Positions 1 to 64,000 of a DNA stretch of 64,000 bases are shown here, in pieces. How positions within the stretch are numbered: position 1 is the stretch's first letter; the number at the start of each line of letters is the position of its first letter. The stretch comes from Iocasia fonsfrigidae (GTDB taxonomy: Bacteria > Bacillota > Halanaerobiia > Halanaerobiales > DTU029). The translations under genes were made by a program, and so were the position numbers. The notes under the pieces are model-generated. The model saw only the letters and a program-made list of their open reading frames with translations, had not been told where the DNA came from and did not search any database. The stretch spans positions 662,137-726,136 of the forward strand of contig NZ_CP046640.1 of assembly GCF_017751145.1 (NCBI RefSeq), given 5' to 3'.

Positions 1-766
1 CTTCCGGGCTGATCGAGCTAGACAGATTACCCGGGCTCTGGCCCTGAAAGATTTTGAAGGCTTTAGCAGGCCAGCTGAACACCCTGCTGATATTAATTTT
101 ATCTGTATGACCGAATATGATGAGGAGTTTGATCTCCCGATTGCTTTTCCGCCAATTAGTATAAAAAACGGGTTTGGGGAGATATTAAGCAAGAATGGTA
201 TTAAACAGTTAAGGATAGCAGAGACAGAAAAGTATGCCCATGTTACCTTCTTTTTTAATGGTGGTATTGAGAAGAAATATCCTGGTGAAGACAGAGAATT
301 GATCCCTTCACCAAAGGTGGCTACCTATGACCTCCAGCCGGAGATGAGTGCCTATGAGGTTACTGAGAGACTTCTGGCCAAGATTGCAGAAGATAAGTAT
401 GAGGTGATTATCCTTAATTTCGCTAATTGTGATATGGTTGGTCATACCGGTATTTTTGAGGCTGGTGTTAAGGCAGTAGAGGTGGTTGATGAATGTCTGG
501 GCAAACTGGTTCCAGCTATCACTGATCAGGGTGGACAGATATTATTAACAGCTGATCATGGTAATAGTGAAAAGATGGTTGATGATGATGGAGAACCATT
601 TACTGCACATACCACTAGTCCTGTTCCATTGGTATACATAAATGCCCCTGGTGGGGTTAGCTTAAAGCCAGGTAAACTGGCTGATATTGCACCAACAATG
701 TTGACTATCCTGGGGATTGACCTTCCAGCAGAGATGACTGGTGAGGTTTTATTGAACAGAGAGTAA
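1..766 (+). CDS. gpmI: 2,3-bisphosphoglycerate-independent phosphoglycerate mutase, C-terminal part
   Basis: Interconverts 3- and 2-phosphoglycerate in glycolysis, in the cytoplasm. The reading frame is open from the window edge (first full codon at base 2) and begins [13 protein letters not shown], a conserved GpmI segment. Metal-site motifs are visible: [23 protein letters not shown] and [12 protein letters not shown]. About 254 residues are present, roughly half of the usual 510; the N-terminal half with the catalytic serine lies outside the window. It ends 49 bases before eno on the same strand, so both probably belong to a glycolytic operon. Confidence 0.96.
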
Positions 767-812
767 ATTATAATGAATTTTATATATTGAAAACTATAAT
801 ATGGAGGGATAG

Positions 813-2102
<1,290 letters not shown>

Positions 2103-2131
2103 AACATTGTATTTAATTTGATGAAGAAAGT

Positions 2132-2171
2132 AATATCCCTTAGGTGTAGGTAGTAACACCTAAGGGATATT
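2132..2171. terminator. bidirectional terminator after eno
   Basis: A perfect 16-bp stem (2132-2147 pairing with 2156-2171) with an 8-base loop ends in a T-rich stretch on both strands. It lies between eno and the convergent lipoprotein gene and can serve both. Confidence 0.85.
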
Positions 2172-2194
2172 TGTGCTTGTTGATGAGACAAGTC

Positions 2195-2458
2195 TTAGTT
2201 GTCAATTGTTTGAGGAGTGTCTATCTCTTTATTTATACTGGGTTTTGTTTCAAGTTCTGATTGTATATCCTGTTCTTCAATAGAGAGAGACGACTTGTTA
2301 TTTTTTTCAGAGATTTCAGCTGAACTTTGATTTTCCAGGGAGGTTGAAGAATTATCATTAATTTGCTCTGTTTGATTGGCACTACAACCGGCTATGATCA
2401 TAGTTGTTATTAATAGTACAAATAAGATTAGTTTTTGTTTGTTGTTTTTTGCTAACAA
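2195..2458 (-). CDS. small putative lipoprotein
   Basis: An 87-aa product with a lipoprotein signal: basic start, hydrophobic stretch LILFVLLITTMII and lipobox IAGC, so the mature protein would start at about Cys25. The rest is a low-complexity tail rich in Ser, Glu, Asn and Gln with no recognised domain. A good AGGAGGT site precedes the ATG. Function unknown. It sits next to another exported protein on the same strand. Confidence 0.7.
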   Translation of the reverse strand: MLAKNNKQKLILFVLLITTMIIAGCSANQTEQINDNSSTSLENQSSAEISEKNNKSSLSIEEQDIQSELETKPSINKEIDTPQTIDN

Positions 2459-2560
2459 AATATTACCTCCTTTTTAATTTGAAAATGACTTTGCTACCTT
2501 GGATATATAGTCAGTAAATGGGGATAAAATATAATAGGTTTTATTAAGGGTTAAAATACT

Positions 2561-3022
2561 TTAATTTGATTCTGATTTTGTTAAATATTCTTCTAAGTAC
2601 CCGGTTACATCTTGAATATTCGGTAATTCTTCTAGATTTAAATCTAGATTGCCACTGACAATTGTATTATCTATTACTAGTGAATCTAAACCTAGATTGC
2701 TGGTAAACTGTTCTAAATCATCCTGGATTTTATCTATTAATTGAATAATATATTTTTGCTTTAATTCTTCAACTTCTTCTATTTCACTGTCGTTTTCCGC
2801 AGTTAATTCTGCAAGTTCTTCCTGGTAATCTATGTAGAGCTCCTCAAGCTCAGGGTGTAAGCTTAAAATTGATTCTAATGTAACCATTCCTACTTTATAT
2901 TCATTTTCTTGTAAATTAGTACTTTCTTCATTATTTATCTCTGCTGCTTGAATACAATTTGCCCCCACCGCTATTAATACTAGTGCCATTAAAACAATTA
3001 ATATTTTTTTTCCTTTAATCAT
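2561..3022 (-). CDS. OmpH/Skp-like periplasmic protein (divergent)
   Basis: A 153-aa product with a cleavable signal peptide (MIKGKKILIVLMALVLIAVG, cleavage near IQAA). The mature part resembles Skp/OmpH outer-membrane chaperones: a short strand segment (KVGMVTLESILSLHPELEEL), a charged alpha-helical hairpin (about residues 60-105), and a return segment DSLVIDNTIVSG followed by DVTGYLEEYL. Skp proteins escort outer-membrane proteins in the periplasm, which fits a diderm cell. Similarity is by pattern only; a generic coiled-coil exported protein is the alternative. Confidence 0.6.
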   Translation of the reverse strand: MIKGKKILIVLMALVLIAVGANCIQAAEINNEESTNLQENEYKVGMVTLESILSLHPELEELYIDYQEELAELTAENDSEIEEVEELKQKYIIQLIDKIQDDLEQFTSNLGLDSLVIDNTIVSGNLDLNLEELPNIQDVTGYLEEYLTKSESN

Positions 3023-3209
3023 TATCTTTCATCCTTTCTAATTTTTAATTAATTTTGCAACTATTTTACTAAAAACATAAACCTGCCCTCAATTATTTCT
3101 TGTTTTAAATGTCTCACCTCCTTACATATACTAAGATATCATCCATTTTTGATGAAATTGTGATTAGGAAGTGAAAAAATTATTAATAAAATTAGCTGTA
3201 ATAATAGAA

Positions 3210-3238
3210 TTGACTTTCAAAATTATATTAGATAATAT
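3210..3238 (+). promoter_or_regulatory. sigma-A-type promoter for the 5'-nucleotidase/LysM gene
   Basis: TTGACT at 3210-3215 and TAATAT at 3233-3238 are separated by 17 bases, about 40 bases before the start at 3278, in the divergent intergenic region. Confidence 0.5.
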
Positions 3239-3277
3239 AATAGTTAAGATTAATTTCTATATTGGGAGGTTTTGTTC

Positions 3278-4192
3278 TTGAAACAGTCAATTGTTATTGT
3301 AGTATTTTTTACTTTGCTTTTTTCATTAACTGTTTTAGCAACAGAGAAAAGTTCAGAAAACGGCGGAGATATTGATTCAATAAACATTGAAGATGATCAG
3401 GAAATTATTAATTTAAAAAAGGAGATTGAAGAAAAGAATAAGGAAGATTACTCTAAGGTAGTAAGTAGTACTATTTATTTTTTGAATGGGGAAAAGACTG
3501 ATGTCAGGACCTCTGAAACTAATTTAGGAAACTTAATTGCTGATGCGATACTAGCTAATATAGAGGCTGATTTAGCATTTATTAATAGCAAGGGAATTAA
3601 TGCCTCAATAGATAGGGGTTTAATAACCAAAGGTGATGTCCTTAATGTTTTGCCTTCCAAAGATAGAGTTGTGGTAAAAAAAATAAAAGGTGCTGATTTA
3701 TTAAAAATAATTGAATATAGTTTATCAAAATATCCAGATGCTGAAGGTGTTTTTCCCCAGGTAAGTGGGATAAAGATAATTTTCACTCAAGATAATACTA
3801 GTCAAAATAGGGTTTTAAAGGTTTGGATAAATGACTTGCTACTAGAAGAAGAAAAGTATTATTTAGTTGCTACCAATGATTTCCTGGCAGCTGGTGGTGA
3901 TGGTTTTGAAACATTTAAAAAGGCTAAGACTATTCAAGAAGGAGAGAGGCTGGATCAGATTTTTATTAAATATATTAGAGAAAAAGAGATTATCAAAAGT
4001 AAGGTAACTGGACGAATTATTCCGGTCAGTACATATAAGAATTATTTTGTTTATGAAGTTAAAAAAGGAGATTCTTTATGGAAGATTGCTAGCAAGTTTA
4101 AGGTTAGTATTGATGAAATAGCTGAAGTAAATAGTATAAAAAACAAAAGATTAATTTACAGTGGGCAGAACTTATTAATCCCTAATAATTAA
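3278..4192 (+). CDS. secreted 5'-nucleotidase C-terminal domain protein with LysM
   Basis: A 304-aa exported protein. After a signal peptide (IVIVVFFTLLFSLTVLA) and an acidic linker, residues about 55-240 match the 5'-nucleotidase C-terminal substrate-binding domain (TNLGNLIADAI, GLITKGDVLNVLPSKDRVVV, YYLVATNDFLAAGGDGFETF). Residues about 255-304 form one LysM domain (VKKGDSLWKIASKF...IYSGQNLLIPNN). The metallophosphatase catalytic domain that normally precedes it is absent, so it probably binds rather than hydrolyses nucleotides, or has another cell-wall role. TTG at 3278 is preferred because GGGAGG lies 8 bases upstream; the upstream TTG at 3272 is too close. Confidence 0.8.
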   Translation: MKQSIVIVVFFTLLFSLTVLATEKSSENGGDIDSINIEDDQEIINLKKEIEEKNKEDYSKVVSSTIYFLNGEKTDVRTSETNLGNLIADAILANIEADLAFINSKGINASIDRGLITKGDVLNVLPSKDRVVVKKIKGADLLKIIEYSLSKYPDAEGVFPQVSGIKIIFTQDNTSQNRVLKVWINDLLLEEEKYYLVATNDFLAAGGDGFETFKKAKTIQEGERLDQIFIKYIREKEIIKSKVTGRIIPVSTYKNYFVYEVKKGDSLWKIASKFKVSIDEIAEVNSIKNKRLIYSGQNLLIPNN

Positions 4193-4229
4193 TAGAGGGG
4201 CAGCTGTCAGTTCTAAGAGGTGGATGCAG

Positions 4230-6008
4230 GTGGACTTATTGCAAAGGAAAGACACTTTTTTTGTTAAGCTTTTAATTAGGTTTTTTACTATTACAATGAT
4301 AGTTATCCTTATTTTCGGTTTTTCAGTTATTTATTATTTTAAGGGCTTTTATTTTTCTCAAAAGGAAGATGAAATAATAAAAAATAGTTCTGCTGTTATG
4401 GAGTATTTAGCCCAATCTTTTGTTAAAAATGATAGACAGGAGATTGTTAACTGGCTTAATATTCTTGCTAAATTAAATTCTGGTCAGGTATGGTTAATTA
4501 ATAATCAGGGATATTTAATCTTTAGCTATCCCTATTTATTTTCTGAAGAAAAAAGATTTTCCAGGTATGAGACGATTTTTACTGGTAAAATAATATCCCG
4601 TCTGGTTGATGCTTCAGATTTTGAAGACCCGATGTTATTAGTTGGTCTCCCAGTAAATTATAATGAAGAGGTTGAAGCAGCTTTATTGATTTTCACACCA
4701 ATTAAAGCGATTAATTCTACAATATATCAGGTTGAAAAATTAATGGTCTTAATATCTATTTTATCCATATTTTTAATATTAATTATTTCCTATGTTTGGT
4801 CTAAATCCCTAGCTACCCCCTTACAAAATATTGGTAATATAGCCTTTGAGATAAGTAAAGGTGAATTTGGCAAGACTATGACTCTGGCTAAAGAGGGGGT
4901 TAGTAGTGAAATCGATACTCTACTTGATAGTATTAATAGTATGTCTACTAAATTAAAGAGAACTATTGATAATTTAATTGAAGAAAGAAATAAATTGAAA
5001 CATGTTTTAACTGGCATGGAAGAGGGTATAATTGCAGTTAATAAATTTGGTGAAATAATCTTAATTAATGAATCTGCTTGTAAATTGTTAGACTTAAATA
5101 GAAATTTGATGGGAAAAGAGTTTGCTAAGGTCATTAGGAATAAAAAAGTACTTACTGTTTTTGAAACTGCTTTAAAAAAATTTGAAGAGAATTGGCAGGA
5201 GGTATTAATAAAAAGGGGTAATAGTAAACAGTGTATACTTATTCATTGTACTCCAATCTATACTGATAACAAAGAATTTTGGGGTGGTGTAGCTCTATTT
5301 CAGGATATTAGTGAACGTTATCGTTTTGAGAAATTACAAAGGGAGTTTGTAGCGAATATATCACATGAACTAAAGGCTCCCCTTACTTCAATTCAAGGTG
5401 CGGTTGAGTTATTATTAGATGGGGTTGCTAATAATAAGATAAAGCAGAATAACTATTTAAAAATGATTTTGCTTGAAAGTAATCGACTGACAGATTTAAT
5501 TAATGAAACACTTATACTGGCTGAAATAGATGCTGGTGGTTTGAAATTACATAAAGAAATAATAAATGTTAAAAACCTCTTTGAAAATATGCGAATGTTT
5601 TTTAATAATATTAAAAAAGAGGGACAGGAAATGAAATTAATAATACCTGATGAAAAGATAGGAATCTATGCTAACCAGGAAAAAATTAAACAGGTATTAA
5701 TTAATTTAATTAGCAATAGTGTTAAATTTTCACCAGGGAATGGAATGATTGAACTGGGAACAAAATTGTGTGATGATAAAATAAAAATATGGGTCAAAGA
5801 CCAGGGGATTGGTATTCCAGATTCAGAATTAAATAATATTTGGGAAAGATTTTATAAAATAGATAAGGCCAGAACCCCGGGTACTAATAGTAGTGGTTTA
5901 GGATTAGCAATCGTTAAACAGATTATTGAAGAACATCAGGGGCGGGTATTTGTGCAGAGTGAATTAAAGAGGGGTTCAACAATAGGATTTTTCCTTCCTA
6001 TAAAATAG
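4230..6008 (+). CDS. membrane sensor histidine kinase (PhoR/WalK-like)
   Basis: About 592 aa. Order of parts: first membrane helix near residues 16-36, extracytoplasmic sensor region, second helix near 170-192 (LISILSIFLILIISYVW), HAMP, PAS (near 255-360), HisKA with phospho-acceptor box ISHELKAPL, and an ATPase domain with N-box LINLISNSVKFSP, G1 DQGIGIPD and G2 GLGLAIVK. All catalytic motifs are intact. GTG 4230 has AGAGGTGG at a suitable distance; ATG 4224 is directly against it. The partner response regulator follows downstream; kinase-first order is less usual. The signal sensed is unknown. Confidence 0.93.
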   Translation: MDLLQRKDTFFVKLLIRFFTITMIVILIFGFSVIYYFKGFYFSQKEDEIIKNSSAVMEYLAQSFVKNDRQEIVNWLNILAKLNSGQVWLINNQGYLIFSYPYLFSEEKRFSRYETIFTGKIISRLVDASDFEDPMLLVGLPVNYNEEVEAALLIFTPIKAINSTIYQVEKLMVLISILSIFLILIISYVWSKSLATPLQNIGNIAFEISKGEFGKTMTLAKEGVSSEIDTLLDSINSMSTKLKRTIDNLIEERNKLKHVLTGMEEGIIAVNKFGEIILINESACKLLDLNRNLMGKEFAKVIRNKKVLTVFETALKKFEENWQEVLIKRGNSKQCILIHCTPIYTDNKEFWGGVALFQDISERYRFEKLQREFVANISHELKAPLTSIQGAVELLLDGVANNKIKQNNYLKMILLESNRLTDLINETLILAEIDAGGLKLHKEIINVKNLFENMRMFFNNIKKEGQEMKLIIPDEKIGIYANQEKIKQVLINLISNSVKFSPGNGMIELGTKLCDDKIKIWVKDQGIGIPDSELNNIWERFYKIDKARTPGTNSSGLGLAIVKQIIEEHQGRVFVQSELKRGSTIGFFLPIK

Positions 6009-6059
6009 AAAAAAATATGAAAATATAGTTTAAAGAACATATAGGGTTATAATTTCAAT

Positions 6060-6096
6060 ATTTTATCAAAATTTTATCACAAAAGTTTGATAAAAT
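6060..6096 (+). promoter_or_regulatory. tandem and inverted repeats between kinase and regulator genes
   Basis: ATTTTATCA occurs at 6060 and again at 6071, an 11-base period, and its reverse complement TTGATAAAAT lies at 6087-6096. Tandem half-sites with 11-bp spacing are the usual binding mode of OmpR/PhoB-type regulators, such as the one encoded immediately downstream. Autoregulation is an inference. Confidence 0.4.
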
Positions 6097-6119
6097 TAAA
6101 AACGGGAGGGATTTGTTTT

Positions 6120-6812
6120 ATGGAAAAAAACAAGGTTTTAATAATAGATGATGATCAACACATATGTCAGATACTTAAAGATTACTTTGAATTCGAAAAT
6201 TTTCAAGTTGTCTTAGCTTATGATGGTAATGAAGGCTTACAAAAAATAAAATCTAAAGATCCAGATATAATTATACTTGATTTAATGCTGCCGGAGTTGA
6301 GTGGATTGGAGATCTGTAAAAGATTAAGACCACATAATCATGTCCCTATAATTATCTTGAGTGCTAAAAATAAAGATATAGATAGAATAACTGGTCTGGA
6401 ACTAGGGGCTGATGATTATGTTACTAAACCATTTAGTCCTAAAGAAATAGTAGTTAGAACTAAAACTGTCTTAAGGAGGATTGGGAATAAAGAAAAACAG
6501 GCAAATGTATTAACTTTCACAGATTTATATATTAATAAAAACTATAGGTTAGTGGAGGTTGCTGATAAAGAAATATCATTGACTCCCAAAGAATTTGATT
6601 TATTATGGACAATGGTTTCTTCACCTAAAACAGTTTTTAGTAGAGAAAAATTATTAAAAATGGTTTGGGGTTATGATTATTTTGGGGATATACGAACTGT
6701 TGATACCCACATAAAATCTTTAAGAAATAAATTAGGGAAAGAGCTTGCTGCTTATCTGAAAACAGTCTGGGGAGTTGGTTACAAGTTTGACGATAAAATT
6801 AGAGAGGATTAA
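6120..6812 (+). CDS. OmpR/PhoB-family response regulator
   Basis: A 230-aa protein with an N-terminal receiver domain (acidic pocket DDD, phospho-acceptor Asp in IIILDLMLP, conserved Lys in VTKPFSP) and a C-terminal winged-helix DNA-binding domain (SLTPKEFDLLW, TVDTHIKSLRNKLG, TVWGVGYKF). The ATG at 6120 has GGGAGGG 9 bases upstream. It lies 111 bases after the sensor kinase and should be its partner. Confidence 0.95.
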   Translation: MEKNKVLIIDDDQHICQILKDYFEFENFQVVLAYDGNEGLQKIKSKDPDIIILDLMLPELSGLEICKRLRPHNHVPIIILSAKNKDIDRITGLELGADDYVTKPFSPKEIVVRTKTVLRRIGNKEKQANVLTFTDLYINKNYRLVEVADKEISLTPKEFDLLWTMVSSPKTVFSREKLLKMVWGYDYFGDIRTVDTHIKSLRNKLGKELAAYLKTVWGVGYKFDDKIRED

Positions 6813-6913
6813 CAAAAGTATATATTTAGATAGTGAGAATACATTTGTTTATATAAATAAGCTTAATATATTCATACTATATGAACTTATAAACTCCATT
6901 TCCTATTGGGAAT

Positions 6914-6943
6914 TTGCTTTACTAGTACAAACTGTGATATAAT
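6914..6943 (+). promoter_or_regulatory. putative promoter for the KamA-family gene
   Basis: TTGCTT at 6914-6919 and TATAAT at 6938-6943 with 18-base spacing. The leader that follows holds a weak hairpin followed by a T run (about 6978-7005), which could be an attenuator or chance. Confidence 0.4.
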
Positions 6944-7033
6944 TAAATAATGGAAATTAAATACATTAATCGGAAAGGATGTGTTTTTACATATCTTTTT
7001 TTATCTGTATAATTATTAAAGGGAGATGGAGAT

Positions 7034-8125
7034 ATGCAAGTTAAGTATTTTACTAATCTTGATCAGCTAGAAGATATTTCTGCTAAAGAGAAGGAGAAAC
7101 TCAAGAAGGTAAGTCAGAGATACCCTTTTAGAGCTAATGATTATTATCTGTCATTAATAGATTGGAATGACCCTTTAGACCCGATCAAAAGAATTATTAT
7201 TCCCAGTATTGGAGAATTGAATGCCTGGGGTGAACTTGATCCCTCTGAGGAGAGCAAATATACAGTAATGCCCGGTCTGGAACACAAATATGATTCAACT
7301 GTTCTGCTTTTAATCAGTAATGTCTGTGGAGGTATCTGCCGTTATTGTTTTAGAAAGCGGATATTTAAACAGCCAAACCAGGAATACTTAAGGGATATTG
7401 AGGCTGCTGTAGATTATATCCGCGGCCATAAGGAGGTTACCAATGTCCTCTTAACAGGTGGGGATTCGTTTATGTTGCCTACTAAAAGACTGAAGCTAAT
7501 TGTCGGAAAATTAAGGGAAATTGGACATGTTAAGATTATTCGTTTTGGGACTAAAATGCCTGTCTTTAATCCTTACAGGATTCTGGAGGATAGTTCATTA
7601 ATAGAGCTAATTAAAAACTATAGTACACCCCAGAAGCGTATCTATATTATAACAGATATAAATCATCCCAAAGAATTAAGCAAAAAGGCTATAAAGGGCT
7701 TGAAAATGCTGTTTAAGGCTGGTGCTATTCTTACTAATCAGACACCATTAATCAGGAACTTAAATGATGACCCTGAAGTAATGGCTGAGTTGTTCAGGAG
7801 ATTGTCATTTATTGGGGTACCCCCCTATTATGTTTTTCAGTGTAGGCCGTCAGTAGGCAATAAGGAGTATGCAGTACCTATAGAAAAGGGCTATAAGATA
7901 TATGAAGAGGCCAAATCTAGGGTCTCAGGTCTGGCTAAGAGCTCTCATTTTGTCCTTTCCCATGCCAGTGGAAAGATAGAGGTCGTGGGGATGAATAGTA
8001 AGAAGATATTTTTTAAATATCACCGGGCTTTCAAGAATAAGAATAGTAGTAGATTTTTTTCCTGCAAACGCAATTCAGAGGCATACTGGTTAGAAGATTA
8101 TGATGCATTGGCCTGTATTTCATAA
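7034..8125 (+). CDS. KamA-family radical SAM protein (lysine 2,3-aminomutase-like)
   Basis: A 363-aa protein with the radical SAM cluster motif CGGICRYCFRKR (CxxxCxxC) at about residues 97-105 and the KamA-type motif VLLTGGDSFML. A lysine in SHASGKIEVVG near the C-terminus is a candidate PLP lysine. It is shorter than catabolic lysine 2,3-aminomutases and lacks their C-terminal extension, so the substrate is uncertain; the EpmB/YjeK-like subgroup and glutamate-type aminomutases are possibilities. It stands alone between two other transcription units. Confidence 0.85.
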   Translation: MQVKYFTNLDQLEDISAKEKEKLKKVSQRYPFRANDYYLSLIDWNDPLDPIKRIIIPSIGELNAWGELDPSEESKYTVMPGLEHKYDSTVLLLISNVCGGICRYCFRKRIFKQPNQEYLRDIEAAVDYIRGHKEVTNVLLTGGDSFMLPTKRLKLIVGKLREIGHVKIIRFGTKMPVFNPYRILEDSSLIELIKNYSTPQKRIYIITDINHPKELSKKAIKGLKMLFKAGAILTNQTPLIRNLNDDPEVMAELFRRLSFIGVPPYYVFQCRPSVGNKEYAVPIEKGYKIYEEAKSRVSGLAKSSHFVLSHASGKIEVVGMNSKKIFFKYHRAFKNKNSSRFFSCKRNSEAYWLEDYDALACIS

Positions 8126-8143
8126 ATTATCTGCCAGATAAGA

Positions 8144-8172
8144 TTGTCTTTTTAAATTGATTGTGTTAAAAT
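8144..8172 (+). promoter_or_regulatory. promoter for secG
   Basis: TTGTCT at 8144-8149 and TAAAAT at 8167-8172 with 17-base spacing, 43 bases before the GTG start. Confidence 0.5.
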
Positions 8173-8215
8173 AAATAAGAACAGGTATTAGATCAATAGT
8201 GGAGGTGAAGCAGTA

Positions 8216-8434
8216 GTGTTAGTACTTAAGGTAATACATTTAATTGTAGCCCTGGGGGTTATTGCAGGTATATTACTGCAGTCTGGTAAGAGTGCTGGAT
8301 TATCTGGTGTAATTGATGGTGGAGCAACTACTATCTTTGGTAAGAAAAAGGGTTTAGATGAAAAGTTGAGTTTATTTACTACAGTTGCAGCTATTATTTT
8401 TATGATAACATCATTAGCCCTGGCTATCATATAG
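8216..8434 (+). CDS. secG: SecG preprotein translocase subunit
   Basis: A 72-aa membrane protein of the SecYEG channel. Two hydrophobic helices (LIVALGVIAGILLQS and LSLFTTVAAIIFMITSLALAI) flank a loop with the family pattern SGKSAGLSGVIDGG and TIFGKKKGLD. The GTG start follows GGAGGTGA at 8201. secG commonly lies just upstream of rnr and smpB in Firmicutes, as here. Confidence 0.95.
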   Translation: MLVLKVIHLIVALGVIAGILLQSGKSAGLSGVIDGGATTIFGKKKGLDEKLSLFTTVAAIIFMITSLALAII

Positions 8435-8467
8435 TGCTCTACTATTGTATATTGTTTAGGTAAGCTA

Positions 8468-8495
8468 AACCCTCTAAGTCTCTGCTTAGGGGGTT
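8468..8495 (+). terminator. terminator after secG
   Basis: An 11-bp stem with one G-T pair (8468-8478 with 8485-8495) and a 6-base loop, followed by a T-rich stretch. Confidence 0.75.
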
Positions 8496-8546
8496 ATTTG
8501 TTACCTGGGTTAAGCTCAAATATTATGGGTTAAAGGAGAGAAAGAG

Positions 8547-8930
8547 ATGTATAATATGTGTTTTGCCTGTGGAAAGGAGAATCCTATTTCACTGGGACTA
8601 GAATTTAGTAAAACTGACCAGAATAAAGTAGAAGCCGATTTTATACCATTACCTGAACATCAGGGATATGAGGGGATTATCCATGGTGGTATTGTATCAA
8701 CCCTCCTTGATGAGGCTATGGTTACTGCTGTCAATAGCCTGGGTGTAGAAGCAGTTACTGGTGAACTAAGGGTTAGATTTAGACAGGCTATGAAGGTAGG
8801 TAAAGAGGTACATATAACTGGAGCTGTTAAAAAAAGACGGTCTAAATTAGTTTTAACTGAAGGTGAAATAAAAGATAAGAGTGGTCAGATGGTAGCCCTG
8901 GCAGAGGCCAAGTTTATGCTTGTTGAGTAA
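8547..8930 (+). CDS. PaaI-type hotdog-fold thioesterase
   Basis: A 127-aa single hotdog domain. It starts MYNMCFACGKENPISLGL, typical of this thioesterase branch, and has the motif GIIHGGIVSTLLDEAM that forms the central helix and active site. It probably hydrolyses a small acyl-CoA; the substrate cannot be read from sequence. It begins a group of three co-directional genes leading to rnr. Confidence 0.88.
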   Translation: MYNMCFACGKENPISLGLEFSKTDQNKVEADFIPLPEHQGYEGIIHGGIVSTLLDEAMVTAVNSLGVEAVTGELRVRFRQAMKVGKEVHITGAVKKRRSKLVLTEGEIKDKSGQMVALAEAKFMLVE

Positions 8931-8963
8931 GACGCTTGAAATAATTAAGGGGGTAGAGAGTAG

Positions 8964-9515
8964 ATGAAACGGGAAGAGGGCTATAAACTACTTAACGAGA
9001 ATATTAAACAAAGGAATTTGATTAAACATTGTCTGGCTGTGGAAGCAGTGATGGAGACACTGGCAGAATATTTTGGAGAAGATAAAGAAAAATGGGGGCT
9101 GGCTGGTTTATTACATGATATTGATTATGAAGAGACTGCTGATGACCCGGAAAAACATAGTCTAATAGGTGCTGAGTTCTTAAAGGATATGGGAGTGCCC
9201 GAGGATATAGTATATGCTGTCAAGGTACATAATGGGGTACATGGTCTAGCTAGGAAGAGTATGATGGATAAGACCCTTTATGCCAGTGATCCCTTAACAG
9301 GTTTGATAGTTGCTAGTGCTTTAATACACCCTGATAAAAAACTGGCAGCTATTGATACTGATTTTGTTGTTAAGCGTTATGGAGAGAGATCATTTGCCCG
9401 GGGTGCAGATAGAGAGGTAATAGCTTCTTGTTCTGAAATGGGACTGGACTTAGCTGAATTTATTAGTCTGGCTCTTAAGGCAATGCAGGGGATTTCTGGG
9501 GAGTTAGGGCTATAG
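8964..9515 (+). CDS. HD-domain (HDIG) putative phosphohydrolase
   Basis: A 183-aa protein with a metal-dependent HD domain: H in LIKHCLAVEAVM, HD in LLHDIDYEET, further His in KHSLIGAEFL and VKVHNG. This matches the short HDIG family of predicted hydrolases. Substrate unknown. It starts 33 bases after the thioesterase gene with a GGGGG ribosome site. Confidence 0.85.
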   Translation: MKREEGYKLLNENIKQRNLIKHCLAVEAVMETLAEYFGEDKEKWGLAGLLHDIDYEETADDPEKHSLIGAEFLKDMGVPEDIVYAVKVHNGVHGLARKSMMDKTLYASDPLTGLIVASALIHPDKKLAAIDTDFVVKRYGERSFARGADREVIASCSEMGLDLAEFISLALKAMQGISGELGL

Positions 9516-9579
9516 ATGGATAGCTAATTTAAAAATGGATATAATATTGTAAAAAGAAAAAGATTGGAGATTAATTTTT

Positions 9580-11703
9580 ATGAGTGCTAGAGAAAGACTG
9601 CTAGATTTTATGAAAAATAAGGCCTATAGGCCGATGACTAGAGCTGAGTTGTTTTCACATTTTAATATTTCTAAAGATGAACAGAGGGTTATGAAAAGGG
9701 TTCTCAGGAGTCTGGAGAAAGAGGGCTTAATTTATCAGAATAATAAAGGGTGCTTTGGTTTACCTGAGAAGATGGACCTTATTGCAGGGCGTTTGCAGGG
9801 TAATCAGAAGGGTTTTGCTTTTTTAATTCCTGATGATCCGGCTAAAGAAGATGTATTTATTGGCAGTTCTAATATGAATGGGGCCATGCATAATGATAAA
9901 GTATTTGTCCGGGTCCTGCCTCATGTGAAGGGTAAAAGACAGGAGGGTGAAGTTGTTCATATTATTGAACACGCCAATACTAGAATTGTAGGTAATTTTG
10001 AGCGCAGTAAATACTTTGGTTTTGTGGTACCTGATAATAAAAGGATATTTTATGATCTTTTTATTCCCAGAGAAGAGATAAATGGAGCAAAACAGGCACA
10101 AAAAGTTGTTGCTGAAGTAACAAGATGGCCTGATAAAAAAAGGAACCCTGAGGGTAAAATAGTTGAAATTCTTGGTTTTAAAGAAGAAGCTGGGGTTGAT
10201 ATTGAGGCAATAATCCGTCAATTAGACCTGCCACAGGGATTTCCTGAAGGAGTCATTCAGGAGTTGGCTGATATTTCTGAAGTGATAGATACAGCAGAGC
10301 TAGAAAACAGACATGATTTAAGGGGTCTGTCGATGTTTACTATTGATGGCGCAGATGCTAAAGACCTTGATGATGCTGTTTCACTGGAGGATTTAGGTAG
10401 AGGTAGGTTTCGTCTAGGGGTTCATATTGCCGATGTATCACACTATGTCAGAGAGGGTAGTGACCTTGATAAAGAAGCCTTAAATCGCGGTACCAGTATC
10501 TATTTGGTAGACAGGGTTATCCCCATGCTGCCACCAAAACTCTCTAATGGTATCTGTAGTTTAAATCCAGGGGAAGATAGATTGACTATGTCTGTTTTTA
10601 TTACCTATCAATTAGAACCCCTTAAGATAATAAATTCAGAGATTTTACCCTCTATTATCAGGACTAATTATAGGTTGACCTACAGAGAGGTTAACGATAT
10701 ACTTTTAAATGATGATCAAGAATTAATAGCTAAATATGATAATATTATCGGACAATTAAGGATGATGAATGAATTACGCAGTAAAATAAAAAGGGAACGT
10801 TTTAGCAGTGGAAGTGTTAATTTTGATTTCCCTGAGGCCAGAGTGATTCTTGATGAACAGGGAAAACCTACTGCCATTGAAAAAAGGAGTCATGGGACTG
10901 CGGAACAGTTAATTGAGGAATTTATGATAGCGGCTAACAGGGTTGTAGCTGAAGAAATGTCCTGGAGGGAGATTCCTTTTATTTACCGGGTACATGATAG
11001 GCCGGATAATGACCGCCTACTTGAATTTAATGAATTTATCCATAACTTTGGATATCACCTTAAGGGGGTCGATAATGAGATACACCCCCGGGCATTACAG
11101 GACCTTCTGGAAAGTGTGAGGGATAAGCCTGAGGAGAGGGTAATAAATACTATGTTGCTGCGCTCCATGAAACAGGCTGTTTATAGTCCGTATAATATTG
11201 GTCATTTTGGACTGTCAATAGAGTATTATTCCCATTTTACATCACCTATCAGGCGTTACCCTGATCTAATGATACATCGTATTATTAAAGAGGTTATTTC
11301 TAAGGGGCAGTTATCTAAAAAGAGGATTAAATCCCTGGAAGAGAGATTAAATACTGTAGCTGAGCACAGCTCACTACAGGAGAGAAGGGCTATGGAGGCT
11401 GAGAGGGATTCTGTGGAACTGAAAAAGATAGAGTTTATGAAAGATAAAATAGGCCGGGAATATGAGGGTATTATTAATGGGGTTACTAATTTTGGGCTTT
11501 TTGTTGAACTGGATAATACTGTTGAGGGGCTGGTACATGTAGAGAACCTGAAAGATGATTATTACCATTATAATGATAAACAGCACTGTTTGATTGGTGA
11601 GTCAACACGAAAGGTGTATCGTTTTGGTGATAGGGTAACTGTCAAGGTCGACAAGGTTAACCCTGATGAAAGGGAACTGGATTTTGTCTTGGCTGAAGAC
11701 TAA
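9580..11703 (+). CDS. rnr: ribonuclease R
   Basis: A 707-aa 3'-5' exoribonuclease. Order: N-terminal winged helix (PMTRAELFSHFNI), two cold-shock OB domains, the RNB catalytic domain with metal-binding Asp residues in DGADAKDLDDAV, and a C-terminal S1 domain (GREYEGIINGVTNFGLFVEL). The length is normal. It degrades structured RNA and works with SmpB-tmRNA in removing mRNA from rescued ribosomes; smpB and ssrA follow directly. Confidence 0.98.
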   Translation: MSARERLLDFMKNKAYRPMTRAELFSHFNISKDEQRVMKRVLRSLEKEGLIYQNNKGCFGLPEKMDLIAGRLQGNQKGFAFLIPDDPAKEDVFIGSSNMNGAMHNDKVFVRVLPHVKGKRQEGEVVHIIEHANTRIVGNFERSKYFGFVVPDNKRIFYDLFIPREEINGAKQAQKVVAEVTRWPDKKRNPEGKIVEILGFKEEAGVDIEAIIRQLDLPQGFPEGVIQELADISEVIDTAELENRHDLRGLSMFTIDGADAKDLDDAVSLEDLGRGRFRLGVHIADVSHYVREGSDLDKEALNRGTSIYLVDRVIPMLPPKLSNGICSLNPGEDRLTMSVFITYQLEPLKIINSEILPSIIRTNYRLTYREVNDILLNDDQELIAKYDNIIGQLRMMNELRSKIKRERFSSGSVNFDFPEARVILDEQGKPTAIEKRSHGTAEQLIEEFMIAANRVVAEEMSWREIPFIYRVHDRPDNDRLLEFNEFIHNFGYHLKGVDNEIHPRALQDLLESVRDKPEERVINTMLLRSMKQAVYSPYNIGHFGLSIEYYSHFTSPIRRYPDLMIHRIIKEVISKGQLSKKRIKSLEERLNTVAEHSSLQERRAMEAERDSVELKKIEFMKDKIGREYEGIINGVTNFGLFVELDNTVEGLVHVENLKDDYYHYNDKQHCLIGESTRKVYRFGDRVTVKVDKVNPDERELDFVLAED

Positions 11704-11720
11704 AATAATTTCGTCTAAAA

Positions 11721-11730
11721 GGGGGGGGGG
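11721..11730 (+). repeat. G10 homopolymer at the smpB ribosome-binding site
   Basis: Ten consecutive G lie 6 bases before the smpB ATG and occupy the Shine-Dalgarno position. Length changes by replication slippage would alter SD spacing. It may also be prone to sequencing error. Confidence 0.7.
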
Positions 11731-11736
11731 ATATAA

Positions 11737-12207
11737 ATGCATAAAGATGAGATGAAGGTTGTAGCCAGAAATAGGAAGGCCAGGCATGATTTTTTTATTG
11801 AAGAGACATATGAAGCTGGTATCATATTAAAAGGGACAGAGATAAAGTCAATTCGGGAGGGAAAAATAAACCTGAAAGATAGTTTTGCCCTGGTTCAGGA
11901 GGGGGAGGTTTTCCTCCATAATGTCCATATTAGTCCTTATTCACATGGTAATAGGCAGAATCACGAACCGGAAAGAATCAGGAAACTACTATTAAGGAAA
12001 AATGAAATTAGGAAACTAATAGGAATGACTACCCAGAAGGGTTATACCCTTGTTCCTTTAAGTATCTACCTGAAGAATAATCTGGCTAAAATTGAGTTAG
12101 CCCTGGCCAAGGGTAAAAATGTCCGTGATAAAAGGCGTGATATTGCTAAAAAGACTGCCGAGCGGGAGATGGAAAAGGCTTTCAAAGAACGTCAGCGTGA
12201 CTGGTAA
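11737..12207 (+). CDS. smpB: SsrA-binding protein SmpB
   Basis: A 156-aa protein of normal length that binds tmRNA and delivers it to stalled ribosomes. Family motifs: [43 protein letters not shown], and a basic C-terminal tail [15 protein letters not shown]. It lies 33 bases after rnr; its RNA partner ssrA starts about 340 bases downstream under its own promoter. Its ribosome site is the unusual G10 tract. Confidence 0.98.
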
Positions 12208-12233
12208 CTAGTTTTGCTCAGGAAATTATATGT

Positions 12234-12392
12234 TTTTAAAATTATAGATAAATTTGGAGACCGACAAATATATTTGTTTACCTTGTCGCAAGCTCTGGCG
12301 TCCTGCCTCTGCTTACTGTCGAGAAATTGTCTTCCGGTGTCCTACCTCCAGACAATTTCTAGAGTCGTCCAACAAAGATATTTGTCTGGTTT
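12234..12392 (+). repeat. structured intergenic repeat, copy 1
   Basis: About 50 bases at 12230-12280 resemble 23773-23832 (shared blocks CAGGAAA, GATAA, AGACCGAC and AATATATTT). Copy 1 then forms a nested structure: an outer 16-bp arm pair with one mismatch (12263-12278 with 12371-12386) and an inner perfect 11-bp pair (12322-12332 with 12350-12360). No convincing coding content. It lies just after smpB. Confidence 0.5.
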
Positions 12393-12475
12393 ATGATCTA
12401 ATTAATTTTGTGTAACCTATAGTAAAATTAATAATTGTTAATTAAGTCTGGATGGCGACGCTACTTTACTACTGT

Positions 12476-12504
12476 TTGACATGTCTGTTTATCTGCGTTA
12501 TAAT
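12476..12504 (+). promoter_or_regulatory. consensus promoter of ssrA
   Basis: TTGACA at 12476-12481 and TATAAT at 12499-12504 with exactly 17 bases between them: a perfect sigma-A promoter, 40 bases before the tmRNA 5' end. Confidence 0.85.
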
Positions 12505-12544
12505 ATATCTACACTTGATTTTAGTTATTCTCTGCTTTTAACAT

Positions 12545-12900
12545 GGGGGTGTTCCGGTTTCGCCTGTATGGGGAATGCTCCAGAAGCGGGTCGAGGACTC
12601 CTTTCACTCGTAAAATACTGGTAATTTAAATTTATCTGCAAACGATAATAATTACGCTTTAGCAGCTGCGTAAGCAGTGCTAACGCTTAATCAGCTTTTG
12701 TCTGTGAAGTTGTTTAAGTGTCATAATCAACAGACTACCTTTCATCTTAAGCCTGTACGATGATCAGGGAAATTAACAGGCCAGCAGTATAAGACCCTGT
12801 CTGTTGGGGATTATACTGTTAAAAAAAGAACAGACTACACCCGTAGAAGCTGGTGTGTGAGCCATACAGTACGTGGGTTCGAATCCCACCACCTCCACCA
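12545..12900 (+). ncRNA. ssrA: tmRNA
   Basis: The 5' end GGGGGTGTTCCGGTTTCGCC and the 3' end GTTCGAATCCCACCACCTCCACCA-type tRNA half pair through a 7-bp acceptor stem (GGGGGTG with CACCTCC). The encoded tag frame runs 12638-12673 and reads ANDNNYALAAA followed by TAA, ending in the ALAAA-type degradation signal. It rescues stalled ribosomes with SmpB. Confidence 0.96.
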
Positions 12901-12928
12901 TCAAATCCACAATTGAAATTTAAGTATA

Positions 12929-12952
12929 AAAAGGCCCTAGAGAGGGCCTTTT
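12929..12952 (+). terminator. terminator after ssrA
   Basis: Perfect 10-bp stem AAAAGGCCCT / AGGGCCTTTT with a 4-base loop, ending in T residues. Confidence 0.85.
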
Positions 12953-12976
12953 ACTGTTATAGATATATTTTCAATG

Positions 12977-13269
12977 TTATTTGCTGACAACTAATTTTGA
13001 TTTATCCAGTGCATCCAGGAGTTGTTGTTCTGGCATATTATAGGGGTCTTCCCAACCTTGATCTGCAATTAGTTTAGCTAACTAGCATGACCGATAAGTA
13101 TTTGTTCTAAACTATCTTCACACATTGTCCTGAACTCAGGTGTAGGGGCAGTAAGAGTTGCATTAAGATAAGCATTGGCACTGGCAGTGGCAGCAGCAAG
13201 CATGTTACTGGCAATTACCTCATCTGAAAGGTCTGTTCTTTCTTTTACCTGATTTCCTAAAATGGACAT
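12977..13269 (-). pseudogene. coat-F-like spore protein, frameshifted
   Basis: The frame from ATG 13269 encodes 63 aa typical of coat-F-like proteins (LSDEVIASNMLAAATASANAYL, TPEFRTMCEDSLEQI) and then meets a TAG at 13078-13080. Shifting frame at about 13081 restores the expected ending (LAKLIADQG, GWEDPYNMPEQQLLDALDK) up to a TAA at 12977-12979. One missing base explains this. It could be a true mutation or a sequence error. It lies 2 bases after the gene at 13272-13490, so the pair forms one operon. Confidence 0.75.
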
Positions 13270-13271
13270 TT

Positions 13272-13490
13272 TTATTCAGCTCCCTTTGTATTAGTAATAT
13301 TGTTTTCGTTAATAAATTGTTGAATTCCCTTAATCCTGCCTTCAGCAGCCATAACAGCTGATTCTGCCTGTTTTTTTAAATTATTATCTGTAATCAGGGT
13401 CTGTGTAGTCCTGGCTACAGTCAGCCCGTCTTTTTCCATTTTTAATAGATTAGCCAGGGTTAGTACCTCACCATCTGATAATCCCCTCAT
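13272..13490 (-). CDS. small helical protein, probable coat-F-like partner
   Basis: A 72-aa all-helical product (LSDGEVLTLANLLKMEKDGL, ITDNNLKKQAESAVMAAEG). Composition and helix pattern resemble the N-terminal half of coat-F/ferritin-like spore proteins, with the second half apparently encoded by the next gene. A good AGGAGGTG site precedes the ATG. Localisation in the spore coat is inferred from the neighbour. Confidence 0.65.
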   Translation of the reverse strand: MRGLSDGEVLTLANLLKMEKDGLTVARTTQTLITDNNLKKQAESAVMAAEGRIKGIQQFINENNITNTKGAE

Positions 13491-13609
13491 AATAAGACAC
13501 CTCCATTTATGTTTTGAACTTATTTTATCTACTTTTTTATAAAAATATACATTCCATTTTTAAAGATAGAATAAATTTAATTTGAATAAATAGTATTAGC
13601 TAAAGAGGG

Positions 13610-13707
13610 TATAATATAGTTAAATAATTTATATTTAAGTGTATATAGGGGAGTATATATCCTTGAACGAAGTTAAAGTATTACCGTTGAGTGAAGGGAT
13701 ATATACT
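13610..13707 (+). promoter_or_regulatory. leader with hairpin before the L,D-transpeptidase gene
   Basis: A TATAAT at about 13611 is followed by an imperfect inverted repeat of about 13 bp (13652-13664 with 13694-13707, one bulged G) in the leader. No known riboswitch class was recognised. Confidence 0.35.
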
Positions 13708-13755
13708 AATACTTTCTGGCAGCCTCTTAAATAGGGTATTGGAAGGAATTGTTAA

Positions 13756-14691
13756 ATGTCTAGCAAATTAATTATAATGACACTGTTTATTTTTTTATTA
13801 CTGCTAGTTTTTTTCTTTGATCTTTGTATAGCGAAATCATTTTGTAATTGTACAGATGACAGGACAATATACTTAACTTATCCATATCTTACGGGTCATG
13901 ATATCGAAGTTTTACAGGAAAGACTAAAAATAATAGGTTTTTATGATGGTATTATAAATGGTAGATATGATTTAGCAAGCTATCTGGCTGTAATAAAGTT
14001 ACAAAGCAAGGGTGACTTAAAAGTTAATGGTGTTGTTGGTCGTGAGACATGGGATCTGTTAGGGTATTATGATGATTCAATTAAAACGACTTATAAAAAG
14101 GATAAACCTGATGGAGAGTTGTTTATCAGGGTTTATTTAAACAAAAGACAACTGATCCTATATGAAGATGGTGAGGTTTATAAAGTGTATCCTGTTACTG
14201 TGGGGAAGGCAGCCGAAAAATCACCAGTAGGGGAATGGTTTATTAAGAACAAATATGAAAGAGCTGGTACTGGTGGAGTACTTGGCACAAGATGGATGGG
14301 ACTTAGTGTATCCTGGGGTGTTTATGGAATTCATGGCACAAATAAACCTTGGCAGATAGGGACTGCTGCCAGTAAGGGGTGTATTAGATTACATAATCGA
14401 CATATAGAGGAGCTTTTTCAATGGGTAAGAGTGGGAACAAAGGTTGAAATAATTGGCCGTAAACCGCCAAAAATTTTAAAGAATTTATTAAAAGTAGGGG
14501 AAATGGGAGAGGAAATAGTTTTATTACAGGAAAAATTAAGGCAGAAGGGATTTTACAATAACTATCTTGATGGTGTTTACGGTAGTTTAACAGAATTGGC
14601 AGTAAAAGAACTGGAGACTCAGTATGGATTTAAAGTGGATGGTATAGCAGATATTAATGTTCTAATCATCCTTGGTATTAATAGTAAATAA
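13756..14691 (+). CDS. L,D-transpeptidase with two peptidoglycan-binding domains
   Basis: A 311-aa exported protein: N-terminal hydrophobic signal/anchor (residues 5-25), PG_binding_1 domain (about 40-100, GHDIEVLQERLKIIGFYDG), YkuD catalytic domain (about 115-235) with the complete motif HGTNKPWQIG...SKGCIRLHN including the catalytic Cys, and a second PG-binding domain at the end. It makes 3-3 cross-links or attaches proteins in peptidoglycan. The spore-gene neighbourhood allows, but does not prove, a role in the spore cortex. Confidence 0.93.
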   Translation: MSSKLIIMTLFIFLLLLVFFFDLCIAKSFCNCTDDRTIYLTYPYLTGHDIEVLQERLKIIGFYDGIINGRYDLASYLAVIKLQSKGDLKVNGVVGRETWDLLGYYDDSIKTTYKKDKPDGELFIRVYLNKRQLILYEDGEVYKVYPVTVGKAAEKSPVGEWFIKNKYERAGTGGVLGTRWMGLSVSWGVYGIHGTNKPWQIGTAASKGCIRLHNRHIEELFQWVRVGTKVEIIGRKPPKILKNLLKVGEMGEEIVLLQEKLRQKGFYNNYLDGVYGSLTELAVKELETQYGFKVDGIADINVLIILGINSK

Positions 14692-14762
14692 TAGGCTTGT
14701 ATAATTATCTAGATAAGTGTAAGACTATTGATTAGCTAATAATTTAAAAAAGGGGGATTTTT

Positions 14763-14993
14763 ATGGCAGATATTCATGATGCATTTCCAGAAAATATTGA
14801 GGGACCATATTATGTTGATGAACAGTGTATTGCCTGTGGAATTTGTCCAACTGAGGCTCCAGATCATTTTAAAATGTCTGATGATGAATCACATGCCTAT
14901 GTCTATAAGCAGCCGGAAAATGAAGAAGAGGAGAGTGCCTGTGATGATGCGCTTAGCTCCTGTCCGGTTTCTGCAATAGGTGATGATGGTTAA
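14763..14993 (+). CDS. [4Fe-4S] ferredoxin
   Basis: A 76-aa acidic ferredoxin. The first cluster motif CIACGIC is present, with the fourth ligand in SSCPVSAI; an extra Cys (ACDD) may form a disulfide where a second cluster would be. This is the single-cluster type. It has its own AGGGGG site and a terminator, so it is probably monocistronic. Electron-transfer partner unknown. Confidence 0.93.
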   Translation: MADIHDAFPENIEGPYYVDEQCIACGICPTEAPDHFKMSDDESHAYVYKQPENEEEESACDDALSSCPVSAIGDDG

Positions 14994-15017
14994 TAGCTAA
15001 AAAATTAAAAACTATAT

Positions 15018-15039
15018 CCCCCATGTTAAAAAATGGGGG
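15018..15039 (+). terminator. terminator after ferredoxin
   Basis: A 7-bp stem CCCCCAT / ATGGGGG with an 8-base loop followed by TTTTCT. Confidence 0.75.
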
Positions 15040-15056
15040 TTTTCTATAATAATGAT

Positions 15057-15701
15057 TTAACCGCCTAATGTAATATCCTGACAGTCGTACCAGGCAAGTG
15101 CCTGATAAAGATGTTCTGGTTTGAAGTCTGGCCAGTAGTCATCTATTACGTAAAAATCAGCATAAACAGATTGAACAGGAAGGAAACCGCTTAACCTCCT
15201 TCTTCCACCCCAGCGGATTATCAGGTCTACCTTTGAAACATCATTTGATTTTAAATAATTATTTATATTTTTTTGGCTAATTTTTTTGCGCTTATAAAGG
15301 TTAACTAAATCCCACTGCCAGCCGTAATTAACCAGGAAATTAAGTTTTATACCACCCTGACCGAACTGCTGTCTTTTGGTATATTTTAATAGTTCCTGGG
15401 GAAATTTTGCTGATGAGGTATTACCAATAACTCTTAATAAGGCATCTTCTTTAGCCAACAGTTGAACTGCTTTAACACATGCATTACTAAAGGCCTCAGT
15501 TTGTTTTCTAGGACGTTTTGTATTATCCATAGTAAATCCATAATAGCTTAATTCTTTGATACCTATTTTTTTGCATAGATGAAATAGTTCAAGGCCTGGA
15601 TTAAGCCCCTGATTATAGCCTTTTTCTTTAGACAGGCCCTTTTTTTGAGCCCAGCGTCTGTTACCATCAGGGATGATGCCTATATGTTCTGGAATTCTCA
15701 C
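15057..15701 (-). CDS. UppS-like cis-prenyltransferase (divergent, short)
   Basis: A 214-aa protein related to undecaprenyl diphosphate synthase. The N-terminal signature IGIIPDGNRRWAQKKG carries the catalytic Asp. The second signature, normally RTSGExRLSNFLLWQ, reads RWGGRRRLSGFLPVQS here, and the usual FSTENW segment reads YGFTMDN. It is about 30 residues shorter than housekeeping UppS. These changes suggest a different chain length or acceptor, so it is probably a paralogue. It is monocistronic, divergent from the DUF815 gene. Confidence 0.82.
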   Translation of the reverse strand: MRIPEHIGIIPDGNRRWAQKKGLSKEKGYNQGLNPGLELFHLCKKIGIKELSYYGFTMDNTKRPRKQTEAFSNACVKAVQLLAKEDALLRVIGNTSSAKFPQELLKYTKRQQFGQGGIKLNFLVNYGWQWDLVNLYKRKKISQKNINNYLKSNDVSKVDLIIRWGGRRRLSGFLPVQSVYADFYVIDDYWPDFKPEHLYQALAWYDCQDITLGG

Positions 15702-15798
15702 TGTTAATCACCTTCTTTTGATATATTCATATTGTTTCCGTAAAATGGGAAAATATACAATTAAATAAATTGAGAGTTGTTTGATTTGGTATGTGTTA

Positions 15799-15828
15799 TT
15801 GAAATACTGGTAAACTCTGTGGTAGAAT
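15799..15828 (+). promoter_or_regulatory. putative promoter for the DUF815 gene
   Basis: TTGAAA at 15799-15804 and TAGAAT at 15823-15828 with 18-base spacing, 36 bases before the start. Confidence 0.45.
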
Positions 15829-15863
15829 TTAATTAGAAAATAATATAACCTGGAGATGAGTAT

Positions 15864-17150
15864 ATGGCAGAGTTTATTAAAGAGGATTTTCTTAATCTGG
15901 AAAAATTACTGGTCTATCGTGGAATATTACAGGATAGTCTTTTTGAAGAGTTGAGGGACTTAATAATCAAGCAGTATAATAATAGTGAATCAGAACGAGT
16001 TTATTATCAAATATGTCATAGATTTATAAAACTGGCAGAAGAAGAGGGATATAATGGTGACTTATGGCAGAACTATCTTAGTAAATTAATAGTTCTGGAC
16101 AAGAATCCCTTTAGTTTACAGGCTGAATTAGCTGGCCAGGTGGGTAATAGCCTTTATAAGGCTGTCCAGCATGATATTGAACTAATTAAGGGATTATATC
16201 GATACACTATTTTTGATATCGGGGCAGTATCTGGTATCGGTGAAACTGATTTTATGAATAATTATTTATCTTCTACAATAGAAAACAAAGCAGTTATAGA
16301 TCTGACTAAGGTTGAGAAATTAAGAGATATTTTTATCAAAGAAAGTTCACAGCAAATTATTGTAAGATTAATTGATTATTACTTTTCTACTGGCACAGGT
16401 GAGCTAGGTTTTTATAAGGCCTTTCGCTGGGATGAAAGTAGAGAGACCCTTGCTGGTATATTGACACCTGATTCCATTAAATTTGATGAGCTTGTAGGTT
16501 ATGAAAGACAAAAGAAGAGATTGATAAAAAATACTGAGGCTTTTTTGAACGGTAGGAAGGCTAATAATGTACTATTATTTGGCGATAGTGGTACAGGAAA
16601 ATCATCTTCAATTAAAGCCCTGCTGAACGAGTATGCCTATCGTGGACTGCGTCTAATAGAAATTACCCGGGAACAGGGGAAATATCTCCCCCAGATACTG
16701 GAGTTATTAAAAAATCGGGGATTATATTTTATTATTTTTATGGACGATTTATCTTTTGAAGATTTTGAAACAGACTATAAATACTTAAAGGCGGTAATGG
16801 AAGGTGGGATTGAAGTAAAACCAGCTAATGTGCTTTTCTATGCCACATCAAACAGGAGGCATATTGTCAAGGAGAAATGGGCTGACAGGCAGGAGGACGG
16901 TGAAATACATATTTCAGATGCTGTACAGGAAAAACTTTCACTGGCCGAACGCTTTGGGATGACTATAAGCTATCAAGCACCAGATAAAAAACAATTCCTG
17001 GATATAGTTAAGAACCTGGCTGTCAAACAAAATATTTCTATGGAAGATGATGAGATGAAGGAAAAGGCTTTACAGTGGGAAAAGAGATATAACGGTTTTT
17101 CTGGTAGGACAGCACAGCAATTTATAAATTATCTTGATAGTATAAATTGA
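15864..17150 (+). CDS. DUF815-family AAA ATPase
   Basis: A 428-aa protein. The C-terminal half is a P-loop ATPase of the DUF815 family: Walker A GDSGTGKSS (about residue 243), Walker B FIIFMDDLSFE, and sensor-like FYATSNRRH. The N-terminal 190 residues are family-specific and of unknown function. Biochemical role unknown. Walker motifs are intact. It precedes a metal-binding fragment and the SASP gene. Confidence 0.88.
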   Translation: MAEFIKEDFLNLEKLLVYRGILQDSLFEELRDLIIKQYNNSESERVYYQICHRFIKLAEEEGYNGDLWQNYLSKLIVLDKNPFSLQAELAGQVGNSLYKAVQHDIELIKGLYRYTIFDIGAVSGIGETDFMNNYLSSTIENKAVIDLTKVEKLRDIFIKESSQQIIVRLIDYYFSTGTGELGFYKAFRWDESRETLAGILTPDSIKFDELVGYERQKKRLIKNTEAFLNGRKANNVLLFGDSGTGKSSSIKALLNEYAYRGLRLIEITREQGKYLPQILELLKNRGLYFIIFMDDLSFEDFETDYKYLKAVMEGGIEVKPANVLFYATSNRRHIVKEKWADRQEDGEIHISDAVQEKLSLAERFGMTISYQAPDKKQFLDIVKNLAVKQNISMEDDEMKEKALQWEKRYNGFSGRTAQQFINYLDSIN

Positions 17151-17221
17151 TGATTAATATTACTAATAGAGATTTATTTTATGGTTAAAATAAACGTATC
17201 AAAATAAATAGGTGGCTTATC

Positions 17222-17371
17222 ATGGCAGAAAAAATTATTCATATTGAAGGTATGAGCTGTGACCATTGTGTATCCAGAGTGCAAAAAGCACTGGAGGGAA
17301 ATCCATTATATGCTAGCATATTAAAATCTGAGGAACCAAATACTAGTAGTACAATAAGAAAAAGGGGGTGA
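17222..17371 (+). pseudogene. truncated heavy-metal-associated (CopZ-like) domain
   Basis: A 49-codon frame with a good AGGTGG site begins MAEKIIHIEGMSCDHCVSRV, the start of an HMA copper-chaperone domain with an intact MxCxxC. After QKALEG the family sequence stops and an unrelated tail (NPLYASILKSEE) leads to TGA at 17371, just before the SASP start. A normal HMA domain needs about 65-70 residues, so this is a 3'-deleted remnant fused to the SASP leader. Translation may still occur. Confidence 0.7.
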
Positions 17372-17375
17372 GATT

Positions 17376-17591
17376 GTGGCAGGTGTAGGACAAAAAAATA
17401 ATACTCTGGTAAATCCATTGGCTTCACAGGCAATGGAAAAATTCAAGTATGAGGTAGCAAATGAGCTTGGTATTCAGATACCTCAGAGTGGGTACTATGG
17501 TGAAATGACAACCCGTGATACTGGTGCTCTTGGTGGTCATATGGTTAGAAAAATGATTGAAGCCTATGAAAATAGTCTGGCAGGTCAATAA
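17376..17591 (+). CDS. alpha/beta-type small acid-soluble spore protein
   Basis: A 71-aa DNA-binding protein that coats and protects spore DNA. Both family signatures are present: FKYEVANELGI (with the germination-protease site) and TTRDTGALGGHMVRKMIE. The GTG start follows AGGGGGTGA at about 17363. Direct evidence for endospore formation. Confidence 0.97.
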   Translation: MAGVGQKNNTLVNPLASQAMEKFKYEVANELGIQIPQSGYYGEMTTRDTGALGGHMVRKMIEAYENSLAGQ

Positions 17592-17639
17592 TCACTTATT
17601 TGTTTAAATAGCAATTATATCTATAATGTCATATATTCT

Positions 17640-17665
17640 AAAAGCCGGGGATTTCCCCGGCTTTT
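17640..17665 (+). terminator. terminator after SASP gene
   Basis: Perfect 11-bp stem AAAAGCCGGGG / CCCCGGCTTTT with an ATTT loop. Confidence 0.88.
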
Positions 17666-17696
17666 AAATTAATTGAATATAACAAAGGGGGAACCT

Positions 17697-17999
17697 ATGT
17701 TTTTTAAAAACGATAATAGCTATATACCTGGTGATGATGAATTAGAAGAGGAAAGCGGACATACAATTGATGTCAGGAAAGAGCGAAATCTTAGATCAGG
17801 TCGAGTAGATTTTCCTTCTGTAGAGGATGAATATACTACCACTAATTTTAAAGCTGATTTAGCTCAGCAGGCAGGACGTTTTAGTGATCAGGTTTTAATG
17901 GATTCTCCCGCAGCTGAAGCAGGCACTACTGGTAAGGGAAACTTAAAGGATATTATTAAGGCCTCAGATAAAAAACTATCCAAAAAGTTAAATAATTAA
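17697..17999 (+). CDS. small acidic hypothetical protein
   Basis: A 100-aa product from ATG 17697 (AAAGGGGGA site 6 bases upstream). Hydrophilic, with an acidic start (DDELEEESG), the segment VDFPSVEDEYTTTNFKADLAQQAG and a basic tail (DKKLSKKLNN). No signal peptide, no membrane helix, no recognised domain. It has its own terminator and lies between spore genes, so a spore role is possible but unproven. Confidence 0.7.
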   Translation: MFFKNDNSYIPGDDELEEESGHTIDVRKERNLRSGRVDFPSVEDEYTTTNFKADLAQQAGRFSDQVLMDSPAAEAGTTGKGNLKDIIKASDKKLSKKLNN

Positions 18000-18017
18000 A
18001 TTTATTTTACAGATTCA

Positions 18018-18042
18018 AAAGACCGCAGTTACTGCGGTCTTT
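18018..18042. terminator. bidirectional terminator
   Basis: Stem AAAGACCGCAG / CTGCGGTCTTT (11 bp) flanked by A and T runs on both sides. It serves the gene ending at 17999 and the converging microprotein gene. Confidence 0.85.
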
Positions 18043-18067
18043 GAGCCTCTTACTATACTAGTTATGT

Positions 18068-18157
18068 TTAGAAATTGCCACCTAATAACAGTAAAATTAA
18101 GATTAAAAAGATAATAAATGCACAGTTATTATCACAGAGATCACCGTAGTTACCCAT
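18068..18157 (-). CDS. 29-aa membrane microprotein, copy 1
   Basis: Reads MGNYGDLCDNNC followed by a hydrophobic stretch AFIIFLILILLLLGG and ends NF. A GGGGGG site precedes the ATG. It is paralogous to the microprotein at 18684-18785: same MG-Y start, two Cys and the same helix. It resembles the short YjcZ-type sporulation membrane peptides. The two Cys might form a disulfide or bind metal. Confidence 0.72.
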   Translation of the reverse strand: MGNYGDLCDNNCAFIIFLILILLLLGGNF

Positions 18158-18283
18158 CTATTTCCCCCCTTTTTTTTGATTTAATACAGTATATGTATAG
18201 CAAGAAAAAGTGTGAATTATTGTAACAAACTAACTAATATTACGTACTATATTAAAAAAGGTTATTATAAGGGGGTGTATTTT

Positions 18284-18541
18284 TTGACAGAGGATAATGC
18301 ACAGGATATTAGTAGAGAAGGTGGAGGTTTAGATAATTTAGCAGGAATAGAGGGAGGTAGTTTCGAGTTTCTCTTGTTTTTAGTTCTGATTTTACTGATC
18401 ATGGGAAATTCGAATACATTTAACAGCTATTTTGAGGTTTTAGACGGCCATGTTAAAGAAGTAAATAATATTTTAAACCTTTTTTCATCAACAGCCAATG
18501 GTTTAAAGGGTGCTTTCACAGCTTCCCAACAATTTAATTAA
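18284..18541 (+). CDS. 85-aa protein with one hydrophobic helix
   Basis: The TTG start at 18284 has GGGGGTG 7 bases upstream. The acidic, Gly-rich N-terminus (REGGGLDNLAGIEGGS) leads to FEFLLFLVLILLIMG and then to an amphipathic helical tail. The helix resembles those of the neighbouring microproteins, suggesting a shared small-membrane-protein role, perhaps in spores. Function unknown. It lies between the two minus-strand microproteins. Confidence 0.6.
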   Translation: MTEDNAQDISREGGGLDNLAGIEGGSFEFLLFLVLILLIMGNSNTFNSYFEVLDGHVKEVNNILNLFSSTANGLKGAFTASQQFN

Positions 18542-18556
18542 GATAATAATATATAA

Positions 18557-18584
18557 GTAACCACAGCTAGACAGCTGTGGTTAC
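18557..18584 (+). terminator. terminator
   Basis: Perfect 12-bp stem (18557-18568 with 18573-18584) and 4-base loop after the 85-aa gene. Confidence 0.8.
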
Positions 18585-18595
18585 ATTTATAATAG

Positions 18596-18622
18596 AAAAA
18601 ACCGCAGCTCTGACTGCGGCTT
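18596..18622 (-). terminator. minus-strand terminator for microprotein copy 2
   Basis: CCGCAG / CTGCGG stem (18602-18607 with 18614-18619); on the minus strand it is followed by a run of six T. Confidence 0.7.
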
Positions 18623-18683
18623 TATAGCCCTAATAGCTAAGATGTATTTTTTGACCAGTTTTTTGCTGGAGATTTAACCTCTA

Positions 18684-18785
18684 TTATACATTACAGCTGC
18701 TGGTTCCTCCAAGTAGCAATAGGATAAGAATTAAAAAGACAATAAATGCACAATTATCACCACATACGTTAGCATAGTCACCCAT
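18684..18785 (-). CDS. 33-aa membrane microprotein, copy 2
   Basis: Reads MGDYANVCGDNC, then AFIVFLILILLLLGG, then TSSCNV. It has a GGAGGGG site. It shares about two thirds of its residues with the copy at 18068-18157, and the spacing of the two N-terminal Cys is alike, plus a third Cys. Both lie in the spore-protein region and are likely products of a local duplication. Function unknown. Confidence 0.72.
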   Translation of the reverse strand: MGDYANVCGDNCAFIVFLILILLLLGGTSSCNV

Positions 18786-18870
18786 AAGTTTATTTCCCCT
18801 CCTTTAAGTAGGATTTATATACTATATGTCGAACAGTCCTTATTTGTGAAAATAGAATTGGCTTAAAAAT

Positions 18871-18906
18871 ACTATAAACAGGATCATTTATGACCCTGTT
18901 TATAGT
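18871..18906 (-). terminator. terminator of the cotJ operon
   Basis: Perfect 12-bp stem (18871-18882 with 18895-18906) starting 3 bases after the cotJC stop; ATTTTT follows on the minus strand. Confidence 0.85.
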
Positions 18907-18909
18907 TTA

Positions 18910-19482
18910 TTAACAATTACCCTCATTATCTTCATAATCATAGAGCAGGTCAAGTACTTCCCCAAAGCGTTGGAAATGTACAACCTCTCTTTGTCGTAAG
19001 AATGATAAAGTATCAATTATTGCTGGATCATCTGTTAAATCAAGGAGATATTCATAGACTGCCCGTGCCTTTTGTTCAGCAGCCAGGTCTTCTGTAATTG
19101 ATGCAATAGGGTCTTCATGGGAAGCGAAATATGCTGCTGTAAAGGGATTACCAAAGGCATCTGCTGGGAAGTTTGCTCTGCCCCATTGGGCATAATGGGG
19201 TGCAAATCTGGTTTCTTCCAAGACATCAGCTGGAACCCCTTCAACCAGTTTATAGACAATAGTTCCTACAATTTCAAAATGAGCTAATTCTTCAGTACCG
19301 ATACTATTCAGGGTTGCCTTTCCTTCCGGAATAGGCATGGTATACATCTGTGATAAATATCTTAGTGAAGCTGCTAATTCACCATCAGGTCCGCCAAATT
19401 GAGTTACTATCAGGCTGGCTAGATCTGGGTCTTTTCTCCTTACATTAGTGGGGTATTGCAAAAATTTCTTGTATTCCCACAT
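18910..19482 (-). CDS. cotJC: spore coat protein CotJC (manganese-catalase-like)
   Basis: A 190-aa protein of the manganese catalase fold. Metal-ligand motifs are visible: FGGPDGELAASLRY, GTEELAHFEIV, EDLAAEQKARAVYEYL and RQREVVHFQRF. It is a coat protein and possible peroxide scavenger. ATG 19482 has AGGAGG 9 bases upstream and is preferred over the TTG two codons earlier. Third gene of cotJABC. Confidence 0.95.
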   Translation of the reverse strand: MWEYKKFLQYPTNVRRKDPDLASLIVTQFGGPDGELAASLRYLSQMYTMPIPEGKATLNSIGTEELAHFEIVGTIVYKLVEGVPADVLEETRFAPHYAQWGRANFPADAFGNPFTAAYFASHEDPIASITEDLAAEQKARAVYEYLLDLTDDPAIIDTLSFLRQREVVHFQRFGEVLDLLYDYEDNEGNC

Positions 19483-19507
19483 AATCAAATTCCTCCTTTC
19501 TGGGTTA

Positions 19508-19771
19508 TTAATATTCTATTTGCCAGGGCCATGGTTCATCAATCCACTGCCATGGATAATCTGTCGGATAAAAAGCGTAAAGTTGTCTGTAATTTTCCTG
19601 GTATTCCTCCACAAGGTCTTTGTATTTGCGTGCAAATTCGTTATGCAGTTGTAATACTTTTCTATCTTCTGGATGGGTATTAAGATATAGAACGGTTTCT
19701 ATGATAGCAAAATTAAGTTCCTGTATTTCCCGTAGAAAATCAAGGTTAATATTACGCTGTTGTCTATCCAT
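19508..19771 (-). CDS. cotJB: spore coat protein CotJB
   Basis: An 87-aa helical protein with the family pattern LREIQELNFAIIETVLYLNT, DRKVLQLHNEF and a C-terminal YPWQWIDEPWPWQIEY. GGAGGTG precedes the ATG. It lies between cotJA and cotJC in the standard order. Confidence 0.94.
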   Translation of the reverse strand: MDRQQRNINLDFLREIQELNFAIIETVLYLNTHPEDRKVLQLHNEFARKYKDLVEEYQENYRQLYAFYPTDYPWQWIDEPWPWQIEY

Positions 19772-19790
19772 TTTTTCACCTCCATTTATA

Positions 19791-19970
19791 TTAATAGTAT
19801 CCTCTATAACCTGGTCTATAAGGCATCCATAATTCGGGGAATAATGTCCCTCTCATTAAGGCTTGTTCAGGACGGTAGTGTTCAGAATAATGTTGGAAAG
19901 GGACATAGGCATGGGCAAGCCTCATTCTTCTCATATCAAGACCTGGGATATATTGTTTGTCAGCATCCAT
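19791..19970 (-). CDS. cotJA: spore coat protein CotJA
   Basis: A 59-aa product reading MDADKQYIPGLDMRRMRLAH at the start, then AYVPFQHYSEHYRPEQALMRG, then a Tyr/Pro-rich end FPELWMPYRPGYRGYY. This is the CotJA pattern. GGAGGAATTATC precedes the ATG. First gene of the cotJABC operon. Confidence 0.92.
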   Translation of the reverse strand: MDADKQYIPGLDMRRMRLAHAYVPFQHYSEHYRPEQALMRGTLFPELWMPYRPGYRGYY

Positions 19971-20146
19971 GATAATTCCTCCTTTACAGCTTATTACTAT
20001 AGTATATTAATTGCTAATTTTTGTGTGAAAATTACTATTCAGTTTGTTTTGATTTTTAAAAAGTAAAGAGATTATTAATGATGTTGATTAAGTCTGAATA
20101 CCTATTAGATTGATTACTAGTAAATAAATCCTCTTTATTAACAGGC

Positions 20147-20175
20147 TTTACAATGGTAAAGTAATAAAGTATAAT
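20147..20175 (+). promoter_or_regulatory. promoter for the amino-acid transporter at 20.2 kb
   Basis: TTTACA at 20147-20152 and TATAAT at 20170-20175 with 17-base spacing, 31 bases before the start. Confidence 0.6.
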
Positions 20176-20205
20176 ACTAATATAAGTTATTAGGAGGGGA
20201 TTTTA

Positions 20206-21003
20206 TTGAATAAAAAGGTAATTGCTATTCTTGTTGTTCTGGTAATTATAGTGGCTGGTTTTTTTATTGTACAGAATAAAGGTGATAAATCATTAGCTAC
20301 TATTAAGGAAAAGGGTAAATTTGTTGTTGGTCTGGATGACAACTTTCCACCAATGGGCTTTCGTGACGAAGGGGGTAATATTGTCGGTTTTGATATTGAC
20401 CTGGCCAAAGAGCTTGCTGAAAGAATGGGGGTTCAGGTTGAGTTCAAACCGGTTGAATGGGATGGTGTATTATTTAGTTTAAAAAATGGTACAATAGATG
20501 TAATCTGGAATGCCTTAACTATCACTGAAGAGAGGGCTGAGCAGATTGCATTCTCCAAACCATATCTAGATAATAGACAGATAATTGTAGTACAGGAGGA
20601 TTCGACTATTAATAATAAGGATGACCTGGTAGGTAAAATCATAGGTATCCAGCTGGGAAGTAGTAGTGAAAATGCCCTTAATAATGAACAGGAGGTAGTA
20701 AATAAACTTGAGGAAATTAGGAGGTTTTCAAATAATACTGAGGCTTTAATGGATCTTCAAACCGGAAGGATAGATGCTGTAGTTGTTGATGAAATACTCG
20801 GCAGGTATTATATTAGTAAAAAACCTGATGTTTACAGGGTTTTAGAAGACGATTTTGGTCATGAATTATATGGAGTAGGTATTAGACAGGAAGATATCAA
20901 GTTTAAAGAGGAAATTGATGTTATTCTGGATGAAATGAAAGAAGATGGTACTGCAGCAGAGATTTCTAATAAATGGTTTGGGGAAGATATCTTGAAGAAA
21001 TAG
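20206..21003 (+). CDS. amino-acid ABC transporter, substrate-binding protein
   Basis: A 265-aa extracytoplasmic protein of the polar-amino-acid family. An N-terminal hydrophobic segment (VIAILVVLVIIVAGFFIV) has no lipobox Cys, so it is a signal or anchor. Family signatures: GLDDNFPPMGFRDEGGNIVGFDIDLAKELAERMG, split here as GLDDNFPPMGF and GFDIDLAKELA, and DAVVVDEILGRYY. TTG start with GGAGGGG. First gene of a three-gene importer; exact substrate unknown. Confidence 0.92.
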   Translation: MNKKVIAILVVLVIIVAGFFIVQNKGDKSLATIKEKGKFVVGLDDNFPPMGFRDEGGNIVGFDIDLAKELAERMGVQVEFKPVEWDGVLFSLKNGTIDVIWNALTITEERAEQIAFSKPYLDNRQIIVVQEDSTINNKDDLVGKIIGIQLGSSSENALNNEQEVVNKLEEIRRFSNNTEALMDLQTGRIDAVVVDEILGRYYISKKPDVYRVLEDDFGHELYGVGIRQEDIKFKEEIDVILDEMKEDGTAAEISNKWFGEDILKK

Positions 21004-21018
21004 GGGGATTAATTCCAG

Positions 21019-21660
21019 GTGGATTATTATTTAAATGTATTAGAATTTATACTTAAAGGCAGTATTGTAACACTAAAGCTCTATATAATTACAGCTATTT
21101 TTTCTCCAATAGTCGGTATTCTAGCCGCCATGGGAAAGATAAGTGAATATAAATATATTAAAAAAGTACTTGCTTTATATACCTGGGTTTTTCGGGGTAC
21201 GCCTTTGTTATTACAATTGTTTTTTGCATATTATGGACTACCAGCCCTGGGGATATCCTTACAGCCATTTACTGCTGCGGCTCTTACATTTATTTTGAAT
21301 TATGGTGCTTACTTGACCGAAATTTTCAGGGCTGGTATTGAATCTATTGGTAAGGGACAGTATGAGGCTGCCAGGGTCTTAGGTTTAAAGTATTATCAGA
21401 CTATGTTTCGTATAATAATACCACAGACTATTAAGAGGATACTGCCTCCAACTAGTAATGAAGCTATTAATTTAATAAAAGATAGTGCCCTTGTTGCTGC
21501 TATTGGATTGGGTGATACTCTGCGCTCTGCTAAACAGATTGTAACCAGGGATTTTACTATTTCACCTTTTGTTATTGCAGCTATTTTGTATTTAATTTTT
21601 AGTTCTGGTGTTGTTAATGTGTTTACTAGACTTGAAAAAAAATATTCCAGATATGAGTAG
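21019..21660 (+). CDS. amino-acid ABC transporter, permease
   Basis: A 213-aa inner-membrane protein of the HisM/GlnP type, with the conserved cytoplasmic loop EAARVLGLKYYQTMFRIIIPQ and the N-terminal VFRGTPLLLQLFF. GTG start with GGGGGA upstream. Only one permease gene is present, so a homodimer is likely. Confidence 0.94.
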   Translation: MDYYLNVLEFILKGSIVTLKLYIITAIFSPIVGILAAMGKISEYKYIKKVLALYTWVFRGTPLLLQLFFAYYGLPALGISLQPFTAAALTFILNYGAYLTEIFRAGIESIGKGQYEAARVLGLKYYQTMFRIIIPQTIKRILPPTSNEAINLIKDSALVAAIGLGDTLRSAKQIVTRDFTISPFVIAAILYLIFSSGVVNVFTRLEKKYSRYE

Positions 21661-21669
21661 TGATAGATC

Positions 21670-22386
21670 ATGAAGATGATAGAGCTTAATAATATAAAAA
21701 AGAATTTTGGGGAGTTAAGGGTCTTAAAGGGAGTAGACCTAACTGTTCATCAAGGTGAAGTGGTTTCTATTATTGGTCCTTCTGGTTCAGGAAAAAGCAC
21801 CTTGCTGCGTTGTTTAATAGGACTGGAAAAACTGGAGGCTGGCGAAATTTTTGTTGAGGGTAATAGGGTTAACACCTTTCAGGATGGACCGCAAAAAATG
21901 GGGATGGTTTTTCAGGGTTTTAATCTCTTTCCCCATAAGACAGCACTTGGTAATGTAATAGAGGCCCCACTGGTAGTTAATAAATTGGAAAAAAGCAAAG
22001 CGATTGACCTGGGTGAACAAATGCTGGATAGGGTTGGACTGCTTGATAAGCGGGATGTTTATCCAGCTATGTTATCAGGTGGCCAACAACAAAGAGTGGC
22101 CATTGCCAGGGCCCTTGCTATGCAACCGGATATAATGTTATTTGATGAGCCGACATCCTCTCTGGATCCGGAACTGGTCGGTGAGGTTCTGGCTGTCATT
22201 AAAGAGCTGGCAAGTGATAAAATAACAATGCTGGTAGTTACTCATGAGATGGGTTTTGCCAGGAGTGTTTCAGATAGGGTTATTTTTATGGATGAAGGGA
22301 AGATAATTGCTGATGCTGCTCCTGATAAGATATTTAATCTACCTGAACATGAACGGATTGAGGCTTTTTTGGAAAAAATATTATAA
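21670..22386 (+). CDS. amino-acid ABC transporter, ATP-binding protein
   Basis: A 238-aa ATPase of the GlnQ type: Walker [10 protein letters not shown], signature [15 protein letters not shown], Walker [16 protein letters not shown]-loop [10 protein letters not shown]. It lies 10 bases after the permease. Confidence 0.95.
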
Positions 22387-22394
22387 TACCAGAG

Positions 22395-22432
22395 ATATAG
22401 AGGACCGGTATTTTATAGCTGGTTCTCTATAT
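22395..22432 (+). terminator. terminator after the amino-acid transporter
   Basis: A 12-bp stem with one G-T pair (22395-22406 with 22421-22432) and a 14-base loop, then T-rich sequence. Confidence 0.6.
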
Positions 22433-22558
22433 TAATTATTTGGGTTATAATTTATTTGTTTACCTGAAATATACCCAGGAGAGTAATTATTTTAATTAGT
22501 AAAATATATATTAATATTAGGCAGTAAGATCAAAGTAATAAATGATGTAATCAAAAGG

Positions 22559-23302
22559 ATGGTTATTGTGGATTATTTGTGGTATGTGTCATTAATAGGT
22601 TTATTTACAGGGGTATTTGGTACCTTTGGAGGTAGTATCCTTGTTTTTCTTGTAAAAGAGATGAAGGAAAATCTTTTAACCTTTGTACTGGGTATATCCG
22701 GGGGTATTATGACAGTGGTTGTTTTTTTAGATTTAATTCCTGAAGCATTAGAACTTGCCTCTGTTTTTAGCACCCTGGCAGGTATGTTATTGGGGGCAAT
22801 TTTGATTGCTGGCCTTGATATTTTTTTCCCTCATCAACATTTTATGAATAAAAAATATAATATTAATTTAAAGGCTGGTATTCTTCTGGCAGTAGGTATT
22901 GCCATACATAATATACCAGAGGGTCTGGCCATTGGAGCAGGTTATAGTGCAGATAGATCCCTTGGATTAGGACTGGCGGTTATAATTGGTGTGCAGAATT
23001 TTCCTGAGGGAATGGCTATGGCTACCAGTTTAAGCCTGGCGGGTGTCAGGAATCTATATATTGTTCTGGCCACAATAGTATCGGGTATTCCTATGGGATT
23101 AGGGGCTTTTATTGGAGCATATTTTGGCAAGATCTCTGATTTTTTTCTATCTTTCTCTCTGGGTTTTGCAGCTGGTGCTATGTTATTTATTACCTTTGAT
23201 GAATTAATACCATCGGCCCATGAAAAAAATGAAGGGTATATGGCTATAAGTGGAATACTGATTGGGGTTTTTATTGGGATATATTTGTCTATCAGGGTAT
23301 AA
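22559..23302 (+). CDS. ZIP-family metal transporter
   Basis: A 247-aa membrane protein with eight probable helices. ZIP signature motifs lie in helices 4 and 5: AIHNIPEGLAIGAG and VQNFPEGMAMATS. A His in PHQHFMNKK lies in the loop before. This is the GufA-like branch that moves zinc or other divalent metals into the cytoplasm. ATG 22559 is close to its AAAGG; GTG 22568 is an alternative start. Confidence 0.9.
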   Translation: MVIVDYLWYVSLIGLFTGVFGTFGGSILVFLVKEMKENLLTFVLGISGGIMTVVVFLDLIPEALELASVFSTLAGMLLGAILIAGLDIFFPHQHFMNKKYNINLKAGILLAVGIAIHNIPEGLAIGAGYSADRSLGLGLAVIIGVQNFPEGMAMATSLSLAGVRNLYIVLATIVSGIPMGLGAFIGAYFGKISDFFLSFSLGFAAGAMLFITFDELIPSAHEKNEGYMAISGILIGVFIGIYLSIRV

Positions 23303-23385
23303 TTTTTAATGGTTATTGACATATGCCCAAAATAAGTGTATAATATAATTGTATTAAATAACTAAGCAGAAAGGAGATGATTTAC

Positions 23386-23715
23386 ATGCCTGCAGGAGAT
23401 CGAACTGGACCTCAAGGATATGGACCTTTAACAGGAAGGGGAATGGGCAATTGTGTTGGCAGCTGGTGCCCGGTACCCAGGCGGGGATTTGGTGTTGGTG
23501 TCGGACGTGGACGCGGTTATGGAGCTGGCTATGGACCAGGGTATGGCCGAAGGTATCATTACCCAGCATATGATGAACAAAGTAAAGTACTCCATCAGGA
23601 AGAGTACCAAATGTTAAAGGCTATGGCTGAGGATTTAACAGCTGAACTGGAAGCGATTAATAAGCGCTTGAATATCCTGGAAGGAAAAAGCAGTGACAAT
23701 ACTGGTGATGAATAA
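23386..23715 (+). CDS. DUF5320 family protein
   Basis: A 109-aa protein with the typical start MPAGDRTGPQGYGPLTGRGM and a Gly/Arg/Tyr-rich centre (GRGYGAGYGPGYGRRYHY), followed by a coiled-coil (LKAMAEDLTAELEAINKRL). Two Cys in NCVGSWC. Often found near metal- or Fe-S-related genes in anaerobes; function unknown. ATG 23386 is preferred over ATG 23377, which overlaps the AAAGGAG site. Confidence 0.85.
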   Translation: MPAGDRTGPQGYGPLTGRGMGNCVGSWCPVPRRGFGVGVGRGRGYGAGYGPGYGRRYHYPAYDEQSKVLHQEEYQMLKAMAEDLTAELEAINKRLNILEGKSSDNTGDE

Positions 23716-23720
23716 TCTAT

Positions 23721-23751
23721 AAACACCCGGCAGGTAAGTAGCCGGGTGTTT
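23721..23751 (+). terminator. terminator after DUF5320 gene
   Basis: Perfect 11-bp stem AAACACCCGGC / GCCGGGTGTTT. Confidence 0.88.
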
Positions 23752-23772
23752 TATTAGTTTCTTGTTAGTAAA

Positions 23773-23869
23773 CCAGGAAACTGTGATTTAGAAATTGTGG
23801 ATAACTTTGAAGACCGACCAATATATTTATCTGATACTACTTTGTTTATCAGACAAATTTAGTTCTTTG
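23773..23869 (+). repeat. structured intergenic repeat, copy 2
   Basis: The first 60 bases resemble 12230-12280 (shared CAGGAAA, GATAA, AGACCGAC, AATATATTT). As in copy 1 a hairpin follows (TCTGAT with ATCAGA near 23839 and 23857). It again lies just after a gene, downstream of its terminator. Confidence 0.45.
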
Positions 23870-24005
23870 AGTTGATTGACAGGGGTTATTTTTTTACTAT
23901 ATACTAATATTATCTATATATTTCTTATTATGGGGTATTGTGAAGGTAATCTTATTATTTTAGCGAATATATAGTATAGTGAGTAATTTGAGAGGAGGGT
24001 TTGTG

Positions 24006-24461
24006 ATGCGGATAGATAAAAATTTGCTTTCTCCATTAAAAAATCGTGATGAGAATAAGCGTGTTAATAAAAAGAGCCCGGGTGGAGCTGAGAAAAGCGA
24101 TTTTAAGGAAAAATTGACCGAGATAAATGAACAGGAGATTAAAGAGAGGCTTGACAAACTCCTTGGTATTATAGATGAGCAGGGGAAGAAACTAAAGAAA
24201 TCACTTGATAAGAAAGACCTGGCAGAATATAAAAAACGGGTTAAAGTCTTTCTTAAGATAATACAAAAGGAGTTTGCTCAGGCTAAACAGTCTTATAGTT
24301 GGGACGGCAGGGGTAATATGAAGACCTATACAATAATTGAAAAGATAGATAAAAATCTGGAAACCCTCCATAATCTCTTTATCGAGGAACAGGCAGATGC
24401 CCTGGAGGTTTTGCGGCAGGTTGATGAAATTAGAGGGCTCTTGCTTGATCTCTATATTTAA
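24006..24461 (+). CDS. YaaR-family (DUF327) protein
   Basis: A 151-aa, highly charged helical protein. Family pattern: FKEKLTEINEQEIKERLDKLL, YKKRVKVFLKIIQKEF and RGNMKTYTIIEKIDKNLETL. Function unknown. ATG 24006 follows GAGGAGGG at good spacing. Its stop overlaps the stop of the convergent RNase J gene by 4 bases. Confidence 0.88.
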   Translation: MRIDKNLLSPLKNRDENKRVNKKSPGGAEKSDFKEKLTEINEQEIKERLDKLLGIIDEQGKKLKKSLDKKDLAEYKKRVKVFLKIIQKEFAQAKQSYSWDGRGNMKTYTIIEKIDKNLETLHNLFIEEQADALEVLRQVDEIRGLLLDLYI

Positions 24462-26149
24462 TTATCAGTGTTTTTTATGATTAATAATTCTGTTATTATT
24501 AAGGGGCTTCTATTTGTTTTTTCGTAAAAGTATTTACCCAGGATACTATTAATTCTATTTTTTAGTAGTGAGGGATCACTGCTTTTATTTTTAACTGATT
24601 TTAGGGTCTGCAGGGCTTTAACTACTACTTCTTCGGCATCATTAAGGACAGCCTGTAATTCATTTTTATAGATAAATCCCCTGGAAATTAAAAGGGGTCT
24701 GCTGTATAAATTGAGTTTTTGATCAACAGCTAGGATAATATTTATAAAACCATTTTCAGATAATTTCCTTCGTTCAGTGAGAACAAGCTCATCTGTTTTA
24801 CTAATTTGATAACCCTCAATATATAATTCACCAACAGCTACTTTTTCGGTGACTGCTGCCTTATCAGGGCTTATCTCTACCCTGTCACCGTTGAGGGCAA
24901 TGATGATATTTCCTACTGGTATGCCCACCTGTCTTGCCAGTTGGGCATGGTGATATAAATGTCGAAATTCACCGTGAACTGGAATTAAGTACTTTGGTTT
25001 TGTCAGGTTAATCATTAATTTGATCTCTTCCTGACAGGCATGACCGGAAGCGTGTAGGTCAATCATCCCATTGTAGATTACCTTGGCCCCCTTACTGTAT
25101 AACATATTGATAGTTTCACCAATTGCCTTTTCATTACCAGGTATTGGGCTGGATGATAGGTATACAGTATCACCAGGTATAATAGAAATCTCTCTGTGTT
25201 CATTACGGGCTAATCTACTTAAGGCTGCTCTATATTCCCCCTGACTACCTGTCATAAGCAAAACTATTTCTTCAGGTTTCATTTTGTTGGCCTCATTAAT
25301 ACTTATAATCATACCCTCAGGGATATCTAAGTAAGCAAGTTTACTGGCTATTTCTATTGTATTGGCCATACTCCTACCACTAATAGCTATTTTTCTGTTG
25401 TTTTTTTTAGCTGCCTTTAATATCTGCTGGATCCGGTCGATATTACTAGAAAAGGTGGCTATTATTATTCTGGACTCTACCAGACTAAAGCTTTCTTCCA
25501 GACTACGGGCTACTACCCGTTCAGAGAGGGTATGGCCTTCATGTTCTGCATTTGTACTGTCTCCTAAAAGGGCTAGTACTCCCTGCCTGCCCCAGTTAGC
25601 CAGTTTATCATAATCTGTCTGGGGATTATTAATTGGTGTTTGATCAAATTTATAATCCCCTGTATAAATGATTAATCCTGCTGGAGTATGGATCCCCATG
25701 GCTACACTTGCTGGTATGCTATGATTAACATGACAAAACTCAATCTTAAAAGAACCCAGTTCCAGGTCTTTATTAATTATATTGGAACCGATAGTATTGA
25801 GATTGGCTTTGTCGATTAAACCATTATTCTCCAGGCGGTCTTTTATTAGACCTATTGTTAAATCTGTACCATATAAAGGGGGGGTTATTTTTTCTAATAA
25901 GTAGGGTATGGCACCAATATGGTCTTCATGTCCGTGGGAAAAAATAATACCACGCAGTTTCTTTTGGTTTTTCTCCAGATATGATATATCAGGAATAATT
26001 AGATCAACACCATATTTTTCATCATCTGGAAATAGAGTACCGGTATCCAATACTATCATGTCCTCTTCATTTTCAACTACAATCATATTTTTGCCGACTT
26101 CACCACGTCCGCCAAGTGATATTACTGAGATTTTTTTGTCATCTGTCAT
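24458..26149 (-). CDS. ribonuclease J
   Basis: A 563-aa metallo-beta-lactamase/beta-CASP ribonuclease acting in mRNA decay and rRNA maturation. Motifs: LGGRGEVGKNMIVVE, SHGHEDHIGAIPYLL (HxHxDH), YTGDYKFDQTP, LLGDSTNAE, ATFSSNIDR, and IDLHASGHACQEE. Length is normal for RNase J. It could be rnjA or rnjB; the paralogue cannot be decided here. Confidence 0.96.
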   Translation of the reverse strand: MTDDKKISVISLGGRGEVGKNMIVVENEEDMIVLDTGTLFPDDEKYGVDLIIPDISYLEKNQKKLRGIIFSHGHEDHIGAIPYLLEKITPPLYGTDLTIGLIKDRLENNGLIDKANLNTIGSNIINKDLELGSFKIEFCHVNHSIPASVAMGIHTPAGLIIYTGDYKFDQTPINNPQTDYDKLANWGRQGVLALLGDSTNAEHEGHTLSERVVARSLEESFSLVESRIIIATFSSNIDRIQQILKAAKKNNRKIAISGRSMANTIEIASKLAYLDIPEGMIISINEANKMKPEEIVLLMTGSQGEYRAALSRLARNEHREISIIPGDTVYLSSSPIPGNEKAIGETINMLYSKGAKVIYNGMIDLHASGHACQEEIKLMINLTKPKYLIPVHGEFRHLYHHAQLARQVGIPVGNIIIALNGDRVEISPDKAAVTEKVAVGELYIEGYQISKTDELVLTERRKLSENGFINIILAVDQKLNLYSRPLLISRGFIYKNELQAVLNDAEEVVVKALQTLKSVKNKSSDPSLLKNRINSILGKYFYEKTNRSPLIITELLIIKNTDN

Positions 26150-26292
26150 TTTAATCCTCCAGACCAGGTTTTAGTAAGAGTATATTTTATTATATTCAAT
26201 TATTAGCTGATTAATTATAAAATAAAGCAGGAAATATTAAAGATTCAAAGAAATATTATATTATATTGTTGAATGATGGGGGATGACAAATA

Positions 26293-28536
26293 ATGCCTAA
26301 AAATATAGCCCTTTTAACGGCTTTTTTATTGATAGCAATTTTAATTGCTGCTGCTGGGACATTACAGGCAGGGGATATGCATATTTATATAAATGGACAG
26401 GATTACTTCGATAAATTTGAAACTAAATTGATAGATGGTTGTTTGATGGTAAAAGCCCGTTCACTGGCAGATATTTTGGGGGCCGAAATTAATTGGTTTA
26501 AGGCGATTAAGACAATTCATTTAAAAAAAGATGATACTAAACTTAAAATGATGGCTGATAATCCATACATACAGGTTAATGATAAAACATATAAAACAGA
26601 GCATCAACCGACAATGCTTAAGGGAAGTAGTTATCTTCCCCTTAAAGAGGTGATTGAACATTTGGGTTACCTCTATCAGGAGAACGGCAAAGATATCTAT
26701 ATTAATAAACCAAGTTCTTATGTGAAGGGGATCAGTTGGCAGAAGTCTGGTCAACAGTTATTACTGGAGCTGGATAAAATAAGCCCCTATAGAATCAATA
26801 AGACAGATGACCCCAAAAAAATTGTTCTTGAGTTAGACCAGACAGCCCTGTCACCAGACTTTAAGGATGATCTTTCAAATAAAAATTTCTATTTAAAGAT
26901 AGAAAAGGTTGCTAACAGGGCTCGTTTAAGGTTATCGATTATCAGCAAATACCCTATTCCTTTTCAGAGAGACATGGGAATAGACGAAGATGGTAATAAG
27001 CTATTGATTAATTTTTTGCCTTCTATTACTGCTATAGACTGGAAAAACAATAGATTAAAGATTACTGCCAATGGCGATATGCGCAGACCAGAGATTCTTC
27101 TACTGCAAAATCCAAAGAGGATGGTTCTGGATATACCGGGTTTAATGCTTAATAATTTTGACCTTAATATAGAGAAAAATGACTGGATTGAAGATGTTAG
27201 GGTAAGTCAGTTTAAGTATGACCCTGTTACTTTGCGGGTGGTGCTTGATTTAGTAGAGGATAAACAGATGGAGTTAGTTCAGGATAATAGCTCTAATACT
27301 ATGATTTTGAAACCAGCTGACCTTTCTGAAGTAAGGGACCTTAAATTTGAAAACAGTATACTTAGTTTTATAACAGACCAATCTACTAATCCTGACTTAT
27401 TTTTTCTTGAGAAACCGGATAGACTAGTAATTAACCTTATAAATACAGTTAGAGGAGATAATTTTCCTGATAAGATAGATGTAAAGGGGGAACTTATTAC
27501 TGCTGTCAGGACAGCCAAATTTAATGAGGAGACAGTAAGGATAGTTGCAGATATGACAAGGGAGTCTGCCTATAAATTGGAACAAAAGCAGTTATCAAAC
27601 GGTAAATTTAAACATATAATTAAGTTTGAGAACGGCTTTAATAAACTTGTTTTAACAGATTCAACTACTAAGACTGATATTTCTTTTGATTTTCTTAGAC
27701 AGGCAAACTATGAGGTTAAAAGACTTTCTTATCCTGACCGGCTTGTAGTGGATATTCAGGGGATAGGGGGGATTTCTCAGGAAGAGCTGCCAGAGCCACT
27801 GGGTTTAATTGAAGGTATCAGGATAGGTCAATTTAGTTCTGAACCTCAGGTGAGCAGGGTGACTTTTGATTTAACTGATTATCACGGGCATAAGGTAATA
27901 TCAATGAACCCTGATAGTAGTATTAATATTACTCTGATAAAGGGGGCCGCTGAACCTGTTACTGGAAAAAATGTTATTGTGATCGATGCTGGTCATGGTG
28001 GTTTTGACCCTGGTGCTATAGGTCCTTCAGGACTTAAGGAGAAAGATGTTACCCTTTCTATTGCACTTAAAGTACAGAGCCTTTTGGAATCTGAAGGTTA
28101 TGATATTGTGCTGACCAGAGAGCAGGATAATTTTATTTCATTAAAAGAAAGGGTAGATATAGCTAATGAAATAAAGGCCCGATTATTTGTCAGTATTCAT
28201 GCTAATGCCTCTAATTCTAGATATGCAGATGGAACAGAGACATATCTTGCGCCAGATAAGCCGGCTGAAAATAAGCTGTTGGCTAGGGTGCTGCAGAGGG
28301 AATTATCTAATTCCTTAAAACGAAAGAATAGAGGTATCCTGAAGGATAATTTCTATGTAATAAAATATACTGAGATGCCTTCAGCACTTGTAGAAGTAGC
28401 GTTTATTTCTAATCCACATGAAGAGTCATTATTATCCAGCGATTTCTTTCTAGAAAAAGCTGCCAGGGCAATAAGTAAAGGGATTAAATCTTATCTTGAC
28501 AATGTTAGACAGGGAGATGAAGGGGTAGATGAGTAG
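26293..28536 (+). CDS. N-acetylmuramoyl-L-alanine amidase with AMIN repeats
   Basis: A 747-aa exported cell-wall hydrolase. Order: signal peptide (residues 1-26), copper-amine-oxidase-N-like domain (about 30-135), four AMIN-type domains (about 140-250, 250-340, 345-440, 450-545) that target peptidoglycan, and Amidase_3 (about 558-740). Zinc and catalytic motifs: IDAGHGGFDPGA, LKEKDVTLSIA, SIHANAS and ALVEVAFISN. Four AMIN domains are more than usual. Overlaps the GerMN gene by 8 bases. Confidence 0.94.
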   Translation: MPKNIALLTAFLLIAILIAAAGTLQAGDMHIYINGQDYFDKFETKLIDGCLMVKARSLADILGAEINWFKAIKTIHLKKDDTKLKMMADNPYIQVNDKTYKTEHQPTMLKGSSYLPLKEVIEHLGYLYQENGKDIYINKPSSYVKGISWQKSGQQLLLELDKISPYRINKTDDPKKIVLELDQTALSPDFKDDLSNKNFYLKIEKVANRARLRLSIISKYPIPFQRDMGIDEDGNKLLINFLPSITAIDWKNNRLKITANGDMRRPEILLLQNPKRMVLDIPGLMLNNFDLNIEKNDWIEDVRVSQFKYDPVTLRVVLDLVEDKQMELVQDNSSNTMILKPADLSEVRDLKFENSILSFITDQSTNPDLFFLEKPDRLVINLINTVRGDNFPDKIDVKGELITAVRTAKFNEETVRIVADMTRESAYKLEQKQLSNGKFKHIIKFENGFNKLVLTDSTTKTDISFDFLRQANYEVKRLSYPDRLVVDIQGIGGISQEELPEPLGLIEGIRIGQFSSEPQVSRVTFDLTDYHGHKVISMNPDSSINITLIKGAAEPVTGKNVIVIDAGHGGFDPGAIGPSGLKEKDVTLSIALKVQSLLESEGYDIVLTREQDNFISLKERVDIANEIKARLFVSIHANASNSRYADGTETYLAPDKPAENKLLARVLQRELSNSLKRKNRGILKDNFYVIKYTEMPSALVEVAFISNPHEESLLSSDFFLEKAARAISKGIKSYLDNVRQGDEGVDE

Positions 28537-29035
28537 GAGAAGTCTATTAATTTATTTGCTTATTCTTATTATTGGATTTATTATAGTTTACAATATAATA
28601 GGGGAGCAGGATTTCAGTGGTGATGACAGTAGAGAAGTTATTGTCTATTATGCTACCCGGGATGCAATGTACCTTGACCAGGAAAGAAGAACAGTCAAGC
28701 AGGATGGGCTTTACAGGAATACAGTTGAGGAACTACTTAAAGGCCCTGAAACCAGCTCTTTAAGTCCAACTATACCAGAGGGTGTAGAACTATTAAAATT
28801 AAGCCTTAGGGATAATATAATATATCTTGATTTTAATAATGCCCTTCTTGATAATCACTGGGGGGGGAGTACAGGGGAATCCCTAACCGTTTATTCGATT
28901 GTTAATACAATGGTTCAGTTTGAAGAAATTGATGCTGTTCAAATACTAATTGAGGGAGAAAAGATAGAGACATTGGCTGGACATATGTATTTGCTGGAAC
29001 CATTAGAGATGAATGAAAGTATTGTAAAAAAATAG
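28529..29035 (+). CDS. GerMN-domain protein
   Basis: A 168-aa protein with an N-terminal membrane anchor (LLIYLLILIIGFIIVYNII) and one GerMN domain (VIVYYATRDAMYL, GLYRNTVEELLKGP, NIIYLDFNNALLDN, TVYSIVNTM). GerMN proteins act in spore germination or peptidoglycan binding. It is translationally coupled to the amidase, so a joint role in cell-wall or cortex turnover is likely. Confidence 0.9.
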   Translation: MSRRSLLIYLLILIIGFIIVYNIIGEQDFSGDDSREVIVYYATRDAMYLDQERRTVKQDGLYRNTVEELLKGPETSSLSPTIPEGVELLKLSLRDNIIYLDFNNALLDNHWGGSTGESLTVYSIVNTMVQFEEIDAVQILIEGEKIETLAGHMYLLEPLEMNESIVKK

Positions 29036-29337
29036 GATAAGTTATTTTTTAATTACAGCCTGGGTGTAGTATTCTGGGCTTTTTTAGTGAACAGGGAGGG
29101 GTTGAAAAGGCCCTGGGTGGAATAAAAACTGGCAGAATGCGAAATATAAACTTGCCAGTAGTAGTGCTGCCGGGGGATTAAGTTAATTGGTCTGGTCTGA
29201 GCAACTGTTGAGATTGCTTTGGATATTATAAAGAAGTATTTGAAAAGGGTATAGCTTAAAATAAGTTGTTTACTTAGGGGTTTTTTAGATATAATGATAA
29301 TTATAGAGGGTTTTAATAATATTAATCTGAAAGGCGG
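29036..29337 (+). other. gene-free interval
   Basis: About 300 bases between the GerMN gene and rph. A weak hairpin with a T run (29057-29085) may be a terminator. A 30-codon open stretch near 29087-29180 has no start site or recognised similarity. No other feature seen. Confidence 0.5.
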
Positions 29338-29346
29338 ATGGATAAG

Positions 29347-30072
29347 ATGGATAATAAACGAAATGATGGTAGGTCAAATGATCAGCTGAGGGCACTGTCA
29401 ATTACAAGGAATTTCACTAAATATGCTGAAGGTTCAGTACTTATCAAAACAGGTGCTACCCAGGTTATCTGTAATGTTTCCATAGAAAATAGTGTTCCTT
29501 ACTTTTTAAGGGGACAGAATAAAGGCTGGCTAACAGCTGAGTATTCGCTGCTACCCAGGTCTACTCACAATAGAACTGTCAGGGAGGCTGCCCGGGGCAA
29601 GATAAGCGGACGAACCAAAGAGATTCAGAGGTTGATAGGGCGTTCCCTCCGCTCAATAATTGACCTTGATAAAATGGGGGAAAGGACTATCTGGATTGAC
29701 TGTGATGTTATTCAGGCTGATGGTGGAACTAGAACAGCTTCAATTACCGGGGCTTATGTAGCTTTAGTAGATGCTGTCAACTACCTTATTGATAAGGGGG
29801 AATTAGAAGAATCACCACTTAATTCCTATCTGGCGGCAACAAGTGTGGGTATAGTAGATGGTGAATTGCTATTGGACCTCTGTTATGAAGAAGATTCACA
29901 GGCCCAGGTTGATATGAATGTGGTTATGACAGGAGAAGGAAAGATAATAGAGATACAGGGGACAGCAGAGCAAAACCCTTTTACGCGTTCAGAGATGACT
30001 GTATTGATGGATCTGGCAGAAAAGGGAATTAAAGAACTAGTACTGGCTCAGAGGGAGAGTCTGGAGGAATAA
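29347..30072 (+). CDS. rph: ribonuclease PH
   Basis: A phosphate-dependent 3' exonuclease that trims tRNA ends, about 241 aa. Motifs: [63 protein letters not shown] 29347 has AAAGGCGG at proper spacing; ATG 29338 lies right against it. It is followed 2 bases later by the XTP/dITP pyrophosphatase gene, a common pairing. Confidence 0.97.
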
Positions 30073-30074
30073 AA

Positions 30075-30692
30075 ATGAGCAGGAAGCTATTAATTGCCAG
30101 TGGTAATAGAAATAAAATATATGAAATCAATAAATTGCTGGCTGGATTAGGGCTGGAAATAGTCGATATGGGGGAATATCCTGACCTTCCTGAAGTTGAA
30201 GAAGATGGTAAAACTTTTAAAGATAATGCCCTGAAAAAGGCCAGAGAACGCTCAATACAGACCGGGCTTTTAACAATGGCTGATGATTCCGGTATAGAGG
30301 TTGATCATCTAAAAGGGAGACCAGGTGTTTATTCGGCACGTTATGCTGGTTTGACAGCAACTGATGATGAGAATAACAGAAAATTGCTTGAAGAATTAAA
30401 AGGTGTTCGATTTGAAGAGAGAACAGCACGTTACCGGGCAGTAATTGCCCTGGTTGACCCCCTGAGTGGTAAAGAATATACAGTAGAGGGCAGCTGTGAA
30501 GGGATAATTACTGAACACCCCAGGGGGAATAATGGTTTTGGTTATGATCCCTATTTCTGGCTCCCTGTTTATAATAAAACTATGGCTGAACTCCCTTTAG
30601 AGGAGAAAAATAAGATCAGCCATCGGGCAGAGGCCTTAAATGGCATAAAGGAAATATTGGAGAATAAATATTCAAATATCCTGGAAAAATAA
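30075..30692 (+). CDS. rdgB: XTP/dITP diphosphatase (RdgB/HAM1 family)
   Basis: A 205-aa house-cleaning pyrophosphatase that removes non-canonical purine nucleotides. Motifs: ASGNRNKIYEI, VEEDGKTFKDNALKKA, MADDSGIEVDHL, PGVYSARYAG, GNNGFGYDPYF, EEKNKISHRAEAL. Full length; in an operon with rph. Confidence 0.96.
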   Translation: MSRKLLIASGNRNKIYEINKLLAGLGLEIVDMGEYPDLPEVEEDGKTFKDNALKKARERSIQTGLLTMADDSGIEVDHLKGRPGVYSARYAGLTATDDENNRKLLEELKGVRFEERTARYRAVIALVDPLSGKEYTVEGSCEGIITEHPRGNNGFGYDPYFWLPVYNKTMAELPLEEKNKISHRAEALNGIKEILENKYSNILEK

Positions 30693-30768
30693 TGAAATTA
30701 TAATTTTACTGATAAAATTTAGTATGGTATAATAATTTTAAAGATAAAAAAGAGGGGGGACAAGGATT

Positions 30769-31026
30769 ATGGCAGATAAAGATTTAAATAAAAAGATGGA
30801 TGAACTTCTAAGTGGTGTATATAGAATTGAAGAAAATCAAAAGAAACAATTTCAGAAATATGATAATGACGTTCAGAACATTTTTAATGAGCTTCAAAAA
30901 TATCATAAGCGTTTCGATATAATAGAAAATAAATTATATAGTTTAGAAAGTAAAATAGATACGGTAAGAAAAGTCTCCGCGGAAAACACAATAGATATAT
31001 CTAATTTGAAAGATAAAGTAAGTTAA
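30769..31026 (+). CDS. small coiled-coil protein
   Basis: An 85-aa, charged, all-helical product (KKMDELLSGVYRIEENQKK, ENKLYSLESKIDTVRKV) with heptad-like spacing and no signal or membrane segment. It has a strong GAGGGGGGA site, a start at ATG and its own terminator. Function unknown. Confidence 0.75.
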   Translation: MADKDLNKKMDELLSGVYRIEENQKKQFQKYDNDVQNIFNELQKYHKRFDIIENKLYSLESKIDTVRKVSAENTIDISNLKDKVS

Positions 31027-31054
31027 ACTTGACCTGTCTTGCTAGTATGTATCA

Positions 31055-31077
31055 CCCCTGATAATTATATTCAGGGG
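31055..31077 (+). terminator. terminator after the coiled-coil gene
   Basis: CCCCTGA / TCAGGGG stem (31055-31061 with 31071-31077) followed by TTTTTA. Confidence 0.8.
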
Positions 31078-31105
31078 TTTTTATTATTGTATAAATATCA
31101 ATTCA

Positions 31106-31483
31106 TCAATCAATAAAAGGTATCTTACCTTCCAGCATTTCTTTCCATTCTGCTACTTTGTTTCCCCAGTCTTTACCTAGTTCTTCATTAAATGTATCAA
31201 TCAGGGCATCAATTGTTTTATCAACAAAAATATAAACCAGTTTTTTTTGCAGCCAGTTTAATTCTGTTTGTTCATTAATAAAAGTCATAACCTGTTCCAT
31301 TACCCATTTTTTTTTGGCTTCACCCTGGCCAGATTCCTTCCACTTCTGTTCTGCCAGATTAACTCCTTTTATTATTTCTACCCAGAGTTCATCCCAGAGA
31401 TTATTCACCAGTGAGTTTAATATTTTTTTAACATATCCATAGAAAAAGGCCCAGACTATATCTAATAGACTTTCATCACCCAT
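31106..31483 (-). CDS. LLH-holin-like helical protein
   Basis: About 125 aa from the ATG at 31483 (GGAGG 7 bases upstream; an adjacent ATG at 31486 is possible). N-terminal segment LLDIVWAFFYGYVKKIL may sit in the membrane. The centre and end (VNLAEQKWKESGQGEAKKKW, QVMTFINE, KTIDALIDTFNEEL) resemble phage holins of the LLH family. No other phage gene is near, so it is either a prophage remnant beside the tRNA genes or a domesticated protein. Confidence 0.55.
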   Translation of the reverse strand: MGDESLLDIVWAFFYGYVKKILNSLVNNLWDELWVEIIKGVNLAEQKWKESGQGEAKKKWVMEQVMTFINEQTELNWLQKKLVYIFVDKTIDALIDTFNEELGKDWGNKVAEWKEMLEGKIPFID

Positions 31484-31638
31484 CATCTCACCTCCATTAA
31501 GCACTATTATGATATAAATAGTTTTAGTAATTGGATATAAGATTGCATTATTACTTTGCATTATTATATGAGACTCCTACTACATCTGTGTTTTTAAAAG
31601 AAACCCAAAATTTCTTATTGATTTTGCTAAAAAAGTAT

Positions 31639-31667
31639 TTGACTATTAGCTTCTTTTCATGTATACT
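31639..31667 (+). promoter_or_regulatory. promoter of tRNA-Arg
   Basis: TTGACT at 31639-31644 and TATACT at 31662-31667, 17-base spacing, 24 bases before the tRNA. Confidence 0.7.
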
Positions 31668-31691
31668 ATTAAATGTTGTAAGTGGTGATAA

Positions 31692-31768
<77 letters not shown>

Positions 31769-31795
31769 ATTATTTATAAAAGTTGTTATATAGTA

Positions 31796-31824
31796 TTGAC
31801 AAGTGGGAGTAGATTAGTTATAAT
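31796..31824 (+). promoter_or_regulatory. consensus promoter of tRNA-His
   Basis: TTGACA at 31796-31801 and TATAAT at 31819-31824 with 17-base spacing: perfect consensus. It probably also drives tRNA-Lys. Confidence 0.8.
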
Positions 31825-31856
31825 TATTTAAGTCTCCAGTAGGGAACCATGTATAT

Positions 31857-31934
31857 GGTGGGTGTAGCTCAGTTGGCTAGAGCGCAGGATTGTGGCTCCT
31901 GAGGCCGTGGGTTCAAGCCCCATCACCCACCCCA
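31857..31934 (+). tRNA. tRNA-His(GTG)
   Basis: Acceptor GTGGGTG pairs with CACCCAC; the extra G at 31857 opposes C at 31931, as expected for histidine tRNA. Anticodon GTG lies in GATTGTGGCTC. CCA is encoded. Confidence 0.96.
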
Positions 31935-31979
31935 TTAAAATCTGATAATAAGCTATATTAAAATCTGATAATAAGCTAT
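31934..31979 (+). repeat. 23-bp tandem duplication between tRNA-His and tRNA-Lys
   Basis: The 23 bases at 31934-31956 are repeated exactly at 31957-31979. The first copy begins with the last A of the tRNA-His CCA. Confidence 0.9.
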
Positions 31980-31987
31980 GACACCGT

Positions 31988-32064
31988 AGACCATTAGCTC
32001 AATCGGCTAGAGCACCTGACTCTTAATCAGGGGGTTCAGGGTTCGAGTCCCTGATGGTCTACCA
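31988..32064 (+). tRNA. tRNA-Lys(CTT)
   Basis: A 77-base cloverleaf with encoded CCA. Acceptor AGACCAT pairs with ATGGTCT. The anticodon loop CTCTTAA gives anticodon CTT. Confidence 0.95.
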
Positions 32065-32143
32065 TTTTTATATGTTGATAAGGTTATCACCTGTATTTTG
32101 CCTGTAATTGTTTATATGATGTTTGATTAAAAAAATACATTGG

Positions 32144-32176
32144 AAAAAACCTGCTAAAGAAACAGCAGGTTTTTTT
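32144..32176 (-). terminator. terminator of the DUF3298 gene
   Basis: Stem AAAAAACCTGCT / AGCAGGTTTTTT lies between tRNA-Lys and the convergent DUF3298 gene. A/T runs on both sides allow bidirectional use. A related copy lies at 40617-40658. Confidence 0.8.
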
Positions 32177-32192
32177 GATCTAGAAGTAATAA

Positions 32193-32777
32193 TCACATTA
32201 GTCTGGCGATAGGACTATTTTCATTAATTAGAGGTTCTAGTTTACTGTAAGGTATATTAAATTCCAAAGTGCCGTAGTAGCCGGGAGTTAACTCATATTC
32301 CTGATATACTATAACCAGTGTATCTTTCTTGAGATAAAAAACCTCATCACCAGTTATGCCGGGGAATTCATTAATTAGTGGAATACCTCTCTCTATTATT
32401 TCTTGTTCAATTATATTGTCTAGATAAGCCTTATAATTACTTCCCTCTCTAAAAAGGTCTCTCAACTTATATTTTTTACCTGTAATTAAATTAACTGTTA
32501 AGGCCTGAACAACGGTTATACCACTGGCCATCATCTCTGGATAATAGTAGTTTTCAAAGCGGAGACTCAATATATCATTGTAATTAACGGTTGTTTCATA
32601 TTTGCTGGCAGCTGTGATTATGTTCATATCTTGATACCTACCAGTAGGTAATGTTTTATCAACAGTTCTTTTGATTAATCTATTTATTCTGTTTTCTAGT
32701 GGTTGATTGCTGACTCTTGCTAACTGAGGATAAGTGGCAGCTGCCTGTTTTAATATAGCCGTTTTATAGTTTTGCAA
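32193..32777 (-). CDS. DUF3298/RsiV-like domain protein
   Basis: A 194-aa product resembling the C-terminal DUF3298 domain of RsiV-type proteins (AAATYPQLARVSNQ, LSLRFENYYYPEMMASG, VVQALTVNLITGKKYKLRDLF, LTPGYYGTLEFNIPYSKLEP). No signal peptide or membrane helix, unlike RsiV anti-sigma factors, so it seems cytoplasmic. TTG start with GGTGGTG upstream. Its 3' end and terminator recur as a fragment near 40.7 kb. Confidence 0.8.
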   Translation of the reverse strand: MQNYKTAILKQAAATYPQLARVSNQPLENRINRLIKRTVDKTLPTGRYQDMNIITAASKYETTVNYNDILSLRFENYYYPEMMASGITVVQALTVNLITGKKYKLRDLFREGSNYKAYLDNIIEQEIIERGIPLINEFPGITGDEVFYLKKDTLVIVYQEYELTPGYYGTLEFNIPYSKLEPLINENSPIARLM

Positions 32778-32886
32778 AACAACACCACCTTTTTAAATTA
32801 TATCTTATACTATTCTCAACTAATATTTTTGTTTAATTATTTTTGATTAAGGAAAACAAAATAAAAGTGATATAAAAAAGTTTAAC

Positions 32887-32961
32887 TGGACAAAAATACA
32901 AATAAAATTATACAGGTATTTATGTTATGTTTATGTTATTTTAATATTATTTACCTTGACT
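32887..32961 (+). promoter_or_regulatory. leader of the amino-acid transporter with shared 17-bp motif
   Basis: Two candidate promoters: TGGACA at 32887 with TATACA at 32909 (16-base spacing), and TTGACT at 32956 with TAAAAT at 32979 (17-base spacing). Between them ATGTTATGTTTATGTTA (32922-32938) is the exact reverse complement of 42237-42253 in the nifH leader. TGTTAT repeats 11 bases apart within it. A shared nitrogen regulator is inferred. Confidence 0.5.
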
Positions 32962-33038
32962 TACAGCTTTTTCTATAGTAAAATTATTAATATATAACAT
33001 GTAGTTTACATAAAAAATAGTATAAGGGGTTTGTTATT

Positions 33039-33809
33039 ATGAATTCTAAAGCTAACTTAAATGTAATAGACTGTAAGCGGAAACCAATTATTACTTTTAA
33101 AGATGTTAATAAATGGTTTGGGAGTCTACATGTATTAAAAGGGATTTCAACTGATGTCTACCCTGGGGAAGTGGTTGTAATTATTGGGCCTAGTGGGTCG
33201 GGCAAAAGCACTATGTTAAGATGTATAAATAGACTTGAAGCTATACAGAGAGGGAATTTGATTGTTGATGGATTTAATATTAGTGATAAGAAAATTAATA
33301 TTACTGAGGTCAGGGCAGAAATAGGGATGGTCTTTCAACATTTCCACCTTTATCCCCATATGACTGTCATAGAAAATATTACACTGGCACCCAGAAAAGT
33401 ACGCAAAACAAAGAAAAAGATAGCTCAACAGGAAGCCTTTGAACTGTTAGAGAAAGTGGGAATTTCAGATAAAGCCTATTCTTATCCTTCGCAATTATCT
33501 GGAGGTCAGAAGCAGAGAGTTGCTATTGCCAGGGGACTGGCTATGTATCCCAAAATTATGCTCTTTGATGAACCAACATCAGCACTTGATCCAGAAATGA
33601 TTAAAGAAGTACTGGATGTTATGAAAAAGCTGGCTTATGAGGGAATGACCATGGTGGTAGTGACACATGAAATGGGGTTTGCCCGGGAAGTAGCCGACAG
33701 GGTTATTTTTATGGATCAAGGTGCTATTGTAGAAATTGGTACCCCTGAACATTTTTTCAATAACCCTAAAGAAGAAAGAACACAGTCTTTTTTACAACAA
33801 ATTTTGTAA
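33039..33809 (+). CDS. amino-acid ABC transporter, ATP-binding protein
   Basis: A 256-aa GlnQ-type ATPase: Walker [10 protein letters not shown], signature [15 protein letters not shown], Walker [30 protein letters not shown]. First of four genes of a polar-amino-acid importer; the order ATPase, binding protein, permease, permease differs from the 20-kb system. The leader carries a motif shared with nifH. Confidence 0.95.
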
Positions 33810-33853
33810 ATACAAGATTACAAACAAAAATAAATAATTAAGGAGTGAGGAAC

Positions 33854-34666
33854 ATGGTGTTTAAAAAAACATTCTTATCTGTTTTGACTTTGTTGATAAT
33901 TTTCGTATTAAGTATGACTGCATTTGCTGACTCTACACTGGAAAAAGTTCAATCTGAAGGTGTACTGGTAGCTGGTGTAAAGTTTGACTCGCCACCATTT
34001 GGTTTTGTAGATGAAAGTGGTCAAGTGGTTGGTTTTGATATTGATGTTGCAAAATATATTGCTGATGAATTAGGTGTTGAACTTGAACTTAAACAGGTTA
34101 CTTCAAAAACTCGTATTCCTATGCTGCAGGAGGGTACAGTTGATTTATTAGTTGCTACTATGACTCATAATAAAACCCGTGAAGAAGCAATAGATTATAG
34201 TATTACTTATTTTTTTACTGGACAGAAGTTATTGGTTAAAAGTAATAGTAATATAAAAGGCACTGATGATCTGGCTGGTAAAACCATTGCTACAGTTCAA
34301 GGTTCGACCAGTGAAATAAATATAAAAAATGCTCAACCAGCAGCCGAAGTCCTTACTTTTCAAGAATACCCACAGGCTTTTATGGCTGTAAAACAAGGTC
34401 GGGCTGATGCAATGACAACTGATGCCAGTATTTTAGCTGGTTTTGCCGGCCAAAACCCTGGTTTTGAAATAGTTGGTCCAAATATCTCTGATGAACCTTA
34501 TGGAATAGGGGTTTGTGAAAATGACTCTGATTTCCGTGATGCTGTTAATTTTTCAATTATGAAAATGTGGGAATCAGGGGATTATGAATTAACATATGCT
34601 AAATGGTTTGGCCCTAATACAAAATATCCGTTGCCATTAAGCGGCAAAGTAGAAGTATGGCCGTAG
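33854..34666 (+). CDS. amino-acid ABC transporter, substrate-binding protein
   Basis: A 270-aa secreted protein with a type I signal peptide (TFLSVLTLLIIFVLSMTAFA) and no lipobox. Family signatures: GVKFDSPPFGFVDESGQVVG, FDIDVAKYIADELG, TVQGSTSEINI. ATG 33854 fits the AAGGAG site; the GTG at 33845 overlaps it. A strong hairpin separates it from the permeases. The absence of a lipid anchor is consistent with a periplasm. Confidence 0.93.
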   Translation: MVFKKTFLSVLTLLIIFVLSMTAFADSTLEKVQSEGVLVAGVKFDSPPFGFVDESGQVVGFDIDVAKYIADELGVELELKQVTSKTRIPMLQEGTVDLLVATMTHNKTREEAIDYSITYFFTGQKLLVKSNSNIKGTDDLAGKTIATVQGSTSEINIKNAQPAAEVLTFQEYPQAFMAVKQGRADAMTTDASILAGFAGQNPGFEIVGPNISDEPYGIGVCENDSDFRDAVNFSIMKMWESGDYELTYAKWFGPNTKYPLPLSGKVEVWP

Positions 34667-34703
34667 TGATAACTTAGTAAGCAAAATATGTATTCATAGC
34701 ATT

Positions 34704-34726
34704 GAGAACGGGGTAACCCCGTTCTC
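34704..34726 (+). terminator. intra-operon hairpin after the binding-protein gene
   Basis: Perfect 10-bp stem GAGAACGGGG / CCCCGTTCTC with a 3-base loop, followed by CTTTTA. It is likely a partial terminator or mRNA stabiliser that gives more binding protein than permease. Confidence 0.75.
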
Positions 34727-34750
34727 CTTTTATAGATTGGAGGGAAGTAA

Positions 34751-35455
34751 ATGGACTATGATTTTAACTGGTTAGTTCTCTGGGATTATAGAGAATTGCT
34801 CTTAAAAGGTCTGCTTATTACAATTAAATTATCAATAATATCTATTGCTCTTAGCACAATTATTGGTTTTATATTTGGTACTATGCGTACTGCAAAAAAT
34901 AAATTACTTAGAATGGTATCCTCGGTTTATGTAGAATTTTTTCTTAATACCCCTTTGATTATTCAACTTTTTTTCTGGTATTTTGCTTTACCTATGGCAC
35001 TTCCTGAATTTATACGGGGATGGTTCTGGAGTCATAATTATGAATTTATTAGTGCTGTAATTGGTCTTACCATTTATACCAGTACCTTTATTGCAGAAGT
35101 AATTAGGGCAGGGATCCAATCGATAGATGATGGGCAGTGGGAAGCCGGACAATCCAGTGGCTTAACAAGGTTTCAATGTCTTATCTTTATTATTATACCA
35201 CAAGCTATCCAGGTTATTATACCTCCTCTTTGTAATCAGTATTTAAATTTAATAAAGAATTCTTCACTGGCTATGACGGTTGCAGTAGCCGAGCTTACAT
35301 ATCAGGCTCAGGCTATTGAAGCACTTACCTTTCGTGGTTTTGAAGCATTTACTGCAGCAACTTTGATATATATTGTTCTAACATTATTAGTTTCTTTACT
35401 GATGAATAGATTTGAGAAATGGATTAATCGAAGTAGGATATCAATAAGTACATAA
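34751..35455 (+). CDS. amino-acid ABC transporter, permease 1
   Basis: A 234-aa inner-membrane protein of the HisM/GlnP family: FFLNTPLIIQLFF, EAGQSSGLTRFQCLIFIIIPQ loop, STFIAEVIRAGIQS. ATG start with GGAGGG. Confidence 0.93.
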   Translation: MDYDFNWLVLWDYRELLLKGLLITIKLSIISIALSTIIGFIFGTMRTAKNKLLRMVSSVYVEFFLNTPLIIQLFFWYFALPMALPEFIRGWFWSHNYEFISAVIGLTIYTSTFIAEVIRAGIQSIDDGQWEAGQSSGLTRFQCLIFIIIPQAIQVIIPPLCNQYLNLIKNSSLAMTVAVAELTYQAQAIEALTFRGFEAFTAATLIYIVLTLLVSLLMNRFEKWINRSRISIST

Positions 35456-35493
35456 AACAAAAAGATATAAATGTGTATTAAGGAGTTGTTATT

Positions 35494-36144
35494 ATGTCAA
35501 TTCAGGTAATTATTAATAATATTCCATATTTAGCAAAGGGTTTTTTAGTAACCCTTGAGTTAGCTATAATATCCATTATTTTAAGTTTTATTTTAGGCAC
35601 TTTACTGGGTATTGTTAAATTAGCTAAAAACCCCATTATCAGTACACTTGCCTCTGTTTATATTGAAATTGTTCGGGGTACGCCTTTAATAATGGTTGTT
35701 TTCTGGATATTTTTTCTACTGCCAATACTGCTGAGTAAACCTATTCAACCATTTACCAGTGCGGTAGCAGCTTTTAGTATTTTTACATCTGCTTATATTG
35801 CTGAAATAGTTAGAGCTGGAATACAATCAATACCTGTTGGCCAGATAGAAGCTGCTTTATCTTCTGGTTTATCTTACTGGCAGACAATGCGATTTATCAT
35901 ATTACCCCAGGCTACCACTAAAATGATTCCTCCCCTAGTATCTCAATTTATATCTTTATTTAAAGATACCTCCCTGGCATATATTATTGGGGTAATGGAA
36001 TTGACCAGGAGAGCTACTATTATTAATAACCGTGAATTTAAGTCTTTTGAAATTTTTACTTTTGTAGCAATAATATATTTTATGATTTGTTATTCTATGT
36101 CAAAGTACGCTAAATACCTGGAAAGAAAAAGGCGGATTGTATAA
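35494..36144 (+). CDS. amino-acid ABC transporter, permease 2
   Basis: A 216-aa permease with EIVRGTPLIMVVF and the loop EAALSSGLSYWQTMRFIILPQ. Different from permease 1, so the two should form a heterodimer. Last gene of the transporter operon. Confidence 0.93.
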   Translation: MSIQVIINNIPYLAKGFLVTLELAIISIILSFILGTLLGIVKLAKNPIISTLASVYIEIVRGTPLIMVVFWIFFLLPILLSKPIQPFTSAVAAFSIFTSAYIAEIVRAGIQSIPVGQIEAALSSGLSYWQTMRFIILPQATTKMIPPLVSQFISLFKDTSLAYIIGVMELTRRATIINNREFKSFEIFTFVAIIYFMICYSMSKYAKYLERKRRIV

Positions 36145-36196
36145 AAAACCGTCTTGAAAACCTCTTGAGGTATTTAAAGGATTGTGAGGGTTAAAA

Positions 36197-36840
36197 TTAA
36201 TCAAAAAATTGACTATTATTCTTAAGTATTTTTCGGGCTGCTTTCTCAAAATAGGAGGGTAGCCCTTTTTTTAGATAATTATAACCACAGTAGGCGGCGA
36301 TACTCCCTCCGATACAATCAGCTATCAAGTCCCACATAGTATCTACCAGGCCTGATTTTTGCATATTGAAGCCAAATAGACTATCCATAGAAAACTCAAA
36401 TATCTCCCAGACTACACCAATACTTACTGCAAAAGTAAAAGAAAAGATTGCTATAAATAAAGGATTTAGTAAGATATCAATATTCTCGTCTCGGTTTAAA
36501 AAATAAATTAAGATAAAGCCGACAAAACCAAGAATGATACCGGAGAAGGTATGCAGCATTGTATCCCACCACCAGAAACGGTAATAGAAATCCCGGAGCT
36601 CACCTAAATACAGTGAGGCGAAGACAAAAGCAATAATAATCACCTAGATATCTGAGGGGGTATATAGAATCTTTCTTTTTGATAAAAAGTTGGGGATATA
36701 AGTAACTACTAAGGCCAGTGTTGAGTTGAATAAACCGAGCCAGTGGAAGGTAAAAATGTTAGCAATAATTGCCCCTATTAATAATATTCTAAAAAACCAG
36801 AGAGTCTCCGTCAGGGTATGTTTGCACCTGGTAATAAAGC
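36197..36840 (-). pseudogene. DUF2238 (YjdF-like) membrane protein, amber-interrupted and 5'-truncated
   Basis: One continuous frame interrupted by a single TAG at 36644-36646. Before it: helices FFRILLIGAIIANIFTF and LALVVTYIPNFLSKR; after it: VIIIAFVFASLYLGE, RFWWWDTMLHTFSGIILG, VVWEIFEFSMDSLFGFNMQK and SGLVDTMWDLIADCIGG, the typical DUF2238 core. A CAG to TAG change would explain the stop. The 5' end runs into an antisense fragment of an unrelated gene at about 36838, so the original start is probably lost. Function of the family unknown. Confidence 0.8.
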
Positions 36841-37215
36841 CAGAGTAAACATGGTTCTTTTGTCTTTGGCGGCACTTCAGGTCTGGATGCATATGCCCAT
36901 CTAGATGATAAGCGACCTACCCTTAGTAAAACAGCGCCCTGTATTTGTAGAGGTATAATGAAATATTTCCCTGGTCTTAAAAATCTAAAGATTATCCGCA
37001 CCTGGGCCGGTTATATTGATGACTGTGTTGACCACATACCGGTGATTAGCCATGTTGAAGAGGCCCCTGGGCTTATTGCCGCCTGTGCTTTTTCTGGTCA
37101 TGGATTTGGTATATCACCAGCAGTAGGATTATTGTTAAGTGAAATGGCAAGGGACCAGGAGACCACTCTTGATATAAATCCTTTTCGTTATGATCGTTTC
37201 AAAACTAAAATATAA
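36838..37215 (+). pseudogene. FAD-dependent oxidoreductase (DAO family), C-terminal fragment
   Basis: The frame opens after a stop at 36835 without a start codon and reads HGSFVFGGTSGLDAYAHLDD, KYFPGLKNLKIIRTWAGYID and PGLIAACAFSGHGFGISPAV, the C-terminal third of glycine-oxidase/HcnC-type amine oxidoreductases. The FAD-binding N-terminus is missing. Internal ATG 36958 could make 85 aa, but this would lack the fold's core. The junction with the opposite-strand DUF2238 remnant marks a rearrangement. Confidence 0.8.
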
Positions 37216-37615
37216 TTATTCATGTAAAATGAAAGAATTACTTTAAAAAGTATTACAAGAACATTAAGGTTGCACTCTGCGTCCTCTTTAAATTGTCTGG
37301 CTAATAATTCAATTATACAAATAGTGAATTATTTAAAGAAGTTATTAGATCTTATTTAAGGCTTTAATAATAATAGAATTTGGTACTTATACTTTGAAAT
37401 GAGTTAAAATACTACTTGGGAGTTAAAAACTTCCAAGTAGTATTTTTAGTATTTTATTAATAATTATGTTGCTATTGGTTCTATAGTATATATAACATTT
37501 TAATGTAAATAATTCATAAATAGATTTTATAGATCATATAAATAAAATATAATATCTTCACAATTAACTAAGTTTATTAGTTCAGGAAAATAAATAAAGG
37601 ATGAGTGAATAATAA
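37216..37615. other. gene-free interval with orphan hairpin
   Basis: About 400 AT-rich bases. The only clear structure is a hairpin of 13 outer base pairs (37407-37419 with 37433-37445), extended inward by further pairing, with a T run: a strong terminator without an intact gene in front, probably a leftover from a lost gene. No other feature recognised. Confidence 0.6.
37407..37445 (+). terminator. orphan terminator-like hairpin
   Basis: AAATACTACTTGG pairs with CCAAGTAGTATTT; the loop region pairs further (GAGTT with AACTT). Followed by TTTTAG. Confidence 0.7.
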
Positions 37616-38035
37616 ATGCTTACCCCCAGTCTTGAAGATTATTTAGAAGAAATATATCGTTTTTCTCGAGAATTAGGATTTATTAGGATTACTGATGTAG
37701 CTAATAAACTTGATGTTTCACTTCCTTCTGTCAATAAGGCAGTAAAAGTTCTTTCAGAAAAAGGGTATCTTGATTATATACCTTATAAAAATATTGCTTT
37801 AACAGATAAGGGGTCTGAACTGGGGGAATTCCTTGTTGACCGAAATCAAATGTTACAAAAGTTTTTAGAAACAATAGGAAGCAAAGTTGATAAAGAGGTA
37901 GAAGCAGAAGCCATGGAACATTATTTGTCTAAAGAAACGGTTAATGCCATGACTATGGTTGTTAATTTTTTTGATAAAAATCCTAATATTCAAAATAAGC
38001 TAATTAAATTTCAAGAAGAATTTAGGAAATCCTAG
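37616..38035 (+). CDS. DtxR/MntR-family metal-dependent regulator
   Basis: A 139-aa protein: N-terminal winged helix (SLEDYLEEIYRFSRELGFIRI, DVANKLDVSLPSVNKAVKVL) and helical dimerisation/metal-binding domain (EAEAMEHYLSKETVNAM). No C-terminal SH3 domain, as in MntR-sized members. It lies tail-to-tail with the feoAB locus, so it probably controls iron or manganese genes. Confidence 0.92.
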   Translation: MLTPSLEDYLEEIYRFSRELGFIRITDVANKLDVSLPSVNKAVKVLSEKGYLDYIPYKNIALTDKGSELGEFLVDRNQMLQKFLETIGSKVDKEVEAEAMEHYLSKETVNAMTMVVNFFDKNPNIQNKLIKFQEEFRKS

Positions 38036-38061
38036 TATAACTCAGATGATACCTAAGAGAT

Positions 38062-39462
38062 TTATAGAAATAAATTTATTAACTGTACTACTAGCAAATT
38101 AACAATAATTGCAATAACGGTTGTTAGTATAAAAGTAAAAACTGCCCATTTAGTACTTCCAGTTTCTTTGCGAATTGTAAGTAGGGTAGTTCCACAAGGG
38201 AAATGTAATAAAGAAAATAACATTGTTGATAAAGCTGTTACCCAAGTCCAGCCATTGTTAACAAGTATATCATGTAAGGCATTGGTATTATCTGGTTCCA
38301 ACATAGCACCGGCAGATAAATAACTCATTACTAAAATTGGTATGACTATTTCATTTGCTGGTAAACCAAGGATAAAAGCTAGTAAAATTACTCCATCAAG
38401 CCCTATGAGTACGGCAAATGGATTAAGGAAATTAGATACATAATTGATTAAATTTATACCGTTAATCCCCACATTAGCAAAGACCCAGACTACCACACCA
38501 GCAGGAGCGGCTACCATGACAGCACGCCCCAGTACAAATAAAGTTCTATCTATAAATGAGCGCACTAAAATTTGGCCTAATTGTGGTTTTCTATATGGTG
38601 GTAGTTCCAGTGTAAAAGTCGATGGAACTCCCTTTAAGACTGTTTTGGACAATCCCCAGGAGACCAATAGTGTTATTGAAATACCTACTAAAACTAAGCC
38701 AACTACTATTGCTGCAGCTATAAAGGAACCATAGGTTTTGTTAACTACTGTCCCCATAAAAATACTAGCTAAAATAATTAATGTAGGGAATCGTCCATTA
38801 CAGGGGACAAAGTTATTGGTTATAATAGCTATTAACTTTTCACGTGGTGAATCAATTATACGTGCAGCTATGACACCAGCAGCATTACAACCAAATCCCA
38901 TACTCATAGTTAGTGACTGTTTTCCATGGGCACCTGATTTTTTAAAAAAATTATCTAAATTAAAGGCAATCCTTGGTAAGTATCCCAAATCTTCCATTAA
39001 AGTGAAGAGAGGGAAGAAAATCGCCATTGGCGGCAGCATAACTGAAACAACCCAGGCCATAGTTCGGTAAACTCCTAGAACCAGGATTCCATGTATCCAT
39101 TTAGGAGCATGAGCCCATACAAAAAAATCTGTAATACGTGCTTCAAACCAGAAGAGAGCTTTAGCCAACATAGCAGATGGGACATTAGCCCCAGCAATAG
39201 TTAGCCAGAATACTCCACCTAACATAAGTAGCATAATTGGGAAACCAAGTAATTTAGATGTTAAAATATCATCTACTTTCTCGCTCCATTCTGCTTTCCT
39301 TTTGCCAACAGATACACTCTTATTAGCTATTATTTCAGCAGATAAATAAATGTCTTTAACTAATTGATCTCTAAGTTTCTCTTTTTCATCTCCGTTGAAG
39401 GCATTATCTACCTGTTTGAAAATCTTAGTTATTTTATCGCTATGCTTAGTAATTAACTCCAT
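38062..39462 (-). CDS. FeoB membrane domain, separate protein
   Basis: About 466 aa from ATG 39462 (GGGGAGG 10 bases upstream). It carries the FeoB transmembrane part with two nucleoside-recognition (Gate) segments: GVYRTMAWVVSVMLPPMAIF, MEDLGYLPRIAFNLDNFF, GFGCNAAGVIAARIIDS and NNFVPCNGRFPTLIILAS. The G domain is missing and is encoded by the upstream gene, which overlaps by 17 bases, so translation is coupled. Ferrous iron uptake across the inner membrane. Confidence 0.92.
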   Translation of the reverse strand: MELITKHSDKITKIFKQVDNAFNGDEKEKLRDQLVKDIYLSAEIIANKSVSVGKRKAEWSEKVDDILTSKLLGFPIMLLMLGGVFWLTIAGANVPSAMLAKALFWFEARITDFFVWAHAPKWIHGILVLGVYRTMAWVVSVMLPPMAIFFPLFTLMEDLGYLPRIAFNLDNFFKKSGAHGKQSLTMSMGFGCNAAGVIAARIIDSPREKLIAIITNNFVPCNGRFPTLIILASIFMGTVVNKTYGSFIAAAIVVGLVLVGISITLLVSWGLSKTVLKGVPSTFTLELPPYRKPQLGQILVRSFIDRTLFVLGRAVMVAAPAGVVVWVFANVGINGINLINYVSNFLNPFAVLIGLDGVILLAFILGLPANEIVIPILVMSYLSAGAMLEPDNTNALHDILVNNGWTWVTALSTMLFSLLHFPCGTTLLTIRKETGSTKWAVFTFILTTVIAIIVNLLVVQLINLFL

Positions 39463-40258
39463 TAGTCTGAACCTCCCCTTCAGGAATTTGATCAATGCTT
39501 AAGTCGTTGTTAAAAAAATATTTTTCTATTGCTTGTAAAATAGTTTTATCTCCTTCAATAAGTCGTAATGCCAGCCATCTTAGATTAACTTTATTGGAAA
39601 TTTGGCCTATATTAGCTTTCAAAATAGGTACTATTTTCGCCACAGCTGATTCAACCTTTTCTGAATACTCTATTTTAGTTGGCTTTACTTTTATTAAGTT
39701 ATTACAAATTTTATAGGTGGTTTCTTTTAACTTATGAAGTCCTTTATTATCACGGGCTATTGTAGGTATAATAGGAATTCGTAATTCTTTTTGAAGTTTT
39801 TCAATATTTATATTTATATTTTTCCTCTTTGCTTCATCCATTAAATTTAAACATAGAATTACTTTATCAGTAAGTTCCATTACCTGAAGTACCAGATTAA
39901 GGTTCCTCTCCAAATTGCTGGCATCAGTTACTACTATAGTAGTATTAGGTTGTGCGAAACAAATAAAATCACGAGCAATCATCTCTTCAGTGGAATTAGA
40001 TAGAAGAGAATAGGTTCCAGGAAGGTCAACTAAGATAAATTCCTGATTATTATGGATAAATAATCCCTGGGCCTGTGTTACAGTTTTGCCAGGCCAATTT
40101 CCTGTATGTTGTTTTAGACCAGTTAAACCATTAAAAACAGTGCTTTTCCCAGTATTGGGATTTCCTGCTAAGGCAATTACTGGTTTATTATTTTTTGATT
40201 CAATATTAAAACTTTTATTTAGGACATTGAATCCACTTGATTCGGCTGTTAAACCCAT
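39446..40258 (-). CDS. FeoB GTPase domain, separate protein
   Basis: A 270-aa cytoplasmic G protein: G1 GNPNTGKST, switch region GLKQHTGNWPGKTV (FeoB signature), G3 DLPGTYSLLSNS, G4 LNLMDEA, then a helical spacer. Normally fused to the membrane domain; here the two halves are separate overlapping genes. AAGGAGG site before ATG 40258. It gates iron uptake. Confidence 0.94.
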   Translation of the reverse strand: MGLTAESSGFNVLNKSFNIESKNNKPVIALAGNPNTGKSTVFNGLTGLKQHTGNWPGKTVTQAQGLFIHNNQEFILVDLPGTYSLLSNSTEEMIARDFICFAQPNTTIVVTDASNLERNLNLVLQVMELTDKVILCLNLMDEAKRKNININIEKLQKELRIPIIPTIARDNKGLHKLKETTYKICNNLIKVKPTKIEYSEKVESAVAKIVPILKANIGQISNKVNLRWLALRLIEGDKTILQAIEKYFFNNDLSIDQIPEGEVQTNGVNY

Positions 40259-40288
40259 GTAGGTTTCCTCCTTAATTTAAAATATAAT

Positions 40289-40510
40289 TTATAAAGACAC
40301 CTTAACTAAGTCGGTTTCTTCTTTTCGTAAAGCCAGGACTGTCCCTCTAATAAGATAAGCAATAGGATCACCTGAAGGGCTTTTTCTCTTAGCTACAACT
40401 GTGGTTCCAGGAATAAGTCCAAGATCAAGTAAGCGTCTTCTTTGCTTTCCTTTTGCTGTAAGCCCAGTAATCTTTCCGTTGCTTTTTTGAGGTAAATTAG
40501 TTAATAGCAT
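40289..40510 (-). CDS. feoA: FeoA ferrous iron transport protein
   Basis: A 73-aa SH3-like protein: GKITGLTAKGKQRRRLLDLG and LIPGTTVVAKRKSPSGDP. It assists FeoB. First gene of the operon feoA-feoB(G)-feoB(membrane), with an AAAGGAGG site and 30 bases before the next gene. Confidence 0.95.
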   Translation of the reverse strand: MLLTNLPQKSNGKITGLTAKGKQRRRLLDLGLIPGTTVVAKRKSPSGDPIAYLIRGTVLALRKEETDLVKVSL

Positions 40511-40616
40511 AAATATTAGCCTCCTTTCATAAGCTTATTTAATGTTTATATTGTTATTCTTTACTAACTTTTAAATACAGTATCATAGTATGTTGGATTA
40601 ATAGATTTGTGATTAA

Positions 40617-40658
40617 GATCAAGAAAACCTGCTGAAAAAACAGCAGGTTTTCTTGATC
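40617..40658. terminator. perfect 17-bp hairpin, copy of the 32.1-kb terminator
   Basis: Arms 40617-40633 and 40642-40658 are perfectly complementary with an 8-base loop. The core AACCTGCT / AGCAGGTT and flanks match the hairpin after the DUF3298 gene. Confidence 0.75.
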
Positions 40659-40671
40659 TAAGAAGTAATAA

Positions 40672-40747
40672 TTAAATAGGACTATTTTCATCAATTAGAG
40701 GTTCTAGTTTACTGTAAGGTATATTAAATTCCAAAGAACCGTAGTAG
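40672..40747 (-). pseudogene. duplicated 3' end of a DUF3298 gene
   Basis: Minus-strand translation reads YYGSLEFNIPYSKLEP then LIDENSPI and stop, almost identical to the C-terminus of the protein at 32193-32777 (YYGTLEFNIPYSKLEP, LINENSPIARLM). The adjoining terminator is also copied. Homology ends at about 40747; the rest of the gene is absent. Confidence 0.85.
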
Positions 40748-41066
40748 TATTTTATTTCTTATATTTAAGGATAAATAGGATTAAGACTAAATATACCCCA
40801 GTTAATAAGATATATTTTTAATATCATTAAATAACATTATAAATAATATTTATTATATATGTAGATAATAGTAATAGAATTAAATAGTTTTAACTATACT
40901 GGCTGATATCTTTACGGAGTCCTTGTCTAGCAATCTTAATGTATAACACCGGGAGTGTTGGATCAGTAGAACAATCAAATGCAAGATGCTTAAATAGTTT
41001 AGTATTAGATAGAAGAATATTTAGTCTGGCATAAAAAGATGGAATTTTTGATGAGGTGTTTAAAAA
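40748..41066. other. gene-free interval
   Basis: AT-rich sequence with no convincing gene. A small AACAC/GTGTT hairpin near 40947-40962 was the only structure noticed. Confidence 0.4.
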
Positions 41067-42005
41067 ATGAAAAAAGCAAAAATTTTTTCTGTATTAATTA
41101 TAATTTTTCTAATAATTACTCTATCATCTTGTGCAAAACAGTCCAAGAACTCAAATTTAAAACCCGATGAGTCTAAACAAACCATTAATGCGGTAGAAGA
41201 ATTAGAAATGGAATTAATTGATATAATGGGCCAAATTGATTTAATTCCATATTATGAAAAGCAAATAAAGGAAAAAAAGGAAAAGGAGAAGGGACAGAAA
41301 AAACAGCAGGAAAAACCTGCTGATGAAAATAAAGAAGAGGGTTCAGGAGAAAAAGCTGAGGGTAAGGAGGAAGAATTTAAACCTCAACCAATAACTAATA
41401 ATGACACCTTATTATTAGAACTTTTAGAACAAGAAGAATCTTATAGATCAGATGAACAAGATAAGCAAAAAGTACCGGATGATAGTATTTTTATCTGGCA
41501 TGAAATTAATGAAAAAATAAATCAACTTCACCTTAAATGGGATGATTTAAAACCGGAATTAAAAAAAGCTAAGGTTTCATTAGGATCAATTAATGGTTTT
41601 GATGATGCTTTAAACAGCTTAACTATAGCTAGTAATAAGAATAAGTTTTTGAAAACATTAATGGATGCTAATGGATTGACATTGTATATGCCGCAGTTTA
41701 TCAAAGATCTAAAAGATAAGAAGTTAGCTTCCCTTTATGCTATAAAATATCATACTCGTCAAATTATTTTAAATGTTGCTAATAGTAATTATCTGGAAGC
41801 AGATAAAAATTTTAAAGCCCTTAAAAACGAGGAGAAAATCTTAACTGCTGAATTAACAGAGAAAAAATTTAAGGAGTTATTAGATAAGTTGAGATTATCA
41901 ATTGTTAATTTAAAAAATGCACTATCACTCCAGGATATAAATGTTATAAAAATTAAAGGAAGTATTATTGTAAAAAATCTTAATGCTATTAAAGAAAAGT
42001 TATAA
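41067..42005 (+). CDS. putative lipoprotein of unknown function
   Basis: A 312-aa product. Lipoprotein signal: KIFSVLIIIFLIITLSSC, with Cys22 as the acylated residue. Then a charged, low-complexity linker rich in Lys and Glu (residues about 65-100, EKKEKEKGQKKQQEKP) and a helical C-terminal domain (DALNSLTIASNKNKFLKTLM, SLYAIKYHTRQIILNVANS). No family recognised. It ends in a strong terminator just before the nif leader. Confidence 0.8.
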   Translation: MKKAKIFSVLIIIFLIITLSSCAKQSKNSNLKPDESKQTINAVEELEMELIDIMGQIDLIPYYEKQIKEKKEKEKGQKKQQEKPADENKEEGSGEKAEGKEEEFKPQPITNNDTLLLELLEQEESYRSDEQDKQKVPDDSIFIWHEINEKINQLHLKWDDLKPELKKAKVSLGSINGFDDALNSLTIASNKNKFLKTLMDANGLTLYMPQFIKDLKDKKLASLYAIKYHTRQIILNVANSNYLEADKNFKALKNEEKILTAELTEKKFKELLDKLRLSIVNLKNALSLQDINVIKIKGSIIVKNLNAIKEKL

Positions 42006-42057
42006 TGAAGGACTAATGAGGATGGCTTAAATATTATACTAGTGTTTAGAGCTTATA

Positions 42058-42081
42058 ACCCCTGATATTAATATCAGGGGT
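42058..42081 (+). terminator. terminator before the nif cluster
   Basis: Nearly perfect palindrome ACCCCTGATAT / ATATCAGGGGT followed by six T. It isolates the nif leader from upstream transcription. Confidence 0.88.
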
Positions 42082-42141
42082 TTTTTCATGGTAAATTTAA
42101 TATTTTTACAGGGGTAGGCAGAAAGTATTATGTAAGGTAAA

Positions 42142-42258
42142 TGTTAGTATACTGGTATTGATATCCTAAAATCCATTGTAAATAGAGAATTAAATGTTAT
42201 AATTATTTTAAACATAACACAAAAATTTCTTATAACTAACATAAACATAACATTAACA
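42142..42258 (+). promoter_or_regulatory. nifH leader: candidate promoter and repeated motifs
   Basis: TTGTAA (42176-42181) and TATAAT (42198-42203) form a candidate promoter with 16-base spacing. AAACATAACA follows at 42210-42219 and again at 42243-42252, 33 bases apart. The second lies in TAACATAAACATAACAT (42237-42253), shared in inverse orientation with the leader at 32922-32938. Upstream, TGTTAGTATACTG (42142-42154) recurs at 54546. Position just after the -10 box suggests repressor-type control; no sigma-54 site was seen. Confidence 0.5.
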
Positions 42259-42332
42259 AAAGAGATTTACTGTGTTGGTAAATGGTGATAAGTAAATTAT
42301 TTACTTTCATACATTTTATCAAGAATAAATAA

Positions 42333-43184
<852 letters not shown>

Positions 43185-43230
43185 GGATTCCAGGGATGTA
43201 GAGTAATATATAAGGGGAGGGATTTGTAAG

Positions 43231-43557
43231 ATGAAGATGATTAAAGCGATTATTCGACCTGAGAAGGTTACAGAGGTGCTGGCTGAACTGGGGGATGCTG
43301 GTTTTCCAGCTATTACCAAAATTGATGTTGCAGGCAGGGGAAAACAGCGTGGCGTCAAGGTCGGTAATATTCATTATGATGAATTGCCTAAAGAGTTATT
43401 ACTAATAGTTGTTGAAGATGAGGTCAAAGATGATGTAGTAAAAATCATTATTAAAAATGCCCGGACTGGTGAAGAAGGTACCTTTGGGGATGGGAAAATA
43501 TTTATAACTGATGTGGAAGAAGCCTATACCATTAGTGATGGGAGTAAAGGGCTTTAA
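43231..43557 (+). CDS. nifI1: NifI1, PII-type regulator of nitrogenase
   Basis: A 108-aa PII-family protein: MKMIKAIIRPEKVTEVLAEL start, KIDVAGRGKQRGV T-loop region, and GTFGDGKIFITDVEEAYTIS end. NifI1 and NifI2 bind NifDK and switch activity off when ammonium is available. Its position between nifH and nifD is diagnostic. Confidence 0.95.
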   Translation: MKMIKAIIRPEKVTEVLAELGDAGFPAITKIDVAGRGKQRGVKVGNIHYDELPKELLLIVVEDEVKDDVVKIIIKNARTGEEGTFGDGKIFITDVEEAYTISDGSKGL

Positions 43558-43584
43558 TGTCTAGAGTGAAGGGGGAGTTTTACT

Positions 43585-43968
43585 GTGAAAGAAATAATGG
43601 CGGTCATCCGGATGGGGATGATTAATAAGACTAAAAAGGCCCTTTCTTTAGCAGGTTTTGATGCGATAACCTGTATTAAGGCCAATGGGCGTGGCAAGAA
43701 AAAGGTAAATTATGAATTGATTGAAAAACTCCTGGGGGGTAAAGAAGTAGAATCTAAAGAAATTAGTGAATCTATCTCAGAAGGACATAGATTAATTCCT
43801 AAAAGGGTGCTCTTGATTGTAGTAAATGATGAAGATATGCAAAAAGTAGTAGATACGATTATTGATGTAAATAAAACAGGTCATCCAGGTGATGGAAAGA
43901 TATTTGTAATACCTGTTAAAGATACTATTAGGGTAAGAACTGGAGAAACCAGTAAAGAGGCTGTATAA
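43585..43968 (+). CDS. nifI2: NifI2, PII-type regulator of nitrogenase
   Basis: A 127-aa PII-family protein: MKEIMAVIRMGMINKTKKAL, CIKANGRGKKKVNYELIEKL and GHPGDGKIFVIPVKDTIRVR. GTG start with GGGGGAG upstream. Partner of NifI1 in the on/off switch by 2-oxoglutarate and ADP/ATP state. Confidence 0.95.
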   Translation: MKEIMAVIRMGMINKTKKALSLAGFDAITCIKANGRGKKKVNYELIEKLLGGKEVESKEISESISEGHRLIPKRVLLIVVNDEDMQKVVDTIIDVNKTGHPGDGKIFVIPVKDTIRVRTGETSKEAV

Positions 43969-43988
43969 ATGAAATGGGGTGAGAATTA

Positions 43989-45605
43989 ATGGTTAATGAG
44001 GTAAAAAAGATTGAGGAGACACTGGAAGAGGTTATTGACAGTTATCCTGCTAAATCAATGAAAAACCGTAAAGAACATATTGTCATTCGTGATACCAGTC
44101 AGGATAAACAAAAGATAATGGCTAATACCAGGACTATACCGGGTATAATATCCAATCGTGGCTGCTGTTTTGCAGGTTGTCAGGGGGTGGTCCTGGGACC
44201 ACTAAAAGATGTGGTTCATATTGTCCACGGGCCGATTGGTTGTTGTTATTATACCTGGGGTATGAGGAGAAACCAGGCTGTTGTTGGAGAAAATGAAAAG
44301 AACTTTTTAAACTTTTCTTTTTCCACAGATATGCAGGATTCAGATATTGTTTTTGGCGGTGAAAAGAAATTAGAGCAGGCTATTGATGAGGCGATGGAAA
44401 TATTTAATCCAGGCACAATAATGATTACTGCTACCTGTCCAGTAGGTCTCATTGGTGATGATATTCATGCTGTGGCCCGCAGAGCCCAGGAGAAATATGG
44501 AATCTCAGTAATGGCTTTTAGCTGTGAGGGCTATAAAGGGGTAAGTCAGTCAGCTGGACACCATATTGCCAATAATGAATTAATGGAACACCTGGTAGGT
44601 AAAAAGGAGATTGAGCTTGAGGCTGAATATCCAATAAATCTTATGGGGGAATATAATATTGGTGGAGATGCCTTTGAAATTGAAAGGGTGTTGGGAAAAA
44701 TAGGTTATAAGATTATAGCTACTTTTTCTGGTAATGGTTCTGCTGAAGCGATAATGAGTGCCCATGAGGCAGATTTAAACCTGGTTCAATGTCATCGGTC
44801 TATAAATTATATTGCTGAAATGTTTCGGGAAAAATATGGAGTTCCCTGGTTGAAGGTAAATTTTCTAGGTGTTGACCAGACCATTAAAAGCCTGCGGGAT
44901 ATGGCTAAGTACTTTGGTGATGAAAAATTAATCCAGCGGACAGAGGCTGTGATTGCTGAAGAGTTGGCAGCAGTTGAACAATCACTGGCAATGTATCAAG
45001 ACCTGTTGGAAGGAAAGACAGCTTTCCTCTTTGTAGGTGGTTCCAGGGCCCATCATTATCAGAATGTTTTTAAACGGATTGGGATTGATACAGTAGTGGC
45101 TGGATATGAGTTTGGCCACCGTGATGATTATGAGGGTAGGGAGGTAATCCCTGATATTAAAATGACAGCAGATGATCGAAATATCCCGGAGCTGGAGGTT
45201 GAGAAAGATGAACAGAGGTATCATCTGCGTTTATCAAAGGAAAAAATGGAGGAACTAGCTAAAGAGATACCATTAAATAATTATGAGGGTATGATTAAGG
45301 AAATGGAAGATGGGACTATAGCTATTGATGACCTTAATCATCATGAACAGGTTAAACTGACCAAGATATTAAAACCAGATATTTATTGTTCTGGTATTAA
45401 GGATAAGTATACTTCCCATAAAATGGGTGTTTTTTCCAAACAGCTGCATAGCTATGATTATAGCGGTCCTTATGCCATGTTTAAAGGGCATGTTAATTTT
45501 GCTAGAGATGTCGCCAATGGTATTTTGAGTCCTACCTGGGGTTATATTAATCCACCCTGGAAAAAAGAAGCAGGATTAGAGGGTAATTATGGAGGTGATT
45601 ACTAA
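43989..45605 (+). CDS. nifD: nitrogenase molybdenum-iron protein alpha chain NifD
   Basis: 538 aa. P-cluster ligands: Cys59 (NRGCCFAG), Cys85 (GPIGCCYY), Cys150 (TATCPVG). FeMo-cofactor ligands: Cys268 (VQCHRSINYI) and His487 (LHSYDYSGPY). His191 and Gln187 (SQSAGHH) match the substrate-channel residues. An insertion of about 50 residues (385-440) is as in clostridial NifD. All key residues support a real molybdenum nitrogenase. Stop overlaps the nifK start by one base. Confidence 0.98.
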   Translation: MVNEVKKIEETLEEVIDSYPAKSMKNRKEHIVIRDTSQDKQKIMANTRTIPGIISNRGCCFAGCQGVVLGPLKDVVHIVHGPIGCCYYTWGMRRNQAVVGENEKNFLNFSFSTDMQDSDIVFGGEKKLEQAIDEAMEIFNPGTIMITATCPVGLIGDDIHAVARRAQEKYGISVMAFSCEGYKGVSQSAGHHIANNELMEHLVGKKEIELEAEYPINLMGEYNIGGDAFEIERVLGKIGYKIIATFSGNGSAEAIMSAHEADLNLVQCHRSINYIAEMFREKYGVPWLKVNFLGVDQTIKSLRDMAKYFGDEKLIQRTEAVIAEELAAVEQSLAMYQDLLEGKTAFLFVGGSRAHHYQNVFKRIGIDTVVAGYEFGHRDDYEGREVIPDIKMTADDRNIPELEVEKDEQRYHLRLSKEKMEELAKEIPLNNYEGMIKEMEDGTIAIDDLNHHEQVKLTKILKPDIYCSGIKDKYTSHKMGVFSKQLHSYDYSGPYAMFKGHVNFARDVANGILSPTWGYINPPWKKEAGLEGNYGGDY

Positions 45606-46972
45606 TGTTAGATCTGGTGCCAGCAGAAATAAAAGAAAGGGAGTCACTGGTTGTAAACCCGGCTAAGACTTGTCAACCGATTGGGGCTATGTATGCCGCA
45701 CTAGGTATTCATGCCTGTTTACCACATAGTCATGGTTCACAGGGGTGCTGTTCTTACCACCGGATGCATCTTACCAAGCATTTTCGGGAACCTGTTGTGG
45801 CTTCAACTAGTGCCTTTACTGAGGGCTCATCTGTTTTTGGCGGAAGGGCTAATTTAACAACTGCCTTAAAGAATATTTTTGCAGTTTATGACCCTGATGT
45901 AGTAGCTATTAATACAACCTGTCTCTCTGAAACAATTGGTGATGATATTCCCTCTATTATTGGGGAAGTAGATATCCCTGAGGGTAAAGAGGTTTTTTCA
46001 GCCAGTACCCCCAGTTATGTAGGGTCCCATATAACCGGATTTTCTAATATGGTGGAGGCTATGGTCAAGCATTTTTCCCGGAAAGGTGAAGGGATTAAGA
46101 CCAATGGCAAAGTAAATATAATCCCCGGTTTTGTGAATCCAGGGGATATCAGGGAGGTTAAGCATATTGTAGAGGCCCTGGGGATAGAGTATATTTTGTT
46201 TCCAGATCAAAGCGGAGTATTGGATTCACCGATGACTGGTGAATATCAGATGTATCCAGCAGGTGGAACCACTGTTGGTGATTTAAGGGATTCAGGAAAC
46301 TCCAGAGCCACACTTGCCCTGGGGAGTTTTGCTTCAGCAGAGGCTGCTTTTCAATTAGAAAGGCAGTGTAAAATTAAACCCTATATCTTGAAGATGCCCC
46401 TTGGTGTTAAGGCTACAGATGACTTTATAATGCAGTTAATTAAGTTAACAGGCCATGAGGTTCCTTTTACACTGGAGGAAGAGAGGGGACAGCTGGTGGA
46501 TATTATGGCTGATACCCATAACCATTTTCACGGTAAAAAGGTGGCTATTTATGGAGATCCAGATCTAGTAATCGCAATGACTGAATTTGCCCTGAGTCTT
46601 GGTATGTTACCTGTTCATGTGCTTACTGGAACACCGGGTAAAGCCTTTAAACAGGAGATAGAGTCAATGCTTGACGAGGCAGGTCTGGAAGCCAATGTCA
46701 AAGAAGCGGGTGATATGTTTAAGCTGCATCAATGGATTAAGAATGAACCTGTTGACCTTTTAATAGGTAATTCCTATGGTAAATTGATTGCTAAAGCAGA
46801 GGATATTCCCCTGCTGAGGCTTGGTTTCCCAATCCTGGATAGGAGTGTGCATAGCTACTTTTCTGTCCTGGGTTATAGAGGGGCAATGAGAATAATTGAA
46901 AAGATAAGTAATGCTTTATTAGATCGAAGGGATAGGGATACATCAGAGGAATTAATTGAGTTTGTTTTATAA
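45605..46972 (+). CDS. nifK: nitrogenase molybdenum-iron protein beta chain NifK
   Basis: A 455-aa protein, short as in clostridial NifK (no N-terminal extension). P-cluster ligand motifs: NPAKTCQPIGAMYA, HGSQGCCSYHR and NTTCLSETIGDD. Translationally coupled to nifD (TAATG). A long inverted repeat follows before nifE. Confidence 0.97.
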   Translation: MLDLVPAEIKERESLVVNPAKTCQPIGAMYAALGIHACLPHSHGSQGCCSYHRMHLTKHFREPVVASTSAFTEGSSVFGGRANLTTALKNIFAVYDPDVVAINTTCLSETIGDDIPSIIGEVDIPEGKEVFSASTPSYVGSHITGFSNMVEAMVKHFSRKGEGIKTNGKVNIIPGFVNPGDIREVKHIVEALGIEYILFPDQSGVLDSPMTGEYQMYPAGGTTVGDLRDSGNSRATLALGSFASAEAAFQLERQCKIKPYILKMPLGVKATDDFIMQLIKLTGHEVPFTLEEERGQLVDIMADTHNHFHGKKVAIYGDPDLVIAMTEFALSLGMLPVHVLTGTPGKAFKQEIESMLDEAGLEANVKEAGDMFKLHQWIKNEPVDLLIGNSYGKLIAKAEDIPLLRLGFPILDRSVHSYFSVLGYRGAMRIIEKISNALLDRRDRDTSEELIEFVL

Positions 46973-46990
46973 CTGAGTAATAATCTGCTA

Positions 46991-47061
46991 CCTATATAGA
47001 TATTATTTCTCGAAATAAATATAAGGTTTTATATCATCTAAATCAATAATATCTATATAGG
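46991..47061 (+). repeat. 17-bp inverted repeat between nifK and nifE
   Basis: CCTATATAGATATTATT (46991-47007) is perfectly complementary to 47045-47061. The 37-base loop holds a small inner stem (ATATAA with TTATAT). No T run follows. It may be an mRNA-stability or attenuation element separating nifHDK from nifENB. Confidence 0.8.
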
Positions 47062-47104
47062 TTTTATCTTGGTTTTTATTTAGATATAAGGTGGTGAGTT
47101 TAAA

Positions 47105-48466
47105 ATGATTCGGTCTTCTAGTATAAAAGCACTTGAAGAGAGAAAAGGCTTTATTATAACCAATGAAAAAACGGTAGAAAAGGATATTAAGTGTAATGAG
47201 GATAGCCTGGCTGGTGTTGTCAGTCAAAGGGCCTGTGTTTATTCAGGAGCCAGGGTGGTTTTAAATCCTATTACAGATGCCTATCATCTTGTTCATGGAC
47301 CGATTGGCTGTGCCAGTTATACCTGGGATATCAGGGGTAGTTTAAGTAGTGGGGCAGAGGTTTACCGTAATAGCTTTTCGACTGATTTAGGGGAAAAAGA
47401 TATTATCTTTGGTGGTGAGTGTAAACTGAGTCTGGCGATTAAAGAACTGGTAGAAAGATATCAGCCAGAATTAATTTTTGTATACTCTACCTGTGTTGTC
47501 GGGGTAATTGGTGATGACCTGTCAGCTGTTTGTAAGTCTGCTGAAAGGGAATATGGTATTAGGGTGGTCCCGGTGCAGTCTACAGGTTTTGCTGGTAATA
47601 AGATAAGTGGTTATAGGGCAGCCTGTGATGCCTTAATGGACTTAATTAAAGAAAATAATAATCCTGCTGAGGAAAAAGAGGGTATTAATATTCTTGGTGA
47701 TTATAATCTGGCAGCAGAGATGTGGATCCTGCAGGGTTATTTCCAGCAATTAGGTATTAAGGTAGTAGCGAAGTTTACCGGTGACTCTAGTTACCAGGAG
47801 ATAAAGAAGGCGGCTAAGGCCAAGCTAAATATTGTGCAATGTGCCGGGTCAATGGGTTATCTGGGTAAAGAAATGGAAAAGGAATTTGGGATTCCTTTTA
47901 TTAAGGTTAGTTTTTTTGGAATAAAGGATACTATTGATTCTTTAAGGAAGATAGCAGATTTTCTAGGTGATAGACAGCTCAAGGATAGGGTTGAGAAATT
48001 TGTAAGGAAGAAAAGTGTTAAAGTTAAACAGGAACTGGAGTTTTACCGGCAGAGGCTTAAAGGGAGCCGGGCTGCTATCTATGTTGGTGGGGGATTTAAG
48101 GCTATTTCTTTGATTAAACAGTTTAATGACCTGGGTATAGAAACAGTCATGGTAGGAACTCAGACCGGTAAAAAAGAGGAATATAGGGAAATGAAGGAGT
48201 TAAGCAAAGAAGGGACTGTTATCCTTGATGATGCTAATCCATCTGAACTGGAGAATTTCATGAAGGAAAGAGGTGCAGATATTCTGGTTGGTGGGGTTAA
48301 AGATAGGGCCCTGGCCTATAAAATGGGGATAGCATTTTGTGACCATAATCATGAGAGGAAACACCCGCTCTCTGGGTTTGAAGGAGTAATTAATTTTGCT
48401 AAAGAACTTGATATGACAATCAACAGCCCTGTCTGGCAGCTGTTAAGGAGTGATCTTAATGATTAA
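47105..48466 (+). CDS. nifE: FeMo-cofactor scaffold protein NifE
   Basis: A 453-aa NifD paralogue: SQRACVYSGARVVLNPITDA, HGPIGCASYTWDIRG, STCVVGVIGDD, QCAGSMGYLG. With NifN it holds the maturing cofactor. The NifD cofactor His motif is absent, as expected. AAGGTGGTGAG site. Start of the second part of the cluster; overlaps nifN by 8 bases. Confidence 0.95.
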   Translation: MIRSSSIKALEERKGFIITNEKTVEKDIKCNEDSLAGVVSQRACVYSGARVVLNPITDAYHLVHGPIGCASYTWDIRGSLSSGAEVYRNSFSTDLGEKDIIFGGECKLSLAIKELVERYQPELIFVYSTCVVGVIGDDLSAVCKSAEREYGIRVVPVQSTGFAGNKISGYRAACDALMDLIKENNNPAEEKEGINILGDYNLAAEMWILQGYFQQLGIKVVAKFTGDSSYQEIKKAAKAKLNIVQCAGSMGYLGKEMEKEFGIPFIKVSFFGIKDTIDSLRKIADFLGDRQLKDRVEKFVRKKSVKVKQELEFYRQRLKGSRAAIYVGGGFKAISLIKQFNDLGIETVMVGTQTGKKEEYREMKELSKEGTVILDDANPSELENFMKERGADILVGGVKDRALAYKMGIAFCDHNHERKHPLSGFEGVINFAKELDMTINSPVWQLLRSDLND

Positions 48467-49856
48467 TAAAAATTTACAGAGCATAAATGTTAATCCCTGT
48501 AAGATGTGTATGCCGATGGGGGCGGCTTTAGCCTTTAAGGGTATTGAGAATTCCATGGTCTTAATGCATGGTTCCCAGGGGTGTAGTACCTATATCCGGC
48601 GTCATATATCAACTCATTTTAATGAACCAATTGATATTGCCTCTTCATCTTTAAATGAAAAAGGAACTGTTTATGGTGGGGAAGAGAACCTTAAAAAGGG
48701 TTTAAAGAACCTGCTTAAATTATATCAACCTGGTGTTATAGGGGTTATTACAACCTGTCTGGCTGAAACAATTGGGGAAGATATTGTTAGGATGGTTGCA
48801 GAATTTAAAAGGGAAGAAGAGATTAATGATCTGGCTATGATTCCAGTTGCTACACCGGGTTATGGTGGTTCTCAATATGAGGGATATTATTTAACCTTAA
48901 GAAGAATAGTTGAAGAGCTGGCTACAGCTCAATCCAGGCAATCCAGCCCTAAAATAAATATTATTACCGGGAATTTGACACCTGCTGATATCAGGAAGAT
49001 TAAGAGGATACTGAACTTATTTGATTTTAATTATACTTTACTACCAGATCTATCAGAGACCTGTGATGCTCCTTTTTCAGCTGACTATAAGAAAATAGCT
49101 AGGGGGGGCACCACCATTAAGGATATAGAGGAAATGGGAACAGCAGTAGCTAGTATTGAATTTGGTTTTTTAGTTGATGATAATCTATCCCCTGCCTGGT
49201 TTCTGGAAAAAGAATTTGCTGTTCCTTTATATAGATTGCCCCTTCCTATTGGGTTGAAAAATGTTGATAGTTTTATAAATTTACTTTCCCGTTTAGCAAA
49301 GAAAGATATTCCTGCTGAGATAATGGCTGAGAGGGGAAGGATGTTGGATGGGATGATTGATTCCCATAAATATAATGCTGAGGGAAGGGCAGCAATTTTT
49401 GGGGAGCCGGACCTGGTCTATGCCCTTACTGCTTTATGTGCTGAAAATGGTATTTTTCCAGCAGTTGTTGCTACAGGGACTAAAATACTGGACCTGGAAA
49501 AGAAGATTTCTAAGTTGACTGATAATTTTACTGAAGAACCGATAATAATCCATCAGGCAGATTTTGCTGTTATTAGAAAACATGTTCAGCAGCAGGGGGT
49601 TAATTTGTTAATTGGACATTCTGATGGAAATTTTATAACTGAGAAGGATGATATACCACTGGTAAGGACCGGATTTCCTATTCATGACCGGATAGGTGCC
49701 CAGAGAGAACTCTCTGTTGTTTATGAGGGTTCAATGAGATTGTTGGATAAGATTACTAATACTATTTTACAAGCAAAGCATAATTCTTACAGGCAGGATT
49801 TATTTGAGCGCTATTATTTGCCTGTCAAAGGAGGTGGCAAACATGTTTTTGGATAG
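48459..49856 (+). CDS. nifN: FeMo-cofactor scaffold protein NifN
   Basis: About 465 aa, a NifK paralogue: NVNPCKMCMPMGAALAFKG, HGSQGCSTYIRRH, TTCLAETIGED. ATG 48459 has AGGAG 9 bases upstream. Its 3' end overlaps nifB by 14 bases. Forms the NifEN scaffold with NifE. Confidence 0.95.
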   Translation: MINKNLQSINVNPCKMCMPMGAALAFKGIENSMVLMHGSQGCSTYIRRHISTHFNEPIDIASSSLNEKGTVYGGEENLKKGLKNLLKLYQPGVIGVITTCLAETIGEDIVRMVAEFKREEEINDLAMIPVATPGYGGSQYEGYYLTLRRIVEELATAQSRQSSPKINIITGNLTPADIRKIKRILNLFDFNYTLLPDLSETCDAPFSADYKKIARGGTTIKDIEEMGTAVASIEFGFLVDDNLSPAWFLEKEFAVPLYRLPLPIGLKNVDSFINLLSRLAKKDIPAEIMAERGRMLDGMIDSHKYNAEGRAAIFGEPDLVYALTALCAENGIFPAVVATGTKILDLEKKISKLTDNFTEEPIIIHQADFAVIRKHVQQQGVNLLIGHSDGNFITEKDDIPLVRTGFPIHDRIGAQRELSVVYEGSMRLLDKITNTILQAKHNSYRQDLFERYYLPVKGGGKHVFG

Positions 49857-50721
49857 GGCTGTTAAAACAAAAAAACACCCCTGTTTTAGCAAATCAGCTC
49901 ATAATTATGCCCGGATGCATATCCCTGTTGCACCGGTCTGTAATATTAGCTGTAATTATTGTAATAGGAAATATGACTGTGTTAATGAGAGTAGACCAGG
50001 GGTGACCAGTGAGGTTCTCAGCCCTGAAGAGGCCCTGGCTAAATTTCGCATAGTAAAAGAAAAAATGCCGGAGTTAAGTGTAGTAGGTGTAGCCGGTCCT
50101 GGTGATTCACTGGCCAATTTTCCTGAAACAAAAAAGTCCATTCAGTTAATACAGGCAGAAAGCCCTGACATGGTATTTTGCTTATCTACCAACGGCTTAA
50201 TGTTGCCTGAATACCAGGAGGATATTTTGCAGCTAGGTATCAGTCATCTAACTATTACTATCAATGCAGTTAACCCCCGGATTGGGGCTAAAATTTATGC
50301 TCAGGTTAACTACCAGGGAGTGTCTCTATCTGGTGAAGAAGGTGCTACACTATTACTTGATAGACAGTTGAAAGGCCTGGAGTATTTGTCAGCCAGGGGT
50401 ATAGTATGTAAGGTAAATATTCTTCTACTTAAAGGGATCAATGACAGTCATCTTGAGGAAGTCGTACAGGTGGTCAAAAAGCATGGTGCTTATATGACTA
50501 ATATAATGCCTTTGATACCTGTTAAAGGCACCAGATTTGAAGATTTACCATTAAGTGATGGCAAAGAGTTAAATAATTTCAGAAGGAAATGTTCTGTACA
50601 CTTAAAACAGATGTATCACTGTCAGCAGTGCCGGTCAGATGCAGTAGGCTGTCTGGGGCGTGACCGTTCACTGGAGTTTAGTGATAATTATATTAAGGAA
50701 AGGGAAGTGAGTTCTAGATGA
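49843..50721 (+). CDS. nifB: NifB, radical SAM FeMo-cofactor core synthase
   Basis: About 292 aa, the short form without a fused NifX domain. HPCFSKSAHNYARMHIPVA, radical SAM motif CNISCNYCNRKYDC (Cys33, 37, 40), GPGDSLANFPET, and C-terminal cluster ligands CQQCRSDAVGCLG. It builds the 8Fe-9S-C NifB-co. ATG 49843 follows AAAGGAGG inside the nifN end. Confidence 0.96.
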   Translation: MFLDRAVKTKKHPCFSKSAHNYARMHIPVAPVCNISCNYCNRKYDCVNESRPGVTSEVLSPEEALAKFRIVKEKMPELSVVGVAGPGDSLANFPETKKSIQLIQAESPDMVFCLSTNGLMLPEYQEDILQLGISHLTITINAVNPRIGAKIYAQVNYQGVSLSGEEGATLLLDRQLKGLEYLSARGIVCKVNILLLKGINDSHLEEVVQVVKKHGAYMTNIMPLIPVKGTRFEDLPLSDGKELNNFRRKCSVHLKQMYHCQQCRSDAVGCLGRDRSLEFSDNYIKEREVSSR

Positions 50722-51026
50722 ATAAACCTAAACATCATGTTTTTGTATGTTCCAGTTCCAGAATTACTGGTCAGCAGAGGGGTTATTGTGTTAAAAATGA
50801 TTCTGTAGAAATAATACAGCGGTTTATGATGGGAATAGAAGAGGAAGATTTGACTGGTGATGTTATGGTTACCAATACAGGTTGTCTGGGTATTTGTGAT
50901 AAAGGGCCGATTGTAATCATTTACCCTGAAGGGGTCTGGTATGGTAGTGTAAGCCCTGATGATGTTGCAGAGATTATTCAATCACATCTTGTAGGGGGTA
51001 AGGTGGTCGAGAGCTTGAAAATTTAA
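50718..51026 (+). CDS. thioredoxin-like [2Fe-2S] ferredoxin
   Basis: A 102-aa protein with four cluster cysteines in the thioredoxin-like ferredoxin spacing: FVCSSSR, GYCVKND, and TGCLGICDKG. This family (FdI of Azotobacter, Shethna type) often accompanies nif genes, in electron transfer or protection. Overlaps the nifB stop by 4 bases. Confidence 0.92.
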   Translation: MNKPKHHVFVCSSSRITGQQRGYCVKNDSVEIIQRFMMGIEEEDLTGDVMVTNTGCLGICDKGPIVIIYPEGVWYGSVSPDDVAEIIQSHLVGGKVVESLKI

Positions 51027-51086
51027 TAATTATATTAAGGAAAGGAAAGTGGGGGGAAGGTAATAAATTTGTCAGAGGTGGTTAGT

Positions 51087-51866
51087 ATGAATAGTTTAAA
51101 GAAGTGTGTTATTAGTCTTGTTTTATTAGCTTTGATTTTAATTTGTCTTGCAGTAAATATTTATGCTGTGGATGGACTTTTCATTTATTGTGGGGCAGGT
51201 TTAAGGAAACCAATGGAGGAAACAGCTGAACTGTTTACTGATAAATATGGAACAACTATTGATTTCCAATATAATGGTTCTGGCGCTCTGTTAAACCAGT
51301 TAATGATGTCCAGAACTGGTGATATTTATATGCCAGGTGATGTCTGGTTTATTAATGAACTTAAGGGTTCGGGTGATGAAGAGGGAAATTATATAATTAA
51401 GGATTTGCCAGTTGCTTTTCATACCCCTGTAATTGTCACCCCCAAAGGTAACCCAGCTGGAATTAGGGATATATCTGACCTTATTAAACCAGGTGTCAGT
51501 GTAATCCTGGGGGATGAAAATATAGCAATAGGTCGTATTACAGCTAAAATCTTTAAAAATATTGAGACTTATGAACAGCTTCAAGATAATGTAATTGCTC
51601 GGATGGGGACTGTTAACCAGGTAGCCCTGGCCTTGAGTATGAAACAGGCTGATGCAGGGATTATCTGGAGGGCTAACTATATTGAACTGGCTGATAGACT
51701 TGATTTGATTGAAATTGATGAAGAAATTAATGTAGTTAAAGAAATATATATAGCTGTACTGAAATTTTCTCAAAACAAAGCTAAGGCCTCTCAGTTTCTG
51801 GATTTTGTGGTCTCAGAGGGTAAGGATGTCTTTGCTAAATATGGGTACAGGATTATTAAAGACTAG
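51087..51866 (+). CDS. modA: molybdate-binding protein ModA
   Basis: About 259 aa, with a signal peptide (CVISLVLLALILICLAVNIYA). Family pattern: LFIYCGAGLRKPMEETAELF, FQYNGSGALLNQLMMSRTGD, GIIWRANY. It captures molybdate (or tungstate) for import. ATG 51087 follows AGAGGTGG. First gene of modABC, set within the nif cluster. Confidence 0.92.
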   Translation: MNSLKKCVISLVLLALILICLAVNIYAVDGLFIYCGAGLRKPMEETAELFTDKYGTTIDFQYNGSGALLNQLMMSRTGDIYMPGDVWFINELKGSGDEEGNYIIKDLPVAFHTPVIVTPKGNPAGIRDISDLIKPGVSVILGDENIAIGRITAKIFKNIETYEQLQDNVIARMGTVNQVALALSMKQADAGIIWRANYIELADRLDLIEIDEEINVVKEIYIAVLKFSQNKAKASQFLDFVVSEGKDVFAKYGYRIIKD

Positions 51867-51952
51867 AGAGTTTGAAAGTCGTAAGGGGTAGTAGTTTAAT
51901 GACTTTGAGATTTAATTACTAAAGAAAGTTCAGCTTAACTGGGGTGAATATA

Positions 51953-52759
51953 ATGAAATATAACCTTTTTAAAATATTGGTTTTTTCCGTTTTTACTATC
52001 TTTATTATTTTTCTGCTCTCTGTCTTATTTACCCCTATTATCTATAATAAGGGGCAGGCTTTATTATCTATTATCCATAATAAGGAGGTGTTTTTTGCCC
52101 TTTCATTAAGTTTAATTACTTCACTGATTTCTATTACAATTGCTACTATTATTGGTCTGCCAGTGGCTTATGTTCTGGCCAGGTATGATTTTAAAGGTAA
52201 AAGGTTATTTGATGTACTGGTAGACCTGCCTATTATTTTACCACCACTGGTTACTGGGATGAGTTTATTAATTCTCTTAGGTCCAGTATTAGGAAACTGG
52301 CTGGGTAAACTGGGTTTAAATTTTGTTTTCACCCCCTTAGGAATTATCATGGCTCAGCTAGTAGTAGCGGCACCCTTTGCTATTCGGAGTTTTAAGACTG
52401 CTTTTGCTGGGATTGATCCGACCTTTGAAAAAGCAGCTATGACCCTGGGAGACCACCATTTTATGGTTTTCAGAAGGATTACTTTACCGCTGGCTAAAAA
52501 TGGTATTATAACTGGTATTACCATGGCCTGGGCCAGGGCAGTGGGGGAATTTGGTGCTACAGTGATGCTGGCAGGTGCGACCCGTTTTAAAACAGAAACC
52601 CTGCCTATTGCTATCTACTTAAATATTGCTACAGGTAATATTGATCTGGCCATTGCTATAGCCTTAATAATGATCATATTTTCTATAATAGTATTGACTG
52701 TAATAAAAATCTTTGATAAGGATTTGTATAATTACTATGAAAAGGAACGGGGTGATTAA
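51953..52759 (+). CDS. modB: molybdate ABC transporter permease ModB
   Basis: About 268 aa with six or so helices; LSLITSLISITIATIIGLPVAY, DLPIILPPLVTGMSLLILLG and the EAA loop EKAAMTLGDHHFMVFRRITLP, ending GEFGATVMLAGATRFKTETL, typical of ModB/CysT-type permeases. Follows modA. Confidence 0.94.
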   Translation: MKYNLFKILVFSVFTIFIIFLLSVLFTPIIYNKGQALLSIIHNKEVFFALSLSLITSLISITIATIIGLPVAYVLARYDFKGKRLFDVLVDLPIILPPLVTGMSLLILLGPVLGNWLGKLGLNFVFTPLGIIMAQLVVAAPFAIRSFKTAFAGIDPTFEKAAMTLGDHHFMVFRRITLPLAKNGIITGITMAWARAVGEFGATVMLAGATRFKTETLPIAIYLNIATGNIDLAIAIALIMIIFSIIVLTVIKIFDKDLYNYYEKERGD

Positions 52760-52762
52760 TGG

Positions 52763-53443
52763 ATGACAGTTTTAGAAATTGATTTGCATAAAAAACTGGG
52801 GGGTATTCAACTCTGTCAAAAATTTGAACTGGGAAATGAAATTTTGATCTTATTTGGTCCTTCCGGTTCTGGTAAGACGACATTGCTAGATTGTATTGCC
52901 GGACTTAAATCCCCGGACAGGGGAGAAATTAAATTGAATGATCAATACCTCTTTTCCGACCAAAGGGGGATTAATCTGCCGGCTTTTAAACGAAAAATAG
53001 CCTATGTATTTCAGAATTATGCCTTGTTTCCCCACCTGACAGTTGAGGAAAATGTTATGTACAGTCTTATGGGGGATAAACAGGCAAAGAAGCCCAGGTT
53101 TAGTATAAAAAAGGTATTGGATTTATGTCAGATAAATCATCTGCAGGAACGTTTACCAGAACAGTTATCAGGTGGAGAAAAACAGCGTGTAGCTTTGGCC
53201 AGGGCTTTAATGAGTGAACCAGATCTCTTATTACTTGATGAACCCTTATCTTCGCTAGATCAAGAATTGAGTTTGCGTCTTCAGGAAGAAATAAGGCTTA
53301 TTCAGCAGGAATGGATGATTCCCTTCATCTATGTAACCCATAATCAGCAAGAAGTAGAGTATCTTGGTGATAAGTTATTATATATTAATAGGGCCTGGAC
53401 TGATTTATGTGATTGCCATGATTATAAAGTTGCCCAAACATAG
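52763..53443 (+). CDS. modC: molybdate ABC transporter ATPase ModC (short)
   Basis: A 226-aa ATPase: Walker A GPSGSGKTT, signature LSGGEKQRVALARAL, Walker B LLLLDEPLSSLD, H-loop YVTHNQQEVEYL. It lacks the C-terminal regulatory (TOBE/Mop) domain of long ModC. It ends 11 bases before nifV. Confidence 0.93.
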   Translation: MTVLEIDLHKKLGGIQLCQKFELGNEILILFGPSGSGKTTLLDCIAGLKSPDRGEIKLNDQYLFSDQRGINLPAFKRKIAYVFQNYALFPHLTVEENVMYSLMGDKQAKKPRFSIKKVLDLCQINHLQERLPEQLSGGEKQRVALARALMSEPDLLLLDEPLSSLDQELSLRLQEEIRLIQQEWMIPFIYVTHNQQEVEYLGDKLLYINRAWTDLCDCHDYKVAQT

Positions 53444-53454
53444 GGGGTGTAAAA

Positions 53455-54513
53455 ATGCAGGATGTATATTTTCTTGATACAACATTACGGGATGGTGAGC
53501 AGACAGCTGGTGTGGCTTTTTCCAGGGAGGAAAAAATACTGATTGCTAAAAAATTGGCCGGGGCAGGTGTGGATGTGATTGAGGCCGGTATACCTGTTAT
53601 GGGAGAGGAGGAAATCAATGTTTTATCTGAGATAAAGCAATTAAAACTGCCGGTAGAAATCCTGACCTGGAATAGAATGAAGATTAAAGATATAGATTGT
53701 TCTATCAGCTGTGGAATTAAAAACCTGCATATTTCAGCACCAGTCTCTGACCTCCATATTAATCGTAAACTAAAGAAAGATAGGAAGTGGGTACTGGAGC
53801 AAATATATAGGCTTGTATCTTATGCTGTTGCCAGAGGGTGTAAAGTCTCTGTTGGGGCAGAAGATGCCTCCCGGGCAGATCTGTTCTATTTACTTAGTTT
53901 TTTTCAGCAAGCTCAGCAGGCAGGGGCTAGTAGATTGAGATATGCTGATACTGTTGGTGCACTCGACCCCTTTACTGTTTACGAAAATATTTCTAAGATA
54001 AAAAAAGAATTTGAGTTGCCAGTAGATTTCCACGGGCATAATGACCTTGGTATGGCTACAGCTAATGCCCTGGCTGCTTATAAAGCAGGGGCTAAATATA
54101 TTAGCTGCACTGTCAATGGACTAGGGGAAAGGGCTGGGAATACTGCTCTGGAAGAGATTGTTGTAGCTTTAAAATACCTTCAGGGCTGTAAGATCAGATT
54201 TGATATAAAGAAATTAATGGAATTGTCAAAAATAGTGGAAAAGGCCTCAGGGAGGAAAGTGGCTGCTGGGAAGGCAATAGTCGGTCAAAGGGTATTTTCA
54301 CATGAATCTGGTATTCATGTGGATGGTTTGTTAAAAGATGAAAAAACCTATGAAATAATCCCACCGGAAGATTTGGGAAGGGTAAAAGAGTTTCTAATAG
54401 GTAAATCTTCAGGAACCAGTGCTATTATCTATCAGCATCAACAGGAAGGGAGAAAGATTGATAAGCAAGAGGCTTATACAGTATTAAAAGATCTTAGGGA
54501 AAGTTGCACCTAG
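53455..54513 (+). CDS. nifV: homocitrate synthase NifV
   Basis: A 352-aa enzyme joining acetyl-CoA and 2-oxoglutarate to R-homocitrate, the organic ligand of FeMo-co. HMGL/IPMS-family motifs: LDTTLRDGEQTAGVAF, DFHGHNDLGMATANALAA, NGLGERAGNTALEE, and HESGIHVDGLLKD. Length and cluster location favour NifV over isopropylmalate synthase. Confidence 0.94.
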   Translation: MQDVYFLDTTLRDGEQTAGVAFSREEKILIAKKLAGAGVDVIEAGIPVMGEEEINVLSEIKQLKLPVEILTWNRMKIKDIDCSISCGIKNLHISAPVSDLHINRKLKKDRKWVLEQIYRLVSYAVARGCKVSVGAEDASRADLFYLLSFFQQAQQAGASRLRYADTVGALDPFTVYENISKIKKEFELPVDFHGHNDLGMATANALAAYKAGAKYISCTVNGLGERAGNTALEEIVVALKYLQGCKIRFDIKKLMELSKIVEKASGRKVAAGKAIVGQRVFSHESGIHVDGLLKDEKTYEIIPPEDLGRVKEFLIGKSSGTSAIIYQHQQEGRKIDKQEAYTVLKDLRESCT

Positions 54514-54545
54514 AGTTTATTTTAGCTAGTTTTTTCTATAAGAAC

Positions 54546-54558
54546 TGTTAGTATACTG
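54546..54558. promoter_or_regulatory. 13-bp motif shared with the nifH leader
   Basis: TGTTAGTATACTG, near-palindromic around AGTATACT, is identical to 42142-42154. It lies 47 bases before the DUF364 gene. Confidence 0.4.
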
Positions 54559-54604
54559 ATAAAAAATTGTAGTTAAATATTATTTTAAAGGTAGATGAAT
54601 AAGT

Positions 54605-55366
54605 ATGTCTGTTTTAGCAAGGGCAAGAGAGAAATTTAAAGGGATTATAATTAAAAATAATTTACTAGAGCAGGATATAATGATTAGTGCTCATGGTCTG
54701 TCAACAGAGGAGGTAATTGGAAACCCTGAAAGGAACGATTTCCCTTTGCTGCAGGGAAAAGAGGTAATGATTCAGGCTGAATTTAATGGTAGCTATGGTC
54801 AGGCTTTTACTGATCATCCCGGTAATTATCGCGGAAGTTTAAAGGATATTATTGCTTTACCGTTAGATTCTATTTATCAGCGGGCTTTATTAGTAGCTAC
54901 AATTAACAGTGTTTTACGGAGTCTTAATCTACTTGAAAAGACTGTTCACTGTAAGAATGAAGAACCGGAATTATGTGCGGCTAAAATGTTGAACTGGCTT
55001 ACTGAGCAGCCCATTAAAATAAAGGCGACTACTAAACTTGGTCTGATTGGGTTTCAGCCGGCTATTTTAGAAGAAAGCATTAAATTCTTTGGGGCAGAGA
55101 ATCTTATTTTGACAGATTTAAACCAGGAGAAGATTGGTCAAGAGCGATATGGAGTCAAGGTCTGGAGCGGAACAGAAGACAATGAGCGTTTAATAAAAGA
55201 AGCTGACTTGATTCTTTTAACAGGTTCTACCATTGTTAATGGCAGTCTGGATGGTCTACTCAAACTTCTTGATCATTATAACAAAAGATATTTTATTTAT
55301 GGTAATACTATTTCAGGAGTGGCAAGTTTACTGGAGCTGCCCTGGCTATGTTTTTATGGTAGATAA
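54605..55366 (+). CDS. DUF4213/DUF364 putative heavy-metal chelation protein
   Basis: A 253-aa cytoplasmic protein: N-terminal DUF4213 segment (about 1-90) and C-terminal Rossmann-like DUF364 (about 120-250, LGLIGFQPAILEESIKFFG, ADLILLTGSTIVNGSLDGLL, GNTISGVASLLELP). Family members lie near metal-uptake and methanogen or nitrogenase genes and are predicted metal handlers. It starts the uncharacterised locus after nifV. Confidence 0.88.
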   Translation: MSVLARAREKFKGIIIKNNLLEQDIMISAHGLSTEEVIGNPERNDFPLLQGKEVMIQAEFNGSYGQAFTDHPGNYRGSLKDIIALPLDSIYQRALLVATINSVLRSLNLLEKTVHCKNEEPELCAAKMLNWLTEQPIKIKATTKLGLIGFQPAILEESIKFFGAENLILTDLNQEKIGQERYGVKVWSGTEDNERLIKEADLILLTGSTIVNGSLDGLLKLLDHYNKRYFIYGNTISGVASLLELPWLCFYGR

Positions 55367-55456
55367 GGCTAATTTTTTTATTTAAAAAAACATGATTTTC
55401 TATAAAAGAAAATTGGTAACAAAAAATATTCTAAGATTTTAAAGGGAGAATGTCAT

Positions 55457-56515
55457 ATGATAGCAGCTATTGTCAAAAAAATTAAAGAAAATTTTAAAAT
55501 GGAAAGAGTTATTATAAAAAGACTATTAATAGCTGTATTCTTTGTTGTTTTATTATTATTATTATCGTTGTTAATGGGAAGATATCCGATCTCTATCCGG
55601 GAACTATTTGATGTTTTATTTTCCAGGATAATAGTAGTAGATAGAAGCTGGTCAGTTGTGGTTGAAACAGTAATCTTTAATATTAGACTGCCTCGGATAA
55701 TTGTCGCAGTCTTAGTTGGAATGGCTTTAGCTACTTCGGGAACGGCATATCAGGGAATGTTTAAAAACCCGATGGTTTCTCCCAGTATCTTAGGTGTTTC
55801 TGCCGGGGCTGGTTTTGGCGCCGCAGTTGCTATTTTACTATCCCTGGATATAGTAGGAATTCAAATTTTTGCCTTTCTATTTGGTATTTTGGCGGTAAGC
55901 CTGGCTTTTTCTATCAGCAGGCTTGTAAGTAAAGATAATAATGTTTCTTTAATATTGGTCTTATCAGGGATGATTGTCAGTACTTTATTTAGTTCGCTTA
56001 TTTCTCTGACTAAATATGTAGCAGATCCAGATGATAAATTGCCGGCTATTACTTTCTGGCTAATGGGGAGTTTTTCTTCTGTTGGTTTTAAGGATGTCTG
56101 TACAATTATTGGGCCGATTTTACTTGGCTTGATTTCTTTATATTTACTAAGCTGGAAACTGAACATTTTATCTTTTGGTGAAGAGGAGGCTCAGTCTGTC
56201 GGGGTTAATACGAATAGATTAAGAATGATTGTTATATTATCATCTACTTTAATTACAGCTTCGGCGATCTCGGTTAGTGGTTTGATAGGCTGGGTGGGGT
56301 TGATAGTACCTCATCTGGCAAGAATGATTGTCGGTTCAGATCACCGGGTTTTAATACCGACTTCAATGCTTATGGGTGGAATGTATTTGTTAGTGGTAGA
56401 CGACCTGGCTCGAAGCATAATTTCAATTGAAATACCAATTGGGATTTTAACTTCGTTGATTGGGGCTCCGTTTTTTGTCTGGTTATTGTTGAAATCAAGG
56501 AGGGGATGGTCATGA
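55457..56515 (+). CDS. FecCD/BtuC-type ABC transporter permease
   Basis: A 352-aa inner-membrane protein with about ten helices: GRYPISIRELFDVLF, IRLPRIIVAVLVGMALATSG, GMFKNPMVSPSILGVSAGAG, and the C-terminal GWVGLIVPHLARMIVGSDHR. Type II importers carry iron-siderophores, haem, cobalamin or, in MolBC, molybdate. The substrate is not fixed by sequence. Confidence 0.95.
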   Translation: MIAAIVKKIKENFKMERVIIKRLLIAVFFVVLLLLLSLLMGRYPISIRELFDVLFSRIIVVDRSWSVVVETVIFNIRLPRIIVAVLVGMALATSGTAYQGMFKNPMVSPSILGVSAGAGFGAAVAILLSLDIVGIQIFAFLFGILAVSLAFSISRLVSKDNNVSLILVLSGMIVSTLFSSLISLTKYVADPDDKLPAITFWLMGSFSSVGFKDVCTIIGPILLGLISLYLLSWKLNILSFGEEEAQSVGVNTNRLRMIVILSSTLITASAISVSGLIGWVGLIVPHLARMIVGSDHRVLIPTSMLMGGMYLLVVDDLARSIISIEIPIGILTSLIGAPFFVWLLLKSRRGWS

Positions 56516-57294
56516 AACTGGAGCTTAAAGATGTAGTCTGCGGATATGGTCCAAATGTTATTGTTAAACAGGCTTCAATGGGAGTAGCCGAAGGAGATGT
56601 CTTATGTTTGCTGGGTCCAAATGGAGTAGGCAAGACTACCTTGTTTAAGAGCATTTTAGGATTTTTAAAATTACTTGATGGTGAGATACTACTTGGCGGT
56701 AAGAATATTGCCGGTTGGTCCCGAAAATTATTTGCCCGGGAAGTAGCATATGTACCACAGGCTCATAACACTCCTTTTCCATTTAAAGTGCTTGATGTTA
56801 TTTTAATGGGGAGGACTCCATATCTTAGACCTTTTTCGGCACCGGGTAAGGAAGACCGGAATCTCGTCAAAAATATTATGGCTAGTCTGGATATCTTAGC
56901 GTTGGAGAATAAACTATATACAGAAATAAGTGGTGGGGAGAAACAATTGGTATTGATTGCCAGAGCACTCGCCCAACAGGCCAAAATACTTGTAATGGAT
57001 GAACCTACTTCAAATCTTGATTTTGGCAATCAAATAAAAGTTTTAAATCAAATCCGTAAGTTGAGTAGAGAGAATTTAGGGATAATAATGACTACTCATT
57101 TCCCTGACCATGTCTTTATCTGTGCTAACAAAGTAGCAATAATAAGAGATGGGTTTTTACATAAAATAGGGAATCCGGAAACTGTAGTAACCAGAGAGAA
57201 TTTGAGGGAAGTTTATGGGGTTAATGTAAGTGTGGAGAATATAAGTTTTACCAGTGGTTATAAGGCAAAAGTCTGTGTACCAGAGGTAGTATAA
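56512..57294 (+). CDS. FecE/BtuD-type ABC transporter ATPase
   Basis: About 260 aa: Walker A GPNGVGKTT, signature ISGGEKQLVLIARAL, Walker B ILVMDEPTSNLDFG, H-loop TTHFPDH. ATG 56512 follows GGAGGGG with 6-base spacing and overlaps the permease stop by 4 bases. Partner of the permease upstream. Confidence 0.95.
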   Translation: MKLELKDVVCGYGPNVIVKQASMGVAEGDVLCLLGPNGVGKTTLFKSILGFLKLLDGEILLGGKNIAGWSRKLFAREVAYVPQAHNTPFPFKVLDVILMGRTPYLRPFSAPGKEDRNLVKNIMASLDILALENKLYTEISGGEKQLVLIARALAQQAKILVMDEPTSNLDFGNQIKVLNQIRKLSRENLGIIMTTHFPDHVFICANKVAIIRDGFLHKIGNPETVVTRENLREVYGVNVSVENISFTSGYKAKVCVPEVV

Positions 57295-57428
57295 TATTTC
57301 TATGTGTTGCTGGTTTTATTTAAAGTTACAGGGCTTGAAATATAGATCTACACGATTTAAGAATTACTTGTTCTTAGATTATATGTTAAAAATCTATAAG
57401 TAAATAAGAAAATAAGGAGGAGTTTATA

Positions 57429-58466
57429 ATGAGGAGGATAACGATAGTAGTTAGTATTGTTTTAGTGATGTTAATGGCTATACCAGCAGTGGCAGTGGAA
57501 TTTAAGATAGGAAAGTTCGAAATAGAAAATACATATACTGAGACTGATGATGCTGACAGTAGTAGTGAGACAGTATTTAAGACAACGTTGATTTTGAATG
57601 AAAAGGTAGATGAGCGGGTGAATCTCTTTGTTATGACCCGTCTGGATGGGGAATTTAATCAGGCACAGGGACCAAAAGATGCTGGTACAGACGTATTTGT
57701 CAGAAAAGGCTGGTTAAATATAAAAAATGCCATTGGACCGGTGGATTTAAGGGTAGGTAGAATGGATGCGGCGGCTGCTAATTATTTATTATATAATATG
57801 AAGTCAAAATATGAATTTGCCAGAGCTGCTTATAGTAATGATAAATTTGCTATTAAGGTAGGTCATAATATAGATAGTGATGAGAAGACGCTATTTAGTG
57901 AAATCAAAGGTATTTATTTAGGCCCAGTTGATGCAGTAACTTTAAATTATGTCGATGCTGATTTTGCAAATATTGATTATAATGGTTATAGCATTAATTT
58001 TCTTAAAGAGTTTGATCCACTGAAAGCTGATTTAACTTATTTAAAGGTAGAAAACGGAGCACTTAAACCAGAGGGCTATGATCTGAGGTTTTCTACTGAT
58101 AAATTAGTTTCTGGGGTAAATCTTTTTTTAGAATATGCGGCAGGTGAACAGGGTATTGCTGTTGATAGGCATAATTTCCAGAAAGATGATTCTGTTTTCG
58201 TGGAAAGTGAGCTTAATAATGCTTATGATATCAAGATGATCAAGCCTGGCTTTATTACTGATCTTGGTGATAGACTGAAGCTGGATTGTGCTTATGCTTT
58301 CTATGAAGCTGATGATTCTGATGCCAGTGATGATTATTTGGATCTGATCTGTACTTATAAATTAAGTAAAAAAAGTTATCTGGAAGTAGAATATGAAAAT
58401 CATAATTTTGATAATACTGGCACAGATAATACTATTATCACTACCAAATTGGGTGTAAATTTTTAG
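57429..58466 (+). CDS. beta-barrel outer-membrane protein (putative porin)
   Basis: A 345-aa exported protein with a signal peptide (ITIVVSIVLVMLMAIPAVA). The mature part alternates hydrophobic and polar residues in short strands with aromatic ends, lacks helices, and finishes in TTKLGVNF; a C-terminal Phe is the usual barrel-assembly signal. Acidic loops (DDSDASDDY) could attract cations. Its place between importer genes suggests it is the outer-membrane entry for the same substrate. Not a TonB-dependent receptor in size. Confidence 0.8.
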   Translation: MRRITIVVSIVLVMLMAIPAVAVEFKIGKFEIENTYTETDDADSSSETVFKTTLILNEKVDERVNLFVMTRLDGEFNQAQGPKDAGTDVFVRKGWLNIKNAIGPVDLRVGRMDAAAANYLLYNMKSKYEFARAAYSNDKFAIKVGHNIDSDEKTLFSEIKGIYLGPVDAVTLNYVDADFANIDYNGYSINFLKEFDPLKADLTYLKVENGALKPEGYDLRFSTDKLVSGVNLFLEYAAGEQGIAVDRHNFQKDDSVFVESELNNAYDIKMIKPGFITDLGDRLKLDCAYAFYEADDSDASDDYLDLICTYKLSKKSYLEVEYENHNFDNTGTDNTIITTKLGVNF

Positions 58467-58560
58467 ATGTTTAGCAGTTTTGAGTAGATCCAATTACGAT
58501 GAAAATCATGTCAATATAAATGAAAGTTAAATATTAAGCATCAGAATTGGGGTGTTAAAA

Positions 58561-59175
58561 ATGGGTAAAAGTGCTTTAGAATTTGATCAGATAGCCCGGG
58601 AAGTCTTTGCTCCTATTTATTCAGTGATTGTCAAGCAAATCAGGGATAAAACAGGTATCAGTTCAGGAATATGTGTGGATGTTGGTAGTGCTGGAGGATA
58701 TCTGGGTATTGAGCTGGCTCGGATTAGTGAGCTATATGTTTATTTATTGGATAAATCTGAAGAGGCTTTAACTATTGCGGATAAAAATATTGTTGCTGGT
58801 AAATTTCAGAAAAGAATGGAGACTATGCTGGCAGATGTTCATAAAATACCACTTTCCGATCAGTCTGTTAATTTGGTAATAAGCCGGGGTTCGATATATT
58901 TCTGGGAAGATCAGGCTAAGGCATTAAAGGAAATCTATCGAATTCTTACTCCCGGTGGTGTTGCCTACATTGGAGGCGGTTTTGGTCGGAAAGATTTAAA
59001 AGACCAGATTACCATTGAGATGAAAAACAGGAAGCAAGACTGGCGTGGGGGCAGAAGTGAAAATTCCTGTACGGATTGTGGTGAGGTTTTTGTTAGGGCT
59101 TTACGTCAGGCTGATATCCCAGAATTTCAGATTGTTAAAGAAAAGGCTGGTCTCTGGATCTATATCAAGAAATAA
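58561..59175 (+). CDS. class I SAM-dependent methyltransferase
   Basis: About 204 aa. Motif I CVDVGSAGGYLGIELA, acidic residue at YLLDKS, motif II ADVHKIPLSDQSVNLVISRG, and post-motif LKEIYRILTPGGVAYIGGGF. Methyltransferase_11 type. Cys pair in NSCTDCGEV could bind metal. Its target is unknown; inside a metal-uptake locus it might modify a metallophore or cofactor. Confidence 0.88.
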   Translation: MGKSALEFDQIAREVFAPIYSVIVKQIRDKTGISSGICVDVGSAGGYLGIELARISELYVYLLDKSEEALTIADKNIVAGKFQKRMETMLADVHKIPLSDQSVNLVISRGSIYFWEDQAKALKEIYRILTPGGVAYIGGGFGRKDLKDQITIEMKNRKQDWRGGRSENSCTDCGEVFVRALRQADIPEFQIVKEKAGLWIYIKK

Positions 59176-59270
59176 TGTTAATCTGGAAATATGATTAAAT
59201 AGTTAGCGGTATTTCTTGGATAGTTTGCTAGTAAATCAGATTGATTACTTATTCCACATCAAGGGGAGTG

Positions 59271-60377
59271 ATGATAGTGTTAAAGAAAAGAAGATTAATT
59301 ATTTTAGGAATTGTTCTGATATTGATTTCTTCACTGGCGCTTTGTAAAAATAATCAGGTAAAGGCTGCTAGTCGTACTATAACTGATATGGCAGGGAGAA
59401 CTTTAATAATTCCCGAAAAAGTTTCTAAAGTTTATTCTGTAAATCCGATTGGTACAATTTTATTGTATACTCTGGCTCCTGATCGCTTGGCTGGTCTGAA
59501 CTGGAAAATTACTCCTGCTGAAAGGAAATATACCACCAGGGAATACCAGCAGCTACCGGTTTTAGGTGGCTGGTTTGGTAATAATAATACTGGTAACCCT
59601 GAAGAGATTTTAAGTGCTCAGCCAGAGATAGTCATCAGTGTTGGCGATATAAATAAGACAGCAATTACTACTGCTGAAAAGAGGCAAAATCAACTGGGTG
59701 TCCCGGTTTTATTGCTGGATGGTCATTTAGAGAAACTGGCTGATTGTTATCAATTAATTGGTAAAGTAATTGGCGAAGAAAAACGAGCCCAAGAGCTGGC
59801 CAATTATTGTATCAAGGCAATCAATGATATTAAAGAAAAAGTAGCTGGTATACCTCAGGAGAAACGTGTCCGGGTTTACTATGCTGAAGGAACTGATGGA
59901 TTACAAACAGATCCACAAGGTTCACGTCATGCTGAAGTAATTGATTATGCTGGAGGGATTAACGTAGCTGACGTGCCATTAAAACAGAGCTGTTATGGGC
60001 GTAGCCAGACATCGTTAGAACAGTTGATGTTATGGAATCCGGATCTAATTATTGTCTGTTTTGATCAGGGTTTCAGTAAAGAAAACAGCAGTTATAATAA
60101 AATATTGTCTGAGCAAAACTGGAAACAGCTTAAAGCAGTCAAAAACAAGCAAGTATATGAAATACCGGCTGCTCCTTTTAACTGGTTTGACCGGCCACCT
60201 TCTGTTAACCGTATTATTGGATTAAAATGGCTGGCTAATTTATTATATCCTGATATTATGAATTTAGATATAGAGGTAGAGGTAAGGAATTTTTATGAAA
60301 AGTTTTATCACTATAGCTTATCAAAGCAGGAAACCAAGGAATTACTTGTAAATGCTAAAGCGGATAGTCTTCAGTAA
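59271..60377 (+). CDS. periplasmic binding protein (FepB/BtuF/MolA type), copy 1
   Basis: About 368 aa. N-terminal signal LIILGIVLILISSLALC; then ITDMAGRTLIIPEKVSKVYS, typical of class III binding proteins, and WNPDLIIV...APFNWFDRPPSVNRIIGL. The last motif and the C-terminal FYEKFYHYSLSKQE recur in the next gene. Partner of the type II importer upstream. GTG 59277 is an alternative start. Confidence 0.93.
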   Translation: MIVLKKRRLIILGIVLILISSLALCKNNQVKAASRTITDMAGRTLIIPEKVSKVYSVNPIGTILLYTLAPDRLAGLNWKITPAERKYTTREYQQLPVLGGWFGNNNTGNPEEILSAQPEIVISVGDINKTAITTAEKRQNQLGVPVLLLDGHLEKLADCYQLIGKVIGEEKRAQELANYCIKAINDIKEKVAGIPQEKRVRVYYAEGTDGLQTDPQGSRHAEVIDYAGGINVADVPLKQSCYGRSQTSLEQLMLWNPDLIIVCFDQGFSKENSSYNKILSEQNWKQLKAVKNKQVYEIPAAPFNWFDRPPSVNRIIGLKWLANLLYPDIMNLDIEVEVRNFYEKFYHYSLSKQETKELLVNAKADSLQ

Positions 60378-60465
60378 TTCACTTATGAATGATTAAAGTG
60401 AAGATAAATAATAAGATGTTTGAGAGAATTCCTGATTTTTTTAAAAAATGGGGGTGGGAGTAAAG

Positions 60466-61569
60466 ATGAAAAAAAGGATAGTTTTATTATTCGTGATTTT
60501 AATTTCTTTTATTTTGATGAATGTCGGGGTAATTGCTGCCGAAGATTCTCAGGCTGATAAGCAGAAATTGATAACTGATATGGCCGGTAGAGAGCTAATG
60601 GTTCCTACTAAAATCAATAAAATATTTGCGGCAAATAACACTGGAGCAGTGCTAGGTTATTGTCTGGTTCCTGATAAATTGATTGGCTGGAATAGTAAAC
60701 TCAATAATAATATGAAAAAGTATATTAAAGGTAAAGCTACTTCTTTGCCGGTAATGGGCACCCTATATGGAAATGCTAAATCAAAAGCAAATTTAGAAGA
60801 GATTGCTCTCACTGCTCCGGATATTATTTTGTTGATGTCTCCTAAAATTACTAAAAAAGTGATTAATAGTGCTGATAAGATAACAGGTAAGCTGGGTATT
60901 CCGGTTATTGTTATTGATGGTCAGTTTAAAAATACTGGAAAGACCTTAGAATTTTTAGGAGGTTTACTCGGTGAAAAAGAACGTGCTGAAAAGTTAAAGG
61001 ATTATTTTGAGAATGTCTATCAAAAAGTTATTACTATAGCAGTTGACATTAAACAAGAGCAGCGGGTTAATGTCTATTATGCACGTGGCGATAAAGGGTT
61101 AACCACTGAAATAAAGGGTTCCCCTAATACAGAAATATTACGTTTGCTTAGGGCCAGGAATGTTGTTGATTTGAATATTTCTGCTGAAAACACTTCCGGG
61201 CTGGCTGGTAATTATACGGTAACAATGGAACAGTTATTGCTCTGGAATCCAGATTTAATAATTGTTGGTAGCGGATTTTATACTGCAAGCGGATTAGTAG
61301 ATATTATAAAAGAAGATAAAAGCTGGCAAAGCTTGAAGGCGGTAGCTAATAGACAGCTCTTTTTTATTCCCTGTGCTCCTTTTAACTGGATTGACCGTCC
61401 CCCTTCTTTAAATAGAATAATAGGTTTGGTCTGGGCGGCAGAGAATATCTACCCCGATCTTTACAACTTCGATCTTGCAGAAGAGATTAAGAAATTCTAT
61501 AAGCTCTTTTATCACTATGACTTGACAGAAACTGAACTAAATAAACTGCTTGACTGTAGACTAAAGTAA
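60466..61569 (+). CDS. periplasmic binding protein (FepB/BtuF/MolA type), copy 2
   Basis: About 367 aa; signal peptide IVLLFVILISFILMNVGVIA. Same architecture as copy 1: LITDMAGRELMVPTKINKIF, WNPDLIIVG, APFNWIDRPPSLNRIIGLVW, FYKLFYHYDLTETE. A tandem duplication with clear divergence, suggesting two related ligands for one importer. ATG 60466 follows GGGTGGGAG. Confidence 0.93.
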   Translation: MKKRIVLLFVILISFILMNVGVIAAEDSQADKQKLITDMAGRELMVPTKINKIFAANNTGAVLGYCLVPDKLIGWNSKLNNNMKKYIKGKATSLPVMGTLYGNAKSKANLEEIALTAPDIILLMSPKITKKVINSADKITGKLGIPVIVIDGQFKNTGKTLEFLGGLLGEKERAEKLKDYFENVYQKVITIAVDIKQEQRVNVYYARGDKGLTTEIKGSPNTEILRLLRARNVVDLNISAENTSGLAGNYTVTMEQLLLWNPDLIIVGSGFYTASGLVDIIKEDKSWQSLKAVANRQLFFIPCAPFNWIDRPPSLNRIIGLVWAAENIYPDLYNFDLAEEIKKFYKLFYHYDLTETELNKLLDCRLK

Positions 61570-61589
61570 TTTTAAGTTGGAGTGATTTT

Positions 61590-62279
61590 ATGAAACTGAT
61601 TACTGTATCTGGACCACCTTCAACCGGAAAAACTTCGGTAATAATTAGGGTGATTGAGCATTTAAGAAAGAAAAATATTAAGATTGGGGTTATAAAATTT
61701 GACTGTCTAACAAGTGATGATGATCTCTTATATAAAAGAAAGAACATCCCTGTACAGGTAGGTATTTCTGGAGGGCTATGTCCAGATCATTTCTTTGTTA
61801 GTAATATCGAAGAATGTTTTACCTGGGGGTTGAATAAGGGACTAGACATTATGATTACAGAAAGTGCTGGTTTGTGTAACCGTTGTTCACCTTATCTCAA
61901 AGGGCCACTGGCAGTTTGTATAATTGATAACCTGATGGGGATTCATACCCCGAAAAAGATCGGACCGATGCTCAGGTTTGCTGATCTCGTAGTGATTACC
62001 AAAGGAGATATAGTCTCCCAGGCAGAACGGGAAATCTTTGCTTACCGGGTTAAAGAAGCCAGTCCCCGGGCCAAAATTTTGTTTATCAATGGAATTACCG
62101 GCCAGGGAACTTTACATTTAGCTGATTTATTTCTGGAAGGAAAGGAAACAGTAGAGCTAAATAATAGTAGACTCCGTTTTACTATGCCAGCAGCTTTATG
62201 TTCGTACTGTCTGGGAGAGACAAGAGTGGGAAAGGATTTTCAAATAGGAAATATTAAGGATATTAATTTTCAAAGGTAA
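61590..62279 (+). CDS. HypB/UreG-like GTPase with CxxC motifs
   Basis: A 229-aa P-loop protein: Walker A GPPSTGKTS, switch-like GVIKFDCLTSDDD, ESAGLCNRCSPYL, LVVITKGDIVSQ (NKxD-like TKGD). The C-terminus has CSYCLGETRVGKDFQIGNI. HypB and UreG load metals into enzymes in a GTP-dependent way; the CNRC and CSYC pairs are candidate metal sites. The client enzyme is unknown. Confidence 0.85.
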   Translation: MKLITVSGPPSTGKTSVIIRVIEHLRKKNIKIGVIKFDCLTSDDDLLYKRKNIPVQVGISGGLCPDHFFVSNIEECFTWGLNKGLDIMITESAGLCNRCSPYLKGPLAVCIIDNLMGIHTPKKIGPMLRFADLVVITKGDIVSQAEREIFAYRVKEASPRAKILFINGITGQGTLHLADLFLEGKETVELNNSRLRFTMPAALCSYCLGETRVGKDFQIGNIKDINFQR

Positions 62280-62310
62280 AATAAATAAAATAGAATCGGT
62301 GGTGAGCTGA

Positions 62311-63084
62311 TTGCAGCAAGAAAATAGATTTAAGCTAACGATAATCGGAGGCTATAATAAGAATGATGAGCCGGAGGATCTAACACTGACTATTTCTGCC
62401 GGGGAGGTTGTGTCTATTGTCGGCCCAACTGGTTCAGGTAAGAGCCAGTTGTTAGCAGATATTGAATGGATGGCCCAGGGGGATACACCTACCGGCCGGA
62501 GGATATTAATTAATGACCAGATTCCTGATTCTGAAATGCGTTATGATATTGAGTCTAAACTGGTGGCTCAGTTATCTCAGAATATGAATTTTGTAATGGA
62601 TGTTACTGTTCAAGAATTTGTTCAGATTCACGCCAGTAGTAGGAAAATTAAAAATAGCGGTAAACTGAGTACTAACATTATTGAAAAAGCAAACCAGCTA
62701 GCCGGCGAAAAATTTACGGCAGATACTCCGCTAACTTCTCTGAGTGGAGGTCAGTCCCGGGCTTTGATGATAGCTGATACAGCCTATCTTAGTAAATCGC
62801 CGATTGTGCTAATTGATGAGATAGAGAATGCTGGGATAGATAGAAAGATCGCCCTAGATTTGTTGGTAAAACGGGAGAAGATAATCTTGCTGGCCACCCA
62901 TGATCCAATACTGGCTCTTTTGGGAAATAGAAGGCTGGTTATAAAAAATGGAGGTATTTATAAAATTATTGAAGCTACGGTGGCTGAAAGAAAGAACCTG
63001 GAAATACTTGAAAAATTGGATAGAAAATTAATGTTGATGCGGAACAGGCTTAGACATGGGGAAAAAATTAATTATTGTGGGTAG
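62311..63084 (+). CDS. ABC-type ATPase without neighbouring permease
   Basis: A 257-aa ATPase: Walker A GPTGSGKSQ, signature LSGGQSRALMIAD, Walker B IVLIDEIENAG, H-loop ATHDP. No membrane partner gene is next to it in the window, and the DEIENAG Walker B region differs from the DEPTSxLD of importers. It may be a soluble ATPase working with the GTPase and the following binding-protein-like gene. TTG start with GGTGGTGAG. Confidence 0.88.
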   Translation: MQQENRFKLTIIGGYNKNDEPEDLTLTISAGEVVSIVGPTGSGKSQLLADIEWMAQGDTPTGRRILINDQIPDSEMRYDIESKLVAQLSQNMNFVMDVTVQEFVQIHASSRKIKNSGKLSTNIIEKANQLAGEKFTADTPLTSLSGGQSRALMIADTAYLSKSPIVLIDEIENAGIDRKIALDLLVKREKIILLATHDPILALLGNRRLVIKNGGIYKIIEATVAERKNLEILEKLDRKLMLMRNRLRHGEKINYCG

Positions 63085-63097
63085 GAGTGAGTTTATA

Positions 63098-64000
63098 ATG
63101 TCAGAATTTAAAAATTGTAATCTGCTAGCATTAATGCCATGCCCATTAAAGGTTCCATTTGAAAGATTGATTACAACATATTTGAGGAAAAAGGAAAGAG
63201 AGGGGGTTTATCTTGACTGTACTATAGTTGCTAATGCTAATACCCATCTGTCTTTTTATGAAGAGATTGATAATTTTCAGGATATAAAAGAAATTCCTGA
63301 TATTATTATCTCTCCTGGCCTGAATAATCTTTTCTATCATGACTTTTATGATAAATTTATTAGGCCTGGTTATTTTAGAAATCCGATCAAATATGATTTT
63401 GAAGATAATTTTGTGGAGATCGGTTATCAGGATAGCAGGAACAATTATACAATGTTTACAATGAATCTGCTGGTTTTAGTTGTTAATACTGCTAGATTAA
63501 AAGGAGCCCGGGTACCATTGAAATTTGCTGACCTTTTAGCTGATAATTATTATCAGAATGTTGCTATTAGAGGAAGAGATGAATTTATCTGTGAAACTGT
63601 ATTACTGAATTTTTATAAAGAATATGGCTTAGCAGGGATAAAAAAACTATCTTATAACGTTCGGGAAGGCTTACATCCTTCACAAATGGTTAAAAAGGCT
63701 AAAAGTAATAGTGAAGAGGATGAAGCCATCTATGTAATGCCCTATTTTTTCGCTAGAACTTTAATTAATCATAAAAAGATAGAGGTTATCTGGCCGGAAG
63801 ATGGGGCTTTGATCAACGCAATCTCCATGTTAGTCAAAAAAGATATTACACTTGAAGTTAAGGAACTGGCTAGATATATAGCAGGTCCAGAGCTCGGGAA
63901 TCTTTTTGCCAGGGCTGCTTTTCCGGTAGCTAATCCGGCAGTTGAAATCAATGTTTATAAAAAGAATAAGTTTAAGTGGTTAGGTTGGGACTTTATTCGT
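63098..64000 (+). CDS. periplasmic-binding-protein-like protein without signal peptide, partial
   Basis: At least 301 aa, open to the window end, from ATG 63098 (AGGAGTG site). It begins MSEFKNCNLLALMPCPLKVP with no signal peptide, so it appears cytoplasmic. DIIISPGLNNLFYHDFYDKF, ARVPLKFADLLADNYYQNVA, and GPELGNLFARAAFPVANPAV resemble type 2 periplasmic-binding folds (FbpA/ModA-like). Two Cys near the N-terminus (residues 7 and 15). Follows the lone ATPase by 13 bases. Function unknown. Confidence 0.75.
   Translation, partial: MSEFKNCNLLALMPCPLKVPFERLITTYLRKKEREGVYLDCTIVANANTHLSFYEEIDNFQDIKEIPDIIISPGLNNLFYHDFYDKFIRPGYFRNPIKYDFEDNFVEIGYQDSRNNYTMFTMNLLVLVVNTARLKGARVPLKFADLLADNYYQNVAIRGRDEFICETVLLNFYKEYGLAGIKKLSYNVREGLHPSQMVKKAKSNSEEDEAIYVMPYFFARTLINHKKIEVIWPEDGALINAISMLVKKDITLEVKELARYIAGPELGNLFARAAFPVANPAVEINVYKKNKFKWLGWDFIR

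Follow-up and report, generated by a model that had tools for sequence, protein, structure and literature searches.

The 17-bp sequence TAACATAAACATAACAT, present in the leader of nifH and in that of a GlnQ-type amino-acid transporter operon of Iocasia fonsfrigidae, is well supported as one operator of a global nitrogen regulon. As judged from the DNA itself, this operator is real, conserved and linked to nitrogen genes, and the features that can be read there directly are the repeat that forms it, its regulon, its lattice relative to the promoters and its conservation. It takes the form of a direct repeat (period 11 bp), and its most likely reader is a GlnR-type protein.

A direct repeat in two leaders

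Within the window (the whole stretch of DNA analysed, 64,000 nucleotides), the 17-mer occurs at 42237-42253 (plus strand) and 32922-32938 (minus strand). These positions and orientations, reported in an earlier note on this DNA, proved correct, and no further exact copy exists in the 3.93-Mb genome; for the backwards control of the 17-mer there is none. The 17-mer reads TAACAT-N5-TAACAT, and among TAACAT pairs with gaps of 0-22 in the genome, a gap of 5 accounts for 10 of 49, compared with about 1.8 if pairs were even over the other gaps. More generally, the unit of the box is TNACAY, repeated head to tail every 11 bp in rows of two or three units. The half-site TNACA, seen as TWACAY or TRACAY, is common also to WalR/PhoP boxes and hence is not decisive.

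The earlier note had equated the half-site with that of GlnR/TnrA boxes at a different spacing. The arrangement does differ, but so does the orientation, which is direct and not inverted: direct reading of the 17-mer revealed no palindrome at N7 and no inverted repeat TGTNA-N7-TNACA.

In the nif system of Paenibacillus polymyxa, GlnR activates at site I and represses at site II, which lies downstream of the start (PMC6191146). The nifH leader examined here contains the following features:

42130..42146, minus strand: upstream box of the nifH promoter, TAACATTTACCTTACAT, at -80..-64 from the inferred start (site I position; a similar box lies at H. salsuginis nifH -79..-63)
42176..42203, plus strand: inferred nifH promoter, TTGTAA (42176-42181), 16 bp, TATAAT (42198-42203), start near 42210; from sequence
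42210..42220, plus strand: AAACATAACAC, single half-site TAACAC at +5, on the 11-bp lattice (the same-family genome G007 has a full box in the corresponding position)
42237..42253, plus strand: the 17-mer, nifH downstream box, half-sites at +27 and +38 (site II position)
42360..43184, plus strand: nifH, first gene of the nif operon, followed by nifI1 and nifI2 (NCBIfam TIGR01287 above cut-off)

The leader of the transporter operon is built as follows:

32922..32949, minus strand: upstream box, consisting of the exact 17-mer (32922-32938) and a weaker third unit to 32949
32956..32984, plus strand: inferred promoter, TTGACT (32956-32961), 17 bp, TAAAAT (32979-32984), start near 32991; from sequence
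32995..33011, plus strand: downstream box TAACATGTAGTTTACAT, +4..+20
33039..36144, plus strand: polar amino-acid ABC transporter operon (GlnQ-like ATPase, binding protein, two permeases; best matches below curated cut-offs)

Two of these boxes, the reverse box at 42130-42146 upstream of the nifH promoter and the one at 32995-33011, had been missed previously. The earlier note had also placed a copy of the motif 6-8 bases past a candidate -10 box in both leaders. The distances (6 and 8) hold, but the transporter copy is not a downstream site, since the better promoter (32956-32984) lies downstream of 32922-32938, and this copy is therefore upstream of the likely promoter; the downstream place is taken by the second box. 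Thus, the exact 17-mer is a downstream site in one leader and an upstream site in the other.

The 10-mer AAACATAACA is found at 42210-42219 and 42243-42252, the 33-bp distance noted before, and in reverse at 32923-32932. The 33 bp equal three lattice steps, with half-sites at +5, +27 and +38. With one mismatch allowed, the 10-mer alone was not enriched in the window (10 found vs 10.4 expected), unlike the 17-mer and its direct-repeat form; the signal is therefore carried by the repeat and not by the 10-mer.

Genes carrying the box

Pattern searches of the own genome gave 17 matches to the 17-mer with two mismatches (6 for the backwards control) and 24 to the strict form TWACAY-N5-TWACAY (control: 7). 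A loose triple-repeat search (45 matches vs 25) was too noisy for use alone. Neighbouring genes were read and assigned with NCBIfam, and 14 of the 24 strict matches were found to lie in leaders of nitrogen genes:

nifH: 2
GlnQ-type operon: 2
amtB1: 2
amtB2: 1
LivF gene: 1
LivJ gene: 1
TRAP DctP operons: 2 and 1
class-III aminotransferase: 2

Four further matches precede pstS, pstB and alkaline phosphatase, i.e. the Pho regulon, and six lie elsewhere, about the number predicted by the control. Relaxed boxes were present before the LivG operon (L006) and both glnA operons. The earlier note had proposed such a scan, naming glnA and amtB as genes to look at, and had regarded many matches unrelated to nitrogen, or a lack of conservation in close relatives, as evidence against an operator. 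Both glnA and amtB carry the box, matches fall mainly before nitrogen genes, and the nifH promoters of a same-family genome and Orenia, and in part those of Halanaerobium, retain the box. The idea of a nitrogen-status operator linking amino-acid uptake and N2 fixation thus came through both tests and is supported by the position of the boxes.

The same scan bears on the main alternative, that an OmpR-type (WalR- or PhoP-like) response regulator reads the boxes, perhaps the one encoded at 6087-6812 in the window:

4224..6812, plus strand: WalK/PhoR-like kinase and PhoB/WalR-like response regulator (6087-6812); no NCBIfam model above cut-off

Such a protein would make nitrogen control a two-component system, with glnR among its targets. 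OmpR-type response regulators typically bind direct repeats, the 11-bp period suits this family, and ten of its members are encoded in the own genome. Taken as its reverse complement, TGTTATGTTTATGTTAT, the 17-mer is an exact match to the WalR/YycF motif TGTWAH-N5-TGTWAH (PMC5405149). The operator has the WalR sequence motif but lacks the WalR target set: no recognised cell-wall gene was found among the neighbours of the strict matches in the own genome. Similar arrays do precede the pst genes, yet these Pho arrays differ, having TTAACA-type units upstream of the -10 and no TTGACA -35 that could be seen. Moreover, several genomes have the box at the glnR-glnA operon itself, and we know of no nitrogen kinase in this group. 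We regard a response regulator as a possible but rather unlikely reader.

Three observations lie beside the nitrogen set. A KamA-family radical SAM protein, lysine/glutamate 2,3-aminomutase-like and below the cut-offs of specific models, is encoded after the WalR/PhoP-like response regulator in the window (6087-8125). At L205 (1501-1517), a box, TAACACCATAATAACAC, immediately follows TTGACA-N17-TAAAAT, with a D-psicose 3-epimerase gene about 550 bp further on; this box is on the nitrogen lattice, without a clear nitrogen link. Two Fic/Doc-like cassettes of the own genome (L206 1501-1517 and L207 1501-1517) have the 17-mer TAACATTTGTATTACAT in common in their leaders, and this sequence occurs once in Orenia (G012:C27); it is probably a cassette-specific element outside the nitrogen set.

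Boxes and promoters form one lattice

Boxes were found just downstream of TTGACA-N17-TATAAT promoters. A fixed score selected the best -35/-10 pair of every leader, and the seventh base past the -10 was taken as the start. On this scale, forward boxes begin at -17, -6, +5, +16 and +27 (±1), which is one 11-bp lattice. In 16 of 16 leaders used, from three genomes, the forward box starts at 5±1 modulo 11 (residues 4 to 6) from the inferred start, orthologous leaders among them not being independent. The 11 own leaders alone gave a Monte Carlo p≤5e-6, with one box per leader picked by hand, the start of L008 set by eye and all starts inferred. The second nifH box of G007 (+56) does not fit this lattice. 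Most strict Orenia boxes that have a recognisable promoter follow it; the hydantoin ABC pair does not.

Several promoters, those of nifH and the GlnQ-type operon among them, have an oppositely oriented box some 15-60 bp upstream of the -35. Such upstream reverse boxes are phased at 10.5 bp (p≤1e-5) and were found at nifH (42130-42146), the GlnQ-type operon (32922-32949), LivG and LivJ, as well as at glnR, glnA and nifH of Orenia. A reading at the RNA level was ruled out, as the boxes at -17, -6 and upstream of the -35 lie outside the transcript or only partly within it.

Conservation in relatives

Gene order and promoters shared with Halanaerobium and Orenia suggest that the source organism belongs to Halanaerobiales or a group close by. 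In Orenia metallireducens, the strict form gave 39 matches (control: 8), clustered at nifH, nifV, glnA, amtB and purine catabolism. Sixteen of them lie within 52-123 kb of one contig (C7), a nitrogen island where two regulators, PucR and an XRE-cupin protein, accompany glnA, nifV, amtB, the nif operon and genes of purine and hydantoin catabolism (names read from translations). The Orenia nifV, nifH, amtB, PucR and XRE-cupin genes have a TTGACA-like-N17-TATAAT promoter with the box immediately after it; the nifH leader reads TTGACA-N17-TATAAT-TAACACATACTTAACAT. In G007, the nifH leader is TTGACA-N17-TATAAT-TTACATCAACATAACAC, followed by a second box, TTACATAGACATAACAT. In Halanaerobium, the upstream reverse box of nifH is retained in H. 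salsuginis (-79..-63) and is weaker, at a similar place, in H. saccharolyticum; several nifH leaders have a single half-site about 15 bases past the inferred start (read by eye), and amtB and gltB carry boxes. One ammonium transporter of Orenia (L239, G012:C7:69117-71372) has 752 aa and is far longer than AmtB, the extra part being C-terminal.

An excess of the strict form was also found in G006 (15 vs 2 in the control). There was no clear genome-wide excess in G004, G005, G007 and G008, despite the presence of glnR, and little in other Halanaerobium; the loose pair with one mismatch gave no excess in G007 or most Halanaerobium, where genome counts are uninformative. With counts not clearly raised in relatives besides Orenia and G006, the evidence there is by promoter only. 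Across 25 genomes compared for boxes and glnR, G001-G003 had one strict match each, a clear GlnR being absent from the two tested, and some glnR carriers showed no excess. Among the nifH leaders of 80 relatives, nothing beyond chance was found outside Halanaerobium, Orenia and the own family.

The low counts in most relatives are what a chance repeat in AT-rich leaders would give. This explanation is contradicted by the excess at gap 5, the nitrogen targets, the fixed promoter lattice and the conservation at nifH and glnR, and is extremely improbable. Another proposal is that XRE-cupin regulators read the boxes, e.g. the ones encoded next to the L008 and L016 operons or within the purine cluster of Orenia. 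Their genes do adjoin boxed promoters (two own loci and Orenia), but they are local and away from nifH, glnA and amtB, and the Orenia gene itself stands behind a box, as a target would; we consider such readers quite unlikely.

A strict box of G006 (L303 1501-1517) lies between trmFO-like and hslV-like genes, a neighbourhood where codY is often next; codY was absent from the stretch read.

GlnR as the candidate reader

We consider it likely, though well short of certain, that the operator belongs to a global nitrogen regulon read by GlnR, which would bind direct repeats and repress when nitrogen is in excess. The identity of the regulator, the sign of regulation and the binding mode are what we infer here. 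GlnR is proposed because of its operons, the box in glnR leaders, its winged helix-turn-helix (wHTH) and its C-tail. The glnR gene is located directly before glnA2 in the own genome and in seven relatives (G004-G008, G010, G011), and six genomes (own, G005, G006, G007, G008, G011) have a direct-repeat box, TNACAY-N5-TGACAT, overlapping the -35 of glnR. Orenia glnR has a three-unit box after the -10, and no clear box was seen at H. salsuginis glnR. The own GlnR has a MerR-type wHTH with an ARQIRYY recognition helix, matching solved GlnR with E 3.6e-17. Its C-tail, NKGDLSRIYP, resembles the motif XG(E/D)XSRF, which binds feedback-inhibited glutamine synthetase (PMC9249791): the corresponding residues are KGDLSRI in the own protein and KGDLVSRF in G007. 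Halanaerobium proteins have a weak form of this tail motif, and the short GlnR of Orenia C7 lacks it.

The evidence against GlnR is geometry. In the GlnR-DNA structures of the cited papers, palindromes are bound by symmetric dimers that meet via their N-terminal regions, vs direct repeats here. The N-terminal arm of the own GlnR is about 6 residues long, as it is in five of the seven relatives aligned, and has at least 11 in solved GlnR. An inverted GlnR/TnrA reading was ruled out, as the N7 palindrome (TGTNAN7TNACA) is absent from the 17-mer and from the glnR leaders scanned.

In the proposed mechanism, the reader would be the MerR-type GlnR encoded with glnA2, autoregulated and activated through its C-tail by feedback-inhibited glutamine synthetase. 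This GlnR would need to recognise direct repeats, like BldC, a distant MerR-like relative, and not the Bacillus GlnR palindrome. Most boxes cover the -10/start region or the first transcribed turns and keep a fixed helical register with RNA polymerase. A protein bound there should therefore block initiation or escape, giving repression in nitrogen excess. The upstream reverse box has the place of an activation site used in nitrogen limitation. The switch would most likely turn off nitrogen fixation, ammonium uptake and amino-acid uptake when nitrogen is plentiful.

We lean, by a small degree, towards a broader interpretation, in which GlnR of this group has exchanged palindromes for open-ended 11-bp direct repeats and forms head-to-tail assemblies along the promoter, as a second MerR-like lineage besides BldC, with feedback-inhibited glutamine synthetase as co-repressor and nif under direct control. 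The best GlnR relatives read in other Clostridia were unrelated MerR proteins and gave no clean GlnR tree on which direct and inverted sites could be placed.

Significance and comparison with known systems

Little is known about ammonium control of nif transcription in anaerobic Gram-positive bacteria outside Paenibacillus, and a literature search on this subject found nothing for this bacterial group. The boxes define a regulon and a promoter lattice and point to one prime regulator, which makes the question directly testable. Their direct-repeat geometry is not described for GlnR, the probable reader, in the literature consulted. If GlnR reads the boxes, they would show how a binder of symmetric palindromes can change to direct repeats; the authors of the BldC study knew of no other MerR-like regulator that binds direct repeats (PMC5859096). 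If a response regulator reads them, these bacteria would have a two-component switch for nitrogen that has no counterpart in the literature searched.

The boxes share with the GlnR/TnrA boxes of Bacillota (TGTNAN7TNACA) the TNACA half-site, the association (by position only) with nitrogen genes including glnRA, amtB, nif and transporters, and a site in the leader of the glnR-glnA operon. As at P. polymyxa nif (PMC6191146), one site lies upstream of the -35 and one downstream of the start. In contrast to GlnR/TnrA boxes, the half-sites point in the same direction, in twos or threes with an 11-bp period and no palindrome, and the arm of the protein is shorter than in solved GlnR. The defining inverted repeat being absent, the operator was not filed as a GlnR/TnrA box, despite the GlnR-type genes and the places of the sites. 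WalR (YycF)/PhoP boxes have the same TNACA or TGTWAH units in an 11-bp direct repeat, whereas the boxes described here precede nitrogen genes, not cell-wall or phosphate genes, and lie mostly over or downstream of the -10. The BldC operators of Streptomyces have a 9-bp direct repeat with an AATT-type unit, a form not found here, where the period is 11 and the unit TNACAY; BldC is also a bare wHTH protein that controls developmental genes and has no glutamine-synthetase tail. The likeness lies in a MerR-type wHTH without a coiled coil, placed head to tail on direct repeats in variable number, and BldC shows that a MerR-like protein of this build can bind direct repeats (PMC5859096).

Follow-up and report, generated by a model that had tools for sequence, protein, structure and literature searches.

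Directly behind the nitrogenase (nif) cluster of Iocasia fonsfrigidae lies a run of ten genes that we put at about even probability of being a molybdenum acquisition and handling extension of that cluster. Molybdenum is the best candidate for its predicted substrate because the importer permease is of the MolB type, because DUF364 genes are linked to mod genes, and because the last three genes of the run occur in other genomes within or beside nif and mod genes. These three genes, which form the new part of the locus, encode a HypB/UreG-like GTPase, a soluble ABC ATPase and a cytosolic protein of the SBP_bac_6 family, and are referred to here as the trio. What the genes encode, the families they belong to and which motifs and neighbourhoods are conserved come directly from computation; from homology and context we infer the metal, the order of the steps and delivery to nitrogenase.

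Gene layout behind nifV

The initial annotation of the window (the whole 64,000-nucleotide stretch analysed) named nine features in this region, all of which are genuine as judged by open reading frames and Pfam matches; the importer's own ATPase, which overlaps the permease gene by 10 bp, brings the count to ten (Table 1). Their described placement, on one strand after nifV with short gaps, agrees with the measured intervals of -29 to +134 bp from nifV to the last gene. Gene spacing is the only clue to transcription of the locus. The last gene extends 63 bp beyond the window, and a GntR/FCD regulator gene lies 96 bp 3' of it on the same strand. Just upstream of the run, within the nif cluster, modA, modB and modC constitute a separate Mo-type importer, in which modB scores 196.4 bits against TIGR02141 (cut-off 182.6) and also exceeds the TIGR01581 cut-off, and modA matches SBP_bac_11.

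Table 1. Features of the locus and of the adjoining end of the nif cluster
Feature	Position	Strand	Basis
modA, modB, modC	51069..53443	+	In nif cluster; modC by similarity and position
nifV-like homocitrate synthase, last nif gene	53455..54513	+	Named by similarity to relatives
DUF364 protein	54605..55366	+	PF04016 over cut-off
FecCD permease, MolB-type	55457..56515	+	PF01032; MolB bit score; tree
ATPase of FecCD importer	56506..57294	+	PF00005
Outer-membrane porin-like barrel	57429..58466	+	PF13609, 28.8 bits, cut-off 27
Class I methyltransferase	58552..59175	+	Pfam
Exported binding protein 1	59241..60377	+	PF01497 (Peripla_BP_2)
Exported binding protein 2	60448..61569	+	PF01497 (Peripla_BP_2)
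Trio gene 1: HypB/UreG-like GTPase	61590..62279	+	PF02492; CPDH, CNRC, CSYC motifs
Trio gene 2: soluble ABC ATPase	62311..63084	+	Pfam; relatives' loci
Trio gene 3: cytosolic SBP_bac_6 protein	63056..64000 (window end; gene end 64063)	+	Pfam, fold

The importer and its exported partners

The FecCD permease (PF01032, 301.4 bits) scores higher against MolB (264.7 bits) than against the other solved structures HmuU (190.9), FhuB (178.1) and BtuC (138.6). In a tree it groups with MolB, itself on a long branch, with support of 100/99, and BtuC, HmuU, BhuU, FecC and FecD fall outside. By sequence, the permease is closer to MolB, of the molybdate importer MolBC-A, than to BtuC. The MolB group also includes permeases of relatives in which no Mo link was seen, and three trio-linked permeases were placed outside it.

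That the locus imports cobalamin or another corrinoid, the competing substrate named in the initial annotation, is highly improbable. The top NCBIfam matches of permease and ATPase are indeed BtuC and corrinoid-ATPase models, but both fall far short of the thresholds (242 against 461 and 188 against 537 bits). The position of BtuC in the tree argues against this substrate, as do the absence of any Rfam match between positions 40000 and 64000 and the presence elsewhere in the genome of a separate B12 locus under a cobalamin riboswitch (85.9 bits), in which a tetrapyrrole methylase gene adjoins those for a binding protein, a FecCD permease, an ATPase and a TonB receptor.

Both exported binding proteins have N-terminal hydrophobic stretches, and both match the solved structure 4pag best (203.6 and 158.2 bits), with weak matches to MolA (69.2 and 45.7 bits). 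Several positions conserved in the set of relatives of binding protein 1 (SBP1) differ in the aligned MolA. We know of no ligand for 4pag. The complete route from outer membrane to cytoplasm that had been proposed stays a prediction: the barrel matches a generic porin family weakly, and any ligand is putative.

DUF364 and the methyltransferase

The DUF364 protein scores 40.9 bits against PF04016 (gathering score 23), covers that domain in part, and has no DUF4213 match in a Pfam search. Its relatives occur in 53 of 299 genomes, I. fonsfrigidae counted. Half of the 20 loci fetched have modA, modB or modC adjoining the gene, and two more carry a gene with a molybdopterin-binding domain in the same run; no mod-type or other Mo gene was noticed next to it in the other eight (L170, L171, L172, L173, L175, L176, L177 and L188). 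Nine of the ten ModB-like permeases beside DUF364 pass a curated Mo model, three of them the modB equivalog; the tenth, at L180, falls short of both Mo models. One relative has a DUF364 gene, its product 68% identical, between modB and modA of its nif cluster. Relatives of the methyltransferase are present in seven of 46 trio loci of group B (defined below).

It is improbable that the locus serves tungstate or vanadate, or any of these oxyanions indifferently. MolA also binds tungstate (PMC4031551, in part), and the published metal transport linkage of DUF364 neighbourhoods includes tungstate and vanadium (PMC2954201, in part). Against this, the nif cluster that precedes the locus is of the Mo type and includes nifE, nifN, nifV and modABC.

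A conserved cytosolic trio

The GTPase belongs to the CobW/HypB/UreG family (PF02492, 43.6 bits; cut-off 20.7) and has the P-loop motif GPPSxGKT. Its CPDH, CNRC and CSYC motifs amount to a UreG-like Cys-Pro, in which C64-P65 aligns with the Cys-Pro of the UreG CPH, and two CxxC pairs that are invariant among relatives. It falls far below the hypB and ureG equivalog cut-offs (40 against 121.2 and 34 against 204.2 bits). Relatives with 58–81% identity are found in archaea and several bacterial phyla, and in 72 of the 75 loci with a called GTPase frame, out of 80 examined, an ABC ATPase lies at most two genes away; given this recurrence across phyla, the grouping exceeds chance. The ABC ATPase is soluble and has no conserved permease partner. 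The window copy is a short form that lacks the N-terminal part of about 80 residues found in most relatives; a DUF1858 domain suspected there by eye was dropped when the one long form tested gave no Pfam match to it.

Judged by hydropathy alone, the SBP_bac_6 protein is cytosolic and lacks a signal-like stretch: no strong hydrophobic stretch was detected in its first 45 residues (hydropathy 1.25, against 2.99–3.10 for the exported proteins). Its modelled fold is that of a ferric-binding protein (KfuA, Z 21.3, 282 aligned, rmsd 3.2). Ferric-binding proteins lead the fold list and hexose-phosphate binders (AfuA) tie with them in Z; the fold is also common to proteins that do not bind iron. Cys29 and His207 are conserved.

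The trio is widespread among anaerobes. Its copies were divided into clade A (support 80–85, core 98–99) and the remainder, window included, termed group B; we speak of clade A and the rest because support for group B, 80 in a first tree, is just 11 in a second. A MolB-type importer, mod, DUF364 or nif gene lies near the trio in 27 of 46 group-B loci and in none of 33 clade-A loci, most of the mod, FecCD and SBP labels deriving from small purpose-built profiles that were not each verified. The trio occupies the space between modB and nifV in Orenia metallireducens, lies between nif-like and mod genes in Pelosinus, and stands beside nifH, modD and modA in Oryzomonas. In three Bacteroidales-type loci a Mop protein follows the trio pair (TIGR00638 over cut-off in the one tested). 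Two labels are below cut-off, modD at L051 (115.4 against 178.85 bits) and modB at L024 (169.8 against 182.6 bits), and the Mo label of L100 was dropped on recognition of a quinolinate phosphoribosyltransferase beside NadA. Eight of the 33 clade-A loci have a gene for the hybrid cluster protein nearby. As 14 of the 33 clade-A genomes lack modB over cut-off, the trio family as a whole is not a molybdenum system.

These neighbourhoods bear on whether the locus is one system. It might comprise two adjacent units, one made up of DUF364 and a Mo importer, the other an unrelated trio for activating or repairing metalloclusters (for example in nitrogenase or hybrid cluster protein), an arrangement we regard as distinctly unlikely. 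The fetched DNA contains neither FecCD nor SBP1 in 27 of 46 group-B loci and all 33 of clade A, as such a division would predict; however, the fetched loci span 3–21 kb, so that some partners may fall outside, and the presence of FecCD or SBP1 in 19 of 46 group-B loci, which range over archaea and several phyla, against none of 33 in clade A (p = 6e-6) argues for association.

Association with nitrogenase

The initial annotation tied a metal locus to nif and its metal to nitrogenase, with co-occurrence across genomes as the proposed check. This interpretation is partly supported. The nif and mod context and the MolB-type permease uphold the first part, with molybdenum as best candidate; a nitrogenase-only role for the trio was rejected, since many GTPase carriers lack nifD. 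Two sets of genomes with a GTPase homologue, which share one genome, were compared: of 50 in the first, 23 have nifD over the cut-off and 27 do not; of 29 in the second, 14 do and 15 do not. Conversely, most sampled diazotrophs lack the trio: in the phylum sample, the cytosolic binding protein is strongly matched in only two of 27 nifD-positive genomes. Within the class, nifD occurs in nine of 59 genomes, and the nif-type cytosolic protein in Iocasia and G347 only, with a 32-residue remnant in G345.

Co-occurrence was also compared between group B and clade A. In the first set, 24 of 28 group-B genomes are nif-positive against three of 21 in clade A. A link predicted from this was then tried on a held-out set, where the counts, 10 of 16 against four of 12, are not significantly different (two-sided p = 0.25). 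Combined, they are 34 of 44 against seven of 33 (p = 1e-6, kinship ignored), counting as positive five matches below cut-off (L027, 638.8 bits; L028, 428, truncated at a contig end; L047, 641.9; L032, 636.9; L084, 533.1); under the strict cut-off they become 31 of 44 and five of 33. L045, in neither group, was omitted, and each genome was counted once, since L076 and L102 come from the genomes of L071 and L077. Where the locus has a link to importer, Mo, DUF364 or nif genes, 16 of 20 cases are nif-positive, against 25 of 57 unlinked (p = 0.008), but independent tree pairs give a mean of 2.0 for and 0.3 against of 7, which is not significant. Outside clade A, three of the eight phylum-sample genomes whose GTPase reaches 360 bits are nif-positive, against 24 of 291 others (p = 0.03); two of the eight, G248 and G057, are placed loosely in the tree, and the count omits weaker family members in 24 more genomes. 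Neither the held-out set nor the tree pairs lend the nif link significance.

Proposed role of the locus

Under the molybdenum reading, uptake of molybdate or of a small Mo complex would run alongside ModABC, through the porin, both exported binding proteins and the MolB-type permease powered by its ATPase. The Mo species, or its ligand, would be the target of DUF364 and the methyltransferase. In the cytosol, the conserved Cys and His of the SBP-fold protein would bind the metal, which the Cys-rich GTPase and soluble ABC ATPase would pass on, here to FeMo-cofactor assembly. Against this reading, the exported proteins resemble MolA weakly, and structurally the cytosolic protein comes nearest to ferric-binding ones. 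A bolder version, which we consider rather unlikely, would make the group-B trio a new NTP-driven metal delivery machine, in which the SBP-fold protein holds Mo and the GTPase and ABC ATPase load FeMo-cofactor assembly in anaerobic diazotrophs without NifQ, clade A acting similarly, perhaps with iron, for hybrid cluster protein.

FecCD and PF01497 family members mostly handle iron complexes or corrinoids. An iron or iron-chelate route, with an importer for an iron complex and a trio supplying Fe-S clusters (nitrogenase and, in clade A, hybrid cluster protein), is rather unlikely. The usual cargo of these families favours it, as do the fold list headed by ferric-binding proteins, the hybrid cluster protein neighbours of clade A and the clade-A genomes without modB. 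It is opposed by the clustering of the permease with MolB, by the mod, Mop and DUF364 links of group B, by the hexose-phosphate binders level with ferric ones in the fold list, and by genes for FeoB and an iron-dependent repressor that precede the nif cluster and would provide an alternative iron route.

Comparison with known systems

MolBC-A is a low-affinity molybdate importer alongside ModBC-A (PMC4031551, in part). Like the window, its Haemophilus influenzae locus (HI1470-HI1472, compared here; the mol cluster deletion spans HI1469-HI1473 in the excerpted source) combines a FecCD permease, an ATPase and a PF01497 binding protein with ModABC; the window differs in having two binding proteins weakly like MolA, together with nif, DUF364, the porin, the methyltransferase and the trio. 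With DUF364/DUF4213 proteins (PF04016, PF13938; structure 3l5o) the window protein shares a PF04016 match over cut-off and the reported linkage to metal transport (PMC2954201, in part), but its match is partial and DUF4213 is missing from it.

Each trio member can be set against proteins of a known kind. The GTPase shares with HypB/UreG (G3E) metallochaperones the PF02492 P-loop domain and the UreG Cys-Pro alignment, and is distinguished by CNRC and CSYC and by its constant ABC ATPase partner. The cytosolic protein has the FbpA/FutA ferric-binding fold, but differs in lacking a signal-like stretch, in its conserved Cys29 and His207 and in the AfuA tie. SufC is likewise a soluble ABC ATPase in a metal-centre setting, that of cluster assembly (PMC9164220, in part), whereas in the trio the ABC ATPase is accompanied by a GTPase and an SBP-fold protein rather than SufB/SufD. 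No published description of the trio was found in the literature covered, most subscription journals being outside its scope, and the excerpt of PMC6147048 holds nothing on it; even if the metal is iron, the trio would still be a metallochaperone system without a description there. That clade A lies close to the hybrid cluster protein suggests that anaerobes may use such modules as a metal tool more generally.

The functional counterpart would be NifQ, the Mo donor for FeMo-co in Azotobacter (PMC11605450, in part). NifQ (PF04891) has no match in the I. fonsfrigidae genome and is present in two of 42 nif-positive trio genomes, at loci titled Tolumonas and Proteobacteria; its absence from the other 40 may merely reflect taxonomy. 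The trio, a widespread three-protein module that lies within the nif cluster of one relative and here ends the run of genes behind the nitrogenase genes, is a concrete candidate for Mo handling in organisms without NifQ, and its role in the cell can be tested. If it delivers Mo, it would take a role equal to that of NifQ with proteins of an unlike type.

The gene run behind the nif cluster

Ten genes directly follow a nif cluster of the order nifH-I1-I2-D-K-E-N-B-fdx-modA-modB-modC-nifV, whose gene names rest on similarity and order, nifD and modB being named by curated models. Reading frames and Pfam matches bear out the gene set that the initial annotation placed on one strand right after nifV, and the importer ATPase brings it to ten. 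Gaps within the run range from -29 to +134 bp, and the last gene, which overruns the window end by 63 bp, is followed on the same strand by a GntR/FCD regulator gene. Upstream of the nif cluster lie an iron-dependent repressor gene and FeoB, the latter split into overlapping G-domain and permease genes; shortly downstream of the locus, very long open frames encode repetitive proteins resembling those with YD repeats, among them one 3808 residues long.

Features of the locus and of compared loci (G000, whole genome of Iocasia fonsfrigidae; other G numbers, comparison genomes; L numbers, fetched stretches of DNA)
Feature	Position	Strand	Basis
DUF364 protein		+	frames, Pfam
FecCD permease		+	frames, Pfam
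Permease's ATPase		+	frames, Pfam
Porin-like barrel		+	frames, Pfam
Methyltransferase		+	frames, Pfam
Exported binding protein 1		+	frames, Pfam
Exported binding protein 2		+	frames, Pfam
GTPase		+	frames, Pfam
Soluble ABC ATPase		+	frames, Pfam
Binding-protein-like gene without signal-like stretch		+	frames, Pfam
Iron-dependent repressor gene and FeoB	window 37616-40258
YD-repeat-like frames	L002 14340-20000; L003 1-14459
Cobalamin riboswitch	L191 9066-9249
SAM riboswitch	L190 4994-5097
Second trio (clade A)	G000:C1:124999-127932 (L189 7000-9933)
Remnant of nif-type cytosolic protein	G345:C1:280028-280123 (L127 8029-8124)
Divergent GTPase and ABC ATPase pairs	L045 4340-8682; L101
Arrays of nifD-like genes	G375:C78; G395:C1; G413:C105

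Importer and DUF364 protein

Against Protein Data Bank chains, the FecCD permease scores 264.7 bits with MolB (HI1471) of the Haemophilus influenzae molybdate importer, 190.9 with HmuU, 178.1 with FhuB and 138.6 with BtuC. A tree of 35 permease rows places it together with MolB in a group of 24 (support 100/99) that excludes BtuC, HmuU, BhuU, FecC, FecD and two further permeases from this genome. Of the 15 rows labelled trio-linked or mod-linked, the window counted, 12 lie inside this group (L047, L079 and L095 are outside); the MolB branch is long, and the group includes permeases of relatives for which no Mo link was noticed. For the two exported binding proteins 4pag is the top match (203.6 and 158.2 bits); their similarity to MolA is weak (69.2 and 45.7 bits).

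Cobalamin, given in the initial annotation as an example of a refuting substrate, is disfavoured by this separation from BtuC. A separate B12-type importer locus of the genome, close to a tetrapyrrole methylase gene and under a cobalamin riboswitch (85.9 bits), encodes a TonB receptor, a binding protein, a FecCD permease and its ATPase; an Rfam search of window positions 40000-64000 at gathering scores gave zero matches. A SAM riboswitch also occurs elsewhere in the genome.

The window-type DUF364 family is found in 53 of the 299 genomes of an even phylum sample, the window's genome counted, and larger stretches were fetched from 20 of the other 52 carriers. A modA-, modB- or modC-like gene adjoins DUF364 in ten of the 20 (L178-L187). 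The ModB-like permeases of these loci exceed the cut-off of a curated Mo model in nine of ten cases: the modB equivalog in L178, L179 and L181, and the looser Mo_ABC_porter model in L179 and L181-L187, with that of L180 under both. A molybdopterin-binding domain is encoded by the next gene after DUF364 in L169 and four places on in L174. The order in L184 is SBP, ATPase, FecCD, canonical DUF4213-DUF364, modC, modB, modA, window-type DUF364, and the nif cluster of G345, a genome sharing its genus code with G347, has a 68% identical DUF364 between modB and modA. In a published neighbourhood analysis, DUF364 is linked to the transport of iron, tungstate, vanadium and molybdate (PMC2954201).

The cytosolic trio

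The GTPase, soluble ABC ATPase and cytosolic binding protein that end the run recur together. A search with the GTPase retrieved 80 loci from named genomes (58-81% identity), spanning archaea and several bacterial phyla, and among the 75 with a called GTPase frame the ABC ATPase is directly beside it in 67 and at most two genes off in 72, with the cytosolic protein at most three genes away in 57. All 36 aligned rows keep GTPase residues C64, H67, C96, C99, C110, C204 and C207, and all but one keep C39. The nickel-binding CPH motif of UreG aligns in phmmer through its Cys-Pro with C64-P65, but the His stands one residue further on in the window GTPase. The cytosolic protein keeps C29 in 42 of 43 rows and H207 in 43 of 43. 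Ferric-binding proteins (Z 21.3) have the fold nearest to its AlphaFold model (pLDDT 90.5); AfuA, which binds hexose phosphates, ties with them (Z 20.7), and metal-citrate binders score about 19. Judging by the aligned ranges, C29 would lie near His9 of FbpA.

In a tree of 99 GTPases, clade A comprises 42 rows (support 80; 39-row core 99), and outside it are 51 rows (support 80), five outgroup-like rows and L045. When three rows are added, clade A has support 85 and its core 98, and the remainder only 11, so that the remainder is termed a group (B) rather than a clade. Members of clade A include a second copy from the window's genome and copies from Halanaerobiales relatives, Peptostreptococcus, Treponema and Cetobacterium. 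Among the named loci, eight of 33 in clade A and none of 46 in group B have a gene for the hybrid cluster protein nearby. Genes for FecCD, SBP1 (exported binding protein 1), modA/B/D, Mop, DUF364 or nif lie near 27 of 46 loci in group B and none of 33 in clade A (p = 5e-9, without correction for kinship). The ABC ATPase of L055, the one clade-A member tested with Pfam, has an N-terminal DUF1858 domain; by length, clade-A copies carry an N-terminal part and group B is mixed, the window and Orenia metallireducens having short forms.

Several further copies were observed. The second trio of the window's genome has a RACo/ASKHA-type activator gene upstream (Pfam) and a rubrerythrin-like gene downstream (by eye). 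Second, divergent pairs in L045 and L101 adjoin permease genes resembling a nitrate/taurine-type ABC system. More GTPases of the family (L208-L221, about 190-330 bits), most with an adjacent ABCx-like ATPase, are more subfamilies within the phylum.

Relation to nitrogen fixation

The route for a nitrogenase metal proposed in the initial annotation is partly supported, in that trio, mod and DUF364 genes lie in or beside nif clusters. The window GTPase pairs in the tree with that of O. metallireducens (support 100), whose trio sits in the nif cluster between modB and nifV; in Pelosinus propionicus the trio is flanked by nifD-, nifK- and nifB-like and modCBA-like genes, and in an Oryzomonas genome it stands beside nifH, modD (over its cut-off) and modA-like genes. 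Three Bacteroidales-type loci have Mop-like and TrmO-like genes after the trio genes, two with a TonB-receptor-type gene in front (labels checked by Pfam/NCBIfam for Mop and receptor in L028 and TrmO in L090). Between nifV and modA, G345 retains 32 residues of the nif-type cytosolic protein as a remnant, at the spot where G347 has the whole trio; the module was lost or exchanged there.

Co-occurrence with nif is borne out in part. Over 77 genomes, nifD carriers number 34 of 44 in group B against 7 of 33 in clade A by our own count (31 of 44 against 5 of 33 by curated cut-off alone); for the first 49 genomes the figures are 24 of 28 and 3 of 21, but for the other 28, on which a prediction had been made beforehand, they are 10 of 16 and 4 of 12, which is not significant, nor are independent tree pairs comparing nif with the linked-locus label (importer, Mo, DUF364 or nif genes nearby). 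Three trio-carrying Pelosinus and Sporomusa genomes contain long arrays of genes distantly resembling nifD (about 70-165 bits).

In the phylum sample nifD exceeds its cut-off in 27 of 299 genomes. Three of the eight genomes with a GTPase of at least 360 bits outside clade A are nif-positive (p = 0.03). Among the 27 nif-positive genomes, these three have such a GTPase, and the cytosolic protein is strongly matched in two of the 27. With so few nif-positive genomes carrying the trio, and with nif-negative carriers, the trio is therefore neither restricted to diazotrophs nor needed by them. NifQ, sought in 42 nif-positive trio genomes, is missing from 40, the window's among them, which is compatible with a replacement role for the trio and no proof of one.

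Substrate and comparison with known systems

No modB exceeds its cut-off in 14 of 33 clade-A genomes, which, together with the hybrid cluster protein partner, counts against molybdenum as the substrate of the whole trio family. The metal that the trio handles may differ from group to group, or the trio may serve a step shared by Fe-S and Fe-Mo-S clusters. For the window, the best-supported reading is Mol-type molybdenum uptake and handling attached to nif and ending in a cytosolic metallochaperone-like module, the part for which our literature searches yielded no description. That molybdenum would be the substrate we infer purely from homology and neighbourhood. MolBC-A is described as a low-affinity importer of molybdate that acts alongside ModBC-A (PMC4031551), and the window importer likewise has a ModABC set just upstream.
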